From Chitinivibrionales bacterium (GTDB lineage: Bacteria > Fibrobacterota > Chitinivibrionia > Chitinivibrionales > WJKA01): a stretch of 59,050 bases of DNA. The notes below the pieces were generated by a model. That model saw nothing but the letters and a program-made list of their open reading frames with translations. It did not search any database and had not been told where the DNA came from. The stretch is from the NCBI GenBank assembly GCA_014728215.1, contig WJLZ01000170.1, positions 1 to 59,050 of the forward strand. Reading direction: 5' to 3'. The position numbers and the translations under genes are program-made. Within the stretch, counting starts at the first letter, position 1. Each line of letters starts with the position of its first letter. Positions 1 through 59,050 of this stretch are shown here, piece by piece.

Positions 1-16
1 CGTTGGGTGCGCAGGC

Positions 17-180
17 GCCCAACATAGCGCGGCCGCCCTTGCTGGAGGGGGTGCGCCTGAGATCCCGATTGTAATCGGGAACTCAGGCCAGGGGGAAACG
101 CTATGCGGTTCCCCCCACCAGAGAATCATTCTCAAGAATCTTGATCTCGTCATTGAACTCATTCCGGCTTTGCCGGCTTA
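17..180 (+). repeat. Left copy of terminal inverted hairpin-rich repeat
   Basis: This ~164-bp segment recurs in inverted orientation at 58888-59050 with about 96% identity (three single differences, a small cluster near 157 and one indel). It is packed with inverted repeats: a long stem at 55-88 (7 bp, one mismatch, then 8 bp around a two-base tip), a stem at 90-115, short palindromes at 122-132 and 133-143, and CCGGCTTTGCCGG at 163-175. Positions 2-23 form a further hairpin (GTTGGGTGC/GCGCCCAAC) at the very edge. There is no reading frame of note. It looks like a dispersed mobile or structured repeat; its function is unknown. Confidence 0.9.
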
Positions 181-300
181 GTATAAACATAAAGATTTAG
201 ATTTTATGAAAGTTGCGTGGGCTCGACCCGGAATTTCATCAGGGAGTTAACGCGGTTCGGCTCGGATTGGCGATAAAACGCGTAACTTATTCTTGCAAAA
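181..300. other. Leader region upstream of the GntR gene
   Basis: This is unique sequence between the terminal repeat and the first gene. I see no coding potential. A weak promoter-like pair (TTGGCG near 269 and TATTCT near 290) lies shortly before the palindrome at 301, but the spacing is short (15 bases), so the assignment is tentative. Confidence 0.3.
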
Positions 301-310
301 TTGTCGACAA
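301..310. promoter_or_regulatory. Candidate GntR/FadR-type operator palindrome
   Basis: TTGTCGACAA is a perfect 10-bp palindrome lying 20 bp upstream of the best ATG of the FadR-type regulator. FCD-type GntR proteins commonly bind short palindromes of the TTGT..ACAA kind next to their own genes, so autoregulation of this operon is a fair inference. A related half site (TTGTCGA at 19844-19850) lies in the rhamnosidase/aldehyde dehydrogenase intergenic region. Confidence 0.45.
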
Positions 311-330
311 TCGACTATCTTATTGAGCAT

Positions 331-1002
331 ATGCATCTTCCGGACCTCAAAATCGACACCAGCTTATCCGAGGCGGTATACCGGGCGATTCGCAAAGAGA
401 TCGCATCGGGGCGCCTGAAAGCAGGACAGAAAATCACCGAATCGGAGATATCTCTGGCAATGGGGATCAGCCGGGCGCCGGTTCGTGAAGCATTCAAGCG
501 GCTGGCAATGGACCATCTGGTGAATTTGATCCCCCGAAGCGGCTGTTATGTGGCTGATCTGGATGAAAAGGAAATTGAAGAGATCTTTGAGATCCGTAAA
601 CGTCTGGAGTGCATGGCCCTCGAATATGCCTTTGCAAATTTCTCTGCTCACCGGCTCCGGGACCTTCGAAACCGGTTTGAGAGTTGCAAAACGATGGCGA
701 GCAGGGAGGCTGTCGAAAAGGAGATTAAGCTCGACGGATACCTTCACGACCTCATCGCTATAAAATCCGGCTGTGATAATCTCAAGGAGATGCTCAAGGC
801 GCTCTGGTCCCGCATCGAAATAATCCGCCTCCGAGAAGCGGAGCGGGGTTATGTGCCGGTCGATGCCGCCAAAGAGCATATCGCATTGCTCGATTCGCTC
901 ATTGACGGCGATAAAGACAGAGCGGTTGATTTACTGGCCCGGCATATCGAAAATTCGAAAAAAACGGTTATCAGTCATTATTATTGTCAAAAACAGGAAT
1001 AG
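331..1002 (+). CDS. GntR-family transcriptional regulator, FadR/FCD subfamily
   Basis: This is a DNA-binding regulator with an N-terminal winged helix (about residues 8-70; the recognition-helix region contains ISRAPVREAFKRL) and an all-helical C-terminal FCD ligand domain. The FCD domain keeps the acid/histidine pattern that usually holds a metal and an organic acid (D/H in LDGYLHDL, H in AKEHIALLDSL, H in LARHIENS). FCD regulators typically sense sugar acids, lactate or other carboxylates. I chose ATG 331; the in-frame TTG at 301 would place the start inside a palindromic operator. It heads the catabolic operon that follows and is its likely local regulator; the effector is unknown. Confidence 0.88.
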   Translation: MHLPDLKIDTSLSEAVYRAIRKEIASGRLKAGQKITESEISLAMGISRAPVREAFKRLAMDHLVNLIPRSGCYVADLDEKEIEEIFEIRKRLECMALEYAFANFSAHRLRDLRNRFESCKTMASREAVEKEIKLDGYLHDLIAIKSGCDNLKEMLKALWSRIEIIRLREAERGYVPVDAAKEHIALLDSLIDGDKDRAVDLLARHIENSKKTVISHYYCQKQE

Positions 1003-1043
1003 ATCGCAAATGGAAACGATACATCAGGAAGGAAACCGCTGCT

Positions 1044-1757
1044 ATGCAATTTCCCGAGTTTGAAAATAAAGTTGTCCTTATCACCGGCGCCGCCGGCGGT
1101 ATCGGCGCTGTCCTGTCGGATAAGTTTGCCGAAAACAACGCCCTGGTTTATGGCGCCGATATCAGAGAGAGCGATCGAAAATGTTTTATTCAGGGTGATG
1201 TTTCAGACCCGGATTTCGCCCCCGCACTTGTAAAGCGGATAATCGATGAACAGGGTCGGATTGATATCCTTATCAATAATGCGGGTATCTGCCCCCGGAC
1301 CCCTTTTCTGGAAATAAAAATCGATGAATGGACAAAAGTGCTCAATATCAATCTGACTTCCATGTTTCTTTTAAGTCAGGCATGTCTCAAAGCGATGATC
1401 GAAAAAGGGTCCGGATGTATTGTCAGTCTTGCTTCCCTTGCCGGGCAGGTAGGCGGTATAGCGGTCGGCGCCCACTACAGCGCCACAAAGGCCGCAATCG
1501 AGTGCATGACCAAAACCCTCGCCCGTAACGGCGCTCCCCATAATATCAGGGCAAATGCCGTCGCCCCTGGAATTATCGACACCGAAATAACCCGCCGGGC
1601 AACACCCGAACAACTGGAGACTTTCAAAAAAACAATTCCCCTGGGAAGGCTTGGAGACGCCGAAGAAGTTGCCGGACCGGTCCTGTTTCTGGCGTCGAAC
1701 CTTGCATCCTATGTCACGGGATTTACGGTTGATATTAACGGCGGGCTGAAGATGTAA
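1044..1757 (+). CDS. Short-chain dehydrogenase/reductase (SDR), first of two
   Basis: This is a 237-residue classical SDR, an NAD(P)-dependent oxidoreductase. The glycine-rich TGAAGGIG cofactor motif, the NNAG motif and the catalytic S...YSATK triad are all present, as is the C-terminal PG motif (VAPGIIDTEI). ATG 1044 follows an AGGAAGGAAA ribosome site. In deoxysugar pathways of the oxidative, non-phosphorylating type, SDRs oxidise the sugar or the 2-keto-3-deoxy acid. With the lactonase-like gene downstream, one of these roles is plausible. The substrate cannot be fixed from sequence; generic FabG-like assignments remain possible. Confidence 0.85.
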   Translation: MQFPEFENKVVLITGAAGGIGAVLSDKFAENNALVYGADIRESDRKCFIQGDVSDPDFAPALVKRIIDEQGRIDILINNAGICPRTPFLEIKIDEWTKVLNINLTSMFLLSQACLKAMIEKGSGCIVSLASLAGQVGGIAVGAHYSATKAAIECMTKTLARNGAPHNIRANAVAPGIIDTEITRRATPEQLETFKKTIPLGRLGDAEEVAGPVLFLASNLASYVTGFTVDINGGLKM

Positions 1758-1937
1758 GATGAAGTGGAAGAGATATGTGACAACGACCTGCCCCGAGGAG
1801 CTTTCGGGAGAGAAACAAGAATATATGAAGCTGAAACTGATGATGAAAAAAAGAGGCAAAAGATCACCGGCAAGATCATGATAAATGAGTAAAAACCTGT
1901 ACCCTGAACCCTGATTACCAAAGAAAGGAGAGGACCG

Positions 1938-2768
1938 ATGAATATTGTTCGAAAGCCTGTTGTGGACCGTTTTAAAGACAAGGTTGCTATCGTTACCGGA
2001 GGATCTTCCGGAATAGGCCGGTCTATTGCAGAAGAATTATGCAAAGAAGGCGCAAAGGTTACGATTACCGGAATAAGCGAGGCCGGAATTACCACCGAAA
2101 AGGAAATGAAAGAACAGGGCTGGGATGTTCTTTTTGTCCGTGGTGATATGGCTGATGATGATTTCCGGGCCGGCATTGTCGAGAAGACACTGGAGAAGTA
2201 TGGAAAGATCAATTATCTCGTGAACAATGCGTTTTCCTTTGTTGCCAAGGGTGAAGACGCTACCGTTGATGATTTCCTTCGAAGCTACCATACCGGGCCG
2301 ATTGCTTATGCACGAATGATCCAGTTGTGTATCGAACCGATGAAAAAGGAAGGCGGCGGCGCAGTGGTCAACATGTCGAGTATTTCGGCCCATATCGCCC
2401 AGGTCAACCGATGGACGTATAATGGTTCCAAAGGCGCGGTGAACCAGATGACCAAGTGTCAGGCACTGGATCTGGCCAGATACAGGATCCGTGTCAACAG
2501 TGTCGATCCCGGCTGGGTCTGGACCCGTGAAGTCGATAAGGCGGCACAACTTGACGGCGGTGGACGGGACAAATGGGAGCCGGTGTGGGGTAGTTACCAT
2601 ATGCTCCGACGGACCGCCGAACCGGTCGAGTGCGCCGGACCAACCCTGTTCCTTCTCAGCGACGACGCTTCCTTTGTAACCGGCGAGCATCTCATGGTCG
2701 ACGCCGGCTATTGCTCGATGGGACCTGAGGGGATCGGTGAAACAACGGTGAATGCCGGAAGCTGGTAG
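1938..2768 (+). CDS. Short-chain dehydrogenase/reductase (SDR), second of two
   Basis: This is a 276-residue SDR preceded by a strong AAAGGAGAGG site. It has the TGGSSGIG cofactor motif, NNAF in place of the common NNAG, the catalytic Ser (NMSSIS) and a YNGSK active-site pair. The C-terminus is longer than in minimal SDRs. It differs enough from the preceding SDR to act at another step, for example sugar to lactone versus keto-deoxy-acid oxidation. The 180-bp gap before it shows no coding signal. Same operon and strand; the substrate is inferred only from neighbours. Confidence 0.85.
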   Translation: MNIVRKPVVDRFKDKVAIVTGGSSGIGRSIAEELCKEGAKVTITGISEAGITTEKEMKEQGWDVLFVRGDMADDDFRAGIVEKTLEKYGKINYLVNNAFSFVAKGEDATVDDFLRSYHTGPIAYARMIQLCIEPMKKEGGGAVVNMSSISAHIAQVNRWTYNGSKGAVNQMTKCQALDLARYRIRVNSVDPGWVWTREVDKAAQLDGGGRDKWEPVWGSYHMLRRTAEPVECAGPTLFLLSDDASFVTGEHLMVDAGYCSMGPEGIGETTVNAGSW

Positions 2769-2925
2769 GATGGGTTTCTTGCGGGACACACGGAGAAACG
2801 CGCAAAAAAAATATATACATGTAAGAAACCGGATTTTACTCCACGTTGTCAGGTTTGTGAAAATCCGTCGAATTTATGACGTTCCCGTTCTATTTTTTTT
2901 TGGAATTTAACTCCGGAGGTTTTAT

Positions 2926-3780
2926 ATGGTAAATTTTCCTGTTGTCGACGGTCATCTGCATGTGTGGGATATCGATCGATGGGTTTATCCCTGGCTCGAT
3001 GATGTTCCTGTTTTGAAGAAGACTCATTTGCTGAAAGATTATAACGAAGCAACAGGGCCGGTGAATGTTGAAAAAATGGTGTTTGTTCAGTGTGAGATCG
3101 AGACCTCAAAGTATAAGGAAGAGGTTGCCTGGATCACCGAACTGGCGCAGAATGAAGATGATCGCATTAAAGGCATTGTATCCTGGTGTCCACTGGAAAA
3201 GGGTGACGGGGCCCGTCCGGAACTCGAAGAACTTGCGCAGAATACGCTTGTTAAAGGTATACGACGGATTATCCAGTTCGAGCCCGACATGGAATTCTGT
3301 CTCAAGCCCGATTTTATCAAAGGAGTCACTATGCTCAAGGAGTATAATCTCACCTTTGATATCTGTATCGATTACCGTCACACAAAAGTTGCAACGCAGT
3401 TTGTGGATAAGTGTCCCGATGTTCCCATGGTACTCGATCATATCGGGAAACCGGGCATCGCCAAAGGACTTCTGGACCCCTGGCGTGGAGAAATCAAGGA
3501 ACTGGCAAAACGACCCAATGTCTGGTGCAAGACCTCATCGCTTGCTACCGAGGCCGATCATGAAAACTGGAGTATCGATGATATCCGTCCTTATGCCGAT
3601 GCTGTTTTCGATGCTTTCGGGATCGAACGCTGCTTTTTCGCCGGCGACTGGCCTGTCTCAGGAATGGCGGCAACCTATCCTCGGTGTGTCGAAACACTGG
3701 AAGAATTGATAAAAGGCGCATCACAGGATGAACTCAAGGCACTGTTCCACGATAATTGCGAGCGCTTTTATAAGGTATAA
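2926..3780 (+). CDS. Amidohydrolase-2 family TIM-barrel hydrolase, sugar-lactonase-like
   Basis: This 284-residue member of the COG3618 type of metal-dependent hydrolases starts with the metal-binding HxH motif (DGHLHVWD, residues ~6-13). It has a central DHIGKPG motif and the C-terminal GDWP motif with the catalytic Asp. Characterised members hydrolyse L-fucono- or L-rhamnono-lactones, and others act on 4-sulfomuconolactone or 2-pyrone-dicarboxylate. Placement after two SDRs favours a lactonase producing an aldonic acid. The start follows CTCCGGAGG. The protein is full length for the family with no visible defect. Confidence 0.8.
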   Translation: MVNFPVVDGHLHVWDIDRWVYPWLDDVPVLKKTHLLKDYNEATGPVNVEKMVFVQCEIETSKYKEEVAWITELAQNEDDRIKGIVSWCPLEKGDGARPELEELAQNTLVKGIRRIIQFEPDMEFCLKPDFIKGVTMLKEYNLTFDICIDYRHTKVATQFVDKCPDVPMVLDHIGKPGIAKGLLDPWRGEIKELAKRPNVWCKTSSLATEADHENWSIDDIRPYADAVFDAFGIERCFFAGDWPVSGMAATYPRCVETLEELIKGASQDELKALFHDNCERFYKV

Positions 3781-3797
3781 TCAAAAAAAAACCAGAG

Positions 3798-4769
3798 ATG
3801 TCAAAATATAAAGTTCTCGTCACCGACCACGTGTTTGACCGTTTCGATACGGAACGGGAGGTCCTCGCCCGTGTCGACGCCGAATTGATCGTGCACCAGT
3901 TTCGTACTATCGATGAATTATTGCCTCATGTGGGAGATATCCATGGTCTGCTCAACTGTTATCTCGGGCCGATCGACAATAATGTTTTTGACGCCGCGCC
4001 AAATCTTAAGATTGTCTCCAGGTACGGTATCGGTGTGGATACGATCAATATCACGGATGCTGCGCGGCATGGGGTGATTGTCTCGAACATTCCCGACCAC
4101 GCGATCAATGAAGTTGCCGATCATGCCGTTGCGCTGTTCCTGAATCTTGCACGCAAGATAAGCACGGCCGACCGTCGGGTGAAAAACGGAGTGTGGTCGC
4201 TTTCATACGTAAAACCGCTTCATGCAATAAGAGGTATGACCGCGGGTTTTATCGGGTTCGGCAAAATCGGCAGAGCCGCGGCAGAACGTCTTAAAGCATT
4301 CGGTGTGCGGGTTGTTTTTCATACGCCCACATGGAAAGGCCTGGTTGACGGTTTCTCTCAGGTCGCTTTCGATGAACTTCTTGCTGCAAGTGATGCTGTT
4401 TTTATACAGTGTCCATCAACCGAACAAACATATCATCTGATAAATCGCGCGACTATAGAAAAAATGAAGAAAAAACCGCTGCTGATCAATACGGCACGAG
4501 GTGCGATTGTCGACGCCGACGCCCTGGTGTGGGGACTTTCAACAGGGAACGTGTCGGGAGCTGCATGCGATGTTCTGGAGGATATCGATTCGGTGGTAAC
4601 AACCGACCATCCTCTCAAAAAAGCCGAAAATGTGATATTGACTCCCCACAGCGCATTTTATTCCGAAGAATCGGTGGAAGATTTGAAATATCGCGCGGCT
4701 GAGAATGTCGCGAGGGTCCTGGTAGGAAAGGAACCGTTGTTTAGAGTTGGGGGTAATGGACGAGGATAA
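3798..4769 (+). CDS. D-isomer-specific 2-hydroxyacid dehydrogenase
   Basis: This is a 323-residue NAD-dependent dehydrogenase that interconverts 2-hydroxy and 2-keto acids. The Rossmann motif is GFGKIGRAAAERL (~150-162). The catalytic triad is visible as Arg in INTARG, an acidic residue in DVLEDID and His in LTPHSAF. The family includes phosphoglycerate, glycerate/hydroxypyruvate and lactate dehydrogenases; sequence alone does not pick one. It begins 17 bp after the lactonase-like gene and precedes the LarA-like gene, so a pairing of epimerase and stereospecific dehydrogenase on the same hydroxyacid is attractive but inferred. Confidence 0.85.
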   Translation: MSKYKVLVTDHVFDRFDTEREVLARVDAELIVHQFRTIDELLPHVGDIHGLLNCYLGPIDNNVFDAAPNLKIVSRYGIGVDTINITDAARHGVIVSNIPDHAINEVADHAVALFLNLARKISTADRRVKNGVWSLSYVKPLHAIRGMTAGFIGFGKIGRAAAERLKAFGVRVVFHTPTWKGLVDGFSQVAFDELLAASDAVFIQCPSTEQTYHLINRATIEKMKKKPLLINTARGAIVDADALVWGLSTGNVSGAACDVLEDIDSVVTTDHPLKKAENVILTPHSAFYSEESVEDLKYRAAENVARVLVGKEPLFRVGGNGRG

Positions 4770-4854
4770 TGGAATTGTATTTGCAGGTTCGTCAAGGTGG
4801 CGTCCACTGCAGCAGCCCGACTGTGAAGGAGGGCTTGATTAAAGTGATGGGGTG

Positions 4855-4920
4855 ACGGGAAACAGTAAGATAACGATTGCATTTTTCCCGCCGTTCCACT
4901 GCTCCATTACCCATTCTTCC
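4855..4920. repeat. Intergenic repeat of the TGGAGTA/TCCATTAC family
   Basis: The 160-bp gap inside the operon contains a GGGGTGACGGG arm and a CCCGCCGTTCCA arm, followed by a CTCCATTACCCATTC run. The same kind of motif appears at 24538-24600, 53403-53456 and 57905-57975. This copy is the most diverged, so membership is tentative. It ends just before the ribosome site of the LarA-like gene. Confidence 0.35.
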
Positions 4921-4930
4921 GGAGTTTTAT

Positions 4931-6205
4931 ATGCTTTACTTTGCTGAAGGTTCACATAATTCGGTTATTTCGCTGGAGAAAGCATCGGGGTATCTCGATT
5001 CGATGCTGGAGTCGTTGGGTGATTTGAGGCGGGTGCTGATTTTGCCGCCCGATTATACGCGGCTTTACTCGTGGGCGGGAGAGCTGACTGTTCTGCTCTA
5101 TGAAAAGCTCAAGGACCGCAGCCATATCGAGATCATGCCTACCCTGGGGACGCATCTTCCCATGACCGATTCCGAATTAAACGCCATGTTCCCCGGGATT
5201 CCCCATGATGTTTTCCGGGCGCACGACTGGCGGAACGATATCATACGGCTGGGTGACGTTCCGGCGGAATTTATCCGTGAGGTTTCCGAGGGGAAGCTAA
5301 AATTCCCGCTGGCTTGTGAGATTAATCGATCCCTTGTCGAGGGGAGATGGGACAGGATTATTTCGGTGGGCCAGCTTGTTCCTCACGAGCTGGCGGGTAT
5401 TGCCAATTTCAGCAAAAATATCTGTATCGGTGCGGGGGGCGAAGATACCATTTCCAAAACCCATTATGTTGCTGCCGTGTATGGACTGGAGCGTCTGATG
5501 GGGCGTGTTGAAAATCCCATGCGGAAAATCCTCCGCTACATGGAACAGCATCATCTCAAAGGACTCCCGATCTCGTATGTCATGACGGTCCGGGGGCAGG
5601 ACAATATGGGCACAGTGGTTACCCGGGGACTCTTTGGCGGTGATGATGAAGAATGCTATCGTATCGGTGCGGAGCTGTGCAGGGATATATCGATCACCTT
5701 CCTGGATAAACCCTTTCAAAAGGTTGTTGTCTACATGGACCCTGAAGAGTTCAAGACCACCTGGGTGGGCAATAAGTCGATATTTCGTACCCGTATGATT
5801 ATCGACGACGGCGGGGAGATCGTCATTATGGCCCCGGGGGTCAAACAGTTCGGCGAAGATACCGCTAATGACCGGTTTATAAGGAAATTCGGGTATCACG
5901 ATACCGATTATATGGTGAACCTGGTGAATACCGTTGGTGAAGCGTCATCCAATATTACCGCGGTGTCCCACATTATTATCAGTTCTCCCGAAAATCGTTT
6001 TACGGTCACCTGGTGTCCGGGGTTTTTGACAAAGGAAGAGGTCGAGTCGGTGAATTTCAACTATGCCGATTGCTCTACAATGATGAAAAGATATGATCCC
6101 GGAAAATTGGCTCCGGGAGTCAATATACTTCCTGATGGTGAAGAGATATTTTTTGTGCCCCGCCCTGCGCTCGGGTTGTGGGCCGCAAAGGACCGATTTA
6201 AATAG
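4931..6205 (+). CDS. LarA/DUF2088-family 2-hydroxyacid racemase or epimerase
   Basis: This is a 424-residue homologue of lactate racemase LarA, which uses a nickel-pincer nucleotide cofactor. It starts at ATG 4931 after TTCCGGAG and matches the usual family length. Family landmarks are present: PDYTR near residue 40, GTHLPM, AHDWRND, then PHELAG...SKNI and a later KTHY. These correspond to the catalytic histidines and to the Lys/His residues that hold the cofactor. Related enzymes racemise or epimerise lactate, malate, hydroxyglutarate and gluconate-type acids. The cofactor genes larB, larC and larE are not in this window. The substrate is likely the hydroxyacid of the neighbouring dehydrogenase. 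Confidence 0.82.
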   Translation: MLYFAEGSHNSVISLEKASGYLDSMLESLGDLRRVLILPPDYTRLYSWAGELTVLLYEKLKDRSHIEIMPTLGTHLPMTDSELNAMFPGIPHDVFRAHDWRNDIIRLGDVPAEFIREVSEGKLKFPLACEINRSLVEGRWDRIISVGQLVPHELAGIANFSKNICIGAGGEDTISKTHYVAAVYGLERLMGRVENPMRKILRYMEQHHLKGLPISYVMTVRGQDNMGTVVTRGLFGGDDEECYRIGAELCRDISITFLDKPFQKVVVYMDPEEFKTTWVGNKSIFRTRMIIDDGGEIVIMAPGVKQFGEDTANDRFIRKFGYHDTDYMVNLVNTVGEASSNITAVSHIIISSPENRFTVTWCPGFLTKEEVESVNFNYADCSTMMKRYDPGKLAPGVNILPDGEEIFFVPRPALGLWAAKDRFK

Positions 6206-6238
6206 AACGCATAAACCTGCTGCACAAAGGACCCTGTT

Positions 6239-6697
6239 ATGATTTCTAAAAAGGTCGACCATATTGCGCTAAGTGTTGCCGATATCGACCGGTCGCTTGG
6301 ATTGTACCGTGATATCCTGGGCGCCGAGGTAATCCGCATCCTTGAATGCGACAGCCGATCGCTTCTGGGAAAAGTCGTGGGCATGCCCGGAGCGGTTGCC
6401 CGGATTTGTCATCTGGCATTTGGTGATACCATGATCGAGCTGTTCGAATATTCGAATCCCGAGGGCATACCCATACCGCCCGAACGGAAACAGGCGGATA
6501 AGGGATGGATTCACCTGGGATTGACCTCCACCGATGTACGGGCCGATTATGCAGCGTTACGGGATAAGGGTATCGAATTTATCAGCGAACCGGTGGAATT
6601 CCGTCCTGATGTCTGGATTGTTTATTTCAAGGGCCCCGATGGTGAAGTGTGTGAGTTACGCCAGACGCCGCCGGGTGATTCCGACATTGCTGAATGA
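6239..6697 (+). CDS. VOC-family (glyoxalase/epimerase-like) protein
   Basis: This is a 152-residue vicinal-oxygen-chelate protein with two beta-alpha-beta-beta-beta halves (VDHIALSVADIDRSLGLYRD at the start; IHLGLTSTDV and FKGPDGEVCELRQ in the second half). Metal-ligand candidates are His in DHIAL, Glu in MIELFEY, His in WIHLGL and Glu in VCELRQ. The family includes methylmalonyl-CoA epimerase, glyoxalase I and ring-cleaving dioxygenases. Its position between the LarA-like and E1 genes suggests a role in the same pathway, but no reaction can be assigned. Confidence 0.8.
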   Translation: MISKKVDHIALSVADIDRSLGLYRDILGAEVIRILECDSRSLLGKVVGMPGAVARICHLAFGDTMIELFEYSNPEGIPIPPERKQADKGWIHLGLTSTDVRADYAALRDKGIEFISEPVEFRPDVWIVYFKGPDGEVCELRQTPPGDSDIAE

Positions 6698-6733
6698 GAA
6701 TATATTATCTGCAAATATTAAGGAGCACAGAAA

Positions 6734-8905
6734 ATGAAAAAGAAACTGAAACTCGATTTTGACTGGTACGAATGGAAAACAACCGACCAGGAGCTTGCAA
6801 AGCTCGATAGCCGGCTTGCCGGGCGTCTCTTATTTGAGGTATTTATCATCAATGAATTCGAACATGCCCTGTTGCGGCTTAAAAACGATGATTGCGTATG
6901 GGGGCCGGTCCATTCGAGTGTCGGACAGGAGGCCATAGCGGCCGGTGTGACCGCAGCAATAAAACCTTCGGACAAAGCATTCTCAACTCATCGTGCCCAT
7001 CATCATTTCCTCTCAAAGGTTCTTCAGTACGAATTACCGGGAAACTGGGATCCCCGCACTGCAGAGCTTCCGGAGAAAGGGCACGAAGGCGTTCTTCGGA
7101 GTATGGCTGAGATTATGGGGCTTTCCATGGGCTACTGCGGCGGCCGCGGAGGATCGATGCACTTGCGGTATGCCGAATCGGGTTTTTTAGGCTCCAATGC
7201 GATTGTCGGTGGCGGCATACCACTGGCCACCGGTGCTGCGTTTACCGAAAAAATCAACAAGACCGGCAATGTCGTGGTCTGCTATTTTGGTGACGGCGCC
7301 ATTAATCAGGGAGCGTTTCATGAAGCCGCCAATATGGCCGCAATATGGGACCTTCCGGTGATATTTGTCTGCGAAAACAACGAATATGCTGTCGCTACAT
7401 GCAAAGATGAAGCCTGCGCGGTGTGCGATCTTTCGGTAAGAGCGTCCTCCTATGGCATGGATGGCCATATTGTTGACGGCAGCGATCCGGTTGCTGTTTA
7501 CGATGCGGTAGATTATGCGGCAAAAAGTATGCGTACCGGAGCCGGGCCCTGTCTTATCGAAGCGAAATGTTTCCGAAGGTATCATCATGCAGGAGATCAG
7601 CCCGGAAGCGCTTACAACTATCGGGAGCGTGATGAAGAGATGCTTCATTCGGAAAAAGAACCCATGCTGTTGTTCCCCAAAAAGCTTATCGATGCCGGCG
7701 TCCTTGCGACTGAACAGATCGAACGTATACAAAATACTGCATTTTCTGCAGTTGCCCGTGCTGTTGATTCCTTGACGAATGGCGGTGAACCCAGAACCGT
7801 GAAAGCAGAACTTTTGCCGGACCCATCCCGTCTTACCGAAGGAATTCGGAGTACCGGTGATGAGTTTTCGGGGATATCATTTTCCCAAAAGTCCGATTTT
7901 GCGGAATGGGAAAAGATGAAATACAGTGATGCCATTGCATCGGTGACAAGGCGCTGGATCGAAACCGACCCGAACTCCTTTGTCATGGGCGAGGAAGTCG
8001 CCAATTTCGGCGGTGGCGCCTACCAGGCAACGAAGGGGCTTCCTGCAGAATATCCCGATAGAATCAGAAACACTCCCATTTCCGAGGCTGGGTTTGTCGG
8101 TCTCGGTCTGGGCGCGGCCATGACCGGGATGCGTCCGATTGTCGAGATCATGTTTTGCGATTTTTCTCTGGTTGCCGCCGATCAGTTGTTCAATCAGATC
8201 GGGAAAGCCCGCCATATGTACGGCAATACCACCGATATTCCACTCGTCGTCCGAACAAGAGTCTGTACCGGGCTGGGCTACGGCGGGCAGCATTCCATGA
8301 ACGCGGTCGGACTCTATGCGCTCTTTCCCGGATGGCGTATCATATCCCCCGGCAATTCGTTCGATTATATCGGCCTGTTCAATTCGGCCATGCACTCGCT
8401 CGACCCGGTGCTTATCCTCGAACATCAGGCGCTCTATACCAATAAATTTCCTGTTCCCAAAGGCAATGTCGATTATTTCATCCCCCTGGGAAAAGCGAAT
8501 GTGGTATCCGGGGGCGACCAATGCACCATTTTGACCTATGGTAATCTCGTGGGACGCTGTGAGGCTATGCTTTCGAAACTGGCGGATGACGGTATCTCTG
8601 CGGAGCTGATCGATCTTCGGACCCTCGATTACCCGGGAATCGATTATGAGACAATAGGGGAGAGCGTGAAGAAAACCGGGGCGGTGATGATCTGCGAGGA
8701 GGCAAAAAAGAGTCACGCGGTAGGTCCCACGATCGCACATGAAATCACGGAGCGCTATTTTGATTATCTCGACTGTCCCATAGCAAGTATCACCTCGGTT
8801 GATGTACCGCCACCGGTGTCACGGGTCCTCGAACAATCGGCATTGATCAGCGATCAGCATATCTATGAAACAGCAGTCGCTGTGGCCACCAGGAAATGGA
8901 GATAG
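6734..8905 (+). CDS. Fused alpha-beta TPP-dependent 2-oxoacid/acetoin-type dehydrogenase E1
   Basis: This 723-residue protein joins the two E1 subunits of pyruvate, branched-chain or acetoin dehydrogenases. The alpha part (~1-360) carries the thiamine diphosphate signature GDGAINQG ... ENNEYAVAT. The beta part (~390-723) carries the SEAGFVGLG catalytic-Glu region and the transketolase C-terminal domain. A strong AAGGAG site lies upstream. No E2 (lipoyl acyltransferase) or E3 is encoded nearby, so it either borrows these from elsewhere or performs a non-oxidative cleavage. As last gene of the operon it could process the terminal keto or diketo intermediate; that is inference. Confidence 0.85.
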   Translation: MKKKLKLDFDWYEWKTTDQELAKLDSRLAGRLLFEVFIINEFEHALLRLKNDDCVWGPVHSSVGQEAIAAGVTAAIKPSDKAFSTHRAHHHFLSKVLQYELPGNWDPRTAELPEKGHEGVLRSMAEIMGLSMGYCGGRGGSMHLRYAESGFLGSNAIVGGGIPLATGAAFTEKINKTGNVVVCYFGDGAINQGAFHEAANMAAIWDLPVIFVCENNEYAVATCKDEACAVCDLSVRASSYGMDGHIVDGSDPVAVYDAVDYAAKSMRTGAGPCLIEAKCFRRYHHAGDQPGSAYNYRERDEEMLHSEKEPMLLFPKKLIDAGVLATEQIERIQNTAFSAVARAVDSLTNGGEPRTVKAELLPDPSRLTEGIRSTGDEFSGISFSQKSDFAEWEKMKYSDAIASVTRRWIETDPNSFVMGEEVANFGGGAYQATKGLPAEYPDRIRNTPISEAGFVGLGLGAAMTGMRPIVEIMFCDFSLVAADQLFNQIGKARHMYGNTTDIPLVVRTRVCTGLGYGGQHSMNAVGLYALFPGWRIISPGNSFDYIGLFNSAMHSLDPVLILEHQALYTNKFPVPKGNVDYFIPLGKANVVSGGDQCTILTYGNLVGRCEAMLSKLADDGISAELIDLRTLDYPGIDYETIGESVKKTGAVMICEEAKKSHAVGPTIAHEITERYFDYLDCPIASITSVDVPPPVSRVLEQSALISDQHIYETAVAVATRKWR

Positions 8906-8974
8906 TATTACAGCAGTTGTGGGGGGAGCCCCCTCGGGCCATGCCTGTTCAATTAAACTACAAATGTGCATTGG

Positions 8975-9055
8975 AGTGGTTCTGCATACATGGCCTTGCG
9001 GGCCATGTATGTCTGCACCAGCAACGAAGCATGGCCCGCAAGGCCATGCCGCTCG
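8975..9055. repeat. Paired near-palindromic hairpins (REP-like) between convergent genes
   Basis: CATACATGGCC and GGCCATGTATG around TTGCG form an 11-bp stem. About 20 bases later CATGGCC and GGCCATG around CGCAA form a second hairpin that is the exact reverse complement of the core of the first. Either two hairpins or one large cruciform can form. It lies between the end of the E1 gene and the end of an opposite-strand gene, a usual place for bidirectional terminators or REP elements. No T-tract is visible. Confidence 0.7.
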
Positions 9056-9090
9056 CAATCTTAACTCATTGCGTAAATAGAGGCCTTCTC

Positions 9091-9894
9091 TTATTTCTCC
9101 TGAAGCTCTATTTCGGTATTCTCTTTCCAGGTAACCGTGGAGCCTTCAACCGTGGCCACCGGGGTCTGGAAATCGATTGAAGCTTTCTTGATCACCTTGT
9201 TGGCAATATCGATAACCGCGGTTCCGGTTCCCTTGCCGCCGATAGGAATGTATTGAGTGAGCGATTTGGCTTCCTCATCCTTTTCGATAGTTGCATATTT
9301 GAATTGCCACGAGATAAGCACCGTATCCTTTTTAGGAGAGATTTCTTCCACTTTATATAGACGGTAGACTTCACAGATGTTAGTGCCCTGTGCGGTTTTT
9401 ATGGGAAGGGTAACCGAGCGTTCCCAGGTGAAACCTTTCTTTACCGCCTGCTTTGGCATTTCGGGCAGAAGTTTTGAAAATTGCATGTACACGTTCCATT
9501 CCGGAATGCCTTCAGAGGAAAAATCGGGTACCGTATCGATCTCAGGGGCACCCTCAACAAGCGCAAGATCCATCGTTGATTCCGAAAGGTTTTCCTTTAT
9601 CTTATTCTGAACTTCTTCATCATAGAGTTCCGATTTCACGGAGACATCATTGACAGCAAAGGACAGCCGTTCTTTGTTGTCGGAGAGGGTTCCGTTCAGA
9701 TCGCAGGTGATCTCGGTCTCCTTGGGCGTCTTTTCCTTGTTTTTCTCAAAGATGCATTTGGATTGGTAGAAGATCGTATAGGTCCAGTTTTCCTTCCCGC
9801 TGTAATCGAGTTTCAACTCAAATTTATCCTTTTTGGCATATACCGGCAAAAGTATACCGAGAATAAGCACGGAAAGAAAGATTGTGTTGCGCAT
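9091..9894 (-). CDS. Exported protein of unknown function
   Basis: This 267-residue protein has a clear signal peptide (hydrophobic residues 4-18, cleavage near VYA-KKD) and a beta-rich mature part with few landmarks. It contains DLNGTLSDNKERLSFAVNDV and a C-terminal stretch on maintaining an invariant 'GKGTGTAVIDIANKVIKKA' pattern, typical of periplasmic or surface proteins that test quantities such as 'threshold versus reference' in DUF6263-like families; that match is only an impression. It is transcribed towards the E1 gene and diverges from the alcohol dehydrogenase. No role in the sugar pathway can be shown. Confidence 0.7.
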   Translation of the reverse strand: MRNTIFLSVLILGILLPVYAKKDKFELKLDYSGKENWTYTIFYQSKCIFEKNKEKTPKETEITCDLNGTLSDNKERLSFAVNDVSVKSELYDEEVQNKIKENLSESTMDLALVEGAPEIDTVPDFSSEGIPEWNVYMQFSKLLPEMPKQAVKKGFTWERSVTLPIKTAQGTNICEVYRLYKVEEISPKKDTVLISWQFKYATIEKDEEAKSLTQYIPIGGKGTGTAVIDIANKVIKKASIDFQTPVATVEGSTVTWKENTEIELQEK

Positions 9895-10113
9895 AAAAAA
9901 TCCTTTGTTGAAAGGTTTATGGATTCGGGAATGCTCTGAATTTCACCTTAATTTATTGTTCGCCTGAGCTAAAACTATAATGATAATATAAATATGGTAC
10001 CTTGCAAGTATCAGCAAACAGCAAAAAAAACTGAAGTTTGGTATCCGGGCGTGTTTTATAGTAGATTTATATCCTTTTTATCTTGATTTCATCTATTTTT
10101 ACTCAATTGTATC

Positions 10114-11280
10114 ATGAATATTGCAGAAAAACCGGAAGTAATGAAACAGCCGTCCTCAGTTGAATTCGGATATAAATCCTGTTCCCATATTCCCCGATAT
10201 CTGGCAGAAAGCACCCGGATCTTTATCGTGTGTGATCCCGCACTGGTGCATTCGGCTGCTAAAATCGGTAAAAGCCTGGCGTCGGAAACAGAGTGCACAA
10301 TCTATTCCCATGTGGAACCGGAACCGAAAATATCCACCTTTGAAAAAATCCTCCTGGAAGCAAAGACCTACCGACCGGATGCTGTTGTGGGTATCGGCGG
10401 CGGCTCCACGATCGATTTGGCCAAGCTCCTTGCGGTTCTCTGCAACAGTGACAAATCCTTTTCTGATATCGTTGGCACCGATAAAATTTACGAGAAACGG
10501 ACAATCCGCCTTATGGCAGTCCCTACGACCTCGGGAACAGGCAGTGAAGTATCTCCTATTGCCATTCTTACCGATTCGGATCAGCAGCTCAAAATCGGTG
10601 CGGTCAGCGATGAGCTTATTCCCGATGTCGCTGTAGTGGATCCGGAATTGATGCTTTCCATGCCCCCGTCGGTGACCGCAGAAACCGGCATGGATGCCAT
10701 GACCCATTGTATCGAGGCCTACACGAACCGGTTCAGCACTTCGAAGACCGATGTTGTTGCTTTGGAAGGGATAACCCTTATCGGAGGAAATTTACTGAAA
10801 GCGTATCGGAACGGCAATGATCTTGCAGCGCGGACCGCAGTGGCCAGAGGCGCGCTGTGCGGCGGCCTGTGCCTGGGCTCGGTCAATACCGCTGCTGTTC
10901 ATGCGCTTGCTTACCCTCTTGGCGGCGAATTCTGTGTTTCCCACGGAAAGGCCAACTCGATGTTGCTTCCTTATATCATGGAATACAATCTTTCCGAGTG
11001 TGTCGAAAAGTACGCAAACATCGGAAAGGTTCTGGGGTGCAAAGAAAAAAATAACCAAAAGCGGGCGCAGCAGGCCATTGTGATGATTCGCAATCTTGCA
11101 CAAGCCTGCGGCATACCAACCGGCCTCAAAGAACTTGGTGTTCCCCAAACAGCACTCGAGCACATGGCCACATCAGCCTTGAAAGTAACGCGGCTCATTC
11201 TCAATAACCCGCGTTCACTTGAATATGATGACGTTCTTGATATTTACAGTAAAGCCTATTGCTGCACCCGGGGCGCCTGA
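10114..11280 (+). CDS. Iron-containing alcohol dehydrogenase
   Basis: This is a 388-residue group III (Fe-ADH) alcohol dehydrogenase that reduces aldehydes or oxidises alcohols with NAD(P). The nucleotide motif is GIGGGSTIDLAK (~98-109), and PTTSGTGSEVSP follows. Metal ligands are the Asp in the GMDAMTH block (with its His) and the His residues in AVHALAYPLGG and VSHGKAN. Lactaldehyde/1,2-propanediol oxidoreductase of rhamnose and fucose metabolism belongs to this family, so this is one candidate role. Its stop codon overlaps the next start by one base (TGATG), tying it translationally to the unknown cassette downstream. Confidence 0.87.
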   Translation: MNIAEKPEVMKQPSSVEFGYKSCSHIPRYLAESTRIFIVCDPALVHSAAKIGKSLASETECTIYSHVEPEPKISTFEKILLEAKTYRPDAVVGIGGGSTIDLAKLLAVLCNSDKSFSDIVGTDKIYEKRTIRLMAVPTTSGTGSEVSPIAILTDSDQQLKIGAVSDELIPDVAVVDPELMLSMPPSVTAETGMDAMTHCIEAYTNRFSTSKTDVVALEGITLIGGNLLKAYRNGNDLAARTAVARGALCGGLCLGSVNTAAVHALAYPLGGEFCVSHGKANSMLLPYIMEYNLSECVEKYANIGKVLGCKEKNNQKRAQQAIVMIRNLAQACGIPTGLKELGVPQTALEHMATSALKVTRLILNNPRSLEYDDVLDIYSKAYCCTRGA

Positions 11281-11654
11281 TGAGACTTCTTCACACAAAA
11301 CTACCCGAATTCAAACATAAAATTACACAGGCGGCACTCGAACAGGGCAAAAAATGCACTATCAGCGGGCTCGAAAATCTTCGGTGCGGTAAAGTGCAAT
11401 CCCTTCGGACAGGAAGAATCGAATCCGCCATTGAGGAGATCGCCCGGGAATCGGCAACCGGTAATGTTGAAGTGATCGTTATGCCCCGTGTGCCGGAAAC
11501 AATGCACACGGTAATTGTAAAGGGAGTCGATAAAAAAGGCGCCGATACACGGGCAATTATGGAAGTTGTCAATATTATTCATCCCACCGAAGAATACGAG
11601 CTTCGCAATTGCACCTCGGTCGATGATCGCCGGCCGCCTCTGGGAAAGCACTGA
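11280..11654 (+). CDS. Unrecognised small protein A of five-gene cassette
   Basis: This is a 124-residue protein starting at ATG 11280, coupled to the alcohol dehydrogenase stop. I do not recognise a family. It has a helical N-terminus, a predicted alpha/beta core with the segments VEVIVMPRVPETMHTVIVKG and IMEVVNIIHPTEE, and two to three cysteines that are not arranged as a metal site. There is no signal peptide, so it is probably cytosolic. It may be a small subunit of a complex with the next protein, judging from the 9-bp spacing and the size ratio; this is inference. Confidence 0.6.
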   Translation: MRLLHTKLPEFKHKITQAALEQGKKCTISGLENLRCGKVQSLRTGRIESAIEEIARESATGNVEVIVMPRVPETMHTVIVKGVDKKGADTRAIMEVVNIIHPTEEYELRNCTSVDDRRPPLGKH

Positions 11655-11663
11655 ATAAGCATC

Positions 11664-12695
11664 ATGGCCCGATTGACCTACAGGTTTATTCCCGCCGGAA
11701 AAAAGACCGGCCAGCTGGTGCCCCTCGGCATCGCGTTGGTCGATATCAGAACCATTACCTCATGTGGATGCTCCGTTGAAGATGCGATTCGTGGGGTTGC
11801 CTGCGATGTAAATGCTCCGGTAGCGATTAACATTTTCGATATGGACGCCGTGACGACCACCAGTGACGGGATCGTTATTGATGGCGCTATTGTCTGCATG
11901 GGTGCGGGGGATAACGGTAATGTCAATGAAGAATTCGGTATCCTTTCCATGGCCCGGGTCGATGTTACCGATGATCTTATCAAAGAAGAGCCTCACCTTG
12001 CGCAAGTAAAACGGTATTATCCAGGCAAACCGCTTTACAGAGGGCCCGATCCCGCCAAAAAACTGATCCCCGTGCATAATGTGGTTATGACCGGACGGGC
12101 CGCAAATAACAATTCGGCCACCGAAATGATGGATATCGTTACCATGGAAGAAATCCTGTTTCCCATACTGGGTCAGATTCAGATCATGAAAGACAAACCG
12201 GTGGTGGTGGGTATGTCCGGTGAGTATATTTCGGTTGGCGTCGGTATGACTGTGGCTGAAGTCTACGGAAGAATCTTTCCTACCCGTCAGTTCAGAGCAG
12301 GAGATACTGCCCACGCAGCGGAGCGGTATGCTAAAAATCTGAAGAGTCATATTCCCTGCATTGTTGCACCCAAGCGGGAATTGGCACGCTCCATTATACG
12401 GGCCTTTGAGTGTGGAATGGTCCCCGGCAGAGAGCTTGGATGTGCACCTGCCTGCATTGCAGTCGCCCAGGCATATCACCATGATATCGATATCGACAAT
12501 ATAACCGAAAAGGCAGAAAAAGAGCTTGCGAGTATCGGTATGGATATCCGGGGTTTGTCGCGATGGGAAAAACCGTTGCCAAAGGAACAGATAATCGGGC
12601 AGGCCGACCGGATAATACCCGGTGTGGTTAATCCGGTGGAAATCGAGGCCCATGAAATTGCAGAAACACGCTCTGTTGATATCGTTTCCGGTTGA
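11664..12695 (+). CDS. Unrecognised protein B of five-gene cassette (343 aa)
   Basis: This is the largest member of the cassette. No known family was recognised. Notable features are a Cys-rich turn TSCGCSVEDAIRG (~34-46), a glycine/asparagine-rich segment MGAGDNGNVNEEFG, an invariant-looking TGRAANNNSATEMMD block, GMSGEYISVGVGMT and a late ELGCAPACIAVAQAYHHD block with two Cys and two His. The paired Cys and His could bind a metal or cluster. It has no signal or membrane segment. Position 9 bp after protein A suggests one functional unit. Catalytic role is unknown. Confidence 0.6.
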   Translation: MARLTYRFIPAGKKTGQLVPLGIALVDIRTITSCGCSVEDAIRGVACDVNAPVAINIFDMDAVTTTSDGIVIDGAIVCMGAGDNGNVNEEFGILSMARVDVTDDLIKEEPHLAQVKRYYPGKPLYRGPDPAKKLIPVHNVVMTGRAANNNSATEMMDIVTMEEILFPILGQIQIMKDKPVVVGMSGEYISVGVGMTVAEVYGRIFPTRQFRAGDTAHAAERYAKNLKSHIPCIVAPKRELARSIIRAFECGMVPGRELGCAPACIAVAQAYHHDIDIDNITEKAEKELASIGMDIRGLSRWEKPLPKEQIIGQADRIIPGVVNPVEIEAHEIAETRSVDIVSG

Positions 12696-12739
12696 ATCGC
12701 TGCTGCTTAACTTTTGTAAGTATCCATTCTGTTTAAAAA

Positions 12740-13126
12740 ATGAAATCAAAAATAATCTGTTACGCCGATAAATGTATGCTGAAAATTGAGGGGCTTTCGG
12801 TAAAGGGGCTCAGACCTGTGGAGCTCGAAAAAAGCCTCTCTCAAAAGCTCAATACGGTTGTCCGGGTAATCGGTGTGACCGGCGATAGGCTGGATATGGA
12901 TATTTACGGCATGAAAGAGAGTGATATCGAGCGCAACAGCGAAGGAATTGTCGTTGCTGTTGCTGCTGCCGAAGGTATTACTATAGCCGATGTAAAGAAA
13001 ATAACGTTGAACGACGGGTGTATCAATATAAATATCAACGAAGTTGCGCCTGTTAACGTACCGGGATGTGCCGGTCAGCGATGGAGATCCTGTGATACGA
13101 AAAGCCGCGATCATTCCGACCGGTGA
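12740..13126 (+). CDS. Unrecognised small protein C of five-gene cassette
   Basis: This is a 128-residue cytosolic protein with alternating strands and helices (KIEGLSVKGLRPVELEKSL near the start, then VVRVIGVTGDRLDMDIYG and EGIVVAVAAAEGITIADV). It is small, alpha/beta, and similar in size to protein A, but no clear sequence relation is visible by eye. The end of the frame overlaps the start of protein D by about 35 bp, and the last ~12 residues are composition-poor, so the functional part may end near residue 115. Function is unknown. Confidence 0.55.
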   Translation: MKSKIICYADKCMLKIEGLSVKGLRPVELEKSLSQKLNTVVRVIGVTGDRLDMDIYGMKESDIERNSEGIVVAVAAAEGITIADVKKITLNDGCINININEVAPVNVPGCAGQRWRSCDTKSRDHSDR

Positions 13127-13622
13127 TGAGATTGTCGAAGGCGTGGTGGTCGACACGAACAGCCCTGCAATCCGGGATTTGATTCTCCATACTTTTCCTG
13201 ATTGTGCAATTGCACTCTGTTCTCCATGCTCCGATATCGCAGAGGTTATTGCTGCTGCAATAGAGCGGCAGATCGAAGAACGCTGCGATTGTATTGTTCT
13301 GATCGGCGGGTGTGGTGAAGGCCATTGCAGGTGCCCGGGATTGGGCATCGATGTCACTCCCCGGGCAATAGAGAACGTGCTGAAAGAATATTGGACCCGG
13401 GACATCTATGGTTCCAACGGCCACCGGTGGGCCCGGATTATGGCTGGTCGAGCAGGGAACAGTCTGGTGGTGAATGTCCCGGGACCTTATGTTGAAGCCT
13501 GCGCTGCAGCAGAGGCGCTGCTTGCTGTTTTGAAACAGGGAGATTGGGAGTGCCGGTCTATCGCTGAGGCATGCGCCGAAGCGGTTATCACACAGTATCC
13601 GCCAGGGAGTATATCGTCATGA
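13092..13622 (+). CDS. MoCF/CinA-like molybdopterin-binding-fold protein D of cassette
   Basis: This is a 176-residue protein. GTG 13092 with an upstream GGAG is the best start; a TTG at 13044 is possible but deep inside gene C. The N-terminus IPTGDEIVEGVVVDTNSP matches the opening strand-loop of the molybdopterin-binding MoCF domain, as in MoeA, MogA and CinA. A following LIGGCGEGHCRCPG is a glycine-rich loop with three Cys, which is unusual for the family. It could bind molybdopterin or a nucleotide, or be a re-purposed fold. Its stop overlaps the start of protein E (ATGA), giving translational coupling. Confidence 0.65.
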   Translation: MIRKAAIIPTGDEIVEGVVVDTNSPAIRDLILHTFPDCAIALCSPCSDIAEVIAAAIERQIEERCDCIVLIGGCGEGHCRCPGLGIDVTPRAIENVLKEYWTRDIYGSNGHRWARIMAGRAGNSLVVNVPGPYVEACAAAEALLAVLKQGDWECRSIAEACAEAVITQYPPGSISS

Positions 13623-14212
13623 ATCCGCTTTTCGGATTGCTCATTTCAGGACATACTCTCGATAGCTATCCCTTTGCTGCGGGTCTTCTGGGACCTGTTT
13701 CTCATCAAAGAGAACTCAACGAAATTTCAGAGATTTTTAACGACATCGAGATTGGTGATAGTGTCGATCAGCTTGAAATCGATATGAAATGTGCTCAGTT
13801 TGTCAGGGAAAAGTGTTCTTCAGCGGTGTACGCCTGTGCATTGAGTGTCCATATACCCGGTACAGTGCATTCATGCGGGGGCATAATCGGCAGTCCGTGT
13901 GCCCGGCCATCATCTGCCTCGCTGCGGCCATGGAGTGAAAATATCGGTCATGGGCTCAGTCTTGCCGCTGTTCCCGGACAGGGAGGTGTTGTTGTTTGCG
14001 GAAACCCCCTGTTTGCTGAAGCATGTATTCATTTTGCTGGAGCCGAAAAAGGTGGAGCGGAATTTATCGACAGGGTTCTTGGATATGCAGGAGAAAAAAA
14101 GATAATCCATGCTCTTGCGGTGCATGACGGCACCGGTTGTGGCATGCGCGGTGGCGTGGGACTGCTGTGCGATGGGCGCAAAGAAAGGCTGCTTATCCCT
14201 GGTTTAACCTGA
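13619..14212 (+). CDS. Unrecognised Cys-rich protein E of five-gene cassette
   Basis: This 197-residue cytosolic protein starts at ATG 13619 inside the ATGA overlap, with AGGGAG upstream. No family was recognised. Visible motifs are ISGHTLDSYPFAAGLLGPVS at the start, VHIPGTVHSCGGIIGSPCARPSS in the middle, and HDGTGCGMRGGVGLLCDG near the end. Cysteines and glycines cluster in two loops, which suggests a metal- or cofactor-binding site. It closes the cassette; the next gene follows after 57 bp with its own ribosome site and is of a different type. Confidence 0.6.
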   Translation: MNPLFGLLISGHTLDSYPFAAGLLGPVSHQRELNEISEIFNDIEIGDSVDQLEIDMKCAQFVREKCSSAVYACALSVHIPGTVHSCGGIIGSPCARPSSASLRPWSENIGHGLSLAAVPGQGGVVVCGNPLFAEACIHFAGAEKGGAEFIDRVLGYAGEKKIIHALAVHDGTGCGMRGGVGLLCDGRKERLLIPGLT

Positions 14213-14269
14213 ATTTTACTATTTTTACATTCTCTATACTCTCAATCTCGTATTAAAAAGGAGTCGGTA

Positions 14270-15049
14270 ATGGTTCTTTCCATTGTTATGCCGGTTCTCA
14301 ATGAAGAAAAAACAGCTGAAGACGTTATTGTAAAACTGCTTTCAACCGATTTCCCGCAGGTGGAACTGGAGCTTGTAATTGTCAACGATGGATCTACCGA
14401 TCGTTCGCTGGAAATTATCCGGGAACTTGCTCAAACCGATAAACGGATCAAAGTCTTTTCTCACGATTCGCCCCAGGGTAAGGGGGCTGCATTAGCGACA
14501 GGATTTTCAAAAACCACCGGTGATATTGTGATTGTTCAGGACGCCGACCTTGAGTATGATTGCGCTGAAATATCGAGACTGGTAAAACCGATCCTGCTTG
14601 ATAGAGCTGATATTGTTTATGGAAGCCGGTTTAAAAAGTCGGTCCTCCAGGTTCATCGTACGTATCATGCCTGGGCGAACCGGATCCTCACCGCATTATC
14701 GAACATAGCATCGGGGATCCAGGTTTCAGACATGGAAACATGTTACAAGGCCTTCCGGGGCGATATAATACGCAATGCCGTGCTTCAATGCCGGCATTTC
14801 GGTTTCGAGCCCGAAATTACCGCAAAAATAGCAAAGCTTCACGTGCGGATTTTCGAGCTGCCGATTACCTATTATCCCCGCAACTATATCGAAGGGAAAA
14901 AGATTACCTGGAGAGACGGCGTTGCAGCCATGTGGCATATATTCAGATTCAATTATTTAACCGGCATTAATGATTCGTTTACTCCCGATTTGCCAAAGAA
15001 ATATCTGAAACGGCGTGATTACGACGGATTCCATTCCACCTCTCATTAA
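14270..15049 (+). CDS. GT2-family glycosyltransferase (dolichyl/polyprenyl-phosphate mannosyltransferase-like)
   Basis: This is a 259-residue family 2 glycosyltransferase. SIVMPVLNEE opens the GT-A fold, NDGSTDRS is the nucleotide-binding loop, and QDADLEYD supplies the DxD-type metal motif. The C-terminal part (DMETCYKAFRGD, GFEPEITAKI) matches the polyprenyl-phosphate sugar synthase group. It has no C-terminal membrane helices, so it works at the inner face of the membrane. The following multi-span protein is a plausible acceptor-side partner using the lipid-linked sugar. An AAAAGGAGT site precedes the start. Confidence 0.83.
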   Translation: MVLSIVMPVLNEEKTAEDVIVKLLSTDFPQVELELVIVNDGSTDRSLEIIRELAQTDKRIKVFSHDSPQGKGAALATGFSKTTGDIVIVQDADLEYDCAEISRLVKPILLDRADIVYGSRFKKSVLQVHRTYHAWANRILTALSNIASGIQVSDMETCYKAFRGDIIRNAVLQCRHFGFEPEITAKIAKLHVRIFELPITYYPRNYIEGKKITWRDGVAAMWHIFRFNYLTGINDSFTPDLPKKYLKRRDYDGFHSTSH

Positions 15050-15058
15050 AGGACAGTG

Positions 15059-16339
15059 ATGCGATTTGGTTGGCCCAAAGTAAAACAGTTTTGCATACAA
15101 TACCGAAAGATCATTCTTTTCTGCGCTATTGCCGCCTTTGTTCTTCCTGAAGTAACCGTCTATTTTCATCGCGGCGGGCGGGGAGCCGATATCGGCGGGT
15201 ATATCCGGGCGGGCGATGATGCTTTGCATCTGCGAAATCTGTATCGCCATTCCGCGCCGGGTAAAAACAATACCTGGCCGCCTTTCTTTTCCTTTTTTGC
15301 TATTCCCCTTGCGCTCTCCAAACAATGGCTCGGACTTCCGATTACAAAGGAACTATGGTATTTCTTCAATTTTTTCTGCCTGATCGCACTCATGAAAATA
15401 TGGGCCTCCTTTCTCCAGGGATCAGCACCTAAGCTGGTTTCCGACAAGAAACCGGATTTTACTTCACCCATTATGTTCGTGCCCTTTTTTGCGCTTTTGT
15501 CACCCTTTGTAAAAAATTATTTCATGTTGCAGATTAATGTGTTTATTCTTTTTATTCTGACCCTGTGTATCTATTTCCACCGCAAAGGAAAAGGGATCCC
15601 CGCAGGCATATGTATCGGCTTCGCCGCTTCCTTAAAAGCGTTGCCGGGCTTTTTCGTTATCTATTTTGCCCTTCGGAAACAATGGAAAGTCGTTGCAGCA
15701 GCAGTGGTATCCGGAATTGCATTTACCCTTATGCCTCTTCTGTTCTACGGCGTTGAGGGCTATATTTCTCTTATCACGACATGGCTTGACATAAGCCTCA
15801 ATCAGCCGCTTGTTGTCGGCTATGATACTCACAGTAATCAGTCGATATATGCTTTCTGGGAACGGCTCCTGGCTCATCAGCTGAACCTTGTTTCTGTTGA
15901 AAACAAAGTTATCGGCACGGCCGCGAAATTCAGTGGTCTTGCTGTAATGATCACTACAATGGTCTTTTTCCTCCGCAAGCCCTACGATCGGCATTCATAC
16001 CGTGCATTGATTGAATTTTCGGCGGGAATTATCATCATGATGCTCCTGTCACCAATCGCCTGGGGGCACTACTGGGTCCTTCTCTATCCAGCGGCATTTC
16101 TTACTCTCAGCCTGCCGCTTATGTTCTCATACAAACCGCCAAACAAGGCCTTCTGGTATCTAACCGGTATCTGGATCGGCCTCATTGAGATCCCATACCT
16201 TACCGGCATGATGGGGGAGCGGTTTTTTAAAAAGTTTTCGGTGTTTACACTCTCAGCATTGCTTCTCCTGGTACTGCTTGTCATAGTGCATCGGTATGTT
16301 TTGCCTGAAATTCCTTTGGTGAGGGAGAAGGAGAAATAG
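15059..16339 (+). CDS. GT87/DUF2029-type membrane glycosyltransferase
   Basis: This ~426-residue integral membrane protein has roughly ten hydrophobic segments. Early after the first segment it has the charged RGGRGADIGGYIRAGDDAL loop, which resembles the catalytic-Asp loop of GT-C enzymes such as polyprenol-phosphomannose-dependent mannosyltransferases. A GWGHYW-like SPIAWGHYWVLL motif is typical of DUF2029 proteins. I chose ATG 15059 with AAAGGA upstream; a GTG one codon earlier is also possible. It is nine bp from the GT2 gene, suggesting a donor-maker/user pair that decorates a surface glycan. Confidence 0.75.
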   Translation: MRFGWPKVKQFCIQYRKIILFCAIAAFVLPEVTVYFHRGGRGADIGGYIRAGDDALHLRNLYRHSAPGKNNTWPPFFSFFAIPLALSKQWLGLPITKELWYFFNFFCLIALMKIWASFLQGSAPKLVSDKKPDFTSPIMFVPFFALLSPFVKNYFMLQINVFILFILTLCIYFHRKGKGIPAGICIGFAASLKALPGFFVIYFALRKQWKVVAAAVVSGIAFTLMPLLFYGVEGYISLITTWLDISLNQPLVVGYDTHSNQSIYAFWERLLAHQLNLVSVENKVIGTAAKFSGLAVMITTMVFFLRKPYDRHSYRALIEFSAGIIIMMLLSPIAWGHYWVLLYPAAFLTLSLPLMFSYKPPNKAFWYLTGIWIGLIEIPYLTGMMGERFFKKFSVFTLSALLLLVLLVIVHRYVLPEIPLVREKEK

Positions 16340-16412
16340 ACCATTACATATCATACTGATGGTTAGGTTATAATCTTGCAGGTGAGTAGTTTTACACTAG
16401 TCATGCCTCACT

Positions 16413-16563
16413 TGTTGTGTGGCCTGAACGTCAGTTCAGGTATTTCCTGTTGTTCCGGAGGCACCATTACCGGCACTGAAGTACCGGTCACACGGATGGT
16501 GTGTTTAGATTTTTTGAATAATAGCCTTAAACTTATTGTTCTTTGCTGTTGTGTGGCCTGAAC
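16413..16563. repeat. Direct repeat pair and short hairpin between convergent genes
   Basis: A 17-bp sequence ending GTGTGGCCTGAAC occurs twice, at 16413-16429 and 16547-16563. The first copy forms one arm of a hairpin at 16423-16440 (CCTGAAC, loop GTCA, GTTCAGG). It lies between the glycosyltransferase gene and the opposite-strand rhamnosidase gene. It may contribute to termination, though no T-run follows; origin otherwise unknown. Confidence 0.5.
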
Positions 16564-16591
16564 TTCCAGACCATCCGGATACCGATCATTG

Positions 16592-19500
16592 TTATAGTTT
16601 TACAGAAAATGCATGTTCCCCCGACCCTACTTTGGCAATTTTGTTTTCTTCCACCCCCGGCAACACGACCTTAGCCCAAACATTCCCCGGCACGGTCACA
16701 TCCAGATCAAACCGGCCATCTTTTATTTCCCAGCTCACTGCAAGTTCTCCATAAATGGACTCATACCTTCCCTTAGCCCATGTCAGTCCACCGCCGGGGC
16801 GGGGATGAATGATGACCGATTTATATCCCGGCGTATCAGGATCGGGATTGATGCCGAGTATCACCCGGTATATCCATTCTCCGATTGCACCGAAAGCGAA
16901 ATGGTTGAATGAATTCATCTCGTGTGGATTGATCGTGCCGTCGGCAAAGATACCGTCCCACCGTTCCCAGATCGTGGTGGCGCCCTGATCGATCATGTGG
17001 CCCCAGGAGGGGATGTCACGATTCATGAGGAGTTTGTAGGCCAGATCGGTCTGGTTTGCTTTTGCCAGTTCGATCATCATGCGGTGGGTCGGCTGTAGGC
17101 CGGTTGAGGGATGAAAATTATAGTATTGGACCCGCTCGACAAGGTGGGAAATAATTGTTGAGCGCATCTCGTGGGGGACAAGATCGAAATGAAGCGCGAG
17201 GGTGTAGACCGTCTGGTTGTGTCCTTCAATTTTACCTTCATTGTCGAGAAACTCACGGCAAAATGCGGCTTTGATATCAGTGGCAAGGCGGGAATATGTC
17301 CCGGCGTCTTCATCGTGGCCGACGGCCTGAGCCATCTTAGCCAGTATTTCGGCGCCATGCGCAAAGAAAGCGGTTGCAAATACCTGTTTGGGAGTACCGA
17401 GCTTTTGCCAGGGATAGTTTTCCGGTTTATAGGTTTGACTGCTCAGCCAGTCACCATAGTCGACCCCGCGACAGTTCCGCCAGATCAGATCGGGATTATG
17501 GGACCGGATAAACTCGATCCATTTTTTTGATGACTCATAATGCTCCCGGATGATCCGCCGGTCGCCATAATTTTCATATACCCGCCAGGGGGTAATGTGG
17601 CTGCCGTCAGCCCATCCCGGAGCGCCGGAGAATCGTTTGTATGAGATAAGATGATTAGGGGAAAAATCGGAAAAACGACCATCATCGGTTTGAGCATCGC
17701 GGCAATCTCCCGCCCACTTGGTGTAAAACCGCGCCATATTCATGTTGAAACAGGCGGTTTGGGAGAACACCGATGCATCACCGCCCCATCCCAGGCGCTC
17801 ATCCCGTTGCGGACAGTCGGTGGGAGTGCTGTGCATGTTATCTCGCTGAGTCCATTGAATCGCAGTCATCAGTTTGTTAAGCAGCGGTTCGGAACATTCG
17901 AATGTTCCTGTTTCGGGCGCCGCCGAATGAAAGGCGCATCCGGTAATGAAATCAGGACCCGGTTTTGATGACAACCCTGTTATTTCCACATAGCGGAAAC
18001 CATGATAGGTAAAATGAGGCTGGAGTGTTTCGGGGCCCTTGCCGCCGAGTATAAAGGTATCGGTTTGTGCTGCCGTACGAAGGTTGGCCATGGCTACCAT
18101 GCCATTCTTGTCAACAACTTCCGCATGGCGAAGGGTGATTGTGTCTCCCGGTTTACCGGAAACGTTTATCCGGCACCATCCCACCATATTCTGTCCCATG
18201 TCGGCTACGTACACGCCGGATTTGGGTTCGGTGATTGAAATGGGGGAGAGTTCCCGGGTAATTTTTATCGGCTCGTTGAACTGACTGACAAGAGGGACGG
18301 TAATGGAGTCGTCGATTTCAGCGTTGTTCCATTGGGGGGTACCGGCTGCCTGCTTGTTATCCTTCGCGTTTTTTGTTCCTTGTTCTCTATAAGGACCGGG
18401 ATGAACGGGTGACTGCTGATGGAAATCAATTTCCTGTGGCGCATCGTACACCTCGCCGTCAAAAATGCACGAGCTGCGGATGGGGCCGTCGAGAGTGCCC
18501 TGCCATGAGCTGTCCGTGTGAACAACTCCCCGGGTGCCGTCGCTGTATTCGATCTCCAGTTGAGCCATAAATTGAGGGCGATTGCCATAGAACCGTCTCC
18601 CGGGAGTCAGCCCGAGCCTTCCGGCATACCATCCTTCGCCACAGGTTGCGACAATCAGATTTTCTTTCCGACGGAGCAGTGGGGTAATATCGTATGTCTG
18701 ATATTGCACCCTTTTTCCATAATCGGTCCACTCGGGCGCCAGGATATGCTCTCCCACACGGGTTCCGTTGATATGCATTTCGTAGACCCCCAGGCAGGTT
18801 GTATAGAGGCGGGCCGCAGCAAGTTGCTTTTCGATCGGGAATGTCTTTTTGAGGACTGTTGCGGGCGCGGGCGAACCGGGGTTACCTTTTTTAGACTCGG
18901 TAACACCGTTGGTGCAATATAAGGGCGACCACCCCTTACATGAGCAGGAATCGGATGCCGTTACTTTCTTACCCAAGGCAATGTTTTCATCGCCGCCATA
19001 GATTTCGACCTCGGTCAGAGCAAATCCATGAATATTGGCTTCCCACCGCCCAAGGAGTTTCGCCCTGATTCGGATATACCGCGCCGTACAGGGGTCAAAA
19101 TGATATTCCTTCGGAGTTTTTCCGGGGTTGGGAATGTCCTCTGAGGTCTTATCTACAATGGTCGTGTGTTCGGTGAAATTTTCTGTGTTGGATATGTCAA
19201 TTTTCAGTTTGAGGGGGAAAAGAAACCCCTCCTTGCCCAACCATTCATAGCATGTTGCAGGGAAGAGCCGGATTGAGCTGAATTGACGGGAGGTACCGAG
19301 ATCGATAGTTATCCATTTTTCTTCTTCGGGATCGATAGTAAATTCGGAGCAGTATCCGTAGCAGGGCGCTTCATAGCCATCGATTGGGTAGGGGAGTCCG
19401 ATCCAGTGCGCCGACCAGTCATCACGGTCAAGAAGGCCCATCTCCCAGGTTGCGGGTTCGCTGAAATCTGATGGTGTTCCATTGGCGTCCCAGAATCTCA

Positions 19501-19774
19501 CTTTCCAGAAACAACGCATTCGGGAATGGAGCGGTGCGCCGCTGTATTCGATATGGACCGAATTGTCCGATTCTACTTTGCCGCTGTCCCAGAGATCGCC
19601 GGTGTCCTGCTCGAGTAAATTTGCTGTGGAAGCAACGAGGATTTGATAGGCACATTGAAAATTTCCCTTTGGTTCCAGAGGAATACGCCAACTAAGTCGT
19701 GGGGTACAGGTTTCGATTCCAAGGGGATTTTCCGCATATTCACTTCTGAGATCAAAAGGTCTTGTTTCTGACAT
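16592..19774 (-). CDS. GH78 alpha-L-rhamnosidase
   Basis: This is a 1060-residue glycoside hydrolase that removes terminal alpha-L-rhamnose. N-terminal beta-sandwich domains are followed, around residues 125-275, by an inserted discoidin/F5-8-like carbohydrate-binding region (ITIDLGTSRQFSSIRLFP). The central catalytic (alpha/alpha)6 barrel holds DCPQRDERLGWGGD (acidic catalytic cluster) and TTIWERWDG (second catalytic Glu), and a C-terminal beta domain follows. There is no signal peptide, so it most likely works in the cytosol on imported oligosaccharides. A ribosome site AGGGAAAG precedes ATG 19774. It is divergent from the aldehyde dehydrogenase and near a sugar-acid operon, pointing to rhamnose use. 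Confidence 0.93.
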   Translation of the reverse strand: MSETRPFDLRSEYAENPLGIETCTPRLSWRIPLEPKGNFQCAYQILVASTANLLEQDTGDLWDSGKVESDNSVHIEYSGAPLHSRMRCFWKVRFWDANGTPSDFSEPATWEMGLLDRDDWSAHWIGLPYPIDGYEAPCYGYCSEFTIDPEEEKWITIDLGTSRQFSSIRLFPATCYEWLGKEGFLFPLKLKIDISNTENFTEHTTIVDKTSEDIPNPGKTPKEYHFDPCTARYIRIRAKLLGRWEANIHGFALTEVEIYGGDENIALGKKVTASDSCSCKGWSPLYCTNGVTESKKGNPGSPAPATVLKKTFPIEKQLAAARLYTTCLGVYEMHINGTRVGEHILAPEWTDYGKRVQYQTYDITPLLRRKENLIVATCGEGWYAGRLGLTPGRRFYGNRPQFMAQLEIEYSDGTRGVVHTDSSWQGTLDGPIRSSCIFDGEVYDAPQEIDFHQQSPVHPGPYREQGTKNAKDNKQAAGTPQWNNAEIDDSITVPLVSQFNEPIKITRELSPISITEPKSGVYVADMGQNMVGWCRINVSGKPGDTITLRHAEVVDKNGMVAMANLRTAAQTDTFILGGKGPETLQPHFTYHGFRYVEITGLSSKPGPDFITGCAFHSAAPETGTFECSEPLLNKLMTAIQWTQRDNMHSTPTDCPQRDERLGWGGDASVFSQTACFNMNMARFYTKWAGDCRDAQTDDGRFSDFSPNHLISYKRFSGAPGWADGSHITPWRVYENYGDRRIIREHYESSKKWIEFIRSHNPDLIWRNCRGVDYGDWLSSQTYKPENYPWQKLGTPKQVFATAFFAHGAEILAKMAQAVGHDEDAGTYSRLATDIKAAFCREFLDNEGKIEGHNQTVYTLALHFDLVPHEMRSTIISHLVERVQYYNFHPSTGLQPTHRMMIELAKANQTDLAYKLLMNRDIPSWGHMIDQGATTIWERWDGIFADGTINPHEMNSFNHFAFGAIGEWIYRVILGINPDPDTPGYKSVIIHPRPGGGLTWAKGRYESIYGELAVSWEIKDGRFDLDVTVPGNVWAKVVLPGVEENKIAKVGSGEHAFSVKL

Positions 19775-19993
19775 TATTCTTTCCCTGCGTTATAATGGTG
19801 ACGAATAAAAAGTGAATTGCAAAATAGAATTCGCAGGGTACAATTGTCGAATTTAGCTGGTGAGATTATAATCAAGACTTCATTACTCATTCATTATATA
19901 AGTCATTTATTATTTTAGAAAAGTAAAAGGGGTATTATTCTTATAGACTGGAAAAATTCAAAGGGGCATTTCCAAAGAATTTGGAGGATCGTA
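19775..19993. promoter_or_regulatory. Divergent promoter region, rhamnosidase/aldehyde dehydrogenase
   Basis: This 219-bp AT-rich spacer carries the start signals of two divergent genes. A palindromic ACAATTGT with adjoining TTGTCGA (19844-19850) resembles half of the candidate operator at 301-310. This could mean shared control by the GntR regulator, but the match is weak. Confidence 0.35.
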
Positions 19994-21448
19994 ATGGCGA
20001 AAGAATTTATGAACTACATTAATGGTGAATGGACCGGCTCATCGAATGGTAAGATGTTTGAACAGCGAAATCCCGCTAATCTCGATGAGATTACCGGTAA
20101 CTGGCCAGCGTCAACCAGTGAAGACGCTGCAAGTGCAATCAAAGCTGCCGGTGAAGCATTCGAAAAATGGAGCACTTTGACCGTCTATAAAAGGGCTGAG
20201 TACCTGAAAAACGCTATTGAGAATATGAAAAAACGACGGGATGAAATTGCGGAGGTGTTGACCTCGGAAAACGGAAAAACCCTCTCTGAATCCAAAGCTG
20301 AAATCGATTCGGCGATTAAAGAAGCGACTTTTCAGATTTCCGAGGGGGTCAGGATGTGCGGACAGGTTCATCCGGTAGCTCATGAGGGTGTCTTTGCCTA
20401 CGAAATTCGCCGTCCCCTCGGCGTTGTGAGTGTTATCCTTCCCTGGAATTTTCCATTCAATGTTCCTGCCCGGAAATGCGTGCCCGCGCTTATTGCAGGC
20501 AATACCTGTGTTCTCAAACCGGCCAGTTTGACCCCGCAGGCCGGCGCAAAATTTGTCGAGCTTTTTGACGATGCGGCAATTCCTGCCGGGGTAATCAACT
20601 TTGTCAGCGGTGGCGGATCAACCGTCGGAAACGAGATGATAAGCAATCCATTAATTAAGGCGATCTCCTTTACAGGTTCTACCGAAGTCGGATGTTCGAT
20701 TCACCGGAAAGCCGCAGAGATCATGGCTCGAACTCAGCTTGAAATGGGAGGAAAAAATCCTGTTGTGGTGCTCGATGATGCCGATCTGGATGAAGCCGCC
20801 GAATCGGCGGTAAAGGCCGCCTTTGCCTGTGCCGGGCAATGGTGCGCATCGACCAGCAGAGCCATTGTGATACGGTCGGCGGCCAGTGAGTTGACAAAAA
20901 GGATTGTTGAAAAGACAAGGGAAATTGTTGTCGGCGATGGCCGTGATGAAAAAACCACCATGGGACCTGTCTGCGGCAAAGATCAGGCGGCAACAATTAC
21001 GAAATATATCGAAATCGGCAAACAGGAAGGCGCTAAACTCGAGATCGGCGGGAATCGCTTAACCAAAGGCGATCTGGCAAATGGATGCTTTATCGAGCCG
21101 ACTGTGTTTTCCCATGTTAAACCCGATATGACTATTGCGAAAGAAGAAATATTCGGTCCGGTGCTCAGTATTATCGAAGTCGATGATTTTGATGAAGCTC
21201 TCACGGTTGCCAACGGGACCGGTTTCGGCCTGACATCATCGGTGTACACAAAGGATCTCGGCAAAGCGATGCAATTTCTGGAAAAAATCGACACCGGTCT
21301 GACCCATGTGAATATGATGACCGCGTACAAAGAGCCGCAATTCAGCTTTGGCGGTGTGAAAAATTCAGGACACGGGGTTCCGGAAGCCGGTCAGTCGGGG
21401 ATACAGTTTTTCACCGAGCACAAGGTTGCGTATATTAAGTATCGATAG
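19994..21448 (+). CDS. NAD(P)-dependent aldehyde dehydrogenase
   Basis: This is a 484-residue ALDH superfamily enzyme that oxidises an aldehyde to its acid. It has the general base Glu in LEMGGKNP, the nucleophile Cys in AGQWCAST, PWNFPFNVPARK and FTGSTEVG (Rossmann loop), and KEEIFGPV near the C-terminus. The length is normal. Close types include 2-ketoglutarate-semialdehyde, lactaldehyde and succinate-semialdehyde dehydrogenases; lactaldehyde would fit a rhamnose context but this is inference. TTGGAGG upstream of ATG 19994 is a strong ribosome site. It is probably monocistronic, ending at a palindromic hairpin. Confidence 0.88.
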   Translation: MAKEFMNYINGEWTGSSNGKMFEQRNPANLDEITGNWPASTSEDAASAIKAAGEAFEKWSTLTVYKRAEYLKNAIENMKKRRDEIAEVLTSENGKTLSESKAEIDSAIKEATFQISEGVRMCGQVHPVAHEGVFAYEIRRPLGVVSVILPWNFPFNVPARKCVPALIAGNTCVLKPASLTPQAGAKFVELFDDAAIPAGVINFVSGGGSTVGNEMISNPLIKAISFTGSTEVGCSIHRKAAEIMARTQLEMGGKNPVVVLDDADLDEAAESAVKAAFACAGQWCASTSRAIVIRSAASELTKRIVEKTREIVVGDGRDEKTTMGPVCGKDQAATITKYIEIGKQEGAKLEIGGNRLTKGDLANGCFIEPTVFSHVKPDMTIAKEEIFGPVLSIIEVDDFDEALTVANGTGFGLTSSVYTKDLGKAMQFLEKIDTGLTHVNMMTAYKEPQFSFGGVKNSGHGVPEAGQSGIQFFTEHKVAYIKYR

Positions 21449-21457
21449 GTAATATCA

Positions 21458-21482
21458 TTGGGGTCGGATCCGACCGGCCCCT
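21458..21482 (+). terminator. Hairpin after aldehyde dehydrogenase gene
   Basis: GGTCGGATCCGACC is a perfect 14-bp palindrome extended by GGG and CCC flanks, starting about 10 bp after the stop codon. It is terminator-like, although the following tract (TTCATTCC) is only mildly T-rich. Confidence 0.5.
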
Positions 21483-21529
21483 TCATTCCACAGTTTTTGC
21501 TCCTCTCCCCTCAATAAAACCCTTTCCCC

Positions 21530-21558
21530 TTGATTTCTTTCCCAATTCTGTATATATT
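21530..21558 (+). promoter_or_regulatory. Sigma-70-type promoter of efflux operon
   Basis: TTGATT, 17 bases, TATATT gives a good -35/-10 pair with ideal spacing, placing transcription start near 21565. It lies immediately upstream of the inverted repeat that probably binds the TetR product. Confidence 0.6.
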
Positions 21559-21571
21559 TTAACTATCAGGT

Positions 21572-21587
21572 TTAACCATGTGGTTAA
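21572..21587. promoter_or_regulatory. Candidate TetR operator
   Basis: TTAACC-ATGT-GGTTAA has perfect 6-bp arms, and a further GGTTAA lies at 21595-21600. It sits just after the predicted -10 box and before the TetR start, the usual arrangement for autorepression. Confidence 0.55.
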
Positions 21588-21614
21588 TCCAGGCGGTTAA
21601 TAAAGGATTGTGTA

Positions 21615-22301
21615 ATGAATAAACCGTATTCTGATTCGAAAGGGCCGGAATTGCCCGAGCGTTCGGGAACCGAGCAGAAGATCCTGGATGCTGCCCGGGC
21701 TGAGTTTGTTGCCAAGGGGCTTGCTGGCGCAAGGATGCAATCAGTAGCCGATAGCGCCGGGGTAAATAAAGCGCTTCTTTACTACTACTTTCGCTCTAAA
21801 ATGAATTTGTATGAAGCTGTTTTGCAGGATACCATGGCACGGTTATGGAGCTGTCTTCGTGAAGCTGTGCAGGCGTATCCCCAGACCGGTGATATACGGG
21901 AGCTAATCCATACCATCGTCAGTCTTTATATCCGGACTATGCAGGCAAATCCCGATTTTCCACACCTTTTTCTTCGTGAGGTTGCGGACGGGAGCCGGTT
22001 TTTGCCCGAGGTCGTTAAAGGCATAGCAACATACTTTGCCGATGTTCCCCGGGCAATTCTCTTGGCGCTCGAGCGGGAAAGCGCTCAAGGACATGTACGA
22101 CGGATCGATCCGCTCCATTTTATCGTGAACGTGATGGGGATGTGTGCGGCATCGTTTATTGTCAAACCCATGGTGACGCAGCTTCAGGGACTGATTCCGG
22201 ACATGGCGCCCTTTGATGAAAACGATTATTTCGGCACCCGCATCCGGGCCATAACCGAAATGGCCTGTGATGGTATCTGTATCGGGAGGAAATCGAAATG
22301 A
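21615..22301 (+). CDS. TetR-family transcriptional regulator
   Basis: This is a 228-residue regulator with an N-terminal helix-turn-helix (ILDAARAEFVAKGLAGARMQ, then VNKALLYYYFRSK) and a C-terminal ligand-binding region resembling the CecR/YbiH-like group that controls efflux pumps of the YbhGFSR type. It starts at ATG 21615 and its stop overlaps the next start (ATGA at 22298). As first gene of the pump operon it probably represses the whole unit until an exported compound binds; the ligand is unknown. Confidence 0.87.
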   Translation: MNKPYSDSKGPELPERSGTEQKILDAARAEFVAKGLAGARMQSVADSAGVNKALLYYYFRSKMNLYEAVLQDTMARLWSCLREAVQAYPQTGDIRELIHTIVSLYIRTMQANPDFPHLFLREVADGSRFLPEVVKGIATYFADVPRAILLALERESAQGHVRRIDPLHFIVNVMGMCAASFIVKPMVTQLQGLIPDMAPFDENDYFGTRIRAITEMACDGICIGRKSK

Positions 22302-23605
22302 AAAACATGTTTTCGGTATATATTCTGATTGCCGGTCTTTTTTTATGCAAAGCCGATACATTGACTCTGCCGGAGGCGCAACACCTGGTGTTCGAAAACA
22401 ATCACCGGCTGCTCATTTCCCGTAAAGAATCCGATGTTTCCCGTGCTGCGCTTGAACAGGCCCGTTCTGCCTGGCATCCGCACCTGAGTGCATCGGCGAA
22501 TTACGGGTATCAAACTGAAGAGCAGACGCTTGATATCAGCCTTCCACCTCCGATAGGGGCCATGGAGCGCACGATTGGGGACAAGGACCGGGTTGAATTC
22601 GGTGCGGATATTTCCTGGCCGGTTTTTACCGGATTCGGGAGAATGTACCGGATAAAGAGTCGGGAGTCATCGGTCAAGGCAGCGGGGTACAGTACCGCAC
22701 AACTGAAAGAGCGGCTTTCCTTCGAACTTGGAATGCTCTATTTCGGTTGCGAGCTGGCGCAGAAAACAGTTGATAATCACAAAGATCAGGTTGAACGTCT
22801 CGGGAAATACTGCGAACACATCCGGGAGTTGCATAATGCCGGTATGGCAATCCGCGCCGATATTGCCAAAGCCGAAGCCCGGCTGGCAGGAGCACGGGTA
22901 GCCCTTCTTTCAGCACAGAACCGGGCCGATTCTCTTCGGGGAGAAATTGCGGTAATGACCGGTATCGAAAATCGCAGTCTTACTTTCAGGGAGTATGCCA
23001 TAGAAATCGATTCGGCAGATGTTGCTGCAATGGTAACCGGCCCCCCATTGCAGAACAAGCCGGTGGTGAAAGCACTCGATATGAGCGTCGAACAGTTGCG
23101 AAGCTTCGAACGTGCAGCCGGTGCCGAACGATGGCCTTCGCTGGCGGTTTCGGCAGGCTACCGCTATGCCGATCCGGGGCCATCTCTGGGTGGGGATGGA
23201 TTTACAGGATACGGCATAGCAGGCATGCGGCTATCATGGAAACTCTATGATGGCTTCACAACGCGAGCAAATCTGCGTCAGATTGAATTACAACAGCAGA
23301 TTGTCAAAGAACGCAGAGAAGAACTTCTTGCGGATTTGAAAAACCGGGTTAGAACTGCCCAGCAGGGGTTGCAAACATCGTTGAAACAGATTGAAGCAGC
23401 CCGGCTTGCGGTGGATGCCTCAGAACAGCATACCGGCGATATCCGAAATGCTGTCGATGCCGGTACCGCAACCTCCCTGGAATATCTGAATGCTCTTCAG
23501 GATCGTGCCGATGCCCGACTTATGCACGATCGCGCGGTTTTTTCATACAAACAACAGTATCTTATGCTGCGCTTTGCATCTGGTAAACAATTATGTTTTG
23601 AATGA
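22298..23605 (+). CDS. TolC-like outer-membrane efflux channel
   Basis: This 435-residue protein has a signal peptide (IAGLFLCKADT region) and two repeats of the long-helix/outer-membrane-strand pattern of OEP family proteins. Examples are LPEAQHLVFENNHRLLISRKESDVSRAALEQ in shortened form at the start and VDAGTATSLEYLNALQDRADA near the end, which is the typical linker before the last helix. It is the outer-membrane exit duct of the pump encoded by the neighbouring genes. It overlaps the TetR stop by four bases and the next frame by four, so translation is coupled. Confidence 0.86.
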   Translation: MKNMFSVYILIAGLFLCKADTLTLPEAQHLVFENNHRLLISRKESDVSRAALEQARSAWHPHLSASANYGYQTEEQTLDISLPPPIGAMERTIGDKDRVEFGADISWPVFTGFGRMYRIKSRESSVKAAGYSTAQLKERLSFELGMLYFGCELAQKTVDNHKDQVERLGKYCEHIRELHNAGMAIRADIAKAEARLAGARVALLSAQNRADSLRGEIAVMTGIENRSLTFREYAIEIDSADVAAMVTGPPLQNKPVVKALDMSVEQLRSFERAAGAERWPSLAVSAGYRYADPGPSLGGDGFTGYGIAGMRLSWKLYDGFTTRANLRQIELQQQIVKERREELLADLKNRVRTAQQGLQTSLKQIEAARLAVDASEQHTGDIRNAVDAGTATSLEYLNALQDRADARLMHDRAVFSYKQQYLMLRFASGKQLCFE

Positions 23606-23619
23606 TCGGAGGAATGGTA

Positions 23620-24546
23620 ATGGATGTAATGAATTTGAAACATTCCGGTGGCATAGTCATTATCATGACAGTGACGATGCTCCTGTTTGCCGGATGTTCG
23701 CGGACGCAGGATAAAGACTTTCTCGGTTCTGCGGTTGTTGATGTCAGAACATATCAGGCTAGTGCGACAGTACAGGGTCAGCTTATATCGGTTTTAAAAA
23801 ATGAAGGCGATGACGCTCGTAAAGGGGACCTGCTTGCCCTTATCGATACGGTCCCCTCTGTGCTGAAACTTCGTGAAATCGAAGCCCGCCGACGGCAACT
23901 CAAACTTGAAATTGCCTCCCGGAGCGCTGATATCACTGCGGTAAAATCTGAAGTATCGGGGCTGAAACGGGAGCTTGACCGGATATCTGATCTTGCGAAA
24001 AAAGGATCGGTCCCCATGCAGCAGAAAGACAAGCTCGAAACGCAGTATGCCACAGCACAGGCAAAGCTCGAATCTGCACAACGGGCTCTGAGCGCAGCAT
24101 CGGCCAAACTCGAAGTACTTCAAACCAAGAAAGAACAGGTCGAGGATCAGCTCCGCAGGTGCACAGTCCTTTCTCCCGTGGAGGGTACCATTCTAATCCG
24201 TTTCAAGAATCAGGGGGAAATCGCCGCTCCCGGCCTTCCGTTATATGAAATCGCTGCGTACGATACCGCGCAAGTAGATTTTTTCGTTCCCCAGCCGGTA
24301 CTCTCGCAAATATCGGTGGGACGGACCGTTCGGATAAGAATTGATCGCCCCGAAAACCAAGATGCGTTTTTTGTCCCTGCACGAATCACCTGGATTGCCG
24401 ATGAAGCCGAATTTTCTCCTAAAAATATCCAGACCCGTCAGGCGCGAAATGAGCTTGTCTTTCAGGTACGCGCTCAGGCGGCAAATACCGACCGTGTTCT
24501 GAAACGCGGATTGCCGGTGGAAGTATGGAGAGGGGAAATGGAGTAA
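23620..24546 (+). CDS. HlyD-type periplasmic adaptor, predicted lipoprotein
   Basis: This ~308-residue membrane-fusion protein links inner-membrane permease and TolC-like channel. I chose ATG 23620, spaced 7 bases from CGGAGGA; upstream ATGs at 23602 and 23614 are too close to it. The N-terminus has a lipobox (LLFAGC), so it is likely anchored as a lipoprotein. It has a biotinyl/lipoyl-like half (SATVQGQLISVLKNEGD), a long coiled-coil (~70-190) and the closing half (LSPVEGTILIRFKNQGEIAAPG). The layout matches YbhG/EmrA-type adaptors. Confidence 0.87.
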   Translation: MDVMNLKHSGGIVIIMTVTMLLFAGCSRTQDKDFLGSAVVDVRTYQASATVQGQLISVLKNEGDDARKGDLLALIDTVPSVLKLREIEARRRQLKLEIASRSADITAVKSEVSGLKRELDRISDLAKKGSVPMQQKDKLETQYATAQAKLESAQRALSAASAKLEVLQTKKEQVEDQLRRCTVLSPVEGTILIRFKNQGEIAAPGLPLYEIAAYDTAQVDFFVPQPVLSQISVGRTVRIRIDRPENQDAFFVPARITWIADEAEFSPKNIQTRQARNELVFQVRAQAANTDRVLKRGLPVEVWRGEME

Positions 24547-24600
24547 TGGCCCGGAGGACAGTACATTGGGCATCCCGGTACTCCACCACTCCACTACGCC
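24538..24600. repeat. Intergenic repeat, TGGAGTA/TCCATTAC family, inverted copy
   Basis: Read on the minus strand this segment runs TGGAGTACCGGG, ..TGTACTGTCC.., CCATTACTCCAT, and aligns over about 50 bases with 53403-53456. It fills most of the 84-bp gap between adaptor and ATPase genes inside an otherwise overlapping operon. The two ends can pair with each other. Confidence 0.55.
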
Positions 24601-24630
24601 ATCACCACAAATCTTGCGGGAGCTTATGCG

Positions 24631-25560
24631 ATGAATGCCCTCGAAATAAATGACCTTTCCAAAAATTATAGCGGAGAGCGTGCGCTTGATGGTATCTCCT
24701 TTACTGTCGATGAGGGTGCATTGTTTGGTATTATCGGTCCTGATGGTGCGGGAAAAACAACACTCATGCGGATTCTGGCAACACTTATCAATCCCGATAG
24801 CGGTACTGCTCATGTTTTATCACATACTACCACGGGCGAACACCGTCCGATCCGGGAGAAGATCGGTTATATGCCGCAACGATTTTCGCTCTATGAAGAT
24901 TTGAGTGTACGGGAAAACATGCTCTTTTTTGCCGATATTTTCGGGGTAACGGGGAAAGAGCGGGATGCAAGCATCGACCGGTTGCTTGAGTTTTCCCGTC
25001 TGGGGCCTTTTCAGGACCGGCGGGCAGGAGCGCTTTCGGGCGGGATGAAACAGAAACTCGCACTCTCCTGCGCTTTAATCCATACCCCTTCACTTCTGAT
25101 ACTGGATGAACCTACCACCGGTGTCGATCCGGTGTCGAGAAAACAATTCTGGTCGATTTTGCGGAAGTTGCAGCGGGATGGTATCAGCATACTCATTTCT
25201 ACGCCATACATGGATGAAGCCGAATATTGCAGCCATCTTATTCTGATGCACCGGGGAAAAATCCTCCGTCAGGGGGCTCCCGAACGACTCAAAGAAGAAT
25301 ATCCTTTACAGCTTTTCCGGATAACGGCTCAGGGGGAAAATCTTCATTTCCCGCAGAGTGAAAAACCACCCGCCGGCTTGCAGCTGCTCTATCCTTCACG
25401 GGGAGCGCTCCATGCCGCAACGGAGCAAGAAGGCATGGAATCGGAACAGGTGCTTGAATCTGTCAAGAGTTTTATTCCACAGGCACAGGTGTGCCGACCG
25501 GTTGAGCCGCGAATAGAGGATATCTTTTTCTATACCCTTGCCTCGGGAGACACGCAATGA
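24631..25560 (+). CDS. ABC transporter ATPase (first of pair)
   Basis: This is a 309-residue ATP-binding subunit. Walker A is GPDGAGKTT, signature ALSGGMKQKL, Walker B LLILDEPTTG, and the switch His lies after the D-loop, though the TPYMDEAEY region shows Tyr where many members have His (STPYMDEAE). The C-terminal ~80 residues form the extra domain seen in YbhF-like ATPases. It is coupled to the second ATPase by an ATGA overlap at 25557. In Escherichia coli YbhF both halves are one protein; here they are separate genes. Confidence 0.88.
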   Translation: MNALEINDLSKNYSGERALDGISFTVDEGALFGIIGPDGAGKTTLMRILATLINPDSGTAHVLSHTTTGEHRPIREKIGYMPQRFSLYEDLSVRENMLFFADIFGVTGKERDASIDRLLEFSRLGPFQDRRAGALSGGMKQKLALSCALIHTPSLLILDEPTTGVDPVSRKQFWSILRKLQRDGISILISTPYMDEAEYCSHLILMHRGKILRQGAPERLKEEYPLQLFRITAQGENLHFPQSEKPPAGLQLLYPSRGALHAATEQEGMESEQVLESVKSFIPQAQVCRPVEPRIEDIFFYTLASGDTQ

Positions 25561-26300
25561 ATCCCATCGAGGTACACAAGCTGACACGAGTGTTCGGTAA
25601 TCAGATTGCGGTGGACCATATCTCTTTCGATGTTAAAAGGGGGGAGATTTTCGGTTTTCTCGGAGCGAACGGGGCAGGAAAAACGACCGCCATACGCATG
25701 CTCTGCGGTTTGCTGCAGCCAAGCGAAGGAAAGGGTTCGGTTGCCGGGTTTGATATTGTACGACAGGCATCGGCTATCCGTTCGAGAATCGGCTATATGT
25801 CCCAAAAATTCAGCCTCTATACCGACCTGAGCGTTGAAGAGAACATGCGGCTTTTCGGTTCCCTGTACGGCTTGAAAAAGGACGCTTTACAACAGCGAAT
25901 CAGCACGATGGCGTCGTTTCTGGGCCTGGAACATATGCTCGGTTCCACCACCGGCAGTCTTCCCTGGGGATGGCAGCAGCGGTTGAGCCTGGCATGCGCC
26001 AACCTTCATGAGCCCGATGTTCTGTTTCTGGATGAACCCACCGGTTCGGTCGACCCGGTGAGCAGGAGGAATTTCTGGGATCTTATCCATGAGCTTGCCC
26101 GGAAGGGAAGGACCATCTTTGTTACGACACATCACATGGATGAAGCCGAAAATTGCGGGCGGATATCGATTATGGTCGATGGAAAAATTGCTGCAATGGG
26201 AAGTCCGCAGCAATTGAAAACACACTACGGCGGCAATGAACTTCAGGACGCATTCATTGCCGTGGTATCGGGAGAAGGCCGACACAGCAATGAAAAGTGA
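25557..26300 (+). CDS. ABC transporter ATPase (second of pair)
   Basis: This is a 247-residue ABC ATPase with Walker A GANGAGKTT, Walker B VLFLDEPTGS and H-loop TTHHMDEAEN. The signature motif is unusual: GSLPWGWQQRLSLA in place of the common LSGGQ, as seen in the second half of YbhF-type proteins. It probably forms a heterodimer with the preceding ATPase, where one ATP site is degenerate. It overlaps the first permease start by 11 bp. Confidence 0.88.
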   Translation: MNPIEVHKLTRVFGNQIAVDHISFDVKRGEIFGFLGANGAGKTTAIRMLCGLLQPSEGKGSVAGFDIVRQASAIRSRIGYMSQKFSLYTDLSVEENMRLFGSLYGLKKDALQQRISTMASFLGLEHMLGSTTGSLPWGWQQRLSLACANLHEPDVLFLDEPTGSVDPVSRRNFWDLIHELARKGRTIFVTTHHMDEAENCGRISIMVDGKIAAMGSPQQLKTHYGGNELQDAFIAVVSGEGRHSNEK

Positions 26301-27435
26301 CAATAAACCGAATTCCAGATTGAGCAAAACAGGAAACAGGCTGAAAGCCGTTGTTCTCAAAGAATCCCGTCATATTCTCAGGGACCGTCAGACCCTCGCA
26401 ATTATTATCGCCATGCCGGTTATGATGATGTTTCTTTACGGGTATGCACTGACACTCGACTTGAATAATGCCGCGGTTATTGTCGAAGCGCCTTTGCAAT
26501 CCCGTGCCGCGACATCGCTGGTCCGGAGCATTGATGCCGGCACAATGTTTTCTGTAGAAGCGGTCGTTCATGCAGCAAAAGATCCTGTTGCGCTCATGCG
26601 AAAATATAATGCAAAGGCACTGCTCAGAATTCCGCCGGATTTCGAGCGGGACCTTCGGAACAAAGGTACAACCCCGGAGATCAATGTGCTTATCGATGGT
26701 TCCGATCAGAATACCGGAACCATTATCCGCAACGTTATGGAACCGATGATCATGAATGCTGTTATAGATTATCTTAAAACCGATATTCCTCCGTCTCTCG
26801 TTATCGATTCACAAATTCTTTACAACCCACGACAGAAAAGCTCGCTCTTTTTTATCCCCGGTCTTATGGCGATTATCCTGATCATGATTTCAGCTCTGCT
26901 GACCTCTCTGACAATAACCAGAGAAAAGGAGACCGGGACAATGGAGCAGCTTCTGGTCTCACCGCTCCGTTCGTGGGAGATAATCGCGGGGAAAATTTCG
27001 CCGTACATAGTGCTGGCGGCCGCGGATGGTGTTCTTATCATGCTTGTGGGACGGCTGTTTTTCGGCGTTGGTATCAGCGGCAGCACGGCACTTCTTGCCT
27101 TTGTCAGCATCGTTTATATCATAACCTCACTTGCACTGGGACTCATATTCAGCTCGGTTGCCAAAAACCAGCAGCAGGCAATGCTCATGGTCCTTCCGGC
27201 TACCATGCTTCCCACTATCGTTCTTTCCGGGTTCATTTTTCCGATACGAAGCATGCCGCTTCCATTGCAAATCCTGACTCAAATCATCCCGGCAACCCAT
27301 TATCTGACGGTTATCCGGGGTATCATTCTCAAAGGCGTGGGGCTCGTGGCTCTCTGGCAGCCCTTTGGGTATCTTGTTTTGACAGGTGCAATATTTCTTG
27401 TAATTTCCGTAAAAATATTCAAGGTGAAACTGTGA
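26290..27435 (+). CDS. ABC-2 type permease (YbhS/YbhR-like), first
   Basis: This ~381-residue membrane subunit has an N-terminal helix (LAIIIAMPVMMMFLYGYALT), a large extracytoplasmic domain (~60-190) and a block of five helices at the C-terminus, including the ITREKETGTMEQLLVSP loop typical of ABC2_membrane_3 proteins. ATG 26290 lies within the end of the second ATPase gene, with GGGAGAAGG upstream; a longer frame from 26236 is unlikely. Its stop overlaps the GTG of the second permease. The pair forms the transport channel. Confidence 0.87.
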   Translation: MKSDNKPNSRLSKTGNRLKAVVLKESRHILRDRQTLAIIIAMPVMMMFLYGYALTLDLNNAAVIVEAPLQSRAATSLVRSIDAGTMFSVEAVVHAAKDPVALMRKYNAKALLRIPPDFERDLRNKGTTPEINVLIDGSDQNTGTIIRNVMEPMIMNAVIDYLKTDIPPSLVIDSQILYNPRQKSSLFFIPGLMAIILIMISALLTSLTITREKETGTMEQLLVSPLRSWEIIAGKISPYIVLAAADGVLIMLVGRLFFGVGISGSTALLAFVSIVYIITSLALGLIFSSVAKNQQQAMLMVLPATMLPTIVLSGFIFPIRSMPLPLQILTQIIPATHYLTVIRGIILKGVGLVALWQPFGYLVLTGAIFLVISVKIFKVKL

Positions 27436-28559
27436 GATATATACGATTGATTGTCTGGAAAGAATTTTCTCATATCAAAGCCGACCCGCTCATGATGCGG
27501 CTGATTGTATTGCCGGTCCTTGTGCAATTATTTGTTATCGGCTATGCCTTAACTACCGAGGTTAAAAACACTCCTGTTGCCGTTCTCGACTGGAGCGGAA
27601 CACCTCGAAGCCGGTCACTTATCGATCACATTCGCAGACATTACCTTTTTGAATATTACGGACAAGCCGATGATAAAGAAGAGCTTGTTACGATGATCGA
27701 TGACGGCACTATTAAAATCGGCCTGGTTATCCCGCATACGTTCGGGCAATCTCCCGGGCTGCACAACGATGTATCGGTGCAGATGCTTATTGACGGGCAG
27801 GATGCTAATTCATCATCGGTCGCCTCCGGCTATCTGCGGGAAATACTCTCCGGTTGGAATGGTTCACAAATGAAAGAACGGGCGGCCGGCCGGGGAGGAA
27901 GTATTCGGGAGATAATTCCTGTGCGGGGAGGGACAACGGTTCTGTTCAATCCCATGCTCCTTTCATCGTGGTACATGATCCCGGGACTGGTCGTTCTTCT
28001 GGTGACAATCGTTACGTCGCTGCTGACCGGCTTTTCTATAGTCAAGGAGAAAGAACGGGGGACTTTCGAACAGCTGCTGGTAACACCAGTGGGCACGATT
28101 CATATACTTATTGGAAAAATTATCCCCTTTCTTCTTATCGGACTGGCCGAAATCGTACTCTTTCTGATAATTGCCATACTCTGGTTCGGCATACCATTCC
28201 GGGGTAGTTTCGCAGCGCTTTTCGGCTATGCTGTTATCTACATGATTTCCTCGCTGGGAATCGGTATCCTCACTTCCACGCTGGCCCGGACCTCTCAGCA
28301 GGTTTTGTTTTCCATATGGTTTATCCTGATCTTTTTCATTCTTATGGGCGGATTTTTTATTCCTGTCGAGAATATGCCCGGGTGGGTGCAGATGCTCACG
28401 GTTATTAATCCGGTACGGTATTTTATTCATATAGTCCGTGACATATTTCTCAAAGGCGCCGGTTTTGTGGAGTTATGGCGTGAAGGGCTTTCGATGCTTG
28501 CGATCGGTATGGCGGTATTTACGACATCTGTACTGGCTTTCAGCAGGAAAGCAAAATAA
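27432..28559 (+). CDS. ABC-2 type permease (YbhR-like), second
   Basis: This 375-residue permease starts at GTG 27432, overlapping the previous stop (GTGA). It has the same layout as its neighbour: an N-terminal helix (LIVLPVLVQLFVIGYALT), a large periplasmic domain with DGQDANSSSVASGY, a VKEKERGTFEQLLVTP loop and C-terminal helices. Sequence similarity between the two permeases suggests an ancient duplication. It is the last gene of the efflux operon. Drug, dye or lipid export is possible; the substrate cannot be read from sequence. Confidence 0.87.
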   Translation: MRYIRLIVWKEFSHIKADPLMMRLIVLPVLVQLFVIGYALTTEVKNTPVAVLDWSGTPRSRSLIDHIRRHYLFEYYGQADDKEELVTMIDDGTIKIGLVIPHTFGQSPGLHNDVSVQMLIDGQDANSSSVASGYLREILSGWNGSQMKERAAGRGGSIREIIPVRGGTTVLFNPMLLSSWYMIPGLVVLLVTIVTSLLTGFSIVKEKERGTFEQLLVTPVGTIHILIGKIIPFLLIGLAEIVLFLIIAILWFGIPFRGSFAALFGYAVIYMISSLGIGILTSTLARTSQQVLFSIWFILIFFILMGGFFIPVENMPGWVQMLTVINPVRYFIHIVRDIFLKGAGFVELWREGLSMLAIGMAVFTTSVLAFSRKAK

Positions 28560-29035
28560 CAGGAGAAGAAACCTTCCAACATTAGGCTTCCCCGGTAACG
28601 TGAAACGGTCTTGCTGCATGAGGGCAGTATCTGTTATTGTCCTTTCATCCACAAGCATCTACCCGGTAGGGCGATCAGATTGCCCGGATAGACCTCGAAC
28701 AGGCTGTCGAGAGGGTATCAAGGGGAACATACTCCTGCAAGTCCGGATCGACATCCTGTACCGAAAGCATGGCGGTGACCTCGGGAATCACCATGTTGGT
28801 TTTTAAATTGTGCAACAGGGTGTAATAGGGTTTTAATGTGGCGAACAAGTTGCTGTTGATTTCGTTGGGTATATTGGTTAATTTATTATCCATAACCAGG
28901 TAAGCTATCAAAAATTCCCCTTTGCTGAATGACTCATCAACAGTCTCCTCCTTCTCCGGAAGGGGGAGGCTTTGATGGGCTATTAAAAGCAGAGGTCCTC
29001 ATATATTCTCCATTAGATAAGCAAAAGGGGTATTC
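28560..29035 (-). pseudogene. Gap holding possible gene remnant on minus strand
   Basis: This 476-bp spacer has no intact gene. On the minus strand, 28675-28911 can be read as a 78-residue frame (PEVTAMLSVQDVDPDLQEYV), and after a one-base shift near 28700 a further readable stretch continues (DSLFEVYPGNLIALPGRC). The protein-like character across a frame change suggests a decayed coding fragment. No family was recognised, and a chance frame cannot be excluded. The last ~120 bp (to 29035) look like ordinary leader sequence for the sulfatase. Confidence 0.3.
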
Positions 29036-30585
29036 ATGACTGCAATAAAACGTCGGGATTTTCTCTCGTTGTGCGGCGCGAGTGCGGCAACTTTTTCAAC
29101 AGCTTCGTCGACCTTTGCCAATTTTGTTTCCCGGAAGCAGAGCGATCAACCCAATATTTTGTGGATTACCACCGAAGATATCAATCCTTATCTGGGATGT
29201 TACGGGGATCCTGCGGCCGACACTCCTTTTCTGGATTCTCTTGCGGCAGAGGGGGCGATTTTCACCAATGTGTATTCGACATCCGGCGTGTGTGCTCCTA
29301 GTCGTAATGCGGTTTTTACCGGTATGTATCCGACCTCGCTTGGGTTCGATTATATGCGGGGCAAGGCCTATCCTGCGGATATTTTAAAGCATTACCCTTA
29401 CTATCTGAATGAGGCCGGTTATTTCGTTACCAATGCAGGCAAAGAAGACTGGCAGTGGAGTCCTCCTGGGCCATTATGGAATGAGGAAGGTGATCATTCA
29501 TGGCGAAACAGTTCTTCAGGGGAGCCCTTTTTCCATGTTCATAATTATATGACTACTCACGAAAGCAGAGTGTTGCAATGGAGTGATAAACAGGCGCGTA
29601 CCGATATTCCGCTTCCCCCATATTATCCCGATACCGATAAGGTTCGCAAGAGTATGGATGCTATTTACACCAAGGTTACCGAAGTAGACCAGCAGATCAA
29701 GGAGTATTGCGATCAGTTGAACGCTGGCAGATCGACAGCCGTGATATCGGATTTATGCCCGAAGCGGAGCAGTTTATACTGGAACGGGAAGCCCCCGAGC
29801 ATCGATGGAAGATTACGCACCCCGCCAGTGGCGGGAATCCTGTTGAATCATGGCTCGATGCCTGGAAATTATCGGAAACCGGCTCAGCCGGCATGAGCGA
29901 TATGATTACTAATCTCGACAGTGGCGATATGGTCCTTCGTACCTGGGCATGTATCGGTTTAGGTAATATCGGCAGTGATGCTTCCTCTGCGGCGCCTAAA
30001 CTCAAGGAGCTTCTCAATGATCCTTCTCCCGATGTGCAGATTGAAGCCGCACGGGGGCTTATCCTTATCGGGTCCGATATTGATGATGCGTTCAATACGC
30101 TCACGACTCTTTTGGGAAATGATAATCAATATGTGAGGCTTCATGCCATAAATCGGATCGATCAGTTGGGTAACCTTCTTAAACCTTTCGAAACTCAACT
30201 CACCGACATTAAAAATTCCACTTCCCACTGGAAAATCGAAGCCCTCCTGGGGTATACCCTCGAGAGCATCGACGAGCCTCCCCAGCGGGAACCGCAACCT
30301 CTCTCTCCGGTCTTTGCAGTAAATGAACCATTCTCGGGAACACAGGGGCTTGTGTCTCCCTACACCGTCGCGGTTAAAGGGCGTACAATCAACGTCACCG
30401 GACCGTCAGGGGACAAGTACGATTTTTATCTGTTCAATGCCGCGGGAATCTGTGTTACCTCACACACCAACCTTCGGGGTAATGCAACCATAACTCCTCA
30501 CAAAAAGCCGGCGGCAGGGCTTTACACAGCCCACCTGAGATCCGGTAAAAGAACTGAGACGGTTAAAATTTCCCTTGGAAGGTAA
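29036..30585 (+). pseudogene. Sulfatase with HEAT repeats and sorting tail, disrupted by internal deletion
   Basis: The first part (29036 to about 29715) encodes a Tat-like signal (KRRDFLSLCGAS) and the N-terminal half of a type I sulfatase with metal site ITTEDINPYLGCYGD and the formylglycine-target motif CAPSRNAVFTG. Near residue 225 the frame fails. The continuation is in another frame from about 29715 to 30585, beginning FMPEAEQF, followed by HEAT-like repeats (~residues 60-190 of that frame) and a C-terminal tail of the FCB sorting type (FYLFNAAGICV..GLYTAHL). Normal sulfatases have ~250 more residues between. An internal deletion with frame change is the simplest reading, so it is probably inactive. 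Confidence 0.75.
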
Positions 30586-30808
30586 TGGTTCAACCAGCGC
30601 AAGCCCTGCCATTCTTTAAAATAAGACTGTCCGTTTAAAAAATCTCGTCCTGAAACGGGGCCGGTCTTGTACTTTTCCAGAAATAGTCAAGCTAAATCTC
30701 CGATCTTTTCCCGGCATTCAAAATCTTTATTGACTCTTTCCGGCGTGCTACCGTATGATATACTATTGCATGGAAGCAGTATAACATTTTGCTGCAGGAA
30801 GGTTTTTG

Positions 30809-31738
30809 ATGCCGAAAAAGAAGGCGAAGCTCGAAGCTACGGGCAGAGTGTTGGAAACACTATGCGACAGCGTAATCAATTTCACTCAGCCCTTTGAGGA
30901 TGTAAAAGAGCTGATTGAGGAAAAGGCATATGAAGAGAGTGAGGGGAGCAACGCTACTCAACCGATCAATCAATTGGAACGTCTCGTTGCATTTTACGAG
31001 AGTATTGAAAATAAAAACGAAGAGATCTGCAGTGATTTGGCCCAGATATATTCCTTAATCGGAGAGTTGCTTCAATATTCCGGGCGATATTCTGAGAGCA
31101 TTTGCTGGTTTCAGAAAGCGGTTGTTGTAGATGATCGTAATTCGGAGTTCTATGCCGGACTTGCGCTTTCATATGAGAAACTTGGTGATACCGACCGGGC
31201 GGTTCGCAGCCTGGAACAGGAAATCCGGCTTGAACCGGGCGATTATTCGCCCTATCTCCATCTTGCAGACATTTATGATCGCCTGGAAGACTATGAAAAG
31301 TCGAGTCATTGTCTGGAAAAACTACTTGAACGGGACCCTGATAACATTCAGGCACTCCATAAGCTAATTTGTTATCACCAGGCCCACCTTCCTAACGCCA
31401 ATGTGGAATTTTTGCGGCGCCGTCTGTTATCATGCCATAAGGACCTTGCCAAAACAGATCTGATAATCTGGACGTTTCACATATGCTATGAGCGGAAATA
31501 TGATCATGCGATCCGCATTTTATCATCCAAGGAATTCGAGCAACCGGCAAATTCGATGATTAATCTTCTTAGAGCCTATATTTATCATGAGCAGGAGAAA
31601 AAACAGGAAAAAGAGGCTGAACTTCAAAAATTTGCCAGCAAAAATCGACACAAACAGAAGGCTATGCAGATAAAGTACAATCAATTCGAGACTGTTTTCG
31701 GTGAACTTGCCCTGGGAAAAGTTAAAAACGGGAAGTAA
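30809..31738 (+). CDS. TPR-repeat protein, cytosolic
   Basis: This is a ~309-residue protein made of an acidic N-terminus and about five tetratricopeptide repeats (for example AQIYSLIGELLQYSGRYSESICWFQ and AGLALSYEKLGDTDRAVRSLE in part). It has a lysine-rich C-terminus. ATG 30809 with GCAGGAAGG upstream is preferred over the TTG three bases earlier. It has no signal peptide. TPR proteins act as protein-binding scaffolds; no partner can be named. It is convergent with the STAS-domain gene, nine bp apart. Confidence 0.8.
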   Translation: MPKKKAKLEATGRVLETLCDSVINFTQPFEDVKELIEEKAYEESEGSNATQPINQLERLVAFYESIENKNEEICSDLAQIYSLIGELLQYSGRYSESICWFQKAVVVDDRNSEFYAGLALSYEKLGDTDRAVRSLEQEIRLEPGDYSPYLHLADIYDRLEDYEKSSHCLEKLLERDPDNIQALHKLICYHQAHLPNANVEFLRRRLLSCHKDLAKTDLIIWTFHICYERKYDHAIRILSSKEFEQPANSMINLLRAYIYHEQEKKQEKEAELQKFASKNRHKQKAMQIKYNQFETVFGELALGKVKNGK

Positions 31739-31746
31739 ACACCAGG

Positions 31747-32919
31747 TTATAATCTCATCTCACTCGATCGCGATTTTATTTCGATATGCCAGATGTTTTT
31801 TGCCTGTTTGTACCAGAAATGGGGGCTTTCAATATCCAGCTCGCCGGTTTCAGGAGGAAGAGAATTCATCATTTCGGTAAACTGATTGTAAGCCGCAATA
31901 GCTTCCTTGGGCTTTTTGATATGTAACGCAACATTCATAAGGATAAAATAGGATATCGCTAAATGAAGCGAATTGTAGGATTCTTTATCATTGAGGACAT
32001 GGGTAAACCAGGTCCGGCAATCGTTGATAAGATCATCTTTGAGTGACGGGTCGGCAAATTGAATCGTGAGAAAGGTCGTGTATCCTATTGTAAAGTGTAT
32101 CCCCACCTTTTTATCAAAGGCCATGCTGCGTGAACAGATCCGCGCCAGTTCGTAGGCAAGATAGCACCCCTCCTTGCTTCGGGGAAATACAAATAATTCC
32201 GACGTATCTTCCTGCACCGGTTCCACCAGTCTTTTTCTTTGTTTAATCGACTTCGCAAGAATCGATTTTATCTCATCGATAAGCCCGGCATGAATCTCAA
32301 TTCTGTCTTTTTCGGCGGCATGAAAGTGGGAGAGATCGATAGAACTCATACCACAATCATTACAGACAATTGGGAGAAGTCCAAAAACATTAAATGGTTT
32401 TTTATCTTTTTTTGCGTAACTTGTCGGGAATGGATCCCCTTCTTCCCACCGCCAGATATATGCGGATGGCTCAATCAGGTATCCTGCAATATTTTGGGAA
32501 CCGCATACCGCACAGGCCAGGGAGAGCCGTCGAAGGCCGTTCTCGTTGTGGACAAAGGGAAGATATCGTTCGAATCTGTTGCGTGTCAATTCTTTCCTCA
32601 GGTCATCAAGGGCCGAAATTATGGAGAATGACTGATCAAGCCCGAGTTTGACAAGGACCCTGGTAACCTGCTCTGATGGATTGAGGAGGAACAGTGTTTT
32701 ATCGACTTTTTCCAGGCGCTTTTTTACATTGGTCAAAAGCCGGATTGCGCTTGAATCAATATGGGTGATATTCGAGAGGTCTATGATCAGGTCTTGAGGG
32801 GGTTCTATTGTAAGTTGCCTGGATAACTGTGGTGTCAGTGAAGGGATTTCGGCAACGGTAATTTCGCCATTCAATGTGCACAGTGTATAGTTGTCAAATG
32901 GGGTTGAAGATAACTCCAC
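31747..32919 (-). CDS. STAS-domain protein with zinc-binding and helical C-terminal region
   Basis: This is a 390-residue protein beginning at GTG 32919. Residues 1-105 form a STAS (anti-anti-sigma) domain with the conserved DSSAIRLL phosphorylation-site region. A Cys4 motif follows (CAVC ... CNDC, ~135-190), then a helical part with repeat-like helices (~250-390). STAS proteins are normally switched by serine kinases and phosphatases; none is adjacent here. The fused zinc site and helical tail are unfamiliar, so the partner protein is unknown. Confidence 0.75.
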   Translation of the reverse strand: MELSSTPFDNYTLCTLNGEITVAEIPSLTPQLSRQLTIEPPQDLIIDLSNITHIDSSAIRLLTNVKKRLEKVDKTLFLLNPSEQVTRVLVKLGLDQSFSIISALDDLRKELTRNRFERYLPFVHNENGLRRLSLACAVCGSQNIAGYLIEPSAYIWRWEEGDPFPTSYAKKDKKPFNVFGLLPIVCNDCGMSSIDLSHFHAAEKDRIEIHAGLIDEIKSILAKSIKQRKRLVEPVQEDTSELFVFPRSKEGCYLAYELARICSRSMAFDKKVGIHFTIGYTTFLTIQFADPSLKDDLINDCRTWFTHVLNDKESYNSLHLAISYFILMNVALHIKKPKEAIAAYNQFTEMMNSLPPETGELDIESPHFWYKQAKNIWHIEIKSRSSEMRL

Positions 32920-33012
32920 CGCAATATCCTTTGGAACAGTTAAAACCTGATTGACATGTAAATTATATCATGTAACAACTGAAATGTCAGCAGTTTAATG
33001 CGATAGAGATTA

Positions 33013-33579
33013 TTATTTCTCTTCCTTGCCGGGGTAAAATTCGGACACAAGCCTTCGGCAGGGGAAATTTCGCCTGAAACAGGCAAAAAGCAGGCCGAGA
33101 TTATTGAATGATGAGCGGTCCGGATCTTGAGGCGGAATAGGAGTATATGCATTCAGAACGAAGGAATGTTTATCATTCGTGGCGGTATTGAACACCTCGA
33201 CACTCACCGGTATTTTAAGGGTATCTGAGGTAATAGTGTGTCCTTTCAATGTTGTCTTTACATAAACCGTTGCCTGCAATGAGTCATCGGTCATTTCATA
33301 TAACCCGTACTTTTCACATCGCCGGAATTCGATAAGCAGATCTTCATGGATAGTCTGAAACGACCGCATGAGGATATGTTGATATGCACTTTCACCGGGC
33401 CATCCTTCCAGGCTCTCTACTCCCGAATTGTTTTCAATCGGCATAAGGAATATTTTTTCGTGCTGTACAGGAACTCTTGTACGCTTCACCACTCCTTTGT
33501 TATGGGCACATCCATAAAAAGCAATTGTCAGCGCCAGAGCATTGAAAAAACACAAAAAATTACGGACTGATTTTTTCAT
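33013..33579 (-). CDS. Predicted outer-membrane lipoprotein coupled to metalloprotease gene
   Basis: This is a 188-residue protein with a signal peptide and lipobox (AFYGC). The mature part has VPVQHEKIFLMPIENNSG, similar in style to LptE/CsgG-type periplasmic lipoproteins, but no family is certain. Its ATG overlaps the stop of the metalloprotease gene (ATGA), so the two are made together. It could help assemble or anchor the secreted partner; that is inferred from coupling only. Confidence 0.72.
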   Translation of the reverse strand: MKKSVRNFLCFFNALALTIAFYGCAHNKGVVKRTRVPVQHEKIFLMPIENNSGVESLEGWPGESAYQHILMRSFQTIHEDLLIEFRRCEKYGLYEMTDDSLQATVYVKTTLKGHTITSDTLKIPVSVEVFNTATNDKHSFVLNAYTPIPPQDPDRSSFNNLGLLFACFRRNFPCRRLVSEFYPGKEEK

Positions 33580-35954
33580 GGCAGAACCAGAAGACTTTTC
33601 TTTTTTATGGAAGTCTCACCGGTTGTCCGACTTGTGTGTTCGAGAAAGATAATATAGGTTCCCGGGGCAACCGTATTGTTATTATGATTAAGGAGATCCC
33701 ATCGAAATATATACGTGTCTCTACGAGGATTATACCATGGGGGCGTAAAAAATTCATCTCTTCGAGCGTGGAATACCAGTTTTCCGTCAACCTGATATAT
33801 CCTCAACGCCGATAAATGCTCGCCTTCAAAGGCAACCTCTTCGGAGCGATGAACGGGATTAGGATAGACAACGATATCTGTTTTCCGGGTTTCCCGCGCA
33901 AAGAGTCCATAGATTCCCGGAGAATTAAGTGTCCCATACCAGTTGTAGGAACCTGTGACGCTTGAAAAACCGGTAGTGACAGGCTCCCAGCGTTCTGCAG
34001 AATCATCCCAGATAAAAAGCATATAGTCGGCCGGAGTGAAAACACGGGTGGTATTATAAAGAAGAAAATTATCATCGGTTAACTGTAGATCGAAATGGAG
34101 TGTATCAAAAGAGTATATCCACGAATTTGGAAAGGTTATCTCATAAAACTGATCGAGCGAGGTCCGGTTACTTAAGAGAGTTTCATTTTTCATCGATGAC
34201 GACGGGATATAGGGGGTAATCGACATGGAGCATCGAAGGGTATCCCGGCTCACAAAATAGAGCGACGCCGTGTCGGGGGGAACACCCGGAGCTTTGACCG
34301 ACGTTGTTTGAGAGAACACGGTGTCACCGGGGAAATGGCTTATTGAGCAGGGCATAAAGGTGACTGTACCATACCGGGCATCACCATTAATTCCATTAGT
34401 GGCGATCACTTTGATGTCCGAATATAGTTGCCGGTTTTCGATAAAAAGTTTTCCGGCCCCGTTGCCGGCAATTTCAATGGGTTGTATTTCAACGCTATTC
34501 GTGGTCTCCCGAGGCGTGAGAAGTGCGTGAACGGCCCAGTCGTTTACTGATAAAGGGCGCTTGAAAGAATCTTTGCCGCCAAAATGGATCTCCATCTCAG
34601 GATAGTGATCCGTATCACTTTCAAAGGAAAAAATATTCATACCGTAAGGTTGAACGATTTTTGTTACCGAACGGTTCGGGGTGACTGCATCATTGGGAGT
34701 AGTCCATTCGGGCAGCAAATCGGCATCTTCGATAAAAAGCACAGGGTCGGCTCTCGTGCCGGTAAAATAGGTGGCAACATAGAAATCCCCCAACAGCTCG
34801 TTCCACACAAAACCCAGGGATTCCGATGTCTGTTGCAGATTGGAATGAAAACTGATACTGCCTGCGTAATTATTATCAAAGACCGTTTTTATGAAATCGA
34901 TTGAAGGAGGAGTGGTGGTATGGTTATAGAGATAGAGCATTAAGAATACATTAAAGTAGTCATCATAGTTATTGACCCGAAGCATGGGGATTGTGGGAGA
35001 ATAGAAGTAATCTTTGGAATACTGGATATAATCGTCAATGTCTTCGAAAGCAAGTTCTTCCATAAGAACAGCAGAACCTTCGATCCATGCCAGCGGAAAA
35101 TCATCCAGATAAACCTGGTCTTCAACTCGCCACGACATGGCATACTGGATTGCATGAAAAAACTCATGGGCGCAGGTTACCCGGATACCCTGTTCGGGAT
35201 AGGTATTATAATCCATATAAGTGTTTTTCCATGTCGGGCTCTCCCATTCATTGCGCAATTCGAATACGCTGGTATATCCTTTGCCCGAATGGGTAATTGC
35301 TCCGCCGTGGAATGTTTGTCCGTAATAATCGTCCAACACCAGCTTTTTCACCACAACTTTATAGATGTTGGGAGTGCCGGATGAATTATCGGATGGATAG
35401 GGGCGGGGAAAACCGAACCGGTCGATCTCCATAGACCAGGAGCTGTCGAGTGCCCAGGCAACCTCGTCGATATAATCGGGAATGCCGTTGGGGGCATTGA
35501 TTTTATTTCTCCAGTTGGATTGATCAAATCCATACTGATCGGCAGGATCGACCGCATTCTGAGGATCGGTAACCGTGTAATAGACCTCAAAGTGGCCTGA
35601 GGGGGAGGTATAATACAAAAATTCCTCGGGAATTTGTATCGATTTCAAGTAGATCGATTTGAATTCACTGCTGACGAGATTCCAGGTTTTGGCAAGCATA
35701 TACAGATCAGATTGGGATGGCCGGTATATGGAGTTTTTATCAGAAGGATCTCGCCGTATTCCTGCTTTTATTTCAAAATAGGGACGGAGTTTTGATTCGA
35801 ATTGCCGGATTGCCCGGGCGTTACGCGTGGCCAGAAGGGAGGTATATGCCCGTGATTCACCGGAGCGAGCTGTTCGCGATTTTCCTCCATAAGACAGGGG
35901 AACGATAAGAAGCACCCAGAGCAGGACTGATGGAGGGGAGAGGAATTTTTGCAT
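33576..35954 (-). CDS. Large secreted zinc metalloprotease-like protein with C-terminal sorting domain
   Basis: This is a 792-residue protein with a signal peptide (SVLLWVLLIVPLSYGG). An HEFFH zinc motif lies near residue 262, and 25 residues on WIEGSAVLMEE supplies a third ligand Glu, which is a gluzincin-like arrangement seen in MXAN_6640-type putative metalloproteases. Beta domains follow, and the last ~100 residues form an FCB-type tail (VVYPNPVHRSEEV ... PGTYIIFLE), suggesting export by a type IX-like system. Start at ATG 35954 has only a weak ribosome site. Substrate is unknown. Confidence 0.8.
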   Translation of the reverse strand: MQKFLSPPSVLLWVLLIVPLSYGGKSRTARSGESRAYTSLLATRNARAIRQFESKLRPYFEIKAGIRRDPSDKNSIYRPSQSDLYMLAKTWNLVSSEFKSIYLKSIQIPEEFLYYTSPSGHFEVYYTVTDPQNAVDPADQYGFDQSNWRNKINAPNGIPDYIDEVAWALDSSWSMEIDRFGFPRPYPSDNSSGTPNIYKVVVKKLVLDDYYGQTFHGGAITHSGKGYTSVFELRNEWESPTWKNTYMDYNTYPEQGIRVTCAHEFFHAIQYAMSWRVEDQVYLDDFPLAWIEGSAVLMEELAFEDIDDYIQYSKDYFYSPTIPMLRVNNYDDYFNVFLMLYLYNHTTTPPSIDFIKTVFDNNYAGSISFHSNLQQTSESLGFVWNELLGDFYVATYFTGTRADPVLFIEDADLLPEWTTPNDAVTPNRSVTKIVQPYGMNIFSFESDTDHYPEMEIHFGGKDSFKRPLSVNDWAVHALLTPRETTNSVEIQPIEIAGNGAGKLFIENRQLYSDIKVIATNGINGDARYGTVTFMPCSISHFPGDTVFSQTTSVKAPGVPPDTASLYFVSRDTLRCSMSITPYIPSSSMKNETLLSNRTSLDQFYEITFPNSWIYSFDTLHFDLQLTDDNFLLYNTTRVFTPADYMLFIWDDSAERWEPVTTGFSSVTGSYNWYGTLNSPGIYGLFARETRKTDIVVYPNPVHRSEEVAFEGEHLSALRIYQVDGKLVFHARRDEFFTPPWYNPRRDTYIFRWDLLNHNNNTVAPGTYIIFLEHTSRTTGETSIKKKSLLVLP

Positions 35955-36062
35955 ATACTATTATTGTAGATAAATTCTGATATATTGCAACATTTTTATT
36001 ACGTACCTTTTTCGGCGAATATTTTTACAATGTTGCAAATGAGGAGTGGGGAAGCAAATGTA

Positions 36063-36833
36063 TTATGCTTTCTCGAATTCGGGAGCTAAAACCTTGAGTG
36101 TTTCGAAATGTTCGGAATAGTGGTTAAACAGTTTTTTGGCATCTTCGACTCTGCCGCACTCTTTCGCGGCATCGAGCAGGTTGAGAAAGGTATCTTTGGC
36201 GATGGGATTGAGCTTGATCGATTCGAGGAACAGCGAAAAAGCATCTTCATACCGATTCTGATAAAATGAGATAATACCCAATCCGCAGAATGCGTCGGCA
36301 TTGGGCCCTTCTATATCATTGATTTGAAGATACAATTGCATGGCCTGATTGAGTTGCCCTTCTTCCAGAAGCAAATTCGCTTCTTCGATACGGGGATTAT
36401 AGATGCCGAGAGTTAATGCCCGTTCGGACATATAGATGTCATCACCCTGCTCTTTGATACTCTCGGTAATAACCCTGACCTCTTCCTGGTCCGGCTTGAT
36501 CTTTAAAGCATTTTCAAAATAAGGTAAAATTTCATTTACTTTCTTAAGTTTCAGGCCCGCGTCAAAGAGATTGATAAGTGCATCGGTATAGTCGGGCTTG
36601 AGAATCACAGACTTGAGAAACATGGTGTATGCATCCCGCCACGCATTCCGCAGCCAGGAAATGATTCCCATGTTATTATAGGCCCGCCAGTTGTCCGGGT
36701 CTTTTTCCACGATGTCAACAAGTATTTTCGCAGCTTCCGGGTAATTGCCTGCGGCGATAAATCCTTCCGCCTTCTTGTTCTCATCAAGGAACCGGATTTG
36801 AGGAGTATCTCCTCTGTTCTCTTCAGTATTCAT
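36063..36833 (-). CDS. TPR-repeat protein
   Basis: This is a 256-residue protein of tetratricopeptide repeats with a hydrophilic N-terminus, cytosolic. Repeats such as AEGFIAAGNYPEAAKILVDI and AFCGLGIISFYQNRYEDAFS are clear; about five to six repeats cover most of the protein. The strong AAAGGAGCG ribosome site supports ATG 36833. Divergent from dsbD. Function is a protein-binding scaffold; no partner is known. Confidence 0.8.
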   Translation of the reverse strand: MNTEENRGDTPQIRFLDENKKAEGFIAAGNYPEAAKILVDIVEKDPDNWRAYNNMGIISWLRNAWRDAYTMFLKSVILKPDYTDALINLFDAGLKLKKVNEILPYFENALKIKPDQEEVRVITESIKEQGDDIYMSERALTLGIYNPRIEEANLLLEEGQLNQAMQLYLQINDIEGPNADAFCGLGIISFYQNRYEDAFSLFLESIKLNPIAKDTFLNLLDAAKECGRVEDAKKLFNHYSEHFETLKVLAPEFEKA

Positions 36834-36959
36834 TTTCGCTCCTTTAATTCGAAATGGAATGAAGAAGAGAATTATTTTCTATAAAGAATATAATAATCGC
36901 TGGTTGTGCTGACAATTGTAATGGCGCTGTAAAACAATGTCTTATAAAAAAATGCAGAG

Positions 36960-38852
36960 ATGACTATGAAAAAAACTTCACCGGCAAGGCGTGTTACTAC
37001 CGGAATTTTATTGGTTGTAACAGTGATTGTGGGTGCTGATATAACCGCTACGGTTGTACCGAACAAAGAAGCATACACGCCGGGTGATACCGCTGTTCTG
37101 GCTATGGTGGTAACAATTCCTTCAAAGTATCACCTCTACGGCAATCCCCTTGGTCCCGGAATTGGAAAACCGCTCAAAATCAGTGCGGAAAGTGAAGGAG
37201 GATTCAATGTCATTAGCCTGAAAAAATCACCAGCTTCGAAATATACCCCGGAAATCGGTGAGTGGGTCTGGGCCTACGAAGATGCTGCGTGGTTTTTTAT
37301 CGAGGGGGTACTCGCCGGGAAATCCGAAGGAAACGTTGAGGGAGCCGTTATCATGGATGGGCTCATTTGCCACACGGCCTGTGTTCCCTTTGTTCATAAG
37401 TCACCATTTGCTCTCGCGATCAATTCTTGGGCGGATCCGGGAGAATCTGTATGGAATGAGACCCTTGAAGAGAAGTATGGCGCATCGATTCCCATGGAAA
37501 TCGAGGATACACCGCAGGAGCAGGAGGGCGGTCAATTCTCCTCCGGTTTGTCTCTGGATGTAAGTGGGGTAAACAACGCGAATCGGGAGGCGGTGCTCGA
37601 GTGGGATTATGATCCGGTTGAGTCCGGAAAAAAATATAATATTTTTCTGGCGGTGCTCTTTGCCTTTCTTGCGGGGATCATCCTCAATTTCATGCCCTGT
37701 GTGCTGCCTGTTCTGGGGGTGAAAATCCTCTCGTTTTCCCATGGAATTTCCGAATCCCGGCTCAAAGCAGTCATCAGAAGCCTTGTGTTTGCCGCCGGTA
37801 TGATGGTGATTTTCATGGCCCTTGCCGCACTTGCAGCTTTTGCCGGCTATTCGTGGGGTGAGCAGTTCCAGAATCCCAAGATACTGGTAGGCATTATCGG
37901 TCTAATTTTTGTCTTCGCGCTCGGTATGTTTGATGTCTATATGATTCTGGTGCCATCGAACATAAGCAATCTCGAGCAGAAAACAGGGGAGGGGCTCCAT
38001 TCGGATTTTTTGAAAGGGATGTTTGCCACAATTCTTGCCACCCCCTGCAGCGGGCCGTTTCTGGGCGCTACCCTTGCCTGGACTCTTACTCAGCCGCCTC
38101 TTATTATCTTTGGGGTCTTTGCATCTGTAGGCGCCGGTATGGCCTTTCCCTATATTCTGTTATCTTCAAGCAAAACACTGGCCCGCCATGTCCCCAAACC
38201 CGGTAAATGGATGGAGGATTTCAAGCATGTGATGGGTTTTCTGCTGCTTGGATTTGCGGTCTACCTCATGATCGGCCTTCCCAAAGATATGATTATCAGT
38301 ACGGTGGGGTTGTGTGTCTTTCTTGCCACGGCGCTCTGGTTTTTTGGAAGGATCGCTCCATTCGGTTCATCGGCGGCAAGAAAAATAATCGCCACAGTAT
38401 TCGCAGCAAGCGTTATCGCGCTCGGTATTTATGTAAATTTTGGCGTGCTCTATCCCAGAGTGGCCGATTCGGCTCTGGAAAAATCGGAAGAACATGCTGA
38501 TGTGTGGGAGACGTTCAGTCCGGGTCTCCTGCGGGCAGCCCATGCATCGGGTCGTCATGTGGTTGTCGATTTTACCGCAAGCTGGTGCATGAACTGTCAG
38601 TTCAACAAAATCGCCGTACTTCACAGCAAAAAGATCACCAATCTACTGCGCAAGAAGGATGTTCTTGCGCTCAAAGCCGATATCACAAGCCGTAATGAAC
38701 CGGCAGAAACACTGCTTCATCACCTCGGCTCCCGGAGCGTGCCCTTTTTCGCCGTCTTTCCCGGTCATAATCCTTACGAACCGATTATCATGCGGGATCT
38801 GCTCGATAAAAAGAAAGTGACCGAGGCGCTGAAAAATCTGCCGGAGAAATAG
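36960..38852 (+). CDS. dsbD: Thiol:disulfide interchange protein DsbD
   Basis: This is a ~630-residue inner-membrane protein that passes reducing power from cytosolic thioredoxin to periplasmic partners. A signal segment is followed by an N-terminal DsbD-alpha-like domain (Cys137 and Cys141 in ICHTACVPF), eight membrane helices with FMPCVLPVLG and TPCSGPFLGATL, and a C-terminal thioredoxin domain with CMNC near residue 542. All six expected cysteines are present. ATG 36960 or ATG 36966 could be the start; the ribosome site is weak. Only the cytochrome-c or disulfide-repair role of the family is implied. Confidence 0.9.
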   Translation: MTMKKTSPARRVTTGILLVVTVIVGADITATVVPNKEAYTPGDTAVLAMVVTIPSKYHLYGNPLGPGIGKPLKISAESEGGFNVISLKKSPASKYTPEIGEWVWAYEDAAWFFIEGVLAGKSEGNVEGAVIMDGLICHTACVPFVHKSPFALAINSWADPGESVWNETLEEKYGASIPMEIEDTPQEQEGGQFSSGLSLDVSGVNNANREAVLEWDYDPVESGKKYNIFLAVLFAFLAGIILNFMPCVLPVLGVKILSFSHGISESRLKAVIRSLVFAAGMMVIFMALAALAAFAGYSWGEQFQNPKILVGIIGLIFVFALGMFDVYMILVPSNISNLEQKTGEGLHSDFLKGMFATILATPCSGPFLGATLAWTLTQPPLIIFGVFASVGAGMAFPYILLSSSKTLARHVPKPGKWMEDFKHVMGFLLLGFAVYLMIGLPKDMIISTVGLCVFLATALWFFGRIAPFGSSAARKIIATVFAASVIALGIYVNFGVLYPRVADSALEKSEEHADVWETFSPGLLRAAHASGRHVVVDFTASWCMNCQFNKIAVLHSKKITNLLRKKDVLALKADITSRNEPAETLLHHLGSRSVPFFAVFPGHNPYEPIIMRDLLDKKKVTEALKNLPEK

Positions 38853-39088
38853 TATTTTGGGTGCCGGCAGGCTACGAACTTCATTATGGAAAAAGCACTG
38901 TCTTCGATGTGCCGGAAAGCTATCGCAGCATTATCATCATTCCTGCCGCAACACTAATTTGCAGGGTGTAATAACAATGTGTGTGTTTCGTAACTTTTTA
39001 AAATGTAGTAGCTTACAGGAAGTTTTTAACGTGCGGTGAAAAGAATGTAAACGTTTTGATAACTCCATAGAAGGAAGGATTCTCTACC
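38853..39088 (+). other. Gap between dsbD and aconitase gene, with possible coding remnant
   Basis: From about 38855 a frame reads VPAGYELHYGKSTVFDVPES and ends at a stop near 38970 with no good start, so it could be a decayed end of a gene. The rest, to 39088, is ordinary leader; GAAGGAAGG lies just before the GTG start of the aconitase gene. No promoter can be assigned with confidence. Confidence 0.25.
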
Positions 39089-41029
39089 GTGGGAAAGAAT
39101 GTCGTACAGAAAATTTTAGATGAACATATTGTTGAAGGGACTCCCCGGGAAGGCAATGAGGTTGGAATAAAAATCGATCAGACCCTCACGCAGGATGCCA
39201 CCGGTACAATGGCCTACCTTCAGTTTGAGGCCATGGGATTCGACCGGGTTAAAACCGATGTTTCGGTGTCGTATGTCGATCATAATACAATTCAGGAAGG
39301 CTTTGAGAATGCCGATGATCATGCTTATCTCAGGAGTGTAGCATCAAAATACGGCATTCAATATTCAAAAGCCGGCAACGGTATCTGCCATCAGGTCCAT
39401 CTCGAACGGTTCGGCTGTCCGGGGAAAACACTTCTGGGAAGCGATTCACATACGCCTACTGGCGGTGGGATCGGGATGATTGCCATCGGCGCGGGCGGTC
39501 TTGATGTTGCTGTAGCAATGGGGGGTAATCCTTTTTATCTTACCTATCCAAAGGTAATTAAAGTCGAGCTGAAAGGAAAACTCAGGCCCTGGGTATCTGC
39601 CAAAGATGTTATTCTCAAGGTGCTTGAGATTCTTTCGACTAAAGGCAATGTGGGATGTATGCTCGAGTATGGGGGAGAGGGTGTTGCGACATTGAGCGTT
39701 CCAGAGCGGGCTACCATCACGAACATGGGGGCCGAAACCGGTGTCACCACTTCAGTTTTCCCTTCTGATGAGCAAGCGCAACTCTTTCTAAATGCACAAG
39801 ATAGGGGGGCGTGTTTCAAGGAAATTGTTGCTGATTCGGATGCTGAATACGACAAAGTAATCACAATCGACCTCTCAACTCTTGAGCCTCTGGCGGCATG
39901 TCCCCATTCACCTGGAAACATAAAACCGGTGTCTGAGCTGAAGGGAACGGCTGTAGAACAGGTTTTAGTGGGTTCCTGTACCAATGCTTCTTTCCGGGAT
40001 ATCATGCTGGTATCCGAAATGGTGAAAAACAGAAAAATCGCACCCTCGGTCTCTTTTGGTGTTGCCGCCGGATCTCATCAGGTATTAAGCATGGTCTCGG
40101 AGAACCGGGCACTCGCCGATATTATCAATTCGGGAGCCCGGATTCTTGAAAGCGTCTGTGGATTCTGTATCGGCAACTCTATGGCTCCCCACAGCGATGC
40201 TATTTCATTGCGAACATCGAACCGCAATTTTTATGGAAGAAGCGGGACTGTCAGTGCTCAGGTTTTTCTTGTATCGCCCGAAACCGCCGTTGCAAGTGCG
40301 CTGGCCGGAGAGATTGTCGATCCCCGGGAGTTTTTCGGTGATACCCCTTATCCGAATATCTCTTTTCCCACTCATTTTGCCATCGATGACTCCATGATTC
40401 TTCCTCCTTCCTCCACCCCGGAAATGGTCGAGGTTCTTCGGGGACCCAATATTGGTGCGCCGCCCGCCAATGAGAAACTTCCCCAAAAAATAGAGGGTAT
40501 CGTTGCAATTTATGTGGGTGATAAGATTACCACCGATCATATCATGCCTGCCGGAAGCAGGTTGAAATATCGTTCCAATATCCCCCGCTATGCCGATTTT
40601 GTGTTCGAACGAAATGAGCCGGAATTTCCGCGGAGAACCCTCGCCAATAAGGAAAAAGGGCTCCATAATGTCATTGTTGCCGGAGAATCGTATGGCCAGG
40701 GCTCATCCAGGGAGCATGCTGCCATATGCCCCATGTACCTGGGGGTGAAATTGGTGATCGCAAAATCTATCGAACGAATCCATCGGGCCAATCTGGTTAA
40801 TTTCGGTATTATCCCTGCCGTTTTCAAAAATCCCGCCGACTATGACGATCTTGGTGAAAATGACAGACTTGTGGTCGATGATGTTCGCGAGGGGCTTGAG
40901 GCCGGTGATGAGCTTGTTGTTGTAAACCAAACAAAATCAAAGAGTTTTTCTGTTGTCTCTCAGCTTTCTTCACGGGAGAAATCGTATGTCCTTGCCGGTG
41001 GTTTGATTAACGCGGTGAAAGCGGAGTAA
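39089..41029 (+). CDS. Aconitate hydratase, single-chain Aquifex-type
   Basis: This 646-residue aconitase isomerises citrate to isocitrate in the TCA cycle. Iron-sulfur cluster cysteines are in GSCTNASF and CGFCIG, and active-site residues lie in the DSHT, TTDHIMPAG and SSREHAA blocks. The length and composition resemble the short aconitases annotated as Aquifex-type, rather than ~890-residue AcnA. The start is GTG 39089 after GAAGGAAGG. It is followed by a dispersed hairpin repeat, then the convergent argA-like gene. Confidence 0.9.
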   Translation: MGKNVVQKILDEHIVEGTPREGNEVGIKIDQTLTQDATGTMAYLQFEAMGFDRVKTDVSVSYVDHNTIQEGFENADDHAYLRSVASKYGIQYSKAGNGICHQVHLERFGCPGKTLLGSDSHTPTGGGIGMIAIGAGGLDVAVAMGGNPFYLTYPKVIKVELKGKLRPWVSAKDVILKVLEILSTKGNVGCMLEYGGEGVATLSVPERATITNMGAETGVTTSVFPSDEQAQLFLNAQDRGACFKEIVADSDAEYDKVITIDLSTLEPLAACPHSPGNIKPVSELKGTAVEQVLVGSCTNASFRDIMLVSEMVKNRKIAPSVSFGVAAGSHQVLSMVSENRALADIINSGARILESVCGFCIGNSMAPHSDAISLRTSNRNFYGRSGTVSAQVFLVSPETAVASALAGEIVDPREFFGDTPYPNISFPTHFAIDDSMILPPSSTPEMVEVLRGPNIGAPPANEKLPQKIEGIVAIYVGDKITTDHIMPAGSRLKYRSNIPRYADFVFERNEPEFPRRTLANKEKGLHNVIVAGESYGQGSSREHAAICPMYLGVKLVIAKSIERIHRANLVNFGIIPAVFKNPADYDDLGENDRLVVDDVREGLEAGDELVVVNQTKSKSFSVVSQLSSREKSYVLAGGLINAVKAE

Positions 41030-41040
41030 GGCTGAGGGGG

Positions 41041-41208
41041 AGAAAAAGCACTGATATAAGCTCTTGTTCTTTCTCTGCCCCCCAAGTATGGGGGGCGGGC
41101 AGAGCCCAGGGGGTTGGGCTTTCAGGAAAAGCATTTTCATAGCTGTGTTTTATCATGGTCCCCGCCGGGGGAGGGAATAGACCCCCAGGCCCTACCGGAA
41201 TCATGGGT
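41041..41208. repeat. Dispersed hairpin repeat, copy 1
   Basis: The core (41041-41140) matches the reverse complement of 51070-51168 over about 100 bases, and a shorter GGTAGGGCC-containing flank matches further out. It contains a hairpin at 41077-41096 (GCCCCCC, loop AAGTAT, GGGGGGC) and GGGC-TCT-GCCC nearby. It lies between convergent genes, so it could act in termination, but as a repeat family it is also a mobile-type element. Confidence 0.85.
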
Positions 41209-41217
41209 GCAACTACT

Positions 41218-42579
41218 TTATTCCACCCTCAACCGCCGCTGCCGTGCCTTCCGCTTAAGGGAATAGGTGAAAACCAGGGAGTTTCGGTTTTTGTTATACT
41301 GCTTTTTCTTTGATTCGGGCAGTGATAAAACCGAAGCTTCTTTGAATCCTGCTTTTGAAAACCAGTCCGGCGCCTGGGTGGTTAAAACGAAAACCTCCTT
41401 ACATTTGGCTGCCCTGGCTTTCTGAAGCAGGTATTTCATCAGTTTTGAGCCGATACCTTGATTGGCTTGGGCAGAATCGACCGCAAGAGCTGCAACTTCG
41501 GCCTGATCACTCGAATGAATGTGAAGAGCACCACATCCATGAATAGCGCCATCGATTTCAAAAACAACGTAGTCTTCCATGTTCGTTTCCAGCTCTTCAG
41601 CTGTGCGCGGCAACAGTGACCGTTCTTTGATTGAAGGCTGCATAATATGTAGAACTTCGCCAATATCAGCATGTTGCATGGGGCGAATATTCTCGAAATC
41701 ATTGGCATAGATCATTGTGCCCCAGCCTCGACTGGAGAATATTTCCTTGAGAATCATGCCCTCACCCCGTCCATCAACAATATGCACCCGCTGCACTCCC
41801 TCGGTACAAGCTTTATGAGCCAGGGATATCAATTCCATTTTGAAATCGTGTTTCCGGGAAGAATTCAATTCAAGCATTTTCTCTGCTTCGGTGACATTCA
41901 TCCGCGAAATAATACCGTCGGCGGTTACCTGCACATTTCGTGGAAGTTTGTAGGTGTTTGCCGTAATTCCTTCAAAATCAGCAAGAAAGAAGAGTTTTGC
42001 CGCTCGAAGTTCCTGGCTTATCGTGGCTGCAAGTTCGTTTGATGAAATATTATAGGGTTTACCTTTGGCGCTCCACCCAATGTTGGGAAAAATCGGAATC
42101 ATGCCCTGGTCCAGGACGGTTTTGACAATATCCGAATTCACTTTTTCAATAATGCCCGAGTTCTGATAATTGATACCATTTATGACACCAATACCCCGCG
42201 CCTTGGCCCAGTTGCCAATTATGCCATGAGTATTATTTTCGGCAAGCAGGGTCATGATTTTATTAGAAACATCAAAGGCGGCCATTTTGATAAATGGAAT
42301 GGCCCCGGGCGAGGTAATCCGGGTGCCGTTGACGATTCTGCAGCGGACATGAAATGCCTTGAGTATTTCATCGATTCGCTGCCGGGCACCGGGGACAATG
42401 ACGATTTTAATGCCCATATGGTGGAGAAGGGCAATATCTTTGATAACCAAAGAAAAGAATGGATGCTCAATCAACGTGCTGTCGAGTTTGATTACAAAGG
42501 TGGCGCCTTTGAATTGGTTTATATACCCGAAAGCTTCACGGATTATATTAACCTGTTCTTTTAAGTTTATTTGATTCAT
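41218..42579 (-). CDS. argA: N-acetylglutamate synthase (amino-acid kinase plus GNAT fusion)
   Basis: This 453-residue enzyme acetylates glutamate with acetyl-CoA, the first step of arginine synthesis. Residues 1-290 form an amino-acid-kinase domain (FVIKLDSTLIEHP, VIVPGARQRIDEIL, GRGEGMIL) and residues 300-440 a GNAT acetyltransferase domain with the acetyl-CoA loop QANQGIGSKL. The length matches the ArgA group of fused enzymes. The start is ATG 42579; the ribosome site is weak. No other arg genes are in the window. Feedback inhibition by arginine at the kinase-like domain is known for the family, not shown here. Confidence 0.88.
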   Translation of the reverse strand: MNQINLKEQVNIIREAFGYINQFKGATFVIKLDSTLIEHPFFSLVIKDIALLHHMGIKIVIVPGARQRIDEILKAFHVRCRIVNGTRITSPGAIPFIKMAAFDVSNKIMTLLAENNTHGIIGNWAKARGIGVINGINYQNSGIIEKVNSDIVKTVLDQGMIPIFPNIGWSAKGKPYNISSNELAATISQELRAAKLFFLADFEGITANTYKLPRNVQVTADGIISRMNVTEAEKMLELNSSRKHDFKMELISLAHKACTEGVQRVHIVDGRGEGMILKEIFSSRGWGTMIYANDFENIRPMQHADIGEVLHIMQPSIKERSLLPRTAEELETNMEDYVVFEIDGAIHGCGALHIHSSDQAEVAALAVDSAQANQGIGSKLMKYLLQKARAAKCKEVFVLTTQAPDWFSKAGFKEASVLSLPESKKKQYNKNRNSLVFTYSLKRKARQRRLRVE

Positions 42580-42600
42580 AGACTTATAAATCCCGTTCGA

Positions 42601-42840
42601 TTAGGGGTGTCCTCCAAATTGAGAGCAACAGCTTCCCTTGCCGCACGAATCAGCACTGGGGCATGAAGCTGCGCAGGGCATATCGGGTGAGTTTCCACTT
42701 ACCGTGCCGAAAACAGACATTTGTTTTTCGGTATTTTTCGATGAACATGATGGACATGTAATTCCATCGCTTTGGGATAACGATACAAGTTCTTCAAAAG
42801 ATTTGCCGCAGTCACGGCATTTGTATTCATAGATTGGCAT
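42601..42840 (-). CDS. FmdB-type zinc ribbon protein
   Basis: This is a 79-residue protein with a CxxC-x(n)-CxxC zinc ribbon (YKCRDCG at residues 6-12, CPSCSS at ~33) followed by a Cys-rich tail. It matches the FmdB/CxxC_CXXC_SSSS family of small putative regulators. AAAGGAG lies at the right distance before ATG 42840. Its start is divergent from the permease gene; it precedes argA on the same strand by 21 bp. A regulatory role is only a family-level guess. Confidence 0.8.
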   Translation of the reverse strand: MPIYEYKCRDCGKSFEELVSLSQSDGITCPSCSSKNTEKQMSVFGTVSGNSPDMPCAASCPSADSCGKGSCCSQFGGHP

Positions 42841-42960
42841 TAGCTATACTCCTTTAAATCTTTATGAGATTATATATTATGTATCAAACACTAACAAGAT
42901 CTAACCGTAATAAAATACAAAGAGGAGCGGTTATAAATCTAAAGAAGCGGGGGGTGTGTG

Positions 42961-44259
42961 ATGAATAATTTGTTGAATGAAATCGTTGCAACTTTTTTTA
43001 GTATGGCGCCTTACCTCCTGTTGGGCCTTACGTTTGCGGGTATTCTCCATGTTCTATTTAAAAAAGAATTTATCGTTAAGCATCTGGGGAAAAACAATCT
43101 GTTAAGCGTGTTCAAAGCGTCTTTTCTGGGGGTTCCGCTACCACTCTGTTCCTGCGGGGTTATTCCCACGGCTCTTTCGTTGCGAAAAAGTAAGGCCTCC
43201 GACGGCGCTACGATGTCGTTTTTGATATCGACCCCTCAGACCGGAGTCGACAGCATCTTTGCCACCTATGGTATGATGGGGCCGGTGTTTGCAATATTTC
43301 GCCCTATCGCGGCATTGATAATGGGGGTGGCCGGAGGTGTCACCGCTAATTTGTTCTCCCATAGCGCTTCAGAATCATTCGGAAATGAAACCGGAACGGT
43401 ATCATGTACCCTCTGCAAGAGGCCCGACCCTCACCGGCATTCGATATTTCAGAAAATCAAAGGCATGGCCCTGTATGCCTATGGTGATTTTTTAGATGAT
43501 ATTTCTCTTCAGCTGGTAGTCGGCATTATAATTTCCGGTATTATTGCATGGATTATCCCGCCGGATTTCTTTACCAGATATGTGGGGGCGGGTATTATCA
43601 GCATGCTGATCATGATTGTCGGTGGTGTGCCACTCTATGTATGTGCAACGGCATCGATTCCTATTGCAGTGGCGCTTATGGAGAAGGGGCTTTCACCTGG
43701 AGCAGCGTTTGTCTTTCTGGCTGTCGGCCCTGCCACCAACGCGGCATCCATTACCCTGATTGGAAATGCCATGGGCAAAAAGATGGTTGCTGTGTTTCTC
43801 GGTTCCATTGCGATTCTTTCCATTGCTGCCGGCTATTTGCTCAATTACATTTTCGCCCTTTTTCAGGAAAGCGGATATCATCCACTGAGTCATGTTCATG
43901 ACATAGGCGTATCTCCTTGGAAAATCGGTTTTTCCGTCATTTTCCTGATACTTCTTGCAATGTCGCTCATGCGAAAACTTGTACCCTCGCTCTGGAGTGC
44001 ATCACTTAAAAAACTCGGACTCAAAAAGGAGATAGCGTCCGAAAGCCCGGGAATGACCTTTGGTATCGAGGGCATGACCTGCAATCATTGCGCTGCTCAT
44101 GTTGCCGAAGAATTGCGGAAAGTGCCGGGAATTACCGAGGTTGATGTGGATCTTCATGAGAAAAAGGCCCGATGTGTCGGTACATTCAATGAGACACTGG
44201 CCGAGAAGGCAATCGCTGATGCCGGCTATTCGGTAAGCGGTGAACGGAAAGAAGGGTAA
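42961..44259 (+). CDS. SO_0444-type Cu/Zn efflux permease with C-terminal HMA domain
   Basis: This ~432-residue membrane protein of the ArsP/DUF318 permease type has two blocks of helices separated by a His/Cys loop (CTLCKRPDPHRH). The first block carries PLCSCGVIP with two Cys, the typical metal-handling motif. The C-terminus (~365-432) is a heavy-metal-associated domain with MTCNHCAAH. It resembles the SO_0444 family proposed to export copper or zinc. ATG 42961 follows a G-rich leader; GTG three bases earlier is also possible. The ion cannot be fixed from sequence. Confidence 0.83.
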   Translation: MNNLLNEIVATFFSMAPYLLLGLTFAGILHVLFKKEFIVKHLGKNNLLSVFKASFLGVPLPLCSCGVIPTALSLRKSKASDGATMSFLISTPQTGVDSIFATYGMMGPVFAIFRPIAALIMGVAGGVTANLFSHSASESFGNETGTVSCTLCKRPDPHRHSIFQKIKGMALYAYGDFLDDISLQLVVGIIISGIIAWIIPPDFFTRYVGAGIISMLIMIVGGVPLYVCATASIPIAVALMEKGLSPGAAFVFLAVGPATNAASITLIGNAMGKKMVAVFLGSIAILSIAAGYLLNYIFALFQESGYHPLSHVHDIGVSPWKIGFSVIFLILLAMSLMRKLVPSLWSASLKKLGLKKEIASESPGMTFGIEGMTCNHCAAHVAEELRKVPGITEVDVDLHEKKARCVGTFNETLAEKAIADAGYSVSGERKEG

Positions 44260-45318
44260 CTATTTTTTTCGCAGAAAGACCAGATCCGCAGGTTCTCCGC
44301 GATACATAATTCTACCACCGCGTATATCAACATTGATATCGACACCGTCTTTACCGACAAGCACCGATGGATAAGTTTCCGGGATCGAAACGCCCTTGAT
44401 GCGAAGCATGTAATTCGCATTGGCTTCCTGAACATGGTTGGGATGGATATATTTGGTAAAAGGCGCCCCGATAATCTCTTCTTTGGCGTACCCCCCAAGT
44501 TCGGGTACTTTTTCGTTAACGCAGACAATAATCTTATTCTGAATGATCAGAATTGCATCGGATGCACGGTCGATAAGTGTCTGGATCGTCGTTTCGTTAT
44601 TCCTGATAAATATCCATGCTTTTTTTACTTCACTGCTCGCCTGTTCATATTTACTGTTTTCGCTGGTTATCCTTTTTTCGTATTCCAAGGTAACACGATC
44701 TAAAAAAGTAGCCAGAAGATACACCGAAAGAAAGGCGCCCAGATAGCGCATCTTAAAGGCAAAAGTATAGGAGGTTGAACCCGGAGGAAAGTCGGTGAAA
44801 AAGAAGATAAGCAATCCAAGAAGATAGAGGCCGAAAACAAGAGCTCCTTTTCTGGAACCTAAAAGAAAAATTATAATGAAGGGGAGAGAGAAAGACCACA
44901 AATAGCCGGTCCGACCTATTCCGCCATAGATTGTAAGAAAAAGAATAAGAAGCATATAGACCGGAATTCCGAGCGCACATCCCATATTATAGTTTTTGCT
45001 TGCCCGGAGAGAAAACAAGGAAACTGATATCAGGGCAATGGCGGCAAAATCGATAACGGCAACGGTTATATTCCCGGATACCAACCCCTGAATTCCATAG
45101 GGAATCATAAACAATAAACCGATTATGAACATACCGTTGAGCATAACCAGTTTTCTTCGTTGTTCGAAAGTATGGGTACGATGAGTTCCGCTTGAGATGA
45201 AATCCATCAGGAATTCTGAAAAATGATTCCGCTTTTCAGGCTCAATGTTATCGGGATTTTCTTCGTGAAGTTCCAATTCAGAGGCGGATATCCTCTGAGT
45301 ATCGGGGATAATATGCAT
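44260..45318 (-). CDS. PAS-domain membrane sensor protein without output domain
   Basis: This is a 352-residue protein with about six membrane helices (~55-200) and a C-terminal PAS domain (~245-352) containing NVHVQ-like ILIIQNKIIVCVNEKVPELG. No kinase, GGDEF or HTH output domain follows, so any signalling would go through another protein. The start ATG 45318 has AAAAAGGAGTG upstream. Expression is divergent from the MetE-like gene, and an inverted repeat at 45435-45471 lies in the intergenic region. Confidence 0.72.
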   Translation of the reverse strand: MHIIPDTQRISASELELHEENPDNIEPEKRNHFSEFLMDFISSGTHRTHTFEQRRKLVMLNGMFIIGLLFMIPYGIQGLVSGNITVAVIDFAAIALISVSLFSLRASKNYNMGCALGIPVYMLLILFLTIYGGIGRTGYLWSFSLPFIIIFLLGSRKGALVFGLYLLGLLIFFFTDFPPGSTSYTFAFKMRYLGAFLSVYLLATFLDRVTLEYEKRITSENSKYEQASSEVKKAWIFIRNNETTIQTLIDRASDAILIIQNKIIVCVNEKVPELGGYAKEEIIGAPFTKYIHPNHVQEANANYMLRIKGVSIPETYPSVLVGKDGVDINVDIRGGRIMYRGEPADLVFLRKK

Positions 45319-45655
45319 CGAAAGACACTCCTTTTTCGCACAAAGTGGTGGGGCTGCTATGCTAACTGAAGCTGATATAGGGAAGAACGCCTGGCATTTA
45401 ACTCCTTAAATAATAATATAAATAATTTGGGTATATTGATTAAAGAGTTTTAGCTTAATAATTTAATCAATTCGCCTGATTTTCAGAGGAGAGGTGGAAT
45501 ACAAAGGGGGGCAAAATATAATTTGGAAGGGATCTGGTAAGAATATGGCTGAGGCTAAGGTAAAAAGAACAATACAAGGCTTATCCATCCCGGGATCGAA
45601 CGCACCGTTTTTGTGATTTGAAATGTGTGATTTAAAAAGATAGAAAGGTTTTACT
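45319..45655. promoter_or_regulatory. Divergent intergenic region with long inverted repeat
   Basis: This 337-bp AT-rich spacer contains ATTGATTAAA at 45435-45444 and its exact complement TTTAATCAAT at 45462-45471, 17 bp apart. The size and placement suit a dimeric-regulator operator, though a hairpin is possible. No coding or RNA gene was seen in the rest. Confidence 0.5.
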
Positions 45656-46684
45656 ATGCCACTTATTCAACCCAATCAGACCTGTATGATCGGCAGTACT
45701 CCTTATAAGAGCGGAGAAGATGCACTGGATGCTTTAGAGCGGAATCCACTTTCGATCCCTACGTGGCCCCAGCTTCCGAAACGGTCGTTCAGGGAAAATA
45801 TGGTTCCCCAGTACTGTGAAGGATTTCCGGGGGTTTCCTACGATGATGCCGAAAAGAAGGTCTGGGTTGAGCGTACCGATGAGCTTCTGGAGACCATGGC
45901 CGGATTTTATGAGAAAATCGTCGAAAAGGACCTCGACTATTTTGCATTGGGTGATGAGCATGCGGCAGGATTTCATGCCTTTGTACGGCGGTTAAAAGGA
46001 AATAAGGTTCCTTATATAAAAGGACAAGTAATCGGAGCATTTACCTTCGGGCTGACTCTTAATGACAATGATGGAAAAGCGGTATGGTTCGATGAACAGT
46101 ATCAGGATATCGTGTTGAAAGGCATAACGGCCAAAGCGCTCTGGCAGATAAAAGTCCTCTCGGAAATTGGTGAAAAAGTCGCGATTTTCTTTGATGAGCC
46201 TATTTTTTCGGCCCTTGGTACCCCTGCGTATATGGGGATTTCGGATGAGGACGTGATAAGTGGCGTGAATGAGATCACCGGTGAAATTCATGAGGCCGGG
46301 GGCCTGGTGGGAATCCATTGCTGCGGCAATATGGACTGGTCGCTTATCGCGCGCACCGATATCGATGTTATTGCCTTTGATGCCTATGAATTCGGAGAAA
46401 AAGTCGCACTCTATCCCGATGCGATCGGTGAGTTTTTAGACCGGGGCAAAATCCTCGGGTGGGGTATCGTGCCCACCGGAAGCTCCGAGGATATCGAAAA
46501 GGAAAATGTCGATAGCCTGAATAAAAGAATCGATCAACTCACCACTGTTTTTACCGACAAAGGTATCGGCAAAGAGAAAATTGAATCCCAGCGAATCTTT
46601 ACTCCTGCCTGCGGATTGGGTAATCTCAAGGAAGATGAGGCGGAGAAGGTGCTTTCTATGCTCAGGAAGGTGGGGGAGCGGTGA
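45656..46684 (+). CDS. Cobalamin-independent methionine synthase-like (MetE C-terminal) protein
   Basis: This is a 342-residue single TIM-barrel protein of the UROD/MetE-like superfamily. It corresponds to the catalytic half of MetE and lacks the N-terminal half. Zinc-ligand candidates are His/Cys in GIHCCGN and Cys in TPACGLGN. Short 'core' MetE proteins of this sort are known to methylate homocysteine using other methyl donors; whether this one does so is unknown. No corrinoid or methyltransferase partner is adjacent. The start at ATG 45656 follows AGAAAGG. Confidence 0.78.
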   Translation: MPLIQPNQTCMIGSTPYKSGEDALDALERNPLSIPTWPQLPKRSFRENMVPQYCEGFPGVSYDDAEKKVWVERTDELLETMAGFYEKIVEKDLDYFALGDEHAAGFHAFVRRLKGNKVPYIKGQVIGAFTFGLTLNDNDGKAVWFDEQYQDIVLKGITAKALWQIKVLSEIGEKVAIFFDEPIFSALGTPAYMGISDEDVISGVNEITGEIHEAGGLVGIHCCGNMDWSLIARTDIDVIAFDAYEFGEKVALYPDAIGEFLDRGKILGWGIVPTGSSEDIEKENVDSLNKRIDQLTTVFTDKGIGKEKIESQRIFTPACGLGNLKEDEAEKVLSMLRKVGER

Positions 46685-46732
46685 GAAGAGGATAAGAATC
46701 CGGGGAAGATTACGGGGAAGAATTCGTTATGC

Positions 46733-46771
46733 GAAATAGGTTTGGCACCCAAAGACAGAAGAAATGGGCGG
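46733..46771. repeat. Left inverted repeat of PIN toxin cassette
   Basis: GAAATAGGTTTGGCACCCA at 46733-46751 matches exactly the complement of 47454-47472, and a further ATGGGCGG (46764-46771) recurs on the other side at 47439-47446. These look like the ends of a short mobile cassette or two copies of an interspersed palindrome. Confidence 0.7.
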
Positions 46772-46817
46772 CGGAAGGGGAGATAAAAGTATCAAAATGC
46801 ATTAAAGGAAAATTGAA

Positions 46818-47279
46818 ATGAAAATCCCACTAATCTATCTGGACACATCTATTATCGGCGGTTGTTTTGATGGCGAATTTCAAAAGTGGTCAAACGGACT
46901 TTTTATGGACATTAAAAATGGATTCTTTAAAGTTGCGACTTCGGATATAGTTATTGCAGAACTTCAAAATGCACCGGAAACGGTTAAACAGAAATACAGA
47001 GAATTATTTGACTATGATGTGGTTAAATTTGAGATTGATTCAAATGTTGAAATGCTGACGGATGCCTATCTCGGGCATAAAATATTAACACAGAAATACA
47101 AGAATGACATGATTCATATTGCATTGGCTACAGTCCACAATGCAGATATTCTTGTCAGCTGGAACTTTAAACATATCGTGCATTTTGATAAGATTGCAAA
47201 ATTCAATGCAGTGAATATTGAATATGGATTTAGACAATTAACAATACATTCACCACGGGAGGTTACCACCTATGAATGA
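46818..47279 (+). CDS. PIN-domain toxin (putative RNase)
   Basis: This is a 153-residue PIN-like nuclease with the first acidic residue in IYLDTSIIGG, an internal acidic TDAYL region, and NDMIHIALATVHNADILVSWN, which carries the closing Asp. Such proteins usually cleave RNA in type II toxin-antitoxin pairs. The gene is AT-rich relative to neighbours and overlaps the small antitoxin-like gene by eight bases. AAAGGAAAA precedes the start. The toxin-first order is less usual but common for this subfamily. Confidence 0.8.
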   Translation: MKIPLIYLDTSIIGGCFDGEFQKWSNGLFMDIKNGFFKVATSDIVIAELQNAPETVKQKYRELFDYDVVKFEIDSNVEMLTDAYLGHKILTQKYKNDMIHIALATVHNADILVSWNFKHIVHFDKIAKFNAVNIEYGFRQLTIHSPREVTTYE

Positions 47280-47448
47280 ATTTAAAACCATGAAATTCAT
47301 TAGAGAAACACGTGATAGAATCCATGAAGAAACTAAGAACAAAACAAATGAGGAGATAAGAAATTATTATAAAGAAAAAGCAAGCTGGTTGAATTCATCA
47401 TTGACTAAGAAAAAGTCAAAAAGCATAAAGACGAAGAACCGCCCATAG
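47272..47448 (+). CDS. Small antitoxin-like protein paired with PIN toxin
   Basis: This 58-residue frame starts inside the end of the PIN gene (ATG 47272, GGGAGG upstream). The sequence begins MNEFKTMKFIRETRDRIHEE, continues TNEEIRNYYKEKA and ends in a lysine-rich tail. Small proteins of the same style usually follow PIN toxins and act as antitoxins. Its last codons fall within the extended right inverted repeat, so its C-terminus may have been set by the repeat. Confidence 0.72.
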   Translation: MNEFKTMKFIRETRDRIHEETKNKTNEEIRNYYKEKASWLNSSLTKKKSKSIKTKNRP

Positions 47449-47472
47449 AAGAATGGGTGCCAAACCTATTTC
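47439..47472. repeat. Right inverted repeat of PIN toxin cassette
   Basis: This holds the 19-bp complement (47454-47472) of the left repeat and the shorter CCGCCCAT block. It covers the last codons and stop of the antitoxin-like gene. Confidence 0.7.
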
Positions 47473-47729
47473 CCCTAACAGGGCAATTATGCCATTTCGC
47501 AAAGCTTTTTATGGAATGATGAATATAGCTGCAAAACAGCATTATTCACAAAAAATCCAAACAAACACCCCGCCGAAAATATATCAATTTAGCTTGGGCC
47601 GAATATGTGAGTCGAATTCTTATGCTTATTGATCCGATCTGAGAGAAATTCCCTGGTAAATTATAATTTCAGTTTTTTAGATATTATATTATCAGCAATA
47701 GCGCGCTTTTTTGATTATAGGATTGGGTT
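47449..47729. other. Gap after PIN cassette
   Basis: This 281-bp AT-rich stretch after the repeat has no coding potential of note. It probably carries the promoter of the following lipoprotein gene, but I could not point to a good -35/-10 pair. Confidence 0.3.
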
Positions 47730-48305
47730 ATGAGAAAAATTGCATATATGCTTCGCTGTAGTACATTAAACTATTGTGCATTAATAGCTTGTTTTTCTCT
47801 TGCATTTCTTTTTTTTCTTTGCACTTCTCCTTCGGACCCCTTGGAAGATCCTCGTAATAGTAACGTTATGCTATTTTTTCCTGGAAAAGATTCTCTGGTA
47901 TGGGATAGCAGCGATACAATCAGAATCGGCATAATTCTTTCACTCCCAGAACACCTCGATTCTGTCATTGTGAGATTCGATAGGCGAGATGATGATACCT
48001 CCATTTCTGTTCCCAGGCGGGGCCGCACAACCGATACGCTGTATGTGGATCATACATACGCCACCGCAGGGCAGAAACATGTTGAAGTCGTAGCTGTTTT
48101 CAATAAAGCAGATTATTTAAATTTAACTGTAGACGAAATGATTATGGTCTATGAGCCGTTTCACATTGATACAGGCTGGACAGTTAGAGCGTATATGCCT
48201 TTAGTCTATGATAGTTTTCCGCATGATTTTACTCTAAATGCCGGAAGCTCTGATACGCTGCTTATTGTTCCAGCTCAAGGGAATAAGAGAACGGTAAACG
48301 CTTAA
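47730..48305 (+). CDS. Predicted lipoprotein with Ig/PKD-like domain, possibly truncated
   Basis: This 191-residue protein has a signal peptide and lipobox-like LFFLCTSPSD. A PKD/Ig-like stretch follows (SSDTIRIGIILSLPEHLDSVIVRF, then YVDHTYATAGQKHVEVVAVF in part). The last residues (PAQGNKRTVNA) end abruptly. Downstream, 48330-48450 still looks coding in another frame (ASFPVTAAASGQYYLLY), so the gene may have lost its end by frameshift. Function is unknown; it is likely surface-exposed. Confidence 0.6.
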   Translation: MRKIAYMLRCSTLNYCALIACFSLAFLFFLCTSPSDPLEDPRNSNVMLFFPGKDSLVWDSSDTIRIGIILSLPEHLDSVIVRFDRRDDDTSISVPRRGRTTDTLYVDHTYATAGQKHVEVVAVFNKADYLNLTVDEMIMVYEPFHIDTGWTVRAYMPLVYDSFPHDFTLNAGSSDTLLIVPAQGNKRTVNA

Positions 48306-48617
48306 AATAGATCGGTTTAAGCTATAGAGGTGCCTTGAATCATCCGGGTTTTGTTATTATGGACGATACGCTCTTCTCCTAAAGCATCCTTCCCGGTGAC
48401 AGCGGCAGCGAGTGGGCAATATTATTTATTATATATCAGAAATTGTCGCTCCTGTGGGTAATAAATTATTTATTGGTTCCACGCCGTCATTTTTGTTATA
48501 TTAATAGTGTATTCAAAAGGCGGAAATGAGTAGGTAAACTCAATCTCAGCTAGTTCGTGCATAAAGGGTTAATCGGTTAGATAGTTGCTTCAATTTAACT
48601 TTTTTAAGGAGAGCGGT
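48306..48617 (+). other. Gap with likely decayed C-terminus of previous gene and leader of next
   Basis: This 312-bp region begins with protein-like pieces in different frames (HPGFVIMDDTLFS, then SILPGDSGSEWAI), which may be leftovers of the preceding lipoprotein gene. The latter part is AT-rich and ends with AAGGAGAGCGG ahead of the next start. Confidence 0.35.
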
Positions 48618-49748
48618 ATGCGTGTAACTCACTGGATTGTGCTGATGGTTCTTATTTTGAGTGTAATGTATTCGGCAAAAGGCGCTTCGATCGAGGGCTG
48701 GGTAGTATGGGGAAACGGTGGAGATTTATATGTCTCCGACGGAAATTCGCGGACGAAAATTACAACTATCTCAAATGCGCGTAATGCCTGCTGGTCGGCC
48801 GATGCCAATTATATATATGTTCTTACAGATGATCCTTCTGTGCCTAACAATGACATCGGCGGTGAGAATATAAATGGCAAAGGATATATGTGGCGGGTTA
48901 ATAACGACGGCACAGATCCGGTGAATATTCCGGGAGTATACTATTGGCATGGGAGGGCAAGCATTGCCACTTATCGGCCTGATGATGACTATGCGTTTTA
49001 TGTCGAGGGGCATAATTTTTACAAAGTAGATATTGCCGGGAATAAAGAGACGGTATATAACGATCCGCAAAAAAATTATATCGGTGAATTTGCTATAAGT
49101 ACCGATGGTATGAGGATCGCCGCTCGAAGCTCGGAAGGCTACGATGTTGATCATTTGTATATGATAGAAGTCAACGGAAGCCGCAATGGATACGATTCTC
49201 ACTGCCAGTCGAGCATTACGCCGGATGGCCAATATCTGAGTGCGAACGCCGGGAATCATGAAAAATTTAATATATACAGGTGGAGCAATCCGGGATCTGT
49301 TTATAAATCCGTAAGCGAAAATGATGACAAAATCAACAGCGGGCGTTTCGCTGCCAACAGCAATGAACACATTGTCTATACATCCGATATAAACAGCTAT
49401 ATCGCGGTAATGAATATCAGTACCGAAGAGACAGAAATATTCGTCCGGAACCAAGGTTGGGGCGGCCTTCACGGCCCTGCGCACCCGGATTTCTGGCTCG
49501 GAGACCTTCCGGACGGATTGGTAGGGGCAAAGTCCTTACCCGATGCCGCGAGAGGTATTACTGCCCCTGTGTGGCAAGAATACCGGCTCTACAGCCTGAG
49601 CGGCGCATTTGTCGGTACGATCGATTCCGATCGGCAATTACTCTCCTCGGTCCGTTCACTCGGACAGAGCGTGTATATCATGCACGATGGAAACGGTACG
49701 AAAACAATGATTAATGCCCCCATGCTCAAAAGAAAGGCCAAAATATGA
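48618..49748 (+). CDS. Secreted beta-propeller-like protein
   Basis: This ~376-residue protein starts at ATG 48618 after AAGGAGAGCGG. It has a signal peptide (WIVLMVLILSVMYSAKG) and repeated short strand units with aspartate turns (ISNARNACWSADANYIYVLT, FAISTDGMRIAARSSEG, SSITPDGQYLSANAG), typical of TolB/WD40-like propellers. The last ~70 residues (YRLYSLSGAFVGTI, then a VYIMHDG strand) look like a FCB sorting tail. It overlaps the next gene by four bases (ATGA), so a functional pair is likely. Confidence 0.72.
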   Translation: MRVTHWIVLMVLILSVMYSAKGASIEGWVVWGNGGDLYVSDGNSRTKITTISNARNACWSADANYIYVLTDDPSVPNNDIGGENINGKGYMWRVNNDGTDPVNIPGVYYWHGRASIATYRPDDDYAFYVEGHNFYKVDIAGNKETVYNDPQKNYIGEFAISTDGMRIAARSSEGYDVDHLYMIEVNGSRNGYDSHCQSSITPDGQYLSANAGNHEKFNIYRWSNPGSVYKSVSENDDKINSGRFAANSNEHIVYTSDINSYIAVMNISTEETEIFVRNQGWGGLHGPAHPDFWLGDLPDGLVGAKSLPDAARGITAPVWQEYRLYSLSGAFVGTIDSDRQLLSSVRSLGQSVYIMHDGNGTKTMINAPMLKRKAKI

Positions 49749-51013
49749 AATGTCAATTTAATAAAAAGTACCGGACAATTTTACAGTACGGATTTCCGAT
49801 TATTGTCTGCATTGCAGCTGTGTCATTATGGCGCGGATTTCACAATAGCGAAAAGTTTAATAAGCATGTTCTTACGATTGTCCCCTGGAAAGGCATCGGG
49901 GGGTGCGGTGTCGGTGGTGGAAGTGCCACCGGCGGGGCGAGTGTACGGTGGATCGGCCGGGGGGTGCCCGGAGCCATGCTTGATATGGAAGTCCGGTTGG
50001 CAAAATCGGTGATCAATGATGCAGGAGGTGGAATGGCCTCACGCCGGAATACGACAATCCCCATTACATTCGGGTTCCATCCCCATATACTCGATTTCAC
50101 CCTGAGCATGCCGCTCCAGTGGAAAGAAGCGATCACCAGCGAAAGCTCGGAAAAAAAGATTGCCGGTGTGGGTGACATCTCCCTTTCTCTTGCAAAAAAA
50201 CTTGGCATGGAAGGCCAGATGCAGGCGCAGTTGGGATTTTCCCTCCCCACCGGGCGGGCCGATATTTACGATCTCGGACATGAGCTTGTCGTTTCAGATA
50301 TGCAGCTTGGTTCAGGCGTATTCGGCGCTAATCTAGGGCTCGATTATACCATCACCAAAGAATGGGGAATGGTAATGCTGGGCGGCTCCTATTCCACAGG
50401 ACTGCTCTATTTCAAAACCACGGCTACGCAATGGGATTACGAACTCGGCCGGGCCGAACCGACAACAAAAGAACTTGCCTGGGGCCGCGACAAGGCGTTC
50501 AGCTATATCAACGATAAAGAAGTACGCCGGAGCGATATGATCGATGTCCATGCGTATATTGGTATAAAGCGGCAGCATTTGATGACCTCTTTCGGCGTAA
50601 CACCTTCCTTTCCCCTTGCACCCGGTGACGGCTCCTATGTTCGAAGTGAGGGTATCAGCGTCTATACCTTTTCTCCTTTGTTGAGCGATACAGTCCGGAC
50701 CGAGAAACAAGCCATGGATTCGTTGCGCAATTTCATCGACAGCGATACCACCGATGATTGGCGTCCGGCCAACGACACGCTCTCCTATGCGGTGCACAAA
50801 GCCGATACCGAATGGGTTGCCGAGAAAAAAATCAATAAGGAAGACAAGGACCTTGTAACCTGTACTTTCAGCTACGGTATGGAAATCGCCAACATCGGCC
50901 TTCCGTTCCCACTCTATTTCTACCTCTCACTGCCCTTGGTATTCGATACCGAAGATAAAATCGGAATTAACGGGTACAGTGTCGGGATTGGACTGAAATA
51001 TATGCTTTTTTAG
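49745..51013 (+). CDS. Outer-membrane beta-barrel protein of unknown role
   Basis: This 422-residue protein has an N-terminal hydrophobic segment (YGFPIIVCIAAVSLW) and then many amphipathic strands with glycine-rich turns (ISLSLAKKLGMEGQMQAQLG, VFGANLGLDYTITKEWGM, GMEIANIGLPFPLYFYL), ending in an aromatic/hydrophobic C-terminal strand (YMLF), as outer-membrane barrels do. It could be a transporter or surface receptor. It is translationally coupled to the propeller protein. No family could be named. Confidence 0.65.
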   Translation: MKCQFNKKYRTILQYGFPIIVCIAAVSLWRGFHNSEKFNKHVLTIVPWKGIGGCGVGGGSATGGASVRWIGRGVPGAMLDMEVRLAKSVINDAGGGMASRRNTTIPITFGFHPHILDFTLSMPLQWKEAITSESSEKKIAGVGDISLSLAKKLGMEGQMQAQLGFSLPTGRADIYDLGHELVVSDMQLGSGVFGANLGLDYTITKEWGMVMLGGSYSTGLLYFKTTATQWDYELGRAEPTTKELAWGRDKAFSYINDKEVRRSDMIDVHAYIGIKRQHLMTSFGVTPSFPLAPGDGSYVRSEGISVYTFSPLLSDTVRTEKQAMDSLRNFIDSDTTDDWRPANDTLSYAVHKADTEWVAEKKINKEDKDLVTCTFSYGMEIANIGLPFPLYFYLSLPLVFDTEDKIGINGYSVGIGLKYMLF

Positions 51014-51021
51014 GTGATCGG

Positions 51022-51180
51022 GTATGTATGATTTTGGTAGGGCCTATGCGGCCCTAAGACCCAGCTTGGAAAATGCTTTTCCTGAAAGTCCAACCCCCCC
51101 GGGCTCCGCCCGTCCCCCATACTTGGGGGACAGAGAATGAAGAAGAGCTTATATCAGTACTTTTTTCAGCCCCAACCTTA
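51022..51180. repeat. Dispersed hairpin repeat, copy 2
   Basis: The core (51070-51168) is the inverted counterpart of 41041-41140. The hairpin at 51112-51131 has GTCCCCC, loop ATACTT, GGGGGAC; the C-G pair of copy 1 is here T-A. The flank at 51030-51060 contains the GGTAGGGCC block also found in copy 1. It lies between the outer-membrane protein gene and the opposite-strand zinc-ribbon gene. Confidence 0.85.
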
Positions 51181-51405
51181 CTCTTTTTCATTTCTGCTTC
51201 CCAGGCATTCATCAGCTTTTTTGCACCACGATGCGCAGGTGGTGGAGAATCGGGGATTAACAACCGTTGTATTGCAGTGAGGACAGATGCGCCGGGTATC
51301 ATCTTTCCAGAACTCGATTGTCTTTTCGCATCTTGGGCAAGGGTGTTCGGTAATATCTGTAGGGGTCCAGTTTCCGGGATCCATACCGGGGCATCGTGGC
51401 GGCAT
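51178..51405 (-). CDS. Small zinc-ribbon protein
   Basis: This 75-residue protein starts at ATG 51405 after AAAGAGGAAA; longer frames upstream have no good signal. It has CPGMDP near the start, then CPRCEKTIEFWKDD, CPHCNTTV, and a final CASWCKKADECLG motif, giving about eight conserved-looking Cys. Proteins with this layout occur widely in sulfate reducers and relatives as uncharacterised zinc-ribbon proteins. The stop codon abuts the dispersed repeat. Function unknown. Confidence 0.75.
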   Translation of the reverse strand: MPPRCPGMDPGNWTPTDITEHPCPRCEKTIEFWKDDTRRICPHCNTTVVNPRFSTTCASWCKKADECLGSRNEKE

Positions 51406-51588
51406 CGTTTCCTCTTTAGTGCTGATACTCTTTATACAACTCTTGTAACTAATCAGGTGGGGCGGATTCGTCATTCCCGCGAAAGTCGGAATGAGGCCTG
51501 AAATCATCCTTAAGGACCTGAGTAGTTATCAATTATTTTAATATAAATCGCTGTCATTATTAATGAATCGTTTTTTCACGACTTAAAA

Positions 51589-52404
51589 ATGAAACAAAGT
51601 GCAGTACTCTCTCTTATATTATTTACTATGATATCTTTTCCCGGCTGTATTGTTCAAAAATCCGTCTATCCCGCGCCTTCGCTGGAAGTGCCGTCGCCTG
51701 CGCCCTCTCCGTTGAGAGAAATCAGGCTCACTACCGATTCACGGCTCACCGTTACAGGATGGGAATTCCGCAACGAAAATCTTCCGGGAAACATGCCGGT
51801 AGTTCTCTATCTTCACGGCAATGCCGAAAACCTCGCAACCCTCCGTCAGTCGGGACAATTCGCCCTTCTTCAGATGCTGAACGTTCATTTTGTGGCCCTC
51901 GATTACCCCGGCTACGGGCGAAGCGAAGGGAAACCTTCGGAAAAAAGCGTCGGCGAAGCTTGCGATGTATTTTTGAAATGGGTTCAATCGCAGTATCCGG
52001 ATAACCCACGGATAGTCTGCGGATGGTCGTTGGGCGCCGCTGCGGCAATTACGTGTGCTGCTGCAAATCCCGACGCCGTTGACGGTCTCATTGCCGTGAG
52101 CGGTTGGACTTCGTTGCACGATGTCGCCTCACAGTTTTACCCCTCCTGGCTGGTAAAGATAGTGGTGAGAGACGTGTATCCATCGATATCAACAATTCAG
52201 AAGATTTCCTGCCCCGTGCTGATTATCCACGGCAAAAACGACCGGCTTATCCCTTTCAATCAGGGAAAACGTCTTGCGGAAGCTTCTCCGGGATGCCGAT
52301 TCGTTCCGGTCCCCGGAAGAGCCCATAACGATCTGCTTTCGGATCCGGCGGTGTGGGAATCGATTGGTGAATTTATGCGGCAGAACCTGAGAGAGCAGGA
52401 ATGA
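51589..52404 (+). CDS. Alpha/beta hydrolase, predicted lipoprotein
   Basis: This 271-residue protein has a signal with lipobox (ISFPGC). The hydrolase fold shows YLHGNAENL as the oxyanion-hole strand, GWSLGAAAA as the nucleophile elbow (Ser), an Asp in HGKNDRLIPF, and a final His in GRAHNDLL. This set matches the YpfH/BAAT-like or abhydrolase-13 type. It is a cell-envelope hydrolase; the ester or peptide substrate is unknown. The ribosome site is weak, but the start is fixed by the signal peptide. Confidence 0.82.
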   Translation: MKQSAVLSLILFTMISFPGCIVQKSVYPAPSLEVPSPAPSPLREIRLTTDSRLTVTGWEFRNENLPGNMPVVLYLHGNAENLATLRQSGQFALLQMLNVHFVALDYPGYGRSEGKPSEKSVGEACDVFLKWVQSQYPDNPRIVCGWSLGAAAAITCAAANPDAVDGLIAVSGWTSLHDVASQFYPSWLVKIVVRDVYPSISTIQKISCPVLIIHGKNDRLIPFNQGKRLAEASPGCRFVPVPGRAHNDLLSDPAVWESIGEFMRQNLREQE

Positions 52405-52449
52405 CCATGGAGCATGCGGATACAGAGCGCGTCCGGACCGATCGCATCG

Positions 52450-53352
52450 TTACTCGCTCAGCATTCCAGTTATCTCATCGGCGAGCTGATCCCCGGTAAA
52501 GCCCTCATGCTCGAGCAGGCCGGGCAACAAAAGCGGCTTGAACCAGGTCTTTTTCAGGGCGATCTGTTGTAATGGGGTTCGCACATTCTCTTTTACCAGA
52601 AGCTCCGCAACAGCGGTGAACAAGCCGCCGGTCGGGATGTGATCTTCGATAGTAATCAACATGCAGGTGGTTCGGGCTGCATGAAGAACCGCATTTTCAT
52701 CAAGTGGACGCACAAACCGCATGTTGATCAGGTTGACCGATATCCCCGCTTCGATAAGCTTGAGCGCAGCTTCGTAAACAGAACCGGTAAGCATGCCGTA
52801 AGTGAGGATGGTGATATCGGTCCCTTCGGTGAGCCGCTCACTTTTGCCGATCTCTACCTTATGGGTATGAGAAATTGATGTCGGCAAAGCATTGAACCGG
52901 ATATAGAAGGGGCTTTTGCTTTCCAGCACCACGGGGAGGGCCTCACAGAGTTCCTGTTCATCGGCAGGGCAGAAAATGTTCATCGATGGGATCGTTCGCA
53001 TGAGCGCGATGTCTTCGACCGCCTGATGAGTCGGGCCGTTTGCTTCGGACAGAAAACCGGGGATCGTTCCCATGATTTTCACCGGCAGGGATGGGTACCC
53101 GATATCGGTACGCACAAATTCATAGGCCCGCATGGTGATAAAGGCCGCAAGGCAATGGACAATGGGGATTCTTCCCCGCAACGCCAGACCCGCAGCAGTG
53201 CCGGCCAGCGATTGCTCTGCAATGCCGGCGTCGACAAACCGGTCCGGAAGCTCCTCTGCAAAAGAACGGATTGGGCCTCTGTTCTCTGCAGTGAGAATAA
53301 TAAGGCGGCTGTTCTGTCGTGCTAAGTGAAGTAAGGTGTGTTCATAGTTCAT
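52450..53352 (-). CDS. Transketolase, C-terminal subunit (split type)
   Basis: This 300-residue protein is the second half of a two-gene transketolase of the pentose phosphate pathway. It has the pyrimidine-binding domain (DAGIAEQSLAGTAAGLALRG with the conserved Glu) and the C-terminal domain. It lies 80 bp after the N-terminal subunit gene and is expected to form a heterotetramer with it. A split layout like this is common in archaea and many deep bacteria. Thiamine diphosphate binds between the two subunits. No truncation is seen. Confidence 0.88.
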   Translation of the reverse strand: MNYEHTLLHLARQNSRLIILTAENRGPIRSFAEELPDRFVDAGIAEQSLAGTAAGLALRGRIPIVHCLAAFITMRAYEFVRTDIGYPSLPVKIMGTIPGFLSEANGPTHQAVEDIALMRTIPSMNIFCPADEQELCEALPVVLESKSPFYIRFNALPTSISHTHKVEIGKSERLTEGTDITILTYGMLTGSVYEAALKLIEAGISVNLINMRFVRPLDENAVLHAARTTCMLITIEDHIPTGGLFTAVAELLVKENVRTPLQQIALKKTWFKPLLLPGLLEHEGFTGDQLADEITGMLSE

Positions 53353-53402
53353 TGCCGTGAAATAGCCTCGATGATTTCAGAGTGAAAAAGTTAAAATAAT
53401 GA

Positions 53403-53456
53403 TGGAGTACCAGGCTAGCCGGTGTATTGTCCTTACCCCATTACTCCATTACTCCA
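53403..53456. repeat. Intergenic repeat, TGGAGTA/TCCATTAC family, direct copy
   Basis: TGGAGTACCAGGC at the start and CCATTACTCCATTACTCC at the end flank a TGTATTGTCC block. It aligns over ~50 bases with the minus strand of 24538-24600. It sits in the gap between the two transketolase subunit genes, overlapping the end of the N-terminal subunit gene. Confidence 0.55.
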
Positions 53457-54272
53457 GTTTTTCTCCATCTCCCTCATAAGTTCCGATGCTTCCTCCACTG
53501 TCGGCTGCATGAACCACTTGTCGGTTCTGGATTCCATAGAAGGGATTCCCTTGCCCCGCACCGTCTCGGCGATAATGGCCGAGGGTTTCGATTTTCCGAA
53601 GGGCACTGAAGTGAGTGTGTTATTGATAATCTCAAAATCGTGGCCGTCAATGCGGGTAACCCCACAGCCGAATGCAGCAAACTTGTCCTCGAGTTTTTCC
53701 AATGGAATAAGATCCTCGGTCGGAACATTTGCCTGCAATTGATTCCGGTCCGTAATGATAATCATGTTATCCAGTTTATAGGCCTGCGCAGTGAGCAATG
53801 CTTCCCAGTTGGAACCCTCATTGAGTTCACCATCACCGGTTACAACGACAACCCTGTTGTTTGTCTTCTGCCGTTTGCAGTCAATCGCAACTCCCACTGC
53901 AAGGGGAAGCATATGCCCCAGTGAACCGGAATGGAATTCGATTCCAGGGATGTTCGGATTCGGGTGAAGATATATATGATCGTTCGGTGAAAGGTGATTG
54001 TTCAGATGGTCTTTGGAAATCAGCCCCGATTCGGCGAGAACCCCATAGAGCGCCGGCGCCGCATGGCCTTTGGATAAAAAGAAATAATCCCGGCCGGGAT
54101 TCTGCAGGTTCGATTTTGAAATATTTAAAAAATACTGGTATAAACAGATAAGAATATCAGTGCATGAAAAGGAGGCGCCAACAAAGCATCCTCCCCGCGT
54201 GCTCATCGTGAGTATGTGCCTGCGCACGTCAAACGCCATTTTCCGAAGATTGTGTATCTGATCCTGATGCAT
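53433..54272 (-). CDS. Transketolase, N-terminal subunit (split type)
   Basis: This ~279-residue protein starts at ATG 54272 with the strong CCGGAGG site; a longer frame upstream has no start signal. It has the thiamine diphosphate binding fold, with GDGELNEGSNWEALLTA, FLSKGHAAPALYG as the conserved His, and HLHPNP near the active site. It moves two-carbon units between sugar phosphates with the partner subunit encoded downstream. The end of the gene runs into an intergenic repeat. Confidence 0.88.
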   Translation of the reverse strand: MHQDQIHNLRKMAFDVRRHILTMSTRGGCFVGASFSCTDILICLYQYFLNISKSNLQNPGRDYFFLSKGHAAPALYGVLAESGLISKDHLNNHLSPNDHIYLHPNPNIPGIEFHSGSLGHMLPLAVGVAIDCKRQKTNNRVVVVTGDGELNEGSNWEALLTAQAYKLDNMIIITDRNQLQANVPTEDLIPLEKLEDKFAAFGCGVTRIDGHDFEIINNTLTSVPFGKSKPSAIIAETVRGKGIPSMESRTDKWFMQPTVEEASELMREMEKNWSNGVMG

Positions 54273-54446
54273 GTTTAATCCTCCGGTATGTTGAGCCGAT
54301 TCGGTTTTAATGAAAATAATACACGTAGAAAAAGGTATGGTTATATCAGACAACTTTTTGAAGAACCGGATGCGGGGCAGGGGAGATGCATGTTTCGGAA
54401 AGCACCTTTGCCGCGGTGCCGGAAATCAATAGTGCGTTCACTGGTC

Positions 54447-55529
54447 TCAATGACGCCGGGGGGCGACGGATTGTGTTACATTGTGGGCCGCCTTCGGAAT
54501 AGTAAAGTAAAATGTCGCCCCCTCTCCCGGGGTGGATTCGGCCCATATTTTTCCTCCATGGCGCATGATGACGCGTTCTGCTATTGCCAGTCCGATTCCT
54601 GTGCCGTGAAATTCCTTTTCTGCATGAACCCGCGTAAAGGAAGTGAATATGCTCTTTGCATACTGCATATCGAATCCAACACCGTTGTCCCGGACATAAT
54701 AGATCAGCTTCTCGTCTGCTTTCTTTGCACCAACTTCAATATAAGGATTGGAAGTTTTTGCCGTGTATTTCCAGGCGTTGCCAAGAAGGTTGTGTAAGGC
54801 GCTGTAGAGCAATCCTTTATCCGCAGTTACAGTCATATGCTTTTCAATTTTTACCGTCATATTGTCGCGAGGACTGCTTTTCCGAAGCTCTGTAATGATA
54901 TCGGATGCCATTTTACTGAGATCGACAGATTCATAAACGATTTCGTTTCGTGAAATTTGCGAGAGCCGAAGCAGGTCAGAAATAATAGCATCCATTCGCT
55001 TACCGCTTTTCTCGATCTCCTGTACGAACTTCATGCCCTCACTATCCAGGTTTTCGGCATGGAGGGTAGAAAGCGCTTCAGTCATAAAGAAAATATTGTT
55101 AACTGGATTCCGAAGATCGTGAGAGACGGAATAGGTGAATGCTTCAAGCTCCCTGTTGGCAGTTTCGAGTTTTGCCGAGTACTGTTCTGAAAGGGTTTTA
55201 GTCTCCCTGAGATTATTATTTGAACGGATCAACATATTGATAATTATTGTAAAGGCAGTGAATGCGACAAACCCTTCAAATCTATTAACAACAGAGATAA
55301 GGGGCAGAGTTTCTTGCCGAGGGGAGAGAACAAGACCACTTACCAGAAGTACTGCGATGAGGCCAAGCAACATATAAGTATAAACAGAACGCTGGACCAG
55401 GTAGATAATAATGAGCGGGATAATATACAAAATCCACTCAATGTATTCCAGCGGCAGCGAAAGATCAATAAAAAAGACACTTACTGTGCAGACAAGTGCA
55501 GCTGTGATATATAAGATCTGCTTTTTCAT
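54447..55529 (-). CDS. Membrane histidine kinase
   Basis: This 360-residue sensor kinase has four to five N-terminal membrane helices (~8-110), a coiled linker, a HisKA domain with FTYSVSHDLRNPV (phospho-His), and a HATPase domain with LLGNAWKYT, DNGVGFDM and GTGIGLAIAERV. It resembles the phytochrome-type His kinases of FCB bacteria. No response regulator is adjacent, so the partner must be elsewhere. The TGGAGG site supports ATG 55529. The stimulus is unknown; the sensor part is membrane-embedded only. Confidence 0.87.
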   Translation of the reverse strand: MKKQILYITAALVCTVSVFFIDLSLPLEYIEWILYIIPLIIIYLVQRSVYTYMLLGLIAVLLVSGLVLSPRQETLPLISVVNRFEGFVAFTAFTIIINMLIRSNNNLRETKTLSEQYSAKLETANRELEAFTYSVSHDLRNPVNNIFFMTEALSTLHAENLDSEGMKFVQEIEKSGKRMDAIISDLLRLSQISRNEIVYESVDLSKMASDIITELRKSSPRDNMTVKIEKHMTVTADKGLLYSALHNLLGNAWKYTAKTSNPYIEVGAKKADEKLIYYVRDNGVGFDMQYAKSIFTSFTRVHAEKEFHGTGIGLAIAERVIMRHGGKIWAESTPGEGATFYFTIPKAAHNVTQSVAPRRH

Positions 55530-56035
55530 TGGAACCTCCAGTCGCTGAATTGACGGTCAGTAGCAATTATACATTCAGTGGTGCAACCCCAGAGCGTACA
55601 AAAAACAATCCAAGCAGCTTGGCCGAACCAAGCAGGATAAAGAACTGCACCAAGAAGAGAAGTATATGGCCTTCATCAAGAAGATGAACAGCAGATTCCG
55701 GCGACATAGATCTCTCGCTTTCACAACTGAGCACCTAAAACCAGTCTTGTCCAAAATAGAACGCTAATTACGCTGATCAAGCTGATATTCGCTGATCAGA
55801 AAGTTAAAAATATCAGTATTATTATATTTTTCAATTTTTTTGGACAGCACTGACCTAAAATATATAGTGCTAAATAAGCAAATCGCATGCCGCCCTTTAA
55901 GAACTAAAGCATAGCCATGGAGCTTCATCTTTGCCCAGCCGTTGATGCAATCCGGCAAATACCCTATGCTATGTACGTATCATGGGTATCAGCTTGTAAC
56001 ACTCCTTATCAATTATTGCATCGGAGGGCAAACAA
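55530..56035 (+). pseudogene. Gap with possible gene remnant and short tandem repeat
   Basis: The 506-bp spacer lacks an intact gene. From about 55563 to 55757 (+ strand) a frame without a proper start reads NPRAYKKQSKQLGRTKQ and later AFIKKMNSRFRRHRSLAF, which looks like a lysine/arginine-rich coding remnant. At 55764-55800 four units of a ~10-bp pattern (CGCTAATT, CGCTGATCA, GCTGATATT, CGCTGATCA) follow. The rest, to 56035, shows nothing clear. Confidence 0.3.
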
Positions 56036-56887
56036 TCACTCGGTACTCCTGAGCTGGCTCCTCTTCGGCACAAAGTGCTTTCTGGAGAAAAACAGTTCCC
56101 TGTCCACCATTATGAGCGCAACGGCAATCATTGTCAGGACCCCGGTCTGAATACACTTTGTTGCCGGCGAGATTGCCGACACCTCCTGAGACATATTGAT
56201 TATGAAATGAAAAAGCACCGCGGCAAGAATGCTCTTGCCGTTTTTGATGCATACCCAGCTGATAATCACCCCTAAAGGGATAATGGAGACAAAAAAGTTG
56301 AGGGCATACAATGGATTTTGGTGGAAAATCTCGTATTGATAGGAACCTTTGACAAAAAGTAGGGGAAAATGCCAGAATGACCATACCATCCCGAAAATTA
56401 CCGATGCGGTAAAAAACGTGTGTTTACTTTCAAGGCTGTCGAAAGCATAGCCACGCCACCCGAGTTCCTCAAAGGTGGAAGCAAGAAAAAGCAGAAGCAC
56501 AACAGGAACGAATCCCGCAGAAAAAGAGAACCCTTCGGCAAAGTGAAACTGCGAAATTGTTCCCCCGAAGGGGAGCGAAAGGACGATAGAGAGCAGCACC
56601 GACAGGGGCATGATAAGAAAAATGAAGGGAAAAGTTTCAGGAGCGATAAGATGAATATTGACAAGCCGGTTGAAAAACAGCCTCTTGAGAACCGGCTTGC
56701 CCGAAGCGAAGATAAAGACCAGAGAGAGGACAAAGGGCACAATGAGCCCCGCAAGCATGAGGATCATATGCGGGCCGTCACCCCATTCCCGGTGACTCAT
56801 ATATGCCCCCGTGAACCAGAGGGCATAGGTAATGAGATAGGTGAGGATGTAATAGGGCACTGGTTTGTAGGTACGACGGTCGATCAT
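56036..56887 (-). CDS. CPBP-family intramembrane metalloprotease
   Basis: This ~283-residue multi-span protein of the CAAX/bacteriocin-processing type has EELGWRGYAF as the Glu-Glu/Arg motif, WHFPLLF and FHFIINMS as the later His-containing helices, and about seven to eight hydrophobic segments. ATG 56887 after GGGAG is preferred to an earlier TTG. In bacteria such proteins process peptides or membrane proteins, or protect against bacteriocins; the target is unknown. It is the upstream neighbour on the same strand of a gap, not of a clear operon. Confidence 0.85.
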   Translation of the reverse strand: MIDRRTYKPVPYYILTYLITYALWFTGAYMSHREWGDGPHMILMLAGLIVPFVLSLVFIFASGKPVLKRLFFNRLVNIHLIAPETFPFIFLIMPLSVLLSIVLSLPFGGTISQFHFAEGFSFSAGFVPVVLLLFLASTFEELGWRGYAFDSLESKHTFFTASVIFGMVWSFWHFPLLFVKGSYQYEIFHQNPLYALNFFVSIIPLGVIISWVCIKNGKSILAAVLFHFIINMSQEVSAISPATKCIQTGVLTMIAVALIMVDRELFFSRKHFVPKRSQLRSTE

Positions 56888-56955
56888 TGTGTCTCCCAAC
56901 TGGTGTTTGTTTACGTTTAGGTTATGGGCTTTTGCCTCCTGTTCAGGGGGCGGGG

Positions 56956-57546
56956 TTATCCTCTCCCGAAGCGCCAGGCAATGCCGACCCCTGCCGAAAG
57001 ATAGCGCAAATCGGCGTCGACAACAGTATTGTCGATATCAATTTCCCGGGACAGGGACCGGTATCGAAGGCCCGGGGTCAACCGGAGGTGGTCGGTAATA
57101 TCGAATGCAAGCCCGGCCCCGGCCTGCCAGCCCAGACCATGGGGTGAACTGTCGACTATCTCGCCCTCACTGTCTTCCGTTTCGATATGATTGTACAAAA
57201 TCCCGGCCCGTACATAATACTTCAGCATGGAACGGCCGAAAGGATACATGGCCTGCACCCCCAGAACATACCCGGTCTCTTCAAACCGGACGTCGGGACC
57301 GGCAAAGGACTGATCGGCCGTCACCCGGTTCCATCCCCATCCGGCATAGGCACAAAAAGAACCGATAAATCGATATGCCACCGTGCCTTCAAAACCAAAT
57401 CCCGGCGTGAGATCGGCGTCACCAAGCTCCTTGACCGGAAATGATCCTCCCGGGCGCAATTCCAGACTCCATCGGTTCTGGGCCCCGGCCGAAAAGGTGA
57501 AGATTACAATCGCCATGCAGATGAATGTGATAAACCGTCGAATCAC
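56956..57546 (-). CDS. Outer-membrane beta-barrel (OmpA-N/opacity-like) protein
   Basis: This ~196-residue protein starts at GTG 57546 with an ideal AGGAGG site. It has a signal peptide (ICMAIVIFTFSAGAQ) and eight to ten amphipathic strands with aromatic belts (VAYRFIGSFCAYAGWGWN, YYVRAGILYNHIET, LTPGLRYRSLSREI), ending in a strand close to VGIAWRFGRG. It matches small porin-like or adhesion barrel families. It is 68 bp upstream, on the same strand, of the CPBP protease gene. No ligand can be assigned. Confidence 0.8.
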   Translation of the reverse strand: MIRRFITFICMAIVIFTFSAGAQNRWSLELRPGGSFPVKELGDADLTPGFGFEGTVAYRFIGSFCAYAGWGWNRVTADQSFAGPDVRFEETGYVLGVQAMYPFGRSMLKYYVRAGILYNHIETEDSEGEIVDSSPHGLGWQAGAGLAFDITDHLRLTPGLRYRSLSREIDIDNTVVDADLRYLSAGVGIAWRFGRG

Positions 57547-58000
57547 TGATACCTCCTGGTTAGTGGTGTGTAAATAAAACAAAACGATAGATTCTCTCTC
57601 TCTGTCTTTGCAATCACCGTGCCCGACATGGCACGTTGTTGTAACATCAATATTTATAACGAGTTATAGATATCTCCGGTGATCCTCTGGAAATCAGACC
57701 CCTGTGAATTATTTCGCGGGAATGATCGGGGGAAATTGTAGTAAGTCGATGATATAGTATGCTTTAGGCATTGCGATTCAGTTTGTCCCGGTGTGAAAAT
57801 GCTCACAGGGGGAAGACAGCTTTACCGCCGTGCTACCACATTTCAGGATAGACTTCTTTTTCCCGCACTATATATATTTATTTTATTAACGTAGGGTAAT
57901 ACAAAAGTACCATGAGTTCCATTACTCCAATGCTCAACCACACTTCTATATCGCTCAGTGCGCCGCTCCACTATCTCATTTTTTCCCCCGGAGGAATCCC
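57547..58000. other. Divergent intergenic region, with TCCATTAC-type repeat
   Basis: This 454-bp spacer lies between a minus-strand barrel gene and a plus-strand lipoprotein gene. CGTGCC..GGCACG at about 57617-57634 is a small hairpin. At 57905-57975 TTCCATTACTCCAATGCTC matches the intergenic repeat family. I see no gene, tRNA or known riboswitch. Confidence 0.4.
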
Positions 58001-58567
58001 ATGTGTCGTGTACTAATACCGCTCCTTTTATCTGGACTGCTCTTTTCCTGCGCGAAACAGACTACCAGGGTCAGTTATCCTGAGAAATTTGAAGGACTCA
58101 CCCAGCTTGTACTGGCATCGGAGACCAAGACCATGGTGTTCACCGACACCACGGTGCAGAAAGTGTTAGGCATCAAGATTTCCAGCGCCCAGGTGAAAGT
58201 GACCTCGAGTGTGACCTTCGATTTCTATCTGGATTTCGACAAGGACGACTATACCATGAAATACAGCGCTTCGGGCGATACGCTGAAATTTACTGCTCCG
58301 CCGCTCAGGGTGAAAAAACCGGTGATCAACAGCACCACTGTTTCCTACCCGGAAAAGAGTTTCCTGATCAACGAGCAGGATAAAGCGGTTCGGAAACTCG
58401 AAAAACTTACCGATGAGTTTATGGATGAAGGCGAGGAGCTTCTGAAAAAGGGATATGTGAAAGAAAAATGCCGGGAGATGCTCCGTAAATACCTGCTCGA
58501 TCTGGGCAAGAAGTCGGGATATCCGGTCAAGACGGTGATAATCACCTTTCAGGAGATTGCTGCCTAA
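58001..58567 (+). CDS. Predicted lipoprotein, DUF4230-like
   Basis: This 188-residue protein has a signal peptide ending in a lipobox (LLFSCAKQ) and a long periplasmic domain with strand-rich VLGIKISSAQVKVTSSVTFD and a helical end (EDKAVRKLEKLTDEFMDEGE in essence, then KKGYVKEKCREMLRKYL). It resembles the DUF4230 group of uncharacterised lipoproteins. CCCGGAGGAA precedes the ATG. It is followed by the end region with no further intact gene. Function is unknown. Confidence 0.72.
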   Translation: MCRVLIPLLLSGLLFSCAKQTTRVSYPEKFEGLTQLVLASETKTMVFTDTTVQKVLGIKISSAQVKVTSSVTFDFYLDFDKDDYTMKYSASGDTLKFTAPPLRVKKPVINSTTVSYPEKSFLINEQDKAVRKLEKLTDEFMDEGEELLKKGYVKEKCREMLRKYLLDLGKKSGYPVKTVIITFQEIAA

Positions 58568-58887
58568 GAAGAATTATAGCACAGGCTGCAGTGCCGGGAA
58601 TGGCGTGTTCGCAAACGAGCCGCTGGAACTGCTAAAGCGCTTTAATTCCCCGTTTGGTGCGTGGTCATTTCCTTCTTCTCTTTCTCAGGCTATCTTCTAT
58701 AATCGGAAATCTTTTTCCGGTGTTTTTAAGAAATTATTTTCCGGTGCAGACAATTTATCTTCCATGTTTTTTGCATATTCATTATCTGATAAATAATCTA
58801 TTGTTCTCATCATTTTTTTACCATATTGAAAGTTTTCTGTAAATTTATTGAAAAAGTATATCCTTCGTTTCTTTCATCACTTTCACC
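58568..58887 (-). other. Terminal gap with possible small gene or remnant on minus strand
   Basis: This 320-bp AT-rich stretch has no confident gene. On the minus strand, 58697-58813 reads MMRTIDYLSDNEYAKNMEDK and so on for 38 residues, and 58814-58877 reads MKETKDILFSINLQKTFNMV in the frame before it. A run of seven A (58813-58819) separates them; one more A would join them into a ~60-residue protein. That pattern suggests a decayed small gene or a sequencing indel. Confidence 0.35.
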
Positions 58888-59050
58888 TAAGCCGGCAAAG
58901 CCGGAAAGCGTTCAATGACGAGATCAAGATTCTTGAGAATGATTCTCTGGTGGGGGAACCGCATAGCGTTTCCCCCTGGTCTGAGTTCCCGATTACAATC
59001 GGGATCTCAGACGCACCCCCTCCAGCAAGGGCGGCCGCGCTATGTTGGGC
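58888..59050 (-). repeat. Right copy of terminal inverted hairpin-rich repeat
   Basis: This is the inverted counterpart of 17-180. Its long stem (58962-58995) carries T-A where the left copy has C-G, so pairing is kept. It extends to the last base of the window, so the true end of the repeat is not seen. The element has no gene and is probably interspersed in the genome. Confidence 0.9.

Follow-up and report, generated by a model that had tools for sequence, protein, structure and literature searches.

Genes at the locus

The window (the whole 59,050-nucleotide stretch of contig WJLZ01000170.1 analyzed here, from the Chitinivibrionales bacterium assembly GCA_014728215.1) carries near its start a cluster of eight genes that includes a homologue of lactate racemase LarA (LarAH). 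We use 18b for the three-member clade that contains this protein and 18a for the other 53 aligned sequences of LarAH group 18.

301..1002, + strand: GntR/FCD transcriptional regulator; in 3/3 clusters, truncated at the contig end in locus L037
1044..1757, + strand: short-chain dehydrogenase 1 (SDR1); in 3/3 clusters, start taken from homologues (the mechanical ORF opens at 984)
1938..2768, + strand: short-chain dehydrogenase 2 (SDR2); in 3/3 clusters, 78-87% identical
2926..3780, + strand: amidohydrolase_2, lactonase-like; best PDB match 4dlf, NF052480 144.7 bits (below the cut-off of 400)
3798..4769, + strand: D-isomer-specific 2-hydroxyacid dehydrogenase (phosphoglycerate dehydrogenase/glyoxylate reductase-like); PF02826 E 1.6e-49, PF00389 E 3.2e-23
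4931..6205, + strand: LarAH group 18 (18b), putative nickel-pincer-nucleotide (NPN)-dependent aldonic-acid C2-epimerase; assigned from Lar_N, NF052594, residues and tree
6239..6697, + strand: VOC (glyoxalase-fold) protein; 33 bases past the LarAH gene, in 3/3 clusters
6734..8905, + strand: fused alpha-beta E1 of a thiamine-diphosphate 2-oxoacid dehydrogenase; the other two 18b genomes have copies at 76% and 65% identity

The LarAH gene is an intact reading frame of 424 amino acids with a single terminal stop; its ATG at 4931 is the start position of its two closest homologues, and the mechanical ORF extends further upstream, to a TTG at 4877. The first-pass annotation had placed a LarA-type enzyme here, adjoining the hydroxyacid dehydrogenase, and this assignment held: the protein scored above the cut-offs of Pfam Lar_N (43.1 bits; cut-off 23.3) and of the NCBIfam model NF052594, "nickel-dependent putative hexonate epimerase" (561.8 bits, E 7.3e-169; cut-off 500), so the match is not due to chance. 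The sole PDB sequence match at E ≤0.001 was 4nar (E 1.2e-34), the D-gluconate 2-epimerase GntE2 (LarAH20) of Thermotoga maritima (PMC7583248). The NF052594 score likewise bears out the annotation's suggestion of a substrate larger than lactate, but that suggestion had a precedent, since Desguin et al. 2020 hypothesized that LarAH group 18 epimerizes hexonate (PMC7583248). The gene most likely encodes a putative nickel-cofactor enzyme that would invert a single carbon center in a six-carbon sugar acid. The consulted portions of PMC7583248 and PMC11770544 give no measured activity for any group-18 protein. An AlphaFold2 model of the window protein, built from a four-row alignment, had a mean pLDDT of 56 (below 50 over 199 of 424 residues, many of them in the C-terminal half) and was judged unfit for a fold search.

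Catalytic, cofactor and pocket residues

Alignment of the window protein with 4nar and 83 other LarA homologues placed LarA residues D72, R75, H108, H174, K184, H200 and K298 at D41, R44, H75, H152, K162, H178 and K282. All seven catalytic or NPN positions are therefore retained, in agreement with the earlier claim that LarA-type His and Lys residues are kept, and the motifs on which that claim was based (GTHLPM, AHDWRND, PHELAG...SKNI and KTHY) all occur in the sequence as given. The same annotation had read GIANFSKN, which stands where a canonical FSGG block was expected, as a divergence of the window protein; instead, it reflects the norm of group 18. FSGG is found in 0/53 sequences of 18a and 0/3 of 18b (0/56 aligned group-18 sequences), in 9/25 more distant LarA homologues and in 3/4 of the rows that we labeled GntE-like, namely 4nar plus three from the phylum. 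The pattern AN[YF]xK occurs in 39/53 sequences of 18a and 3/3 of 18b (42/56 aligned).

The pocket is unlike that of lactate racemases. LarA F175, F176, Y294, V297, W358 and T359 correspond to E153, L154, W278, N281, S346 and H347 of the window protein, with E153/L154 standing at the F,F positions of the lactate racemase pocket (PMC7583248). GntE enzymes carry E, V, A and H at F175, F176, W358 and T359 (PMC11770544), and the window pocket is of this GntE type, with L154 and S346 as changes. Among the features described for groups 18-20 (loop EV/S, helix-11 W and helix-14 A/V; PMC7583248), the window protein has the loop E and the helix-11 W, and L replaces the loop V/S. The helix-14 column of GntE2 A351 holds S346 in the window protein (A in L034), preceded by V345. 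Helix 14 is mapped differently in the two papers: PMC7583248 pairs LarA W358 with GntE2 N348, which aligns with window N341 (N in 47/53 sequences of 18a and 3/3 of 18b). We used the mapping of PMC11770544 and read it as A351-H352 of GntE2 equaling S346-H347, an assignment of our own.

These substitutions bear on whether the window enzyme could be a racemase of lactate or another short-chain 2-hydroxyacid. The protein does match the lactate racemase model NF033504, although weakly, scoring 28.7 bits where the cut-off is 460; its E153/L154 replaces F175/F176, and its place in the tree is with group 18 and GntE, which together leave such a role with hardly any probability.

Phylogeny and residues of clade 18b

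NF052594 was matched over its cut-off in 11/167 genomes of the phylum (17/167 at E 0.001), in 6/26 genomes from the class of the genome holding L012 (titled Bacillota) and in 56/393 genomes taken from the order to which the L014 genome (titled Bacteroidales) belongs, only part of which 56 were aligned, so that further 18b members could be among the rest. The window genome has two group-18 copies, the window gene and a copy on contig C215 (669 bits, PHEV loop):

763-2034 of locus L002 (contig C215), - strand: second group-18 LarAH of the window genome; adjoins gnd and a HAD-like gene; the second gene upstream encodes a PdxB-like dehydrogenase

In an 85-row tree, group 18 (56 rows) stood apart from 25 other LarA homologues with SH-aLRT support of 100, though this was a quick search in which long branches meet. 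The window protein lay on the group-18/GntE side, away from the other LarA homologues, rather than clustering with lactate racemases. In a thinned tree of 37 rows, from which those 25 distant rows and 23 others had been dropped, the window protein, the protein of genome G036 (75% identical; on contig L013, titled Chitinivibrionales) and one of the two copies in genome G037 (63%) formed a clade with support of 100/100; this clade, 18b, may lie at the base of group 18.

Several residues distinguish 18b. Positions 350-351 are His-Gly in 53/53 sequences of 18a and Ile-Ser in 3/3 of 18b (I350-S351 in the window protein); the three GntE-like proteins of the phylum also have the His350 equivalent, and 4nar has no coverage there. 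L154 (V in 51/53 sequences of 18a) and F285 (Y in 53/53) are among the other residues fixed in 18b, and position 346 has changed from A to S in two of its three members. Since these residues adjoin the specificity positions named in the papers, the 18b side branch probably has a changed substrate. What the analysis adds, beside the 18a neighborhoods described below, is the 18b clade with its gene cluster and the loss of the His-Gly pair; the family and its suggested function are already in print. No description of the clade was found in the literature searched, including the consulted portions of PMC7583248, PMC11770544, PMC12611868 and PMC6978723.

Cofactor synthesis genes

The first-pass annotation had noted that larB, larC and larE were absent, which is correct for the window's contig but not for the genome. 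Whole-genome searches of the assembly (5.0 Mb in 229 contigs, 96% complete) located the three genes, intact, on three other contigs: larB on C3, larC on C4 and larE on C84. All exceeded their NCBIfam cut-offs, with 267.1 bits for LarB (cut-off 175), 209.2 for LarC (cut-off 90; LarC2 domain 108.2, cut-off 50) and 319.6 for LarE (cut-off 150). A TGA inside the larB match is where that gene terminates, after 251 open codons. The annotation had named a genome lacking larBCE as grounds for abandoning its reading; this is not what the searches returned.

The scattered larBCE genes, together with the loss of the His-Gly pair, might indicate that the window gene is a relic whose product has lost its use of NPN. 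We consider this very improbable: the gene is intact in three genomes at 60-75% identity, every NPN and catalytic residue is kept, and larBCE are themselves intact.

Gene neighborhoods of 18a

Besides the window, 46 loci were collected, of which 40 were counted as 18a. Those left out were L037 and L038 (window clade), L136 and L138 (24-26% identical), and L046 and L137, for which the gene caller picked no LarAH even though L046 has one by tblastn. L015, whose gene is truncated by a contig end, entered one neighborhood comparison and no other. Within 10 kb of the 18a LarAH, the Gnd group (6-phosphogluconate dehydrogenase) was present at 27/40 loci, UxaC at 18/40, UxaE at 14/40, UxuA at 5/40, a PfkB-type kinase at 15/40 and an FGGY kinase at 5/40, in a set chosen largely by score rather than at random (L123 and L130 are from one genome) and with each group named from one scanned representative. 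An SDR was found at 28/40 and a PdxB-like dehydrogenase at 21/40, loose counts because the single-linkage clusters behind them are broad and include the window's own SDRs and dehydrogenase. The scanned SDR neighbor exceeded a D-mannonate oxidoreductase model (372 bits; cut-off 281).

This neighborhood resembles a route from glucuronate or galacturonate through mannonate to gluconate or 6-phosphogluconate and on to ribulose 5-phosphate. The presence of uxaC, uxaE, kinase genes and gnd beside the 18a genes thus suggests that 18a is a D-mannonate/D-gluconate 2-epimerase, or acts in the same way on the 6-phosphates. Mannonate kinase and 6-phosphomannonate 2-epimerase activities are described for Lactobacillus suebicus, with their genes still to be identified, in PMC6978723; the proposal of gntE in T. 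maritima is credited there to Rodionova et al. 2012. A search for literature joining lactate racemase, glucuronate, mannonate and 6-phosphogluconate dehydrogenase found no such paper; the hexuronate link of group 18 may already stand in Table S1 of PMC7583248, which gives neighbors by group.

A protein of approximately 296 amino acids lies directly upstream of the 18a gene at 8/40 loci (L039, L040, L041, L043, L114, L123, L129 and L142). The one representative scanned matched HAD_2 weakly (E 0.0041, below cut-off), and only 1/8 of these loci also has a PfkB kinase. This HAD-like protein may stand in for the kinase in 18a loci.

The 18b gene cluster

The genes for GntR, SDR1, SDR2, the amidohydrolase, LarAH and VOC are shared by the window, G036 and G037 in one order and on one strand, and in the data searched only these three genomes carry the cluster. 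Matches to the amidohydrolase at E ≤1e-30 were likewise confined to them (3/40 genomes of the order), as were E1 copies of at least 65% identity (3/40), with three further genomes at 35-39%. The G037 copy of E1 is on contig C69, directly after a fragment of an aldehyde:ferredoxin oxidoreductase (AFOR) gene whose remaining part is at the edge of contig C15. In both sister clusters, an AFOR (AFOR_N and AFOR_C) follows VOC (L037 5065-6813, - strand; L038 1-1578, - strand), and in G036 it sits between VOC and E1; no AFOR match at E 0.001 was found across the whole genome of the window.

The first-pass annotation had paired the LarAH with the D-specific dehydrogenase. This pairing is only partly supported, since the dehydrogenase gene is in the clusters of the window and G036 but missing from the third: in G037, the amidohydrolase and LarAH genes are separated by 110 gene-free bases, and the genome's closest counterpart of the dehydrogenase lies on another contig and has 38% identity. 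The sugar-acid setting that the annotation described is seen in the enzymes around the LarAH gene, which include the SDRs and the lactonase-like amidohydrolase. The best PDB match of the latter is 4dlf (E 9e-28), which we take to be an L-fucono-1,5-lactonase, and its score against the corresponding NCBIfam model, NF052480, was 144.7 bits, below the cut-off of 400. Among the matches listed (for the SDRs, the best 25 of 232 and the best 25 of 229), no NCBIfam model was exceeded by SDR1, SDR2, the amidohydrolase, the dehydrogenase, VOC or E1. PDB searches of the cluster neighbors returned broad families, and none at E 1e-6 for VOC. The names "lactonase" and "aldose dehydrogenase" are thus putative labels drawn from superfamily resemblance.

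Amidohydrolase_2 and VOC families also serve in the catabolism of ring compounds, and the substrate could conceivably be a non-aldonate hydroxy acid, such as the product of ring opening by the amidohydrolase, with a cyclic polyol or another ring compound as its starting material. Consistent with this, the amidohydrolase weakly matches 4-sulfomuconolactone hydrolase (33.4 bits) and a chain annotated as 2-pyrone-4,6-dicarboxylic acid hydrolase (E 1.1e-5). However, its best NCBIfam match is L-fucono-1,5-lactonase, albeit below cut-off, and the LarAH has a pocket of the sugar-acid (GntE) type, which makes a non-aldonate substrate unlikely.

The family matches of the eight cluster genes revealed no transporter, kinase, dehydratase or aldolase that would fix the sugar, which counts against the aldonate reading set out below. 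No 18b-locus gene falls in the uxaC, gnd, uxuA or kinase groups, part of the flanking genes having been scanned against family libraries. The latter result matters for a competing explanation, that the window enzyme is a second D-mannonate/D-gluconate 2-epimerase performing the ordinary group-18 reaction from a different operon. Such a role would fit the NF052594 score, the common catalytic residues together with E153, W278 and N281, and the 18a neighbors that suggest mannonate/gluconate as substrate. Yet an ordinary group-18 copy is already encoded next to gnd in this genome (L002/L039), the window clade is separate (100/100) and lacks the H350-G351 pair invariant in 53/53 sequences, and the uxaC, kinase and gnd groups are without a member in the 18b cluster; we regard this explanation as doubtful, though the least improbable of the alternatives.

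Farther along the window, an alpha-L-rhamnosidase-like protein is encoded 7.7 kb beyond E1 (16592-19774, - strand; 874.5 bits, below the model cut-off of 1720). It has no tblastn relative in the 46 neighborhood loci, including L037 and L038, which hold only 13 and 15 kb. L-rhamnose was rejected as a substrate suggested by this gene because of the intervening genes and the lack of relatives in those loci. L-rhamnonate is already (2R) and L-fuconate is (2S), which would need epimerizing for a D-specific dehydrogenase; this decides nothing on the substrate. An aldehyde dehydrogenase at 19994-21448 (+ strand) is nearest to alpha-ketoglutaric semialdehyde/2,5-dioxovalerate dehydrogenases, below cut-off. 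The genes of 11259-14212 are tightly packed or overlapping; one has a molybdopterin-binding (MoCF_biosynth) domain, and four have no Pfam or NCBIfam match at E 0.001.

A putative pathway for 18b

Family membership, the catalytic and cofactor residues, the cofactor-synthesis genes and a cluster conserved in three genomes are established by sequence, and from them we infer the substrate, the order of steps and all activities of the 18b pathway. We favor, with a probability of roughly 0.55, the reading that the window protein uses NPN to epimerize C2 of a six-carbon aldonic or deoxy-aldonic acid that carries no phosphate. The combination of SDRs, a lactonase-like enzyme and a C2-epimerase makes an oxidative, non-phosphorylative route the simplest account. 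An SDR would oxidize an aldose to its lactone, and the amidohydrolase would open the lactone to the aldonate. The LarAH, supplied with NPN through the unlinked larB, larC and larE, would then move the C2 hydride onto the cofactor and return it to the opposite face, with H75 and H152 as acid/base. Where the D-2-hydroxyacid dehydrogenase is present, it would oxidize the (2R) product, and the resulting 2-keto acid would pass to E1. The presence of an E1 enzyme for 2-keto acids in 3/3 18b genomes suggests that a 2-keto acid arises somewhere in the route.

Alternatively, the epimerase, dehydrogenase, E1 and AFOR might act in sequence in an alpha-oxidation that shortens sugar acids. The NPN enzyme would set C2 of an aldonate to R, the dehydrogenase would form the 2-keto acid, E1 would decarboxylate this to an aldose one carbon shorter and AFOR would yield the next aldonate; if so, the epimerase would let one dehydrogenase take acids of either C2 configuration. 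Only G036 among the three 18b genomes has all four genes in one cluster, which counts against chain-shortening, and we consider it highly improbable. The epimerization of an unphosphorylated aldonate or deoxy-aldonate remains our preferred reading.

Group 18 is a widespread nickel-pincer epimerase branch, and the neighborhoods give its main part a concrete candidate substrate, D-mannonate/D-gluconate or their 6-phosphates. Because the 18b cluster differs and its pocket is altered, the substrate of this small branch is also testable, and both predictions can be assayed directly.

Comparison with known systems

The window protein shares with LarAH group 18 (NF052594) the PHE, W.GNK and AN[YF]xK motifs, the catalytic and NPN residues and a score over the cut-off. 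Within the group it is distinct: it is 38-51% identical to the 53 aligned 18a sequences, forms its own clade and has different gene neighbors. GntE2 (4nar) agrees with the window protein at the catalytic and NPN positions, in the E that follows the second catalytic His and in the helix-11 W, but identity is 27% over the aligned part, and GntE2 has FSGG where the window protein has GIANFSK. Lactate racemase LarA (NF033504) shares the superfamily and catalytic residues, whereas its pocket F,F is E,L in the window protein. The LarA branch described in PMC12611868, as far as its consulted portions go, has Asn as the second catalytic residue in place of His; the window protein keeps H152, so the Asn case does not apply. 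Finally, the mannonate kinase/6-phosphomannonate 2-epimerase route of L. suebicus, as outlined in the consulted part of PMC6978723, contrasts with the window cluster, where no kinase or gnd was found, whereas its chemistry would fit the 18a neighbors (uxaC, uxaE, kinase and gnd), which makes 18a a possible home for the 6-phosphomannonate 2-epimerase.

Follow-up and report, generated by a model that had tools for sequence, protein, structure and literature searches.

A five-gene cassette associated with LarA-superfamily genes: probably an undescribed system for hydroxy-acid breakdown

Clostridia contain multi-gene systems of odd proteins, encoded in the operons of glycine reductase and D-proline reductase. 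Four-carbon acid-sugar pathways with a DUF1537 kinase and PdxA2 are also known, and these operate without the genes described below. Many groups of the LarA superfamily have no known physiological role. A LarA-superfamily partner points to a 2-hydroxy acid as substrate (Sci Rep 2020, PMC7583248; J Biol Chem 2024, PMC11770544).

We analysed a window of 59,050 nucleotides (the whole stretch of DNA under study) from a Chitinivibrionales bacterium, in which five genes, here named A to E, form a cassette. Like the glycine and D-proline reductase operons, the cassette is a multi-gene module of unfamiliar proteins that occurs in anaerobic Bacillota; however, none of the window's cassette proteins hits a Pfam or NCBIfam model for those enzymes, and a Pfam search with the homologues of B and E gave no hit either. 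Relatives of the four-carbon pathway genes, namely a PdxA-type dehydrogenase and a DUF1537 gene of the D-threonate-kinase type, sit at two loci (L029, tested, and L030, by inspection) together with TRAP genes, a LarA homologue and A–E, although the kinase reaches 232 bits, under the model cut-off of 450. The LarA superfamily provides the genomic partner of the cassette: group 22 (NF052515) at 14 loci and a putative hexonate epimerase (NF052594) in the window. No homologue of LarA, LarB, LarC or LarE exists among A–E, none of which matched a Lar_N, LarB, LarC or LarE model of Pfam or NCBIfam, and the cassette is an additional protein set, absent from the LarA literature examined. Searches on the module, and on LarA clusters with TRAP, DUF1537 or gene neighbourhoods, covered few subscription journals and supplements and found no description, in line with the original prediction, made from this DNA alone, that no described pathway has this set.

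According to the ORF calls, six genes of the window lie head to tail on the + strand (Table 1). The local transcription unit opens with the gene of an iron-containing alcohol dehydrogenase (Fe-ADH), and the cassette follows downstream at 11280–14212. The junctions measure, in order, -1 bp (Fe-ADH/A), +9 (A/B), +44 (B/C), -35 (C/D) and -4 (D/E). The protein lengths first proposed (124, 343, 128, 176 and 197 residues) are the same in the ORF calls, and the proposed junction sizes are correct for all except C/D, where the overlap is 35 bp and had been given as 34. The five are taken to be real genes because the longest cassette ORF has 343 codons whereas the longest one obtained from 300 shuffles has 170, and because a second genome of the window's family (G002) has orthologues of all five in unchanged order, where the differences from the window fall mainly on third codon positions, a bias that is weakest in E.

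Table 1. Positions of the cassette genes and related features in the window
Feature	Coordinates	Strand	Remarks
Upstream hydroxy-acid/sugar-acid operon	301..8905	+	ORFs and family scans
LarA homologue, putative nickel-dependent hexonate epimerase	4877..6205	+	NF052594, 561.6 bits (cut-off 500)
Fe-ADH, iron-containing alcohol dehydrogenase	10114..11280	+	388 aa; PF00465 E=1e-43, PF25137 E=1.7e-53
A	11280..11654	+	124 aa; without known family; best conserved among the partners of B
B	11664..12695	+	343 aa; without known family
C	12740..13126	+	128 aa; without known family; single invariant Cys (C110)
D	13092..13622	+	176 aa; GTG start; MoCF fold, diverged MogA/Cnx1G relative
E	13619..14212	+	197 aa; without known family; quickest-evolving of the five

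Proteins A, B, C and E matched no Pfam or NCBIfam model, and Pfam scans of each sequence in the alignments of B and E likewise gave no match. Profiles of PDB sequences revealed nothing above chance level for these four proteins, the match of C being weak (E=0.07). D matches MoCF_biosynth (PF00994) with E=3.6e-12 and 46.6 bits, compared with a Pfam gathering score of 26.6, and its profile aligns with the Mog structures 3k6a/2f7w across residues 6-171 (E=7e-5). Its nearest solved relatives are MogA/Cnx1G, with which it aligns over almost the full length while retaining the GGxGxG...D and PGP...EA motifs; it differs from them in its genomic linkage, which is with A-C and E as a group of its own, and in falling far below the equivalog cut-off. 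An assignment of D as MogA itself (molybdopterin adenylyltransferase) was rejected, as NF006932 gives 15.8 bits against that cut-off of 158. The expectation that only D has a familiar fold turned out to be right, and instead of each protein falling into a characterised family, A, B, C and E belong to none.

The AlphaFold model of B is confident (pLDDT 88.8, pTM 0.90), and its fold is unmatched in the PDB: Foldseek against the PDB and viral models returned no match at E<=0.001, the best PDB match having E=0.038 and TM 0.17. For A (model pLDDT 83.9), Foldseek gave no fold match in the PDB below E=0.014. The top 50 matches of A are mostly histidine-kinase ATPase domains; the resemblance to a histidine-kinase-like sandwich (GHKL/Bergerat) is weak (E>=0.014, TM<0.45) and was not taken as an assignment, and no DxGxG box was seen in A. 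Ten polar residues of A are invariant in 20 sequences (H5, T6, E32, N33, K38, S41, R43, R46, E64 and E73). In B, 20 polar residues are invariant across 13 sequences, including D59, D68, D83, E109, H111, N148–N150, E154, R203, H217, Y222, K227 and K237. Judging by their conservation, the invariant residues of A and of B look like an active site. The invariants of E include D50, D55 and D170.

Cassette loci were found 21 times, in 17 genomes of two phyla; these counts come from samples in which many genomes are incomplete, and are no census. A lies beside B at all 20 testable loci, and at L031 and L032 two dehydrogenase genes are inserted between them. C is present at 18 of the 21 loci, D at 16 and E at 14; L004 holds A, B and E. 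The order of the genes is largely kept across distant phyla. A plasmid search with B as the query found none. One further candidate, the fragmentary L003 in G061 (E=7e-4, four internal stop codons), was discarded because the phylum profile search did not recover it. A–E are a co-inherited, co-conserved module, which bears out the original prediction of a joint system: the five do travel together, in largely the same order, in distant genomes.

The recurrent partner of this module, overlooked by the original prediction, is a LarA-superfamily epimerase/racemase. At 14 loci a LarA homologue of NCBIfam group 22 (nickel-pincer isomerase) is found inside the cluster, mostly adjoining A–E; the group was assigned with NF052515 at five loci (473–530 bits, cut-off 400) and at the others with a local HMM built from those five. 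Another type of LarA lies between D and E at L092. LarA proximity at 14 of 19 loci has an estimated chance of ~3e-27, a rough figure based on a generous background rate and treating the loci as independent, which is strictly untrue. In a 398-genome sample, group 22 occurs in 10 of 10 cassette genomes compared with 85 of 398 overall (hypergeometric 1.3e-7). The cassette-linked group-22 genes are scattered over several parts of a tree of 42 group-22 proteins, in which they need 6 changes compared with 12 for shuffled labels, and at least 5 of the changes are forced by well-supported branches. Therefore, the link does not go back to one recent transfer, but has been made or kept repeatedly. At five loci (L004, L093, L005, L089 and L095) a LarA homologue is absent from the stretch examined; among these, L089 and L095 are at a contig end or short, and L005 belongs to G002, which has its group-22 gene on another contig. 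This link connects LarA-type nickel-pincer enzymes with four families (A, B, C and E) for which Pfam and NCBIfam have no model.

The LarA homologue of the window, a candidate functional partner, sits in an upstream operon separate from the cassette. The equivalents of the catalytic His, the NPN-binding Lys and the second His align with those of the group-22 homologues, their positions being judged by eye. This operon also encodes a GntR-like regulator, two SDRs, a lactonase-like amidohydrolase, a D-2-hydroxyacid dehydrogenase-like protein, a VOC protein and a TPP-dependent E1 fusion (the GntR, SDR, lactonase and 2-hydroxyacid dehydrogenase names were given by inspection). An opposite-strand gene at 9091–9894 divides it from the unit of Fe-ADH and A–E. 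G002 has a like cluster without the cassette on contig C15 (L075), with a LarA homologue, VOC, two SDRs and GntR; this matching LarA operon and the group-22 gene of G002 both lie on contigs other than that of the cassette. The separate operon, the intervening gene and the arrangement in G002 mean that the LarA–cassette link of the window itself may be due to chance.

The claim that the cassette is coupled to the Fe-ADH does not extend beyond the window's family, as the Fe-ADH gene is missing at 19 of the 21 loci and occurs, in the same position, only in the window and G002. The Fe-ADH is a lineage-specific partner, local to this family. The wider set of neighbours, several of whose roles were assigned by eye from sequence, points to the breakdown of 2-hydroxy acids and sugar acids. 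Most cassette loci have TRAP transporter genes (by inspection). A KduD-type SDR gene follows D at L024, which has a UxaA-type dehydratase too, a KDG-kinase-like gene follows E in G002, and genes like those of 2-oxoacid:ferredoxin oxidoreductases occur at L031, L092 and L094 (by inspection). At L025, L026, L027, L088 and L091 the cluster consists of a transporter, LarA, the cassette and a regulator, with little more. L004 adjoins ketone-body-type genes, not sugar-acid genes.

A–E are probably an undescribed system for hydroxy-acid breakdown. More specifically, we put at about one half the probability that they are a catabolic module for 2-hydroxy acids, mainly sugar acids, which works with a LarA-type C2 epimerase. 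The hydroxy acid would be imported by a TRAP or other transporter, a LarA-superfamily enzyme would invert C2 or otherwise shuffle a hydride there, and the A–E proteins would then carry out the committed conversion; the minimal clusters of transporter, LarA, cassette and regulator suggest that A–E perform this next step. From the neighbours alone, the conversion could be a dehydratase-like one, in which the acid, once corrected at C2, becomes a 2-oxo or 2-keto-3-deoxy acid; such a product is favoured because genes for a KDG-type kinase, KduD and 2-oxoacid:ferredoxin oxidoreductase are found near the cassette at several loci. A and B are taken as the core since they occur without C, D and E at two loci (L093 and L094), and B is the probable main catalytic subunit. 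C, D and E would have accessory roles, as subunits or factors; D would be a MogA-like protein that handles a nucleotide or pterin. In the window's lineage, the Fe-ADH may reduce an aldehyde arising downstream. We infer the physical cooperation of the products, their action on the substrate or product of LarA, and the reaction type. The five LarA-less loci and the ketone-body-type surroundings of L004 speak against a catabolic module of this kind, as does the possibility that the kinase/dehydrogenase route of L029 and L030 is complete without a further step.

Other explanations fit parts of the same evidence. If A–E were unrelated genes, merely adjacent in a compact genome, the lack of mutual homology found among the five would be expected, but the recurrence of one set at 21 loci in distant phyla, largely in one order, makes this scarcely credible. 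The metal- or molybdopterin-dependent enzyme with Cys/Gly-rich loops envisaged in the original prediction appears highly improbable. The MoCF fold of D speaks for it; however, MoCF folds occur also in proteins without molybdenum, such as CinA. The Cys/Gly-rich loops of B, D and E do exist in the window copy, but they are no feature of the families. No column with >=80% Cys occurs in A, D or E, while there is one in C and two in B, where C232 is kept in 11 and C260 in 12 of 13 sequences; in A, D and E the cysteines of the window copies are poorly conserved. Neither a conserved cysteine cluster in B, D or E nor a cluster-binding pattern is present, and given this conservation a metal site built from Cys is unlikely in all three. 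Nor do the neighbourhoods point to a molybdopterin-dependent conversion: a Mo/W enzyme does not recur as a regular partner, the only locus with an AOR-like gene, assigned by eye, being L032.

The main rival to the catabolic module is an accessory system for LarA-type enzymes, which would load their nickel-pincer nucleotide cofactor, modify or repair it, or insert the metal anew. By analogy with MogA, which activates molybdopterin ahead of metal insertion, D might adenylylate or otherwise handle the nucleotide. The MogA-like character of D is consistent with it, and so are the linkage of the cassette to LarA homologues of different kinds, the extra MoaB/MogA-like gene that follows D at L028 and L088, and the presence of LarE and LarB at L090, a few genes off and just past the TRAP genes. 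The sample counts weaken this explanation to the point of being unlikely: 75 of 85 sampled group-22 genomes lack the cassette, so that the enzyme has no general need of it, and L093 has A and B alone with no LarA nearby. It is weakened further, and a replacement of LarC by the cassette is unsupported, because the cassette shows no enrichment where LarC is absent: LarC is lacking in 3 of 10 cassette genomes and in 21 of 78 genomes overall (Fisher p=1). Improbable as a general account, though possible in the window's lineage, is an aldolase-type carbon-carbon lyase: it would split a sugar acid, and the resulting aldehyde would be reduced by the Fe-ADH. Both genomes of the window's family start the unit with the Fe-ADH gene, and the genes that separate A from B at L031 and L032 are of an SDR and a zinc-type alcohol dehydrogenase (by inspection). 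However, the loci do not all share any one dehydrogenase, the clusters at L025-L027, L088 and L091 have none, and the alcohol dehydrogenase could act in another step.

A more tentative reading is that A and B together make up an enzyme of a new class, whose fold is absent from the PDB, and that, aided by the MogA-like nucleotidyl-handling protein, they might convert the product of the nickel-pincer epimerase through undescribed chemistry or an undescribed cofactor. The LarA link makes both the cellular role of the group-22 homologues and the reaction catalysed by A–E testable. The cassette would also provide new genes of anaerobic sugar-acid catabolism to be sought in environmental genomes. 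Homologues of B are rare: they occur in 2 of 168 genomes of the window's phylum, in 10 of 398 genomes of the phylum of a Defluviitaleaceae MAG, and in 6 of 46 genomes of one class of that phylum.

Among the 78 genomes with a LarA homologue of group 22 (NCBIfam NF052515), a recurrent neighbour of the cassette, 21 show no LarC match and no LarE that scores above its cut-off (G175, G187, G189, G217, G230, G233, G256, G260, G269, G272, G295, G303, G333, G336, G358, G361, G393, G435, G465, G536, and G560). Two of the 21, G189 and G358, are on contigs >2 Mb. The cofactor made by LarB, LarC, and LarE may not be used by every member of group 22, or may be obtained from elsewhere.

A LarA homologue outside group 22 is placed between D and E at locus L092. 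Its best-fitting models are malate/lactate racemase, with scores far below their cut-offs. The window also carries an operon in which a hexonate-epimerase-type LarA gene is accompanied by genes for two SDRs, a VOC protein, a lactonase-like amidohydrolase, and a TPP-dependent E1 fusion. In G002, the second genome of the window's family, a cluster resembling this operon, L075, occurs on another contig, without the cassette. Downstream of the cassette, two genes recognized by inspection are possibly a further part of the same sugar metabolism.

Coordinates of the features at the cassette loci
Feature	Location	Position	Remark
Hexonate-epimerase-type LarA operon	window	4877-8905	
Alpha-L-rhamnosidase-like gene, large	window	16592-19774	minus strand
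Aldehyde-dehydrogenase-like gene	window	19994-21448	next after the preceding gene
Second MoaB/MogA-like gene	L028	8062-8568	directly after D
Second MoaB/MogA-like gene	L088	74-568	directly after D
Non-group-22 LarA homologue	L092	11855-13066	

Two cassette loci, L028 and L088, contain a further MoaB/MogA-like gene. In the Defluviitaleaceae locus L004, the cassette comprises only A, B, and E and adjoins thiolase, CoA-transferase, and hydroxybutyrate-dehydrogenase-like genes, a neighbourhood that differs from those of the other loci.
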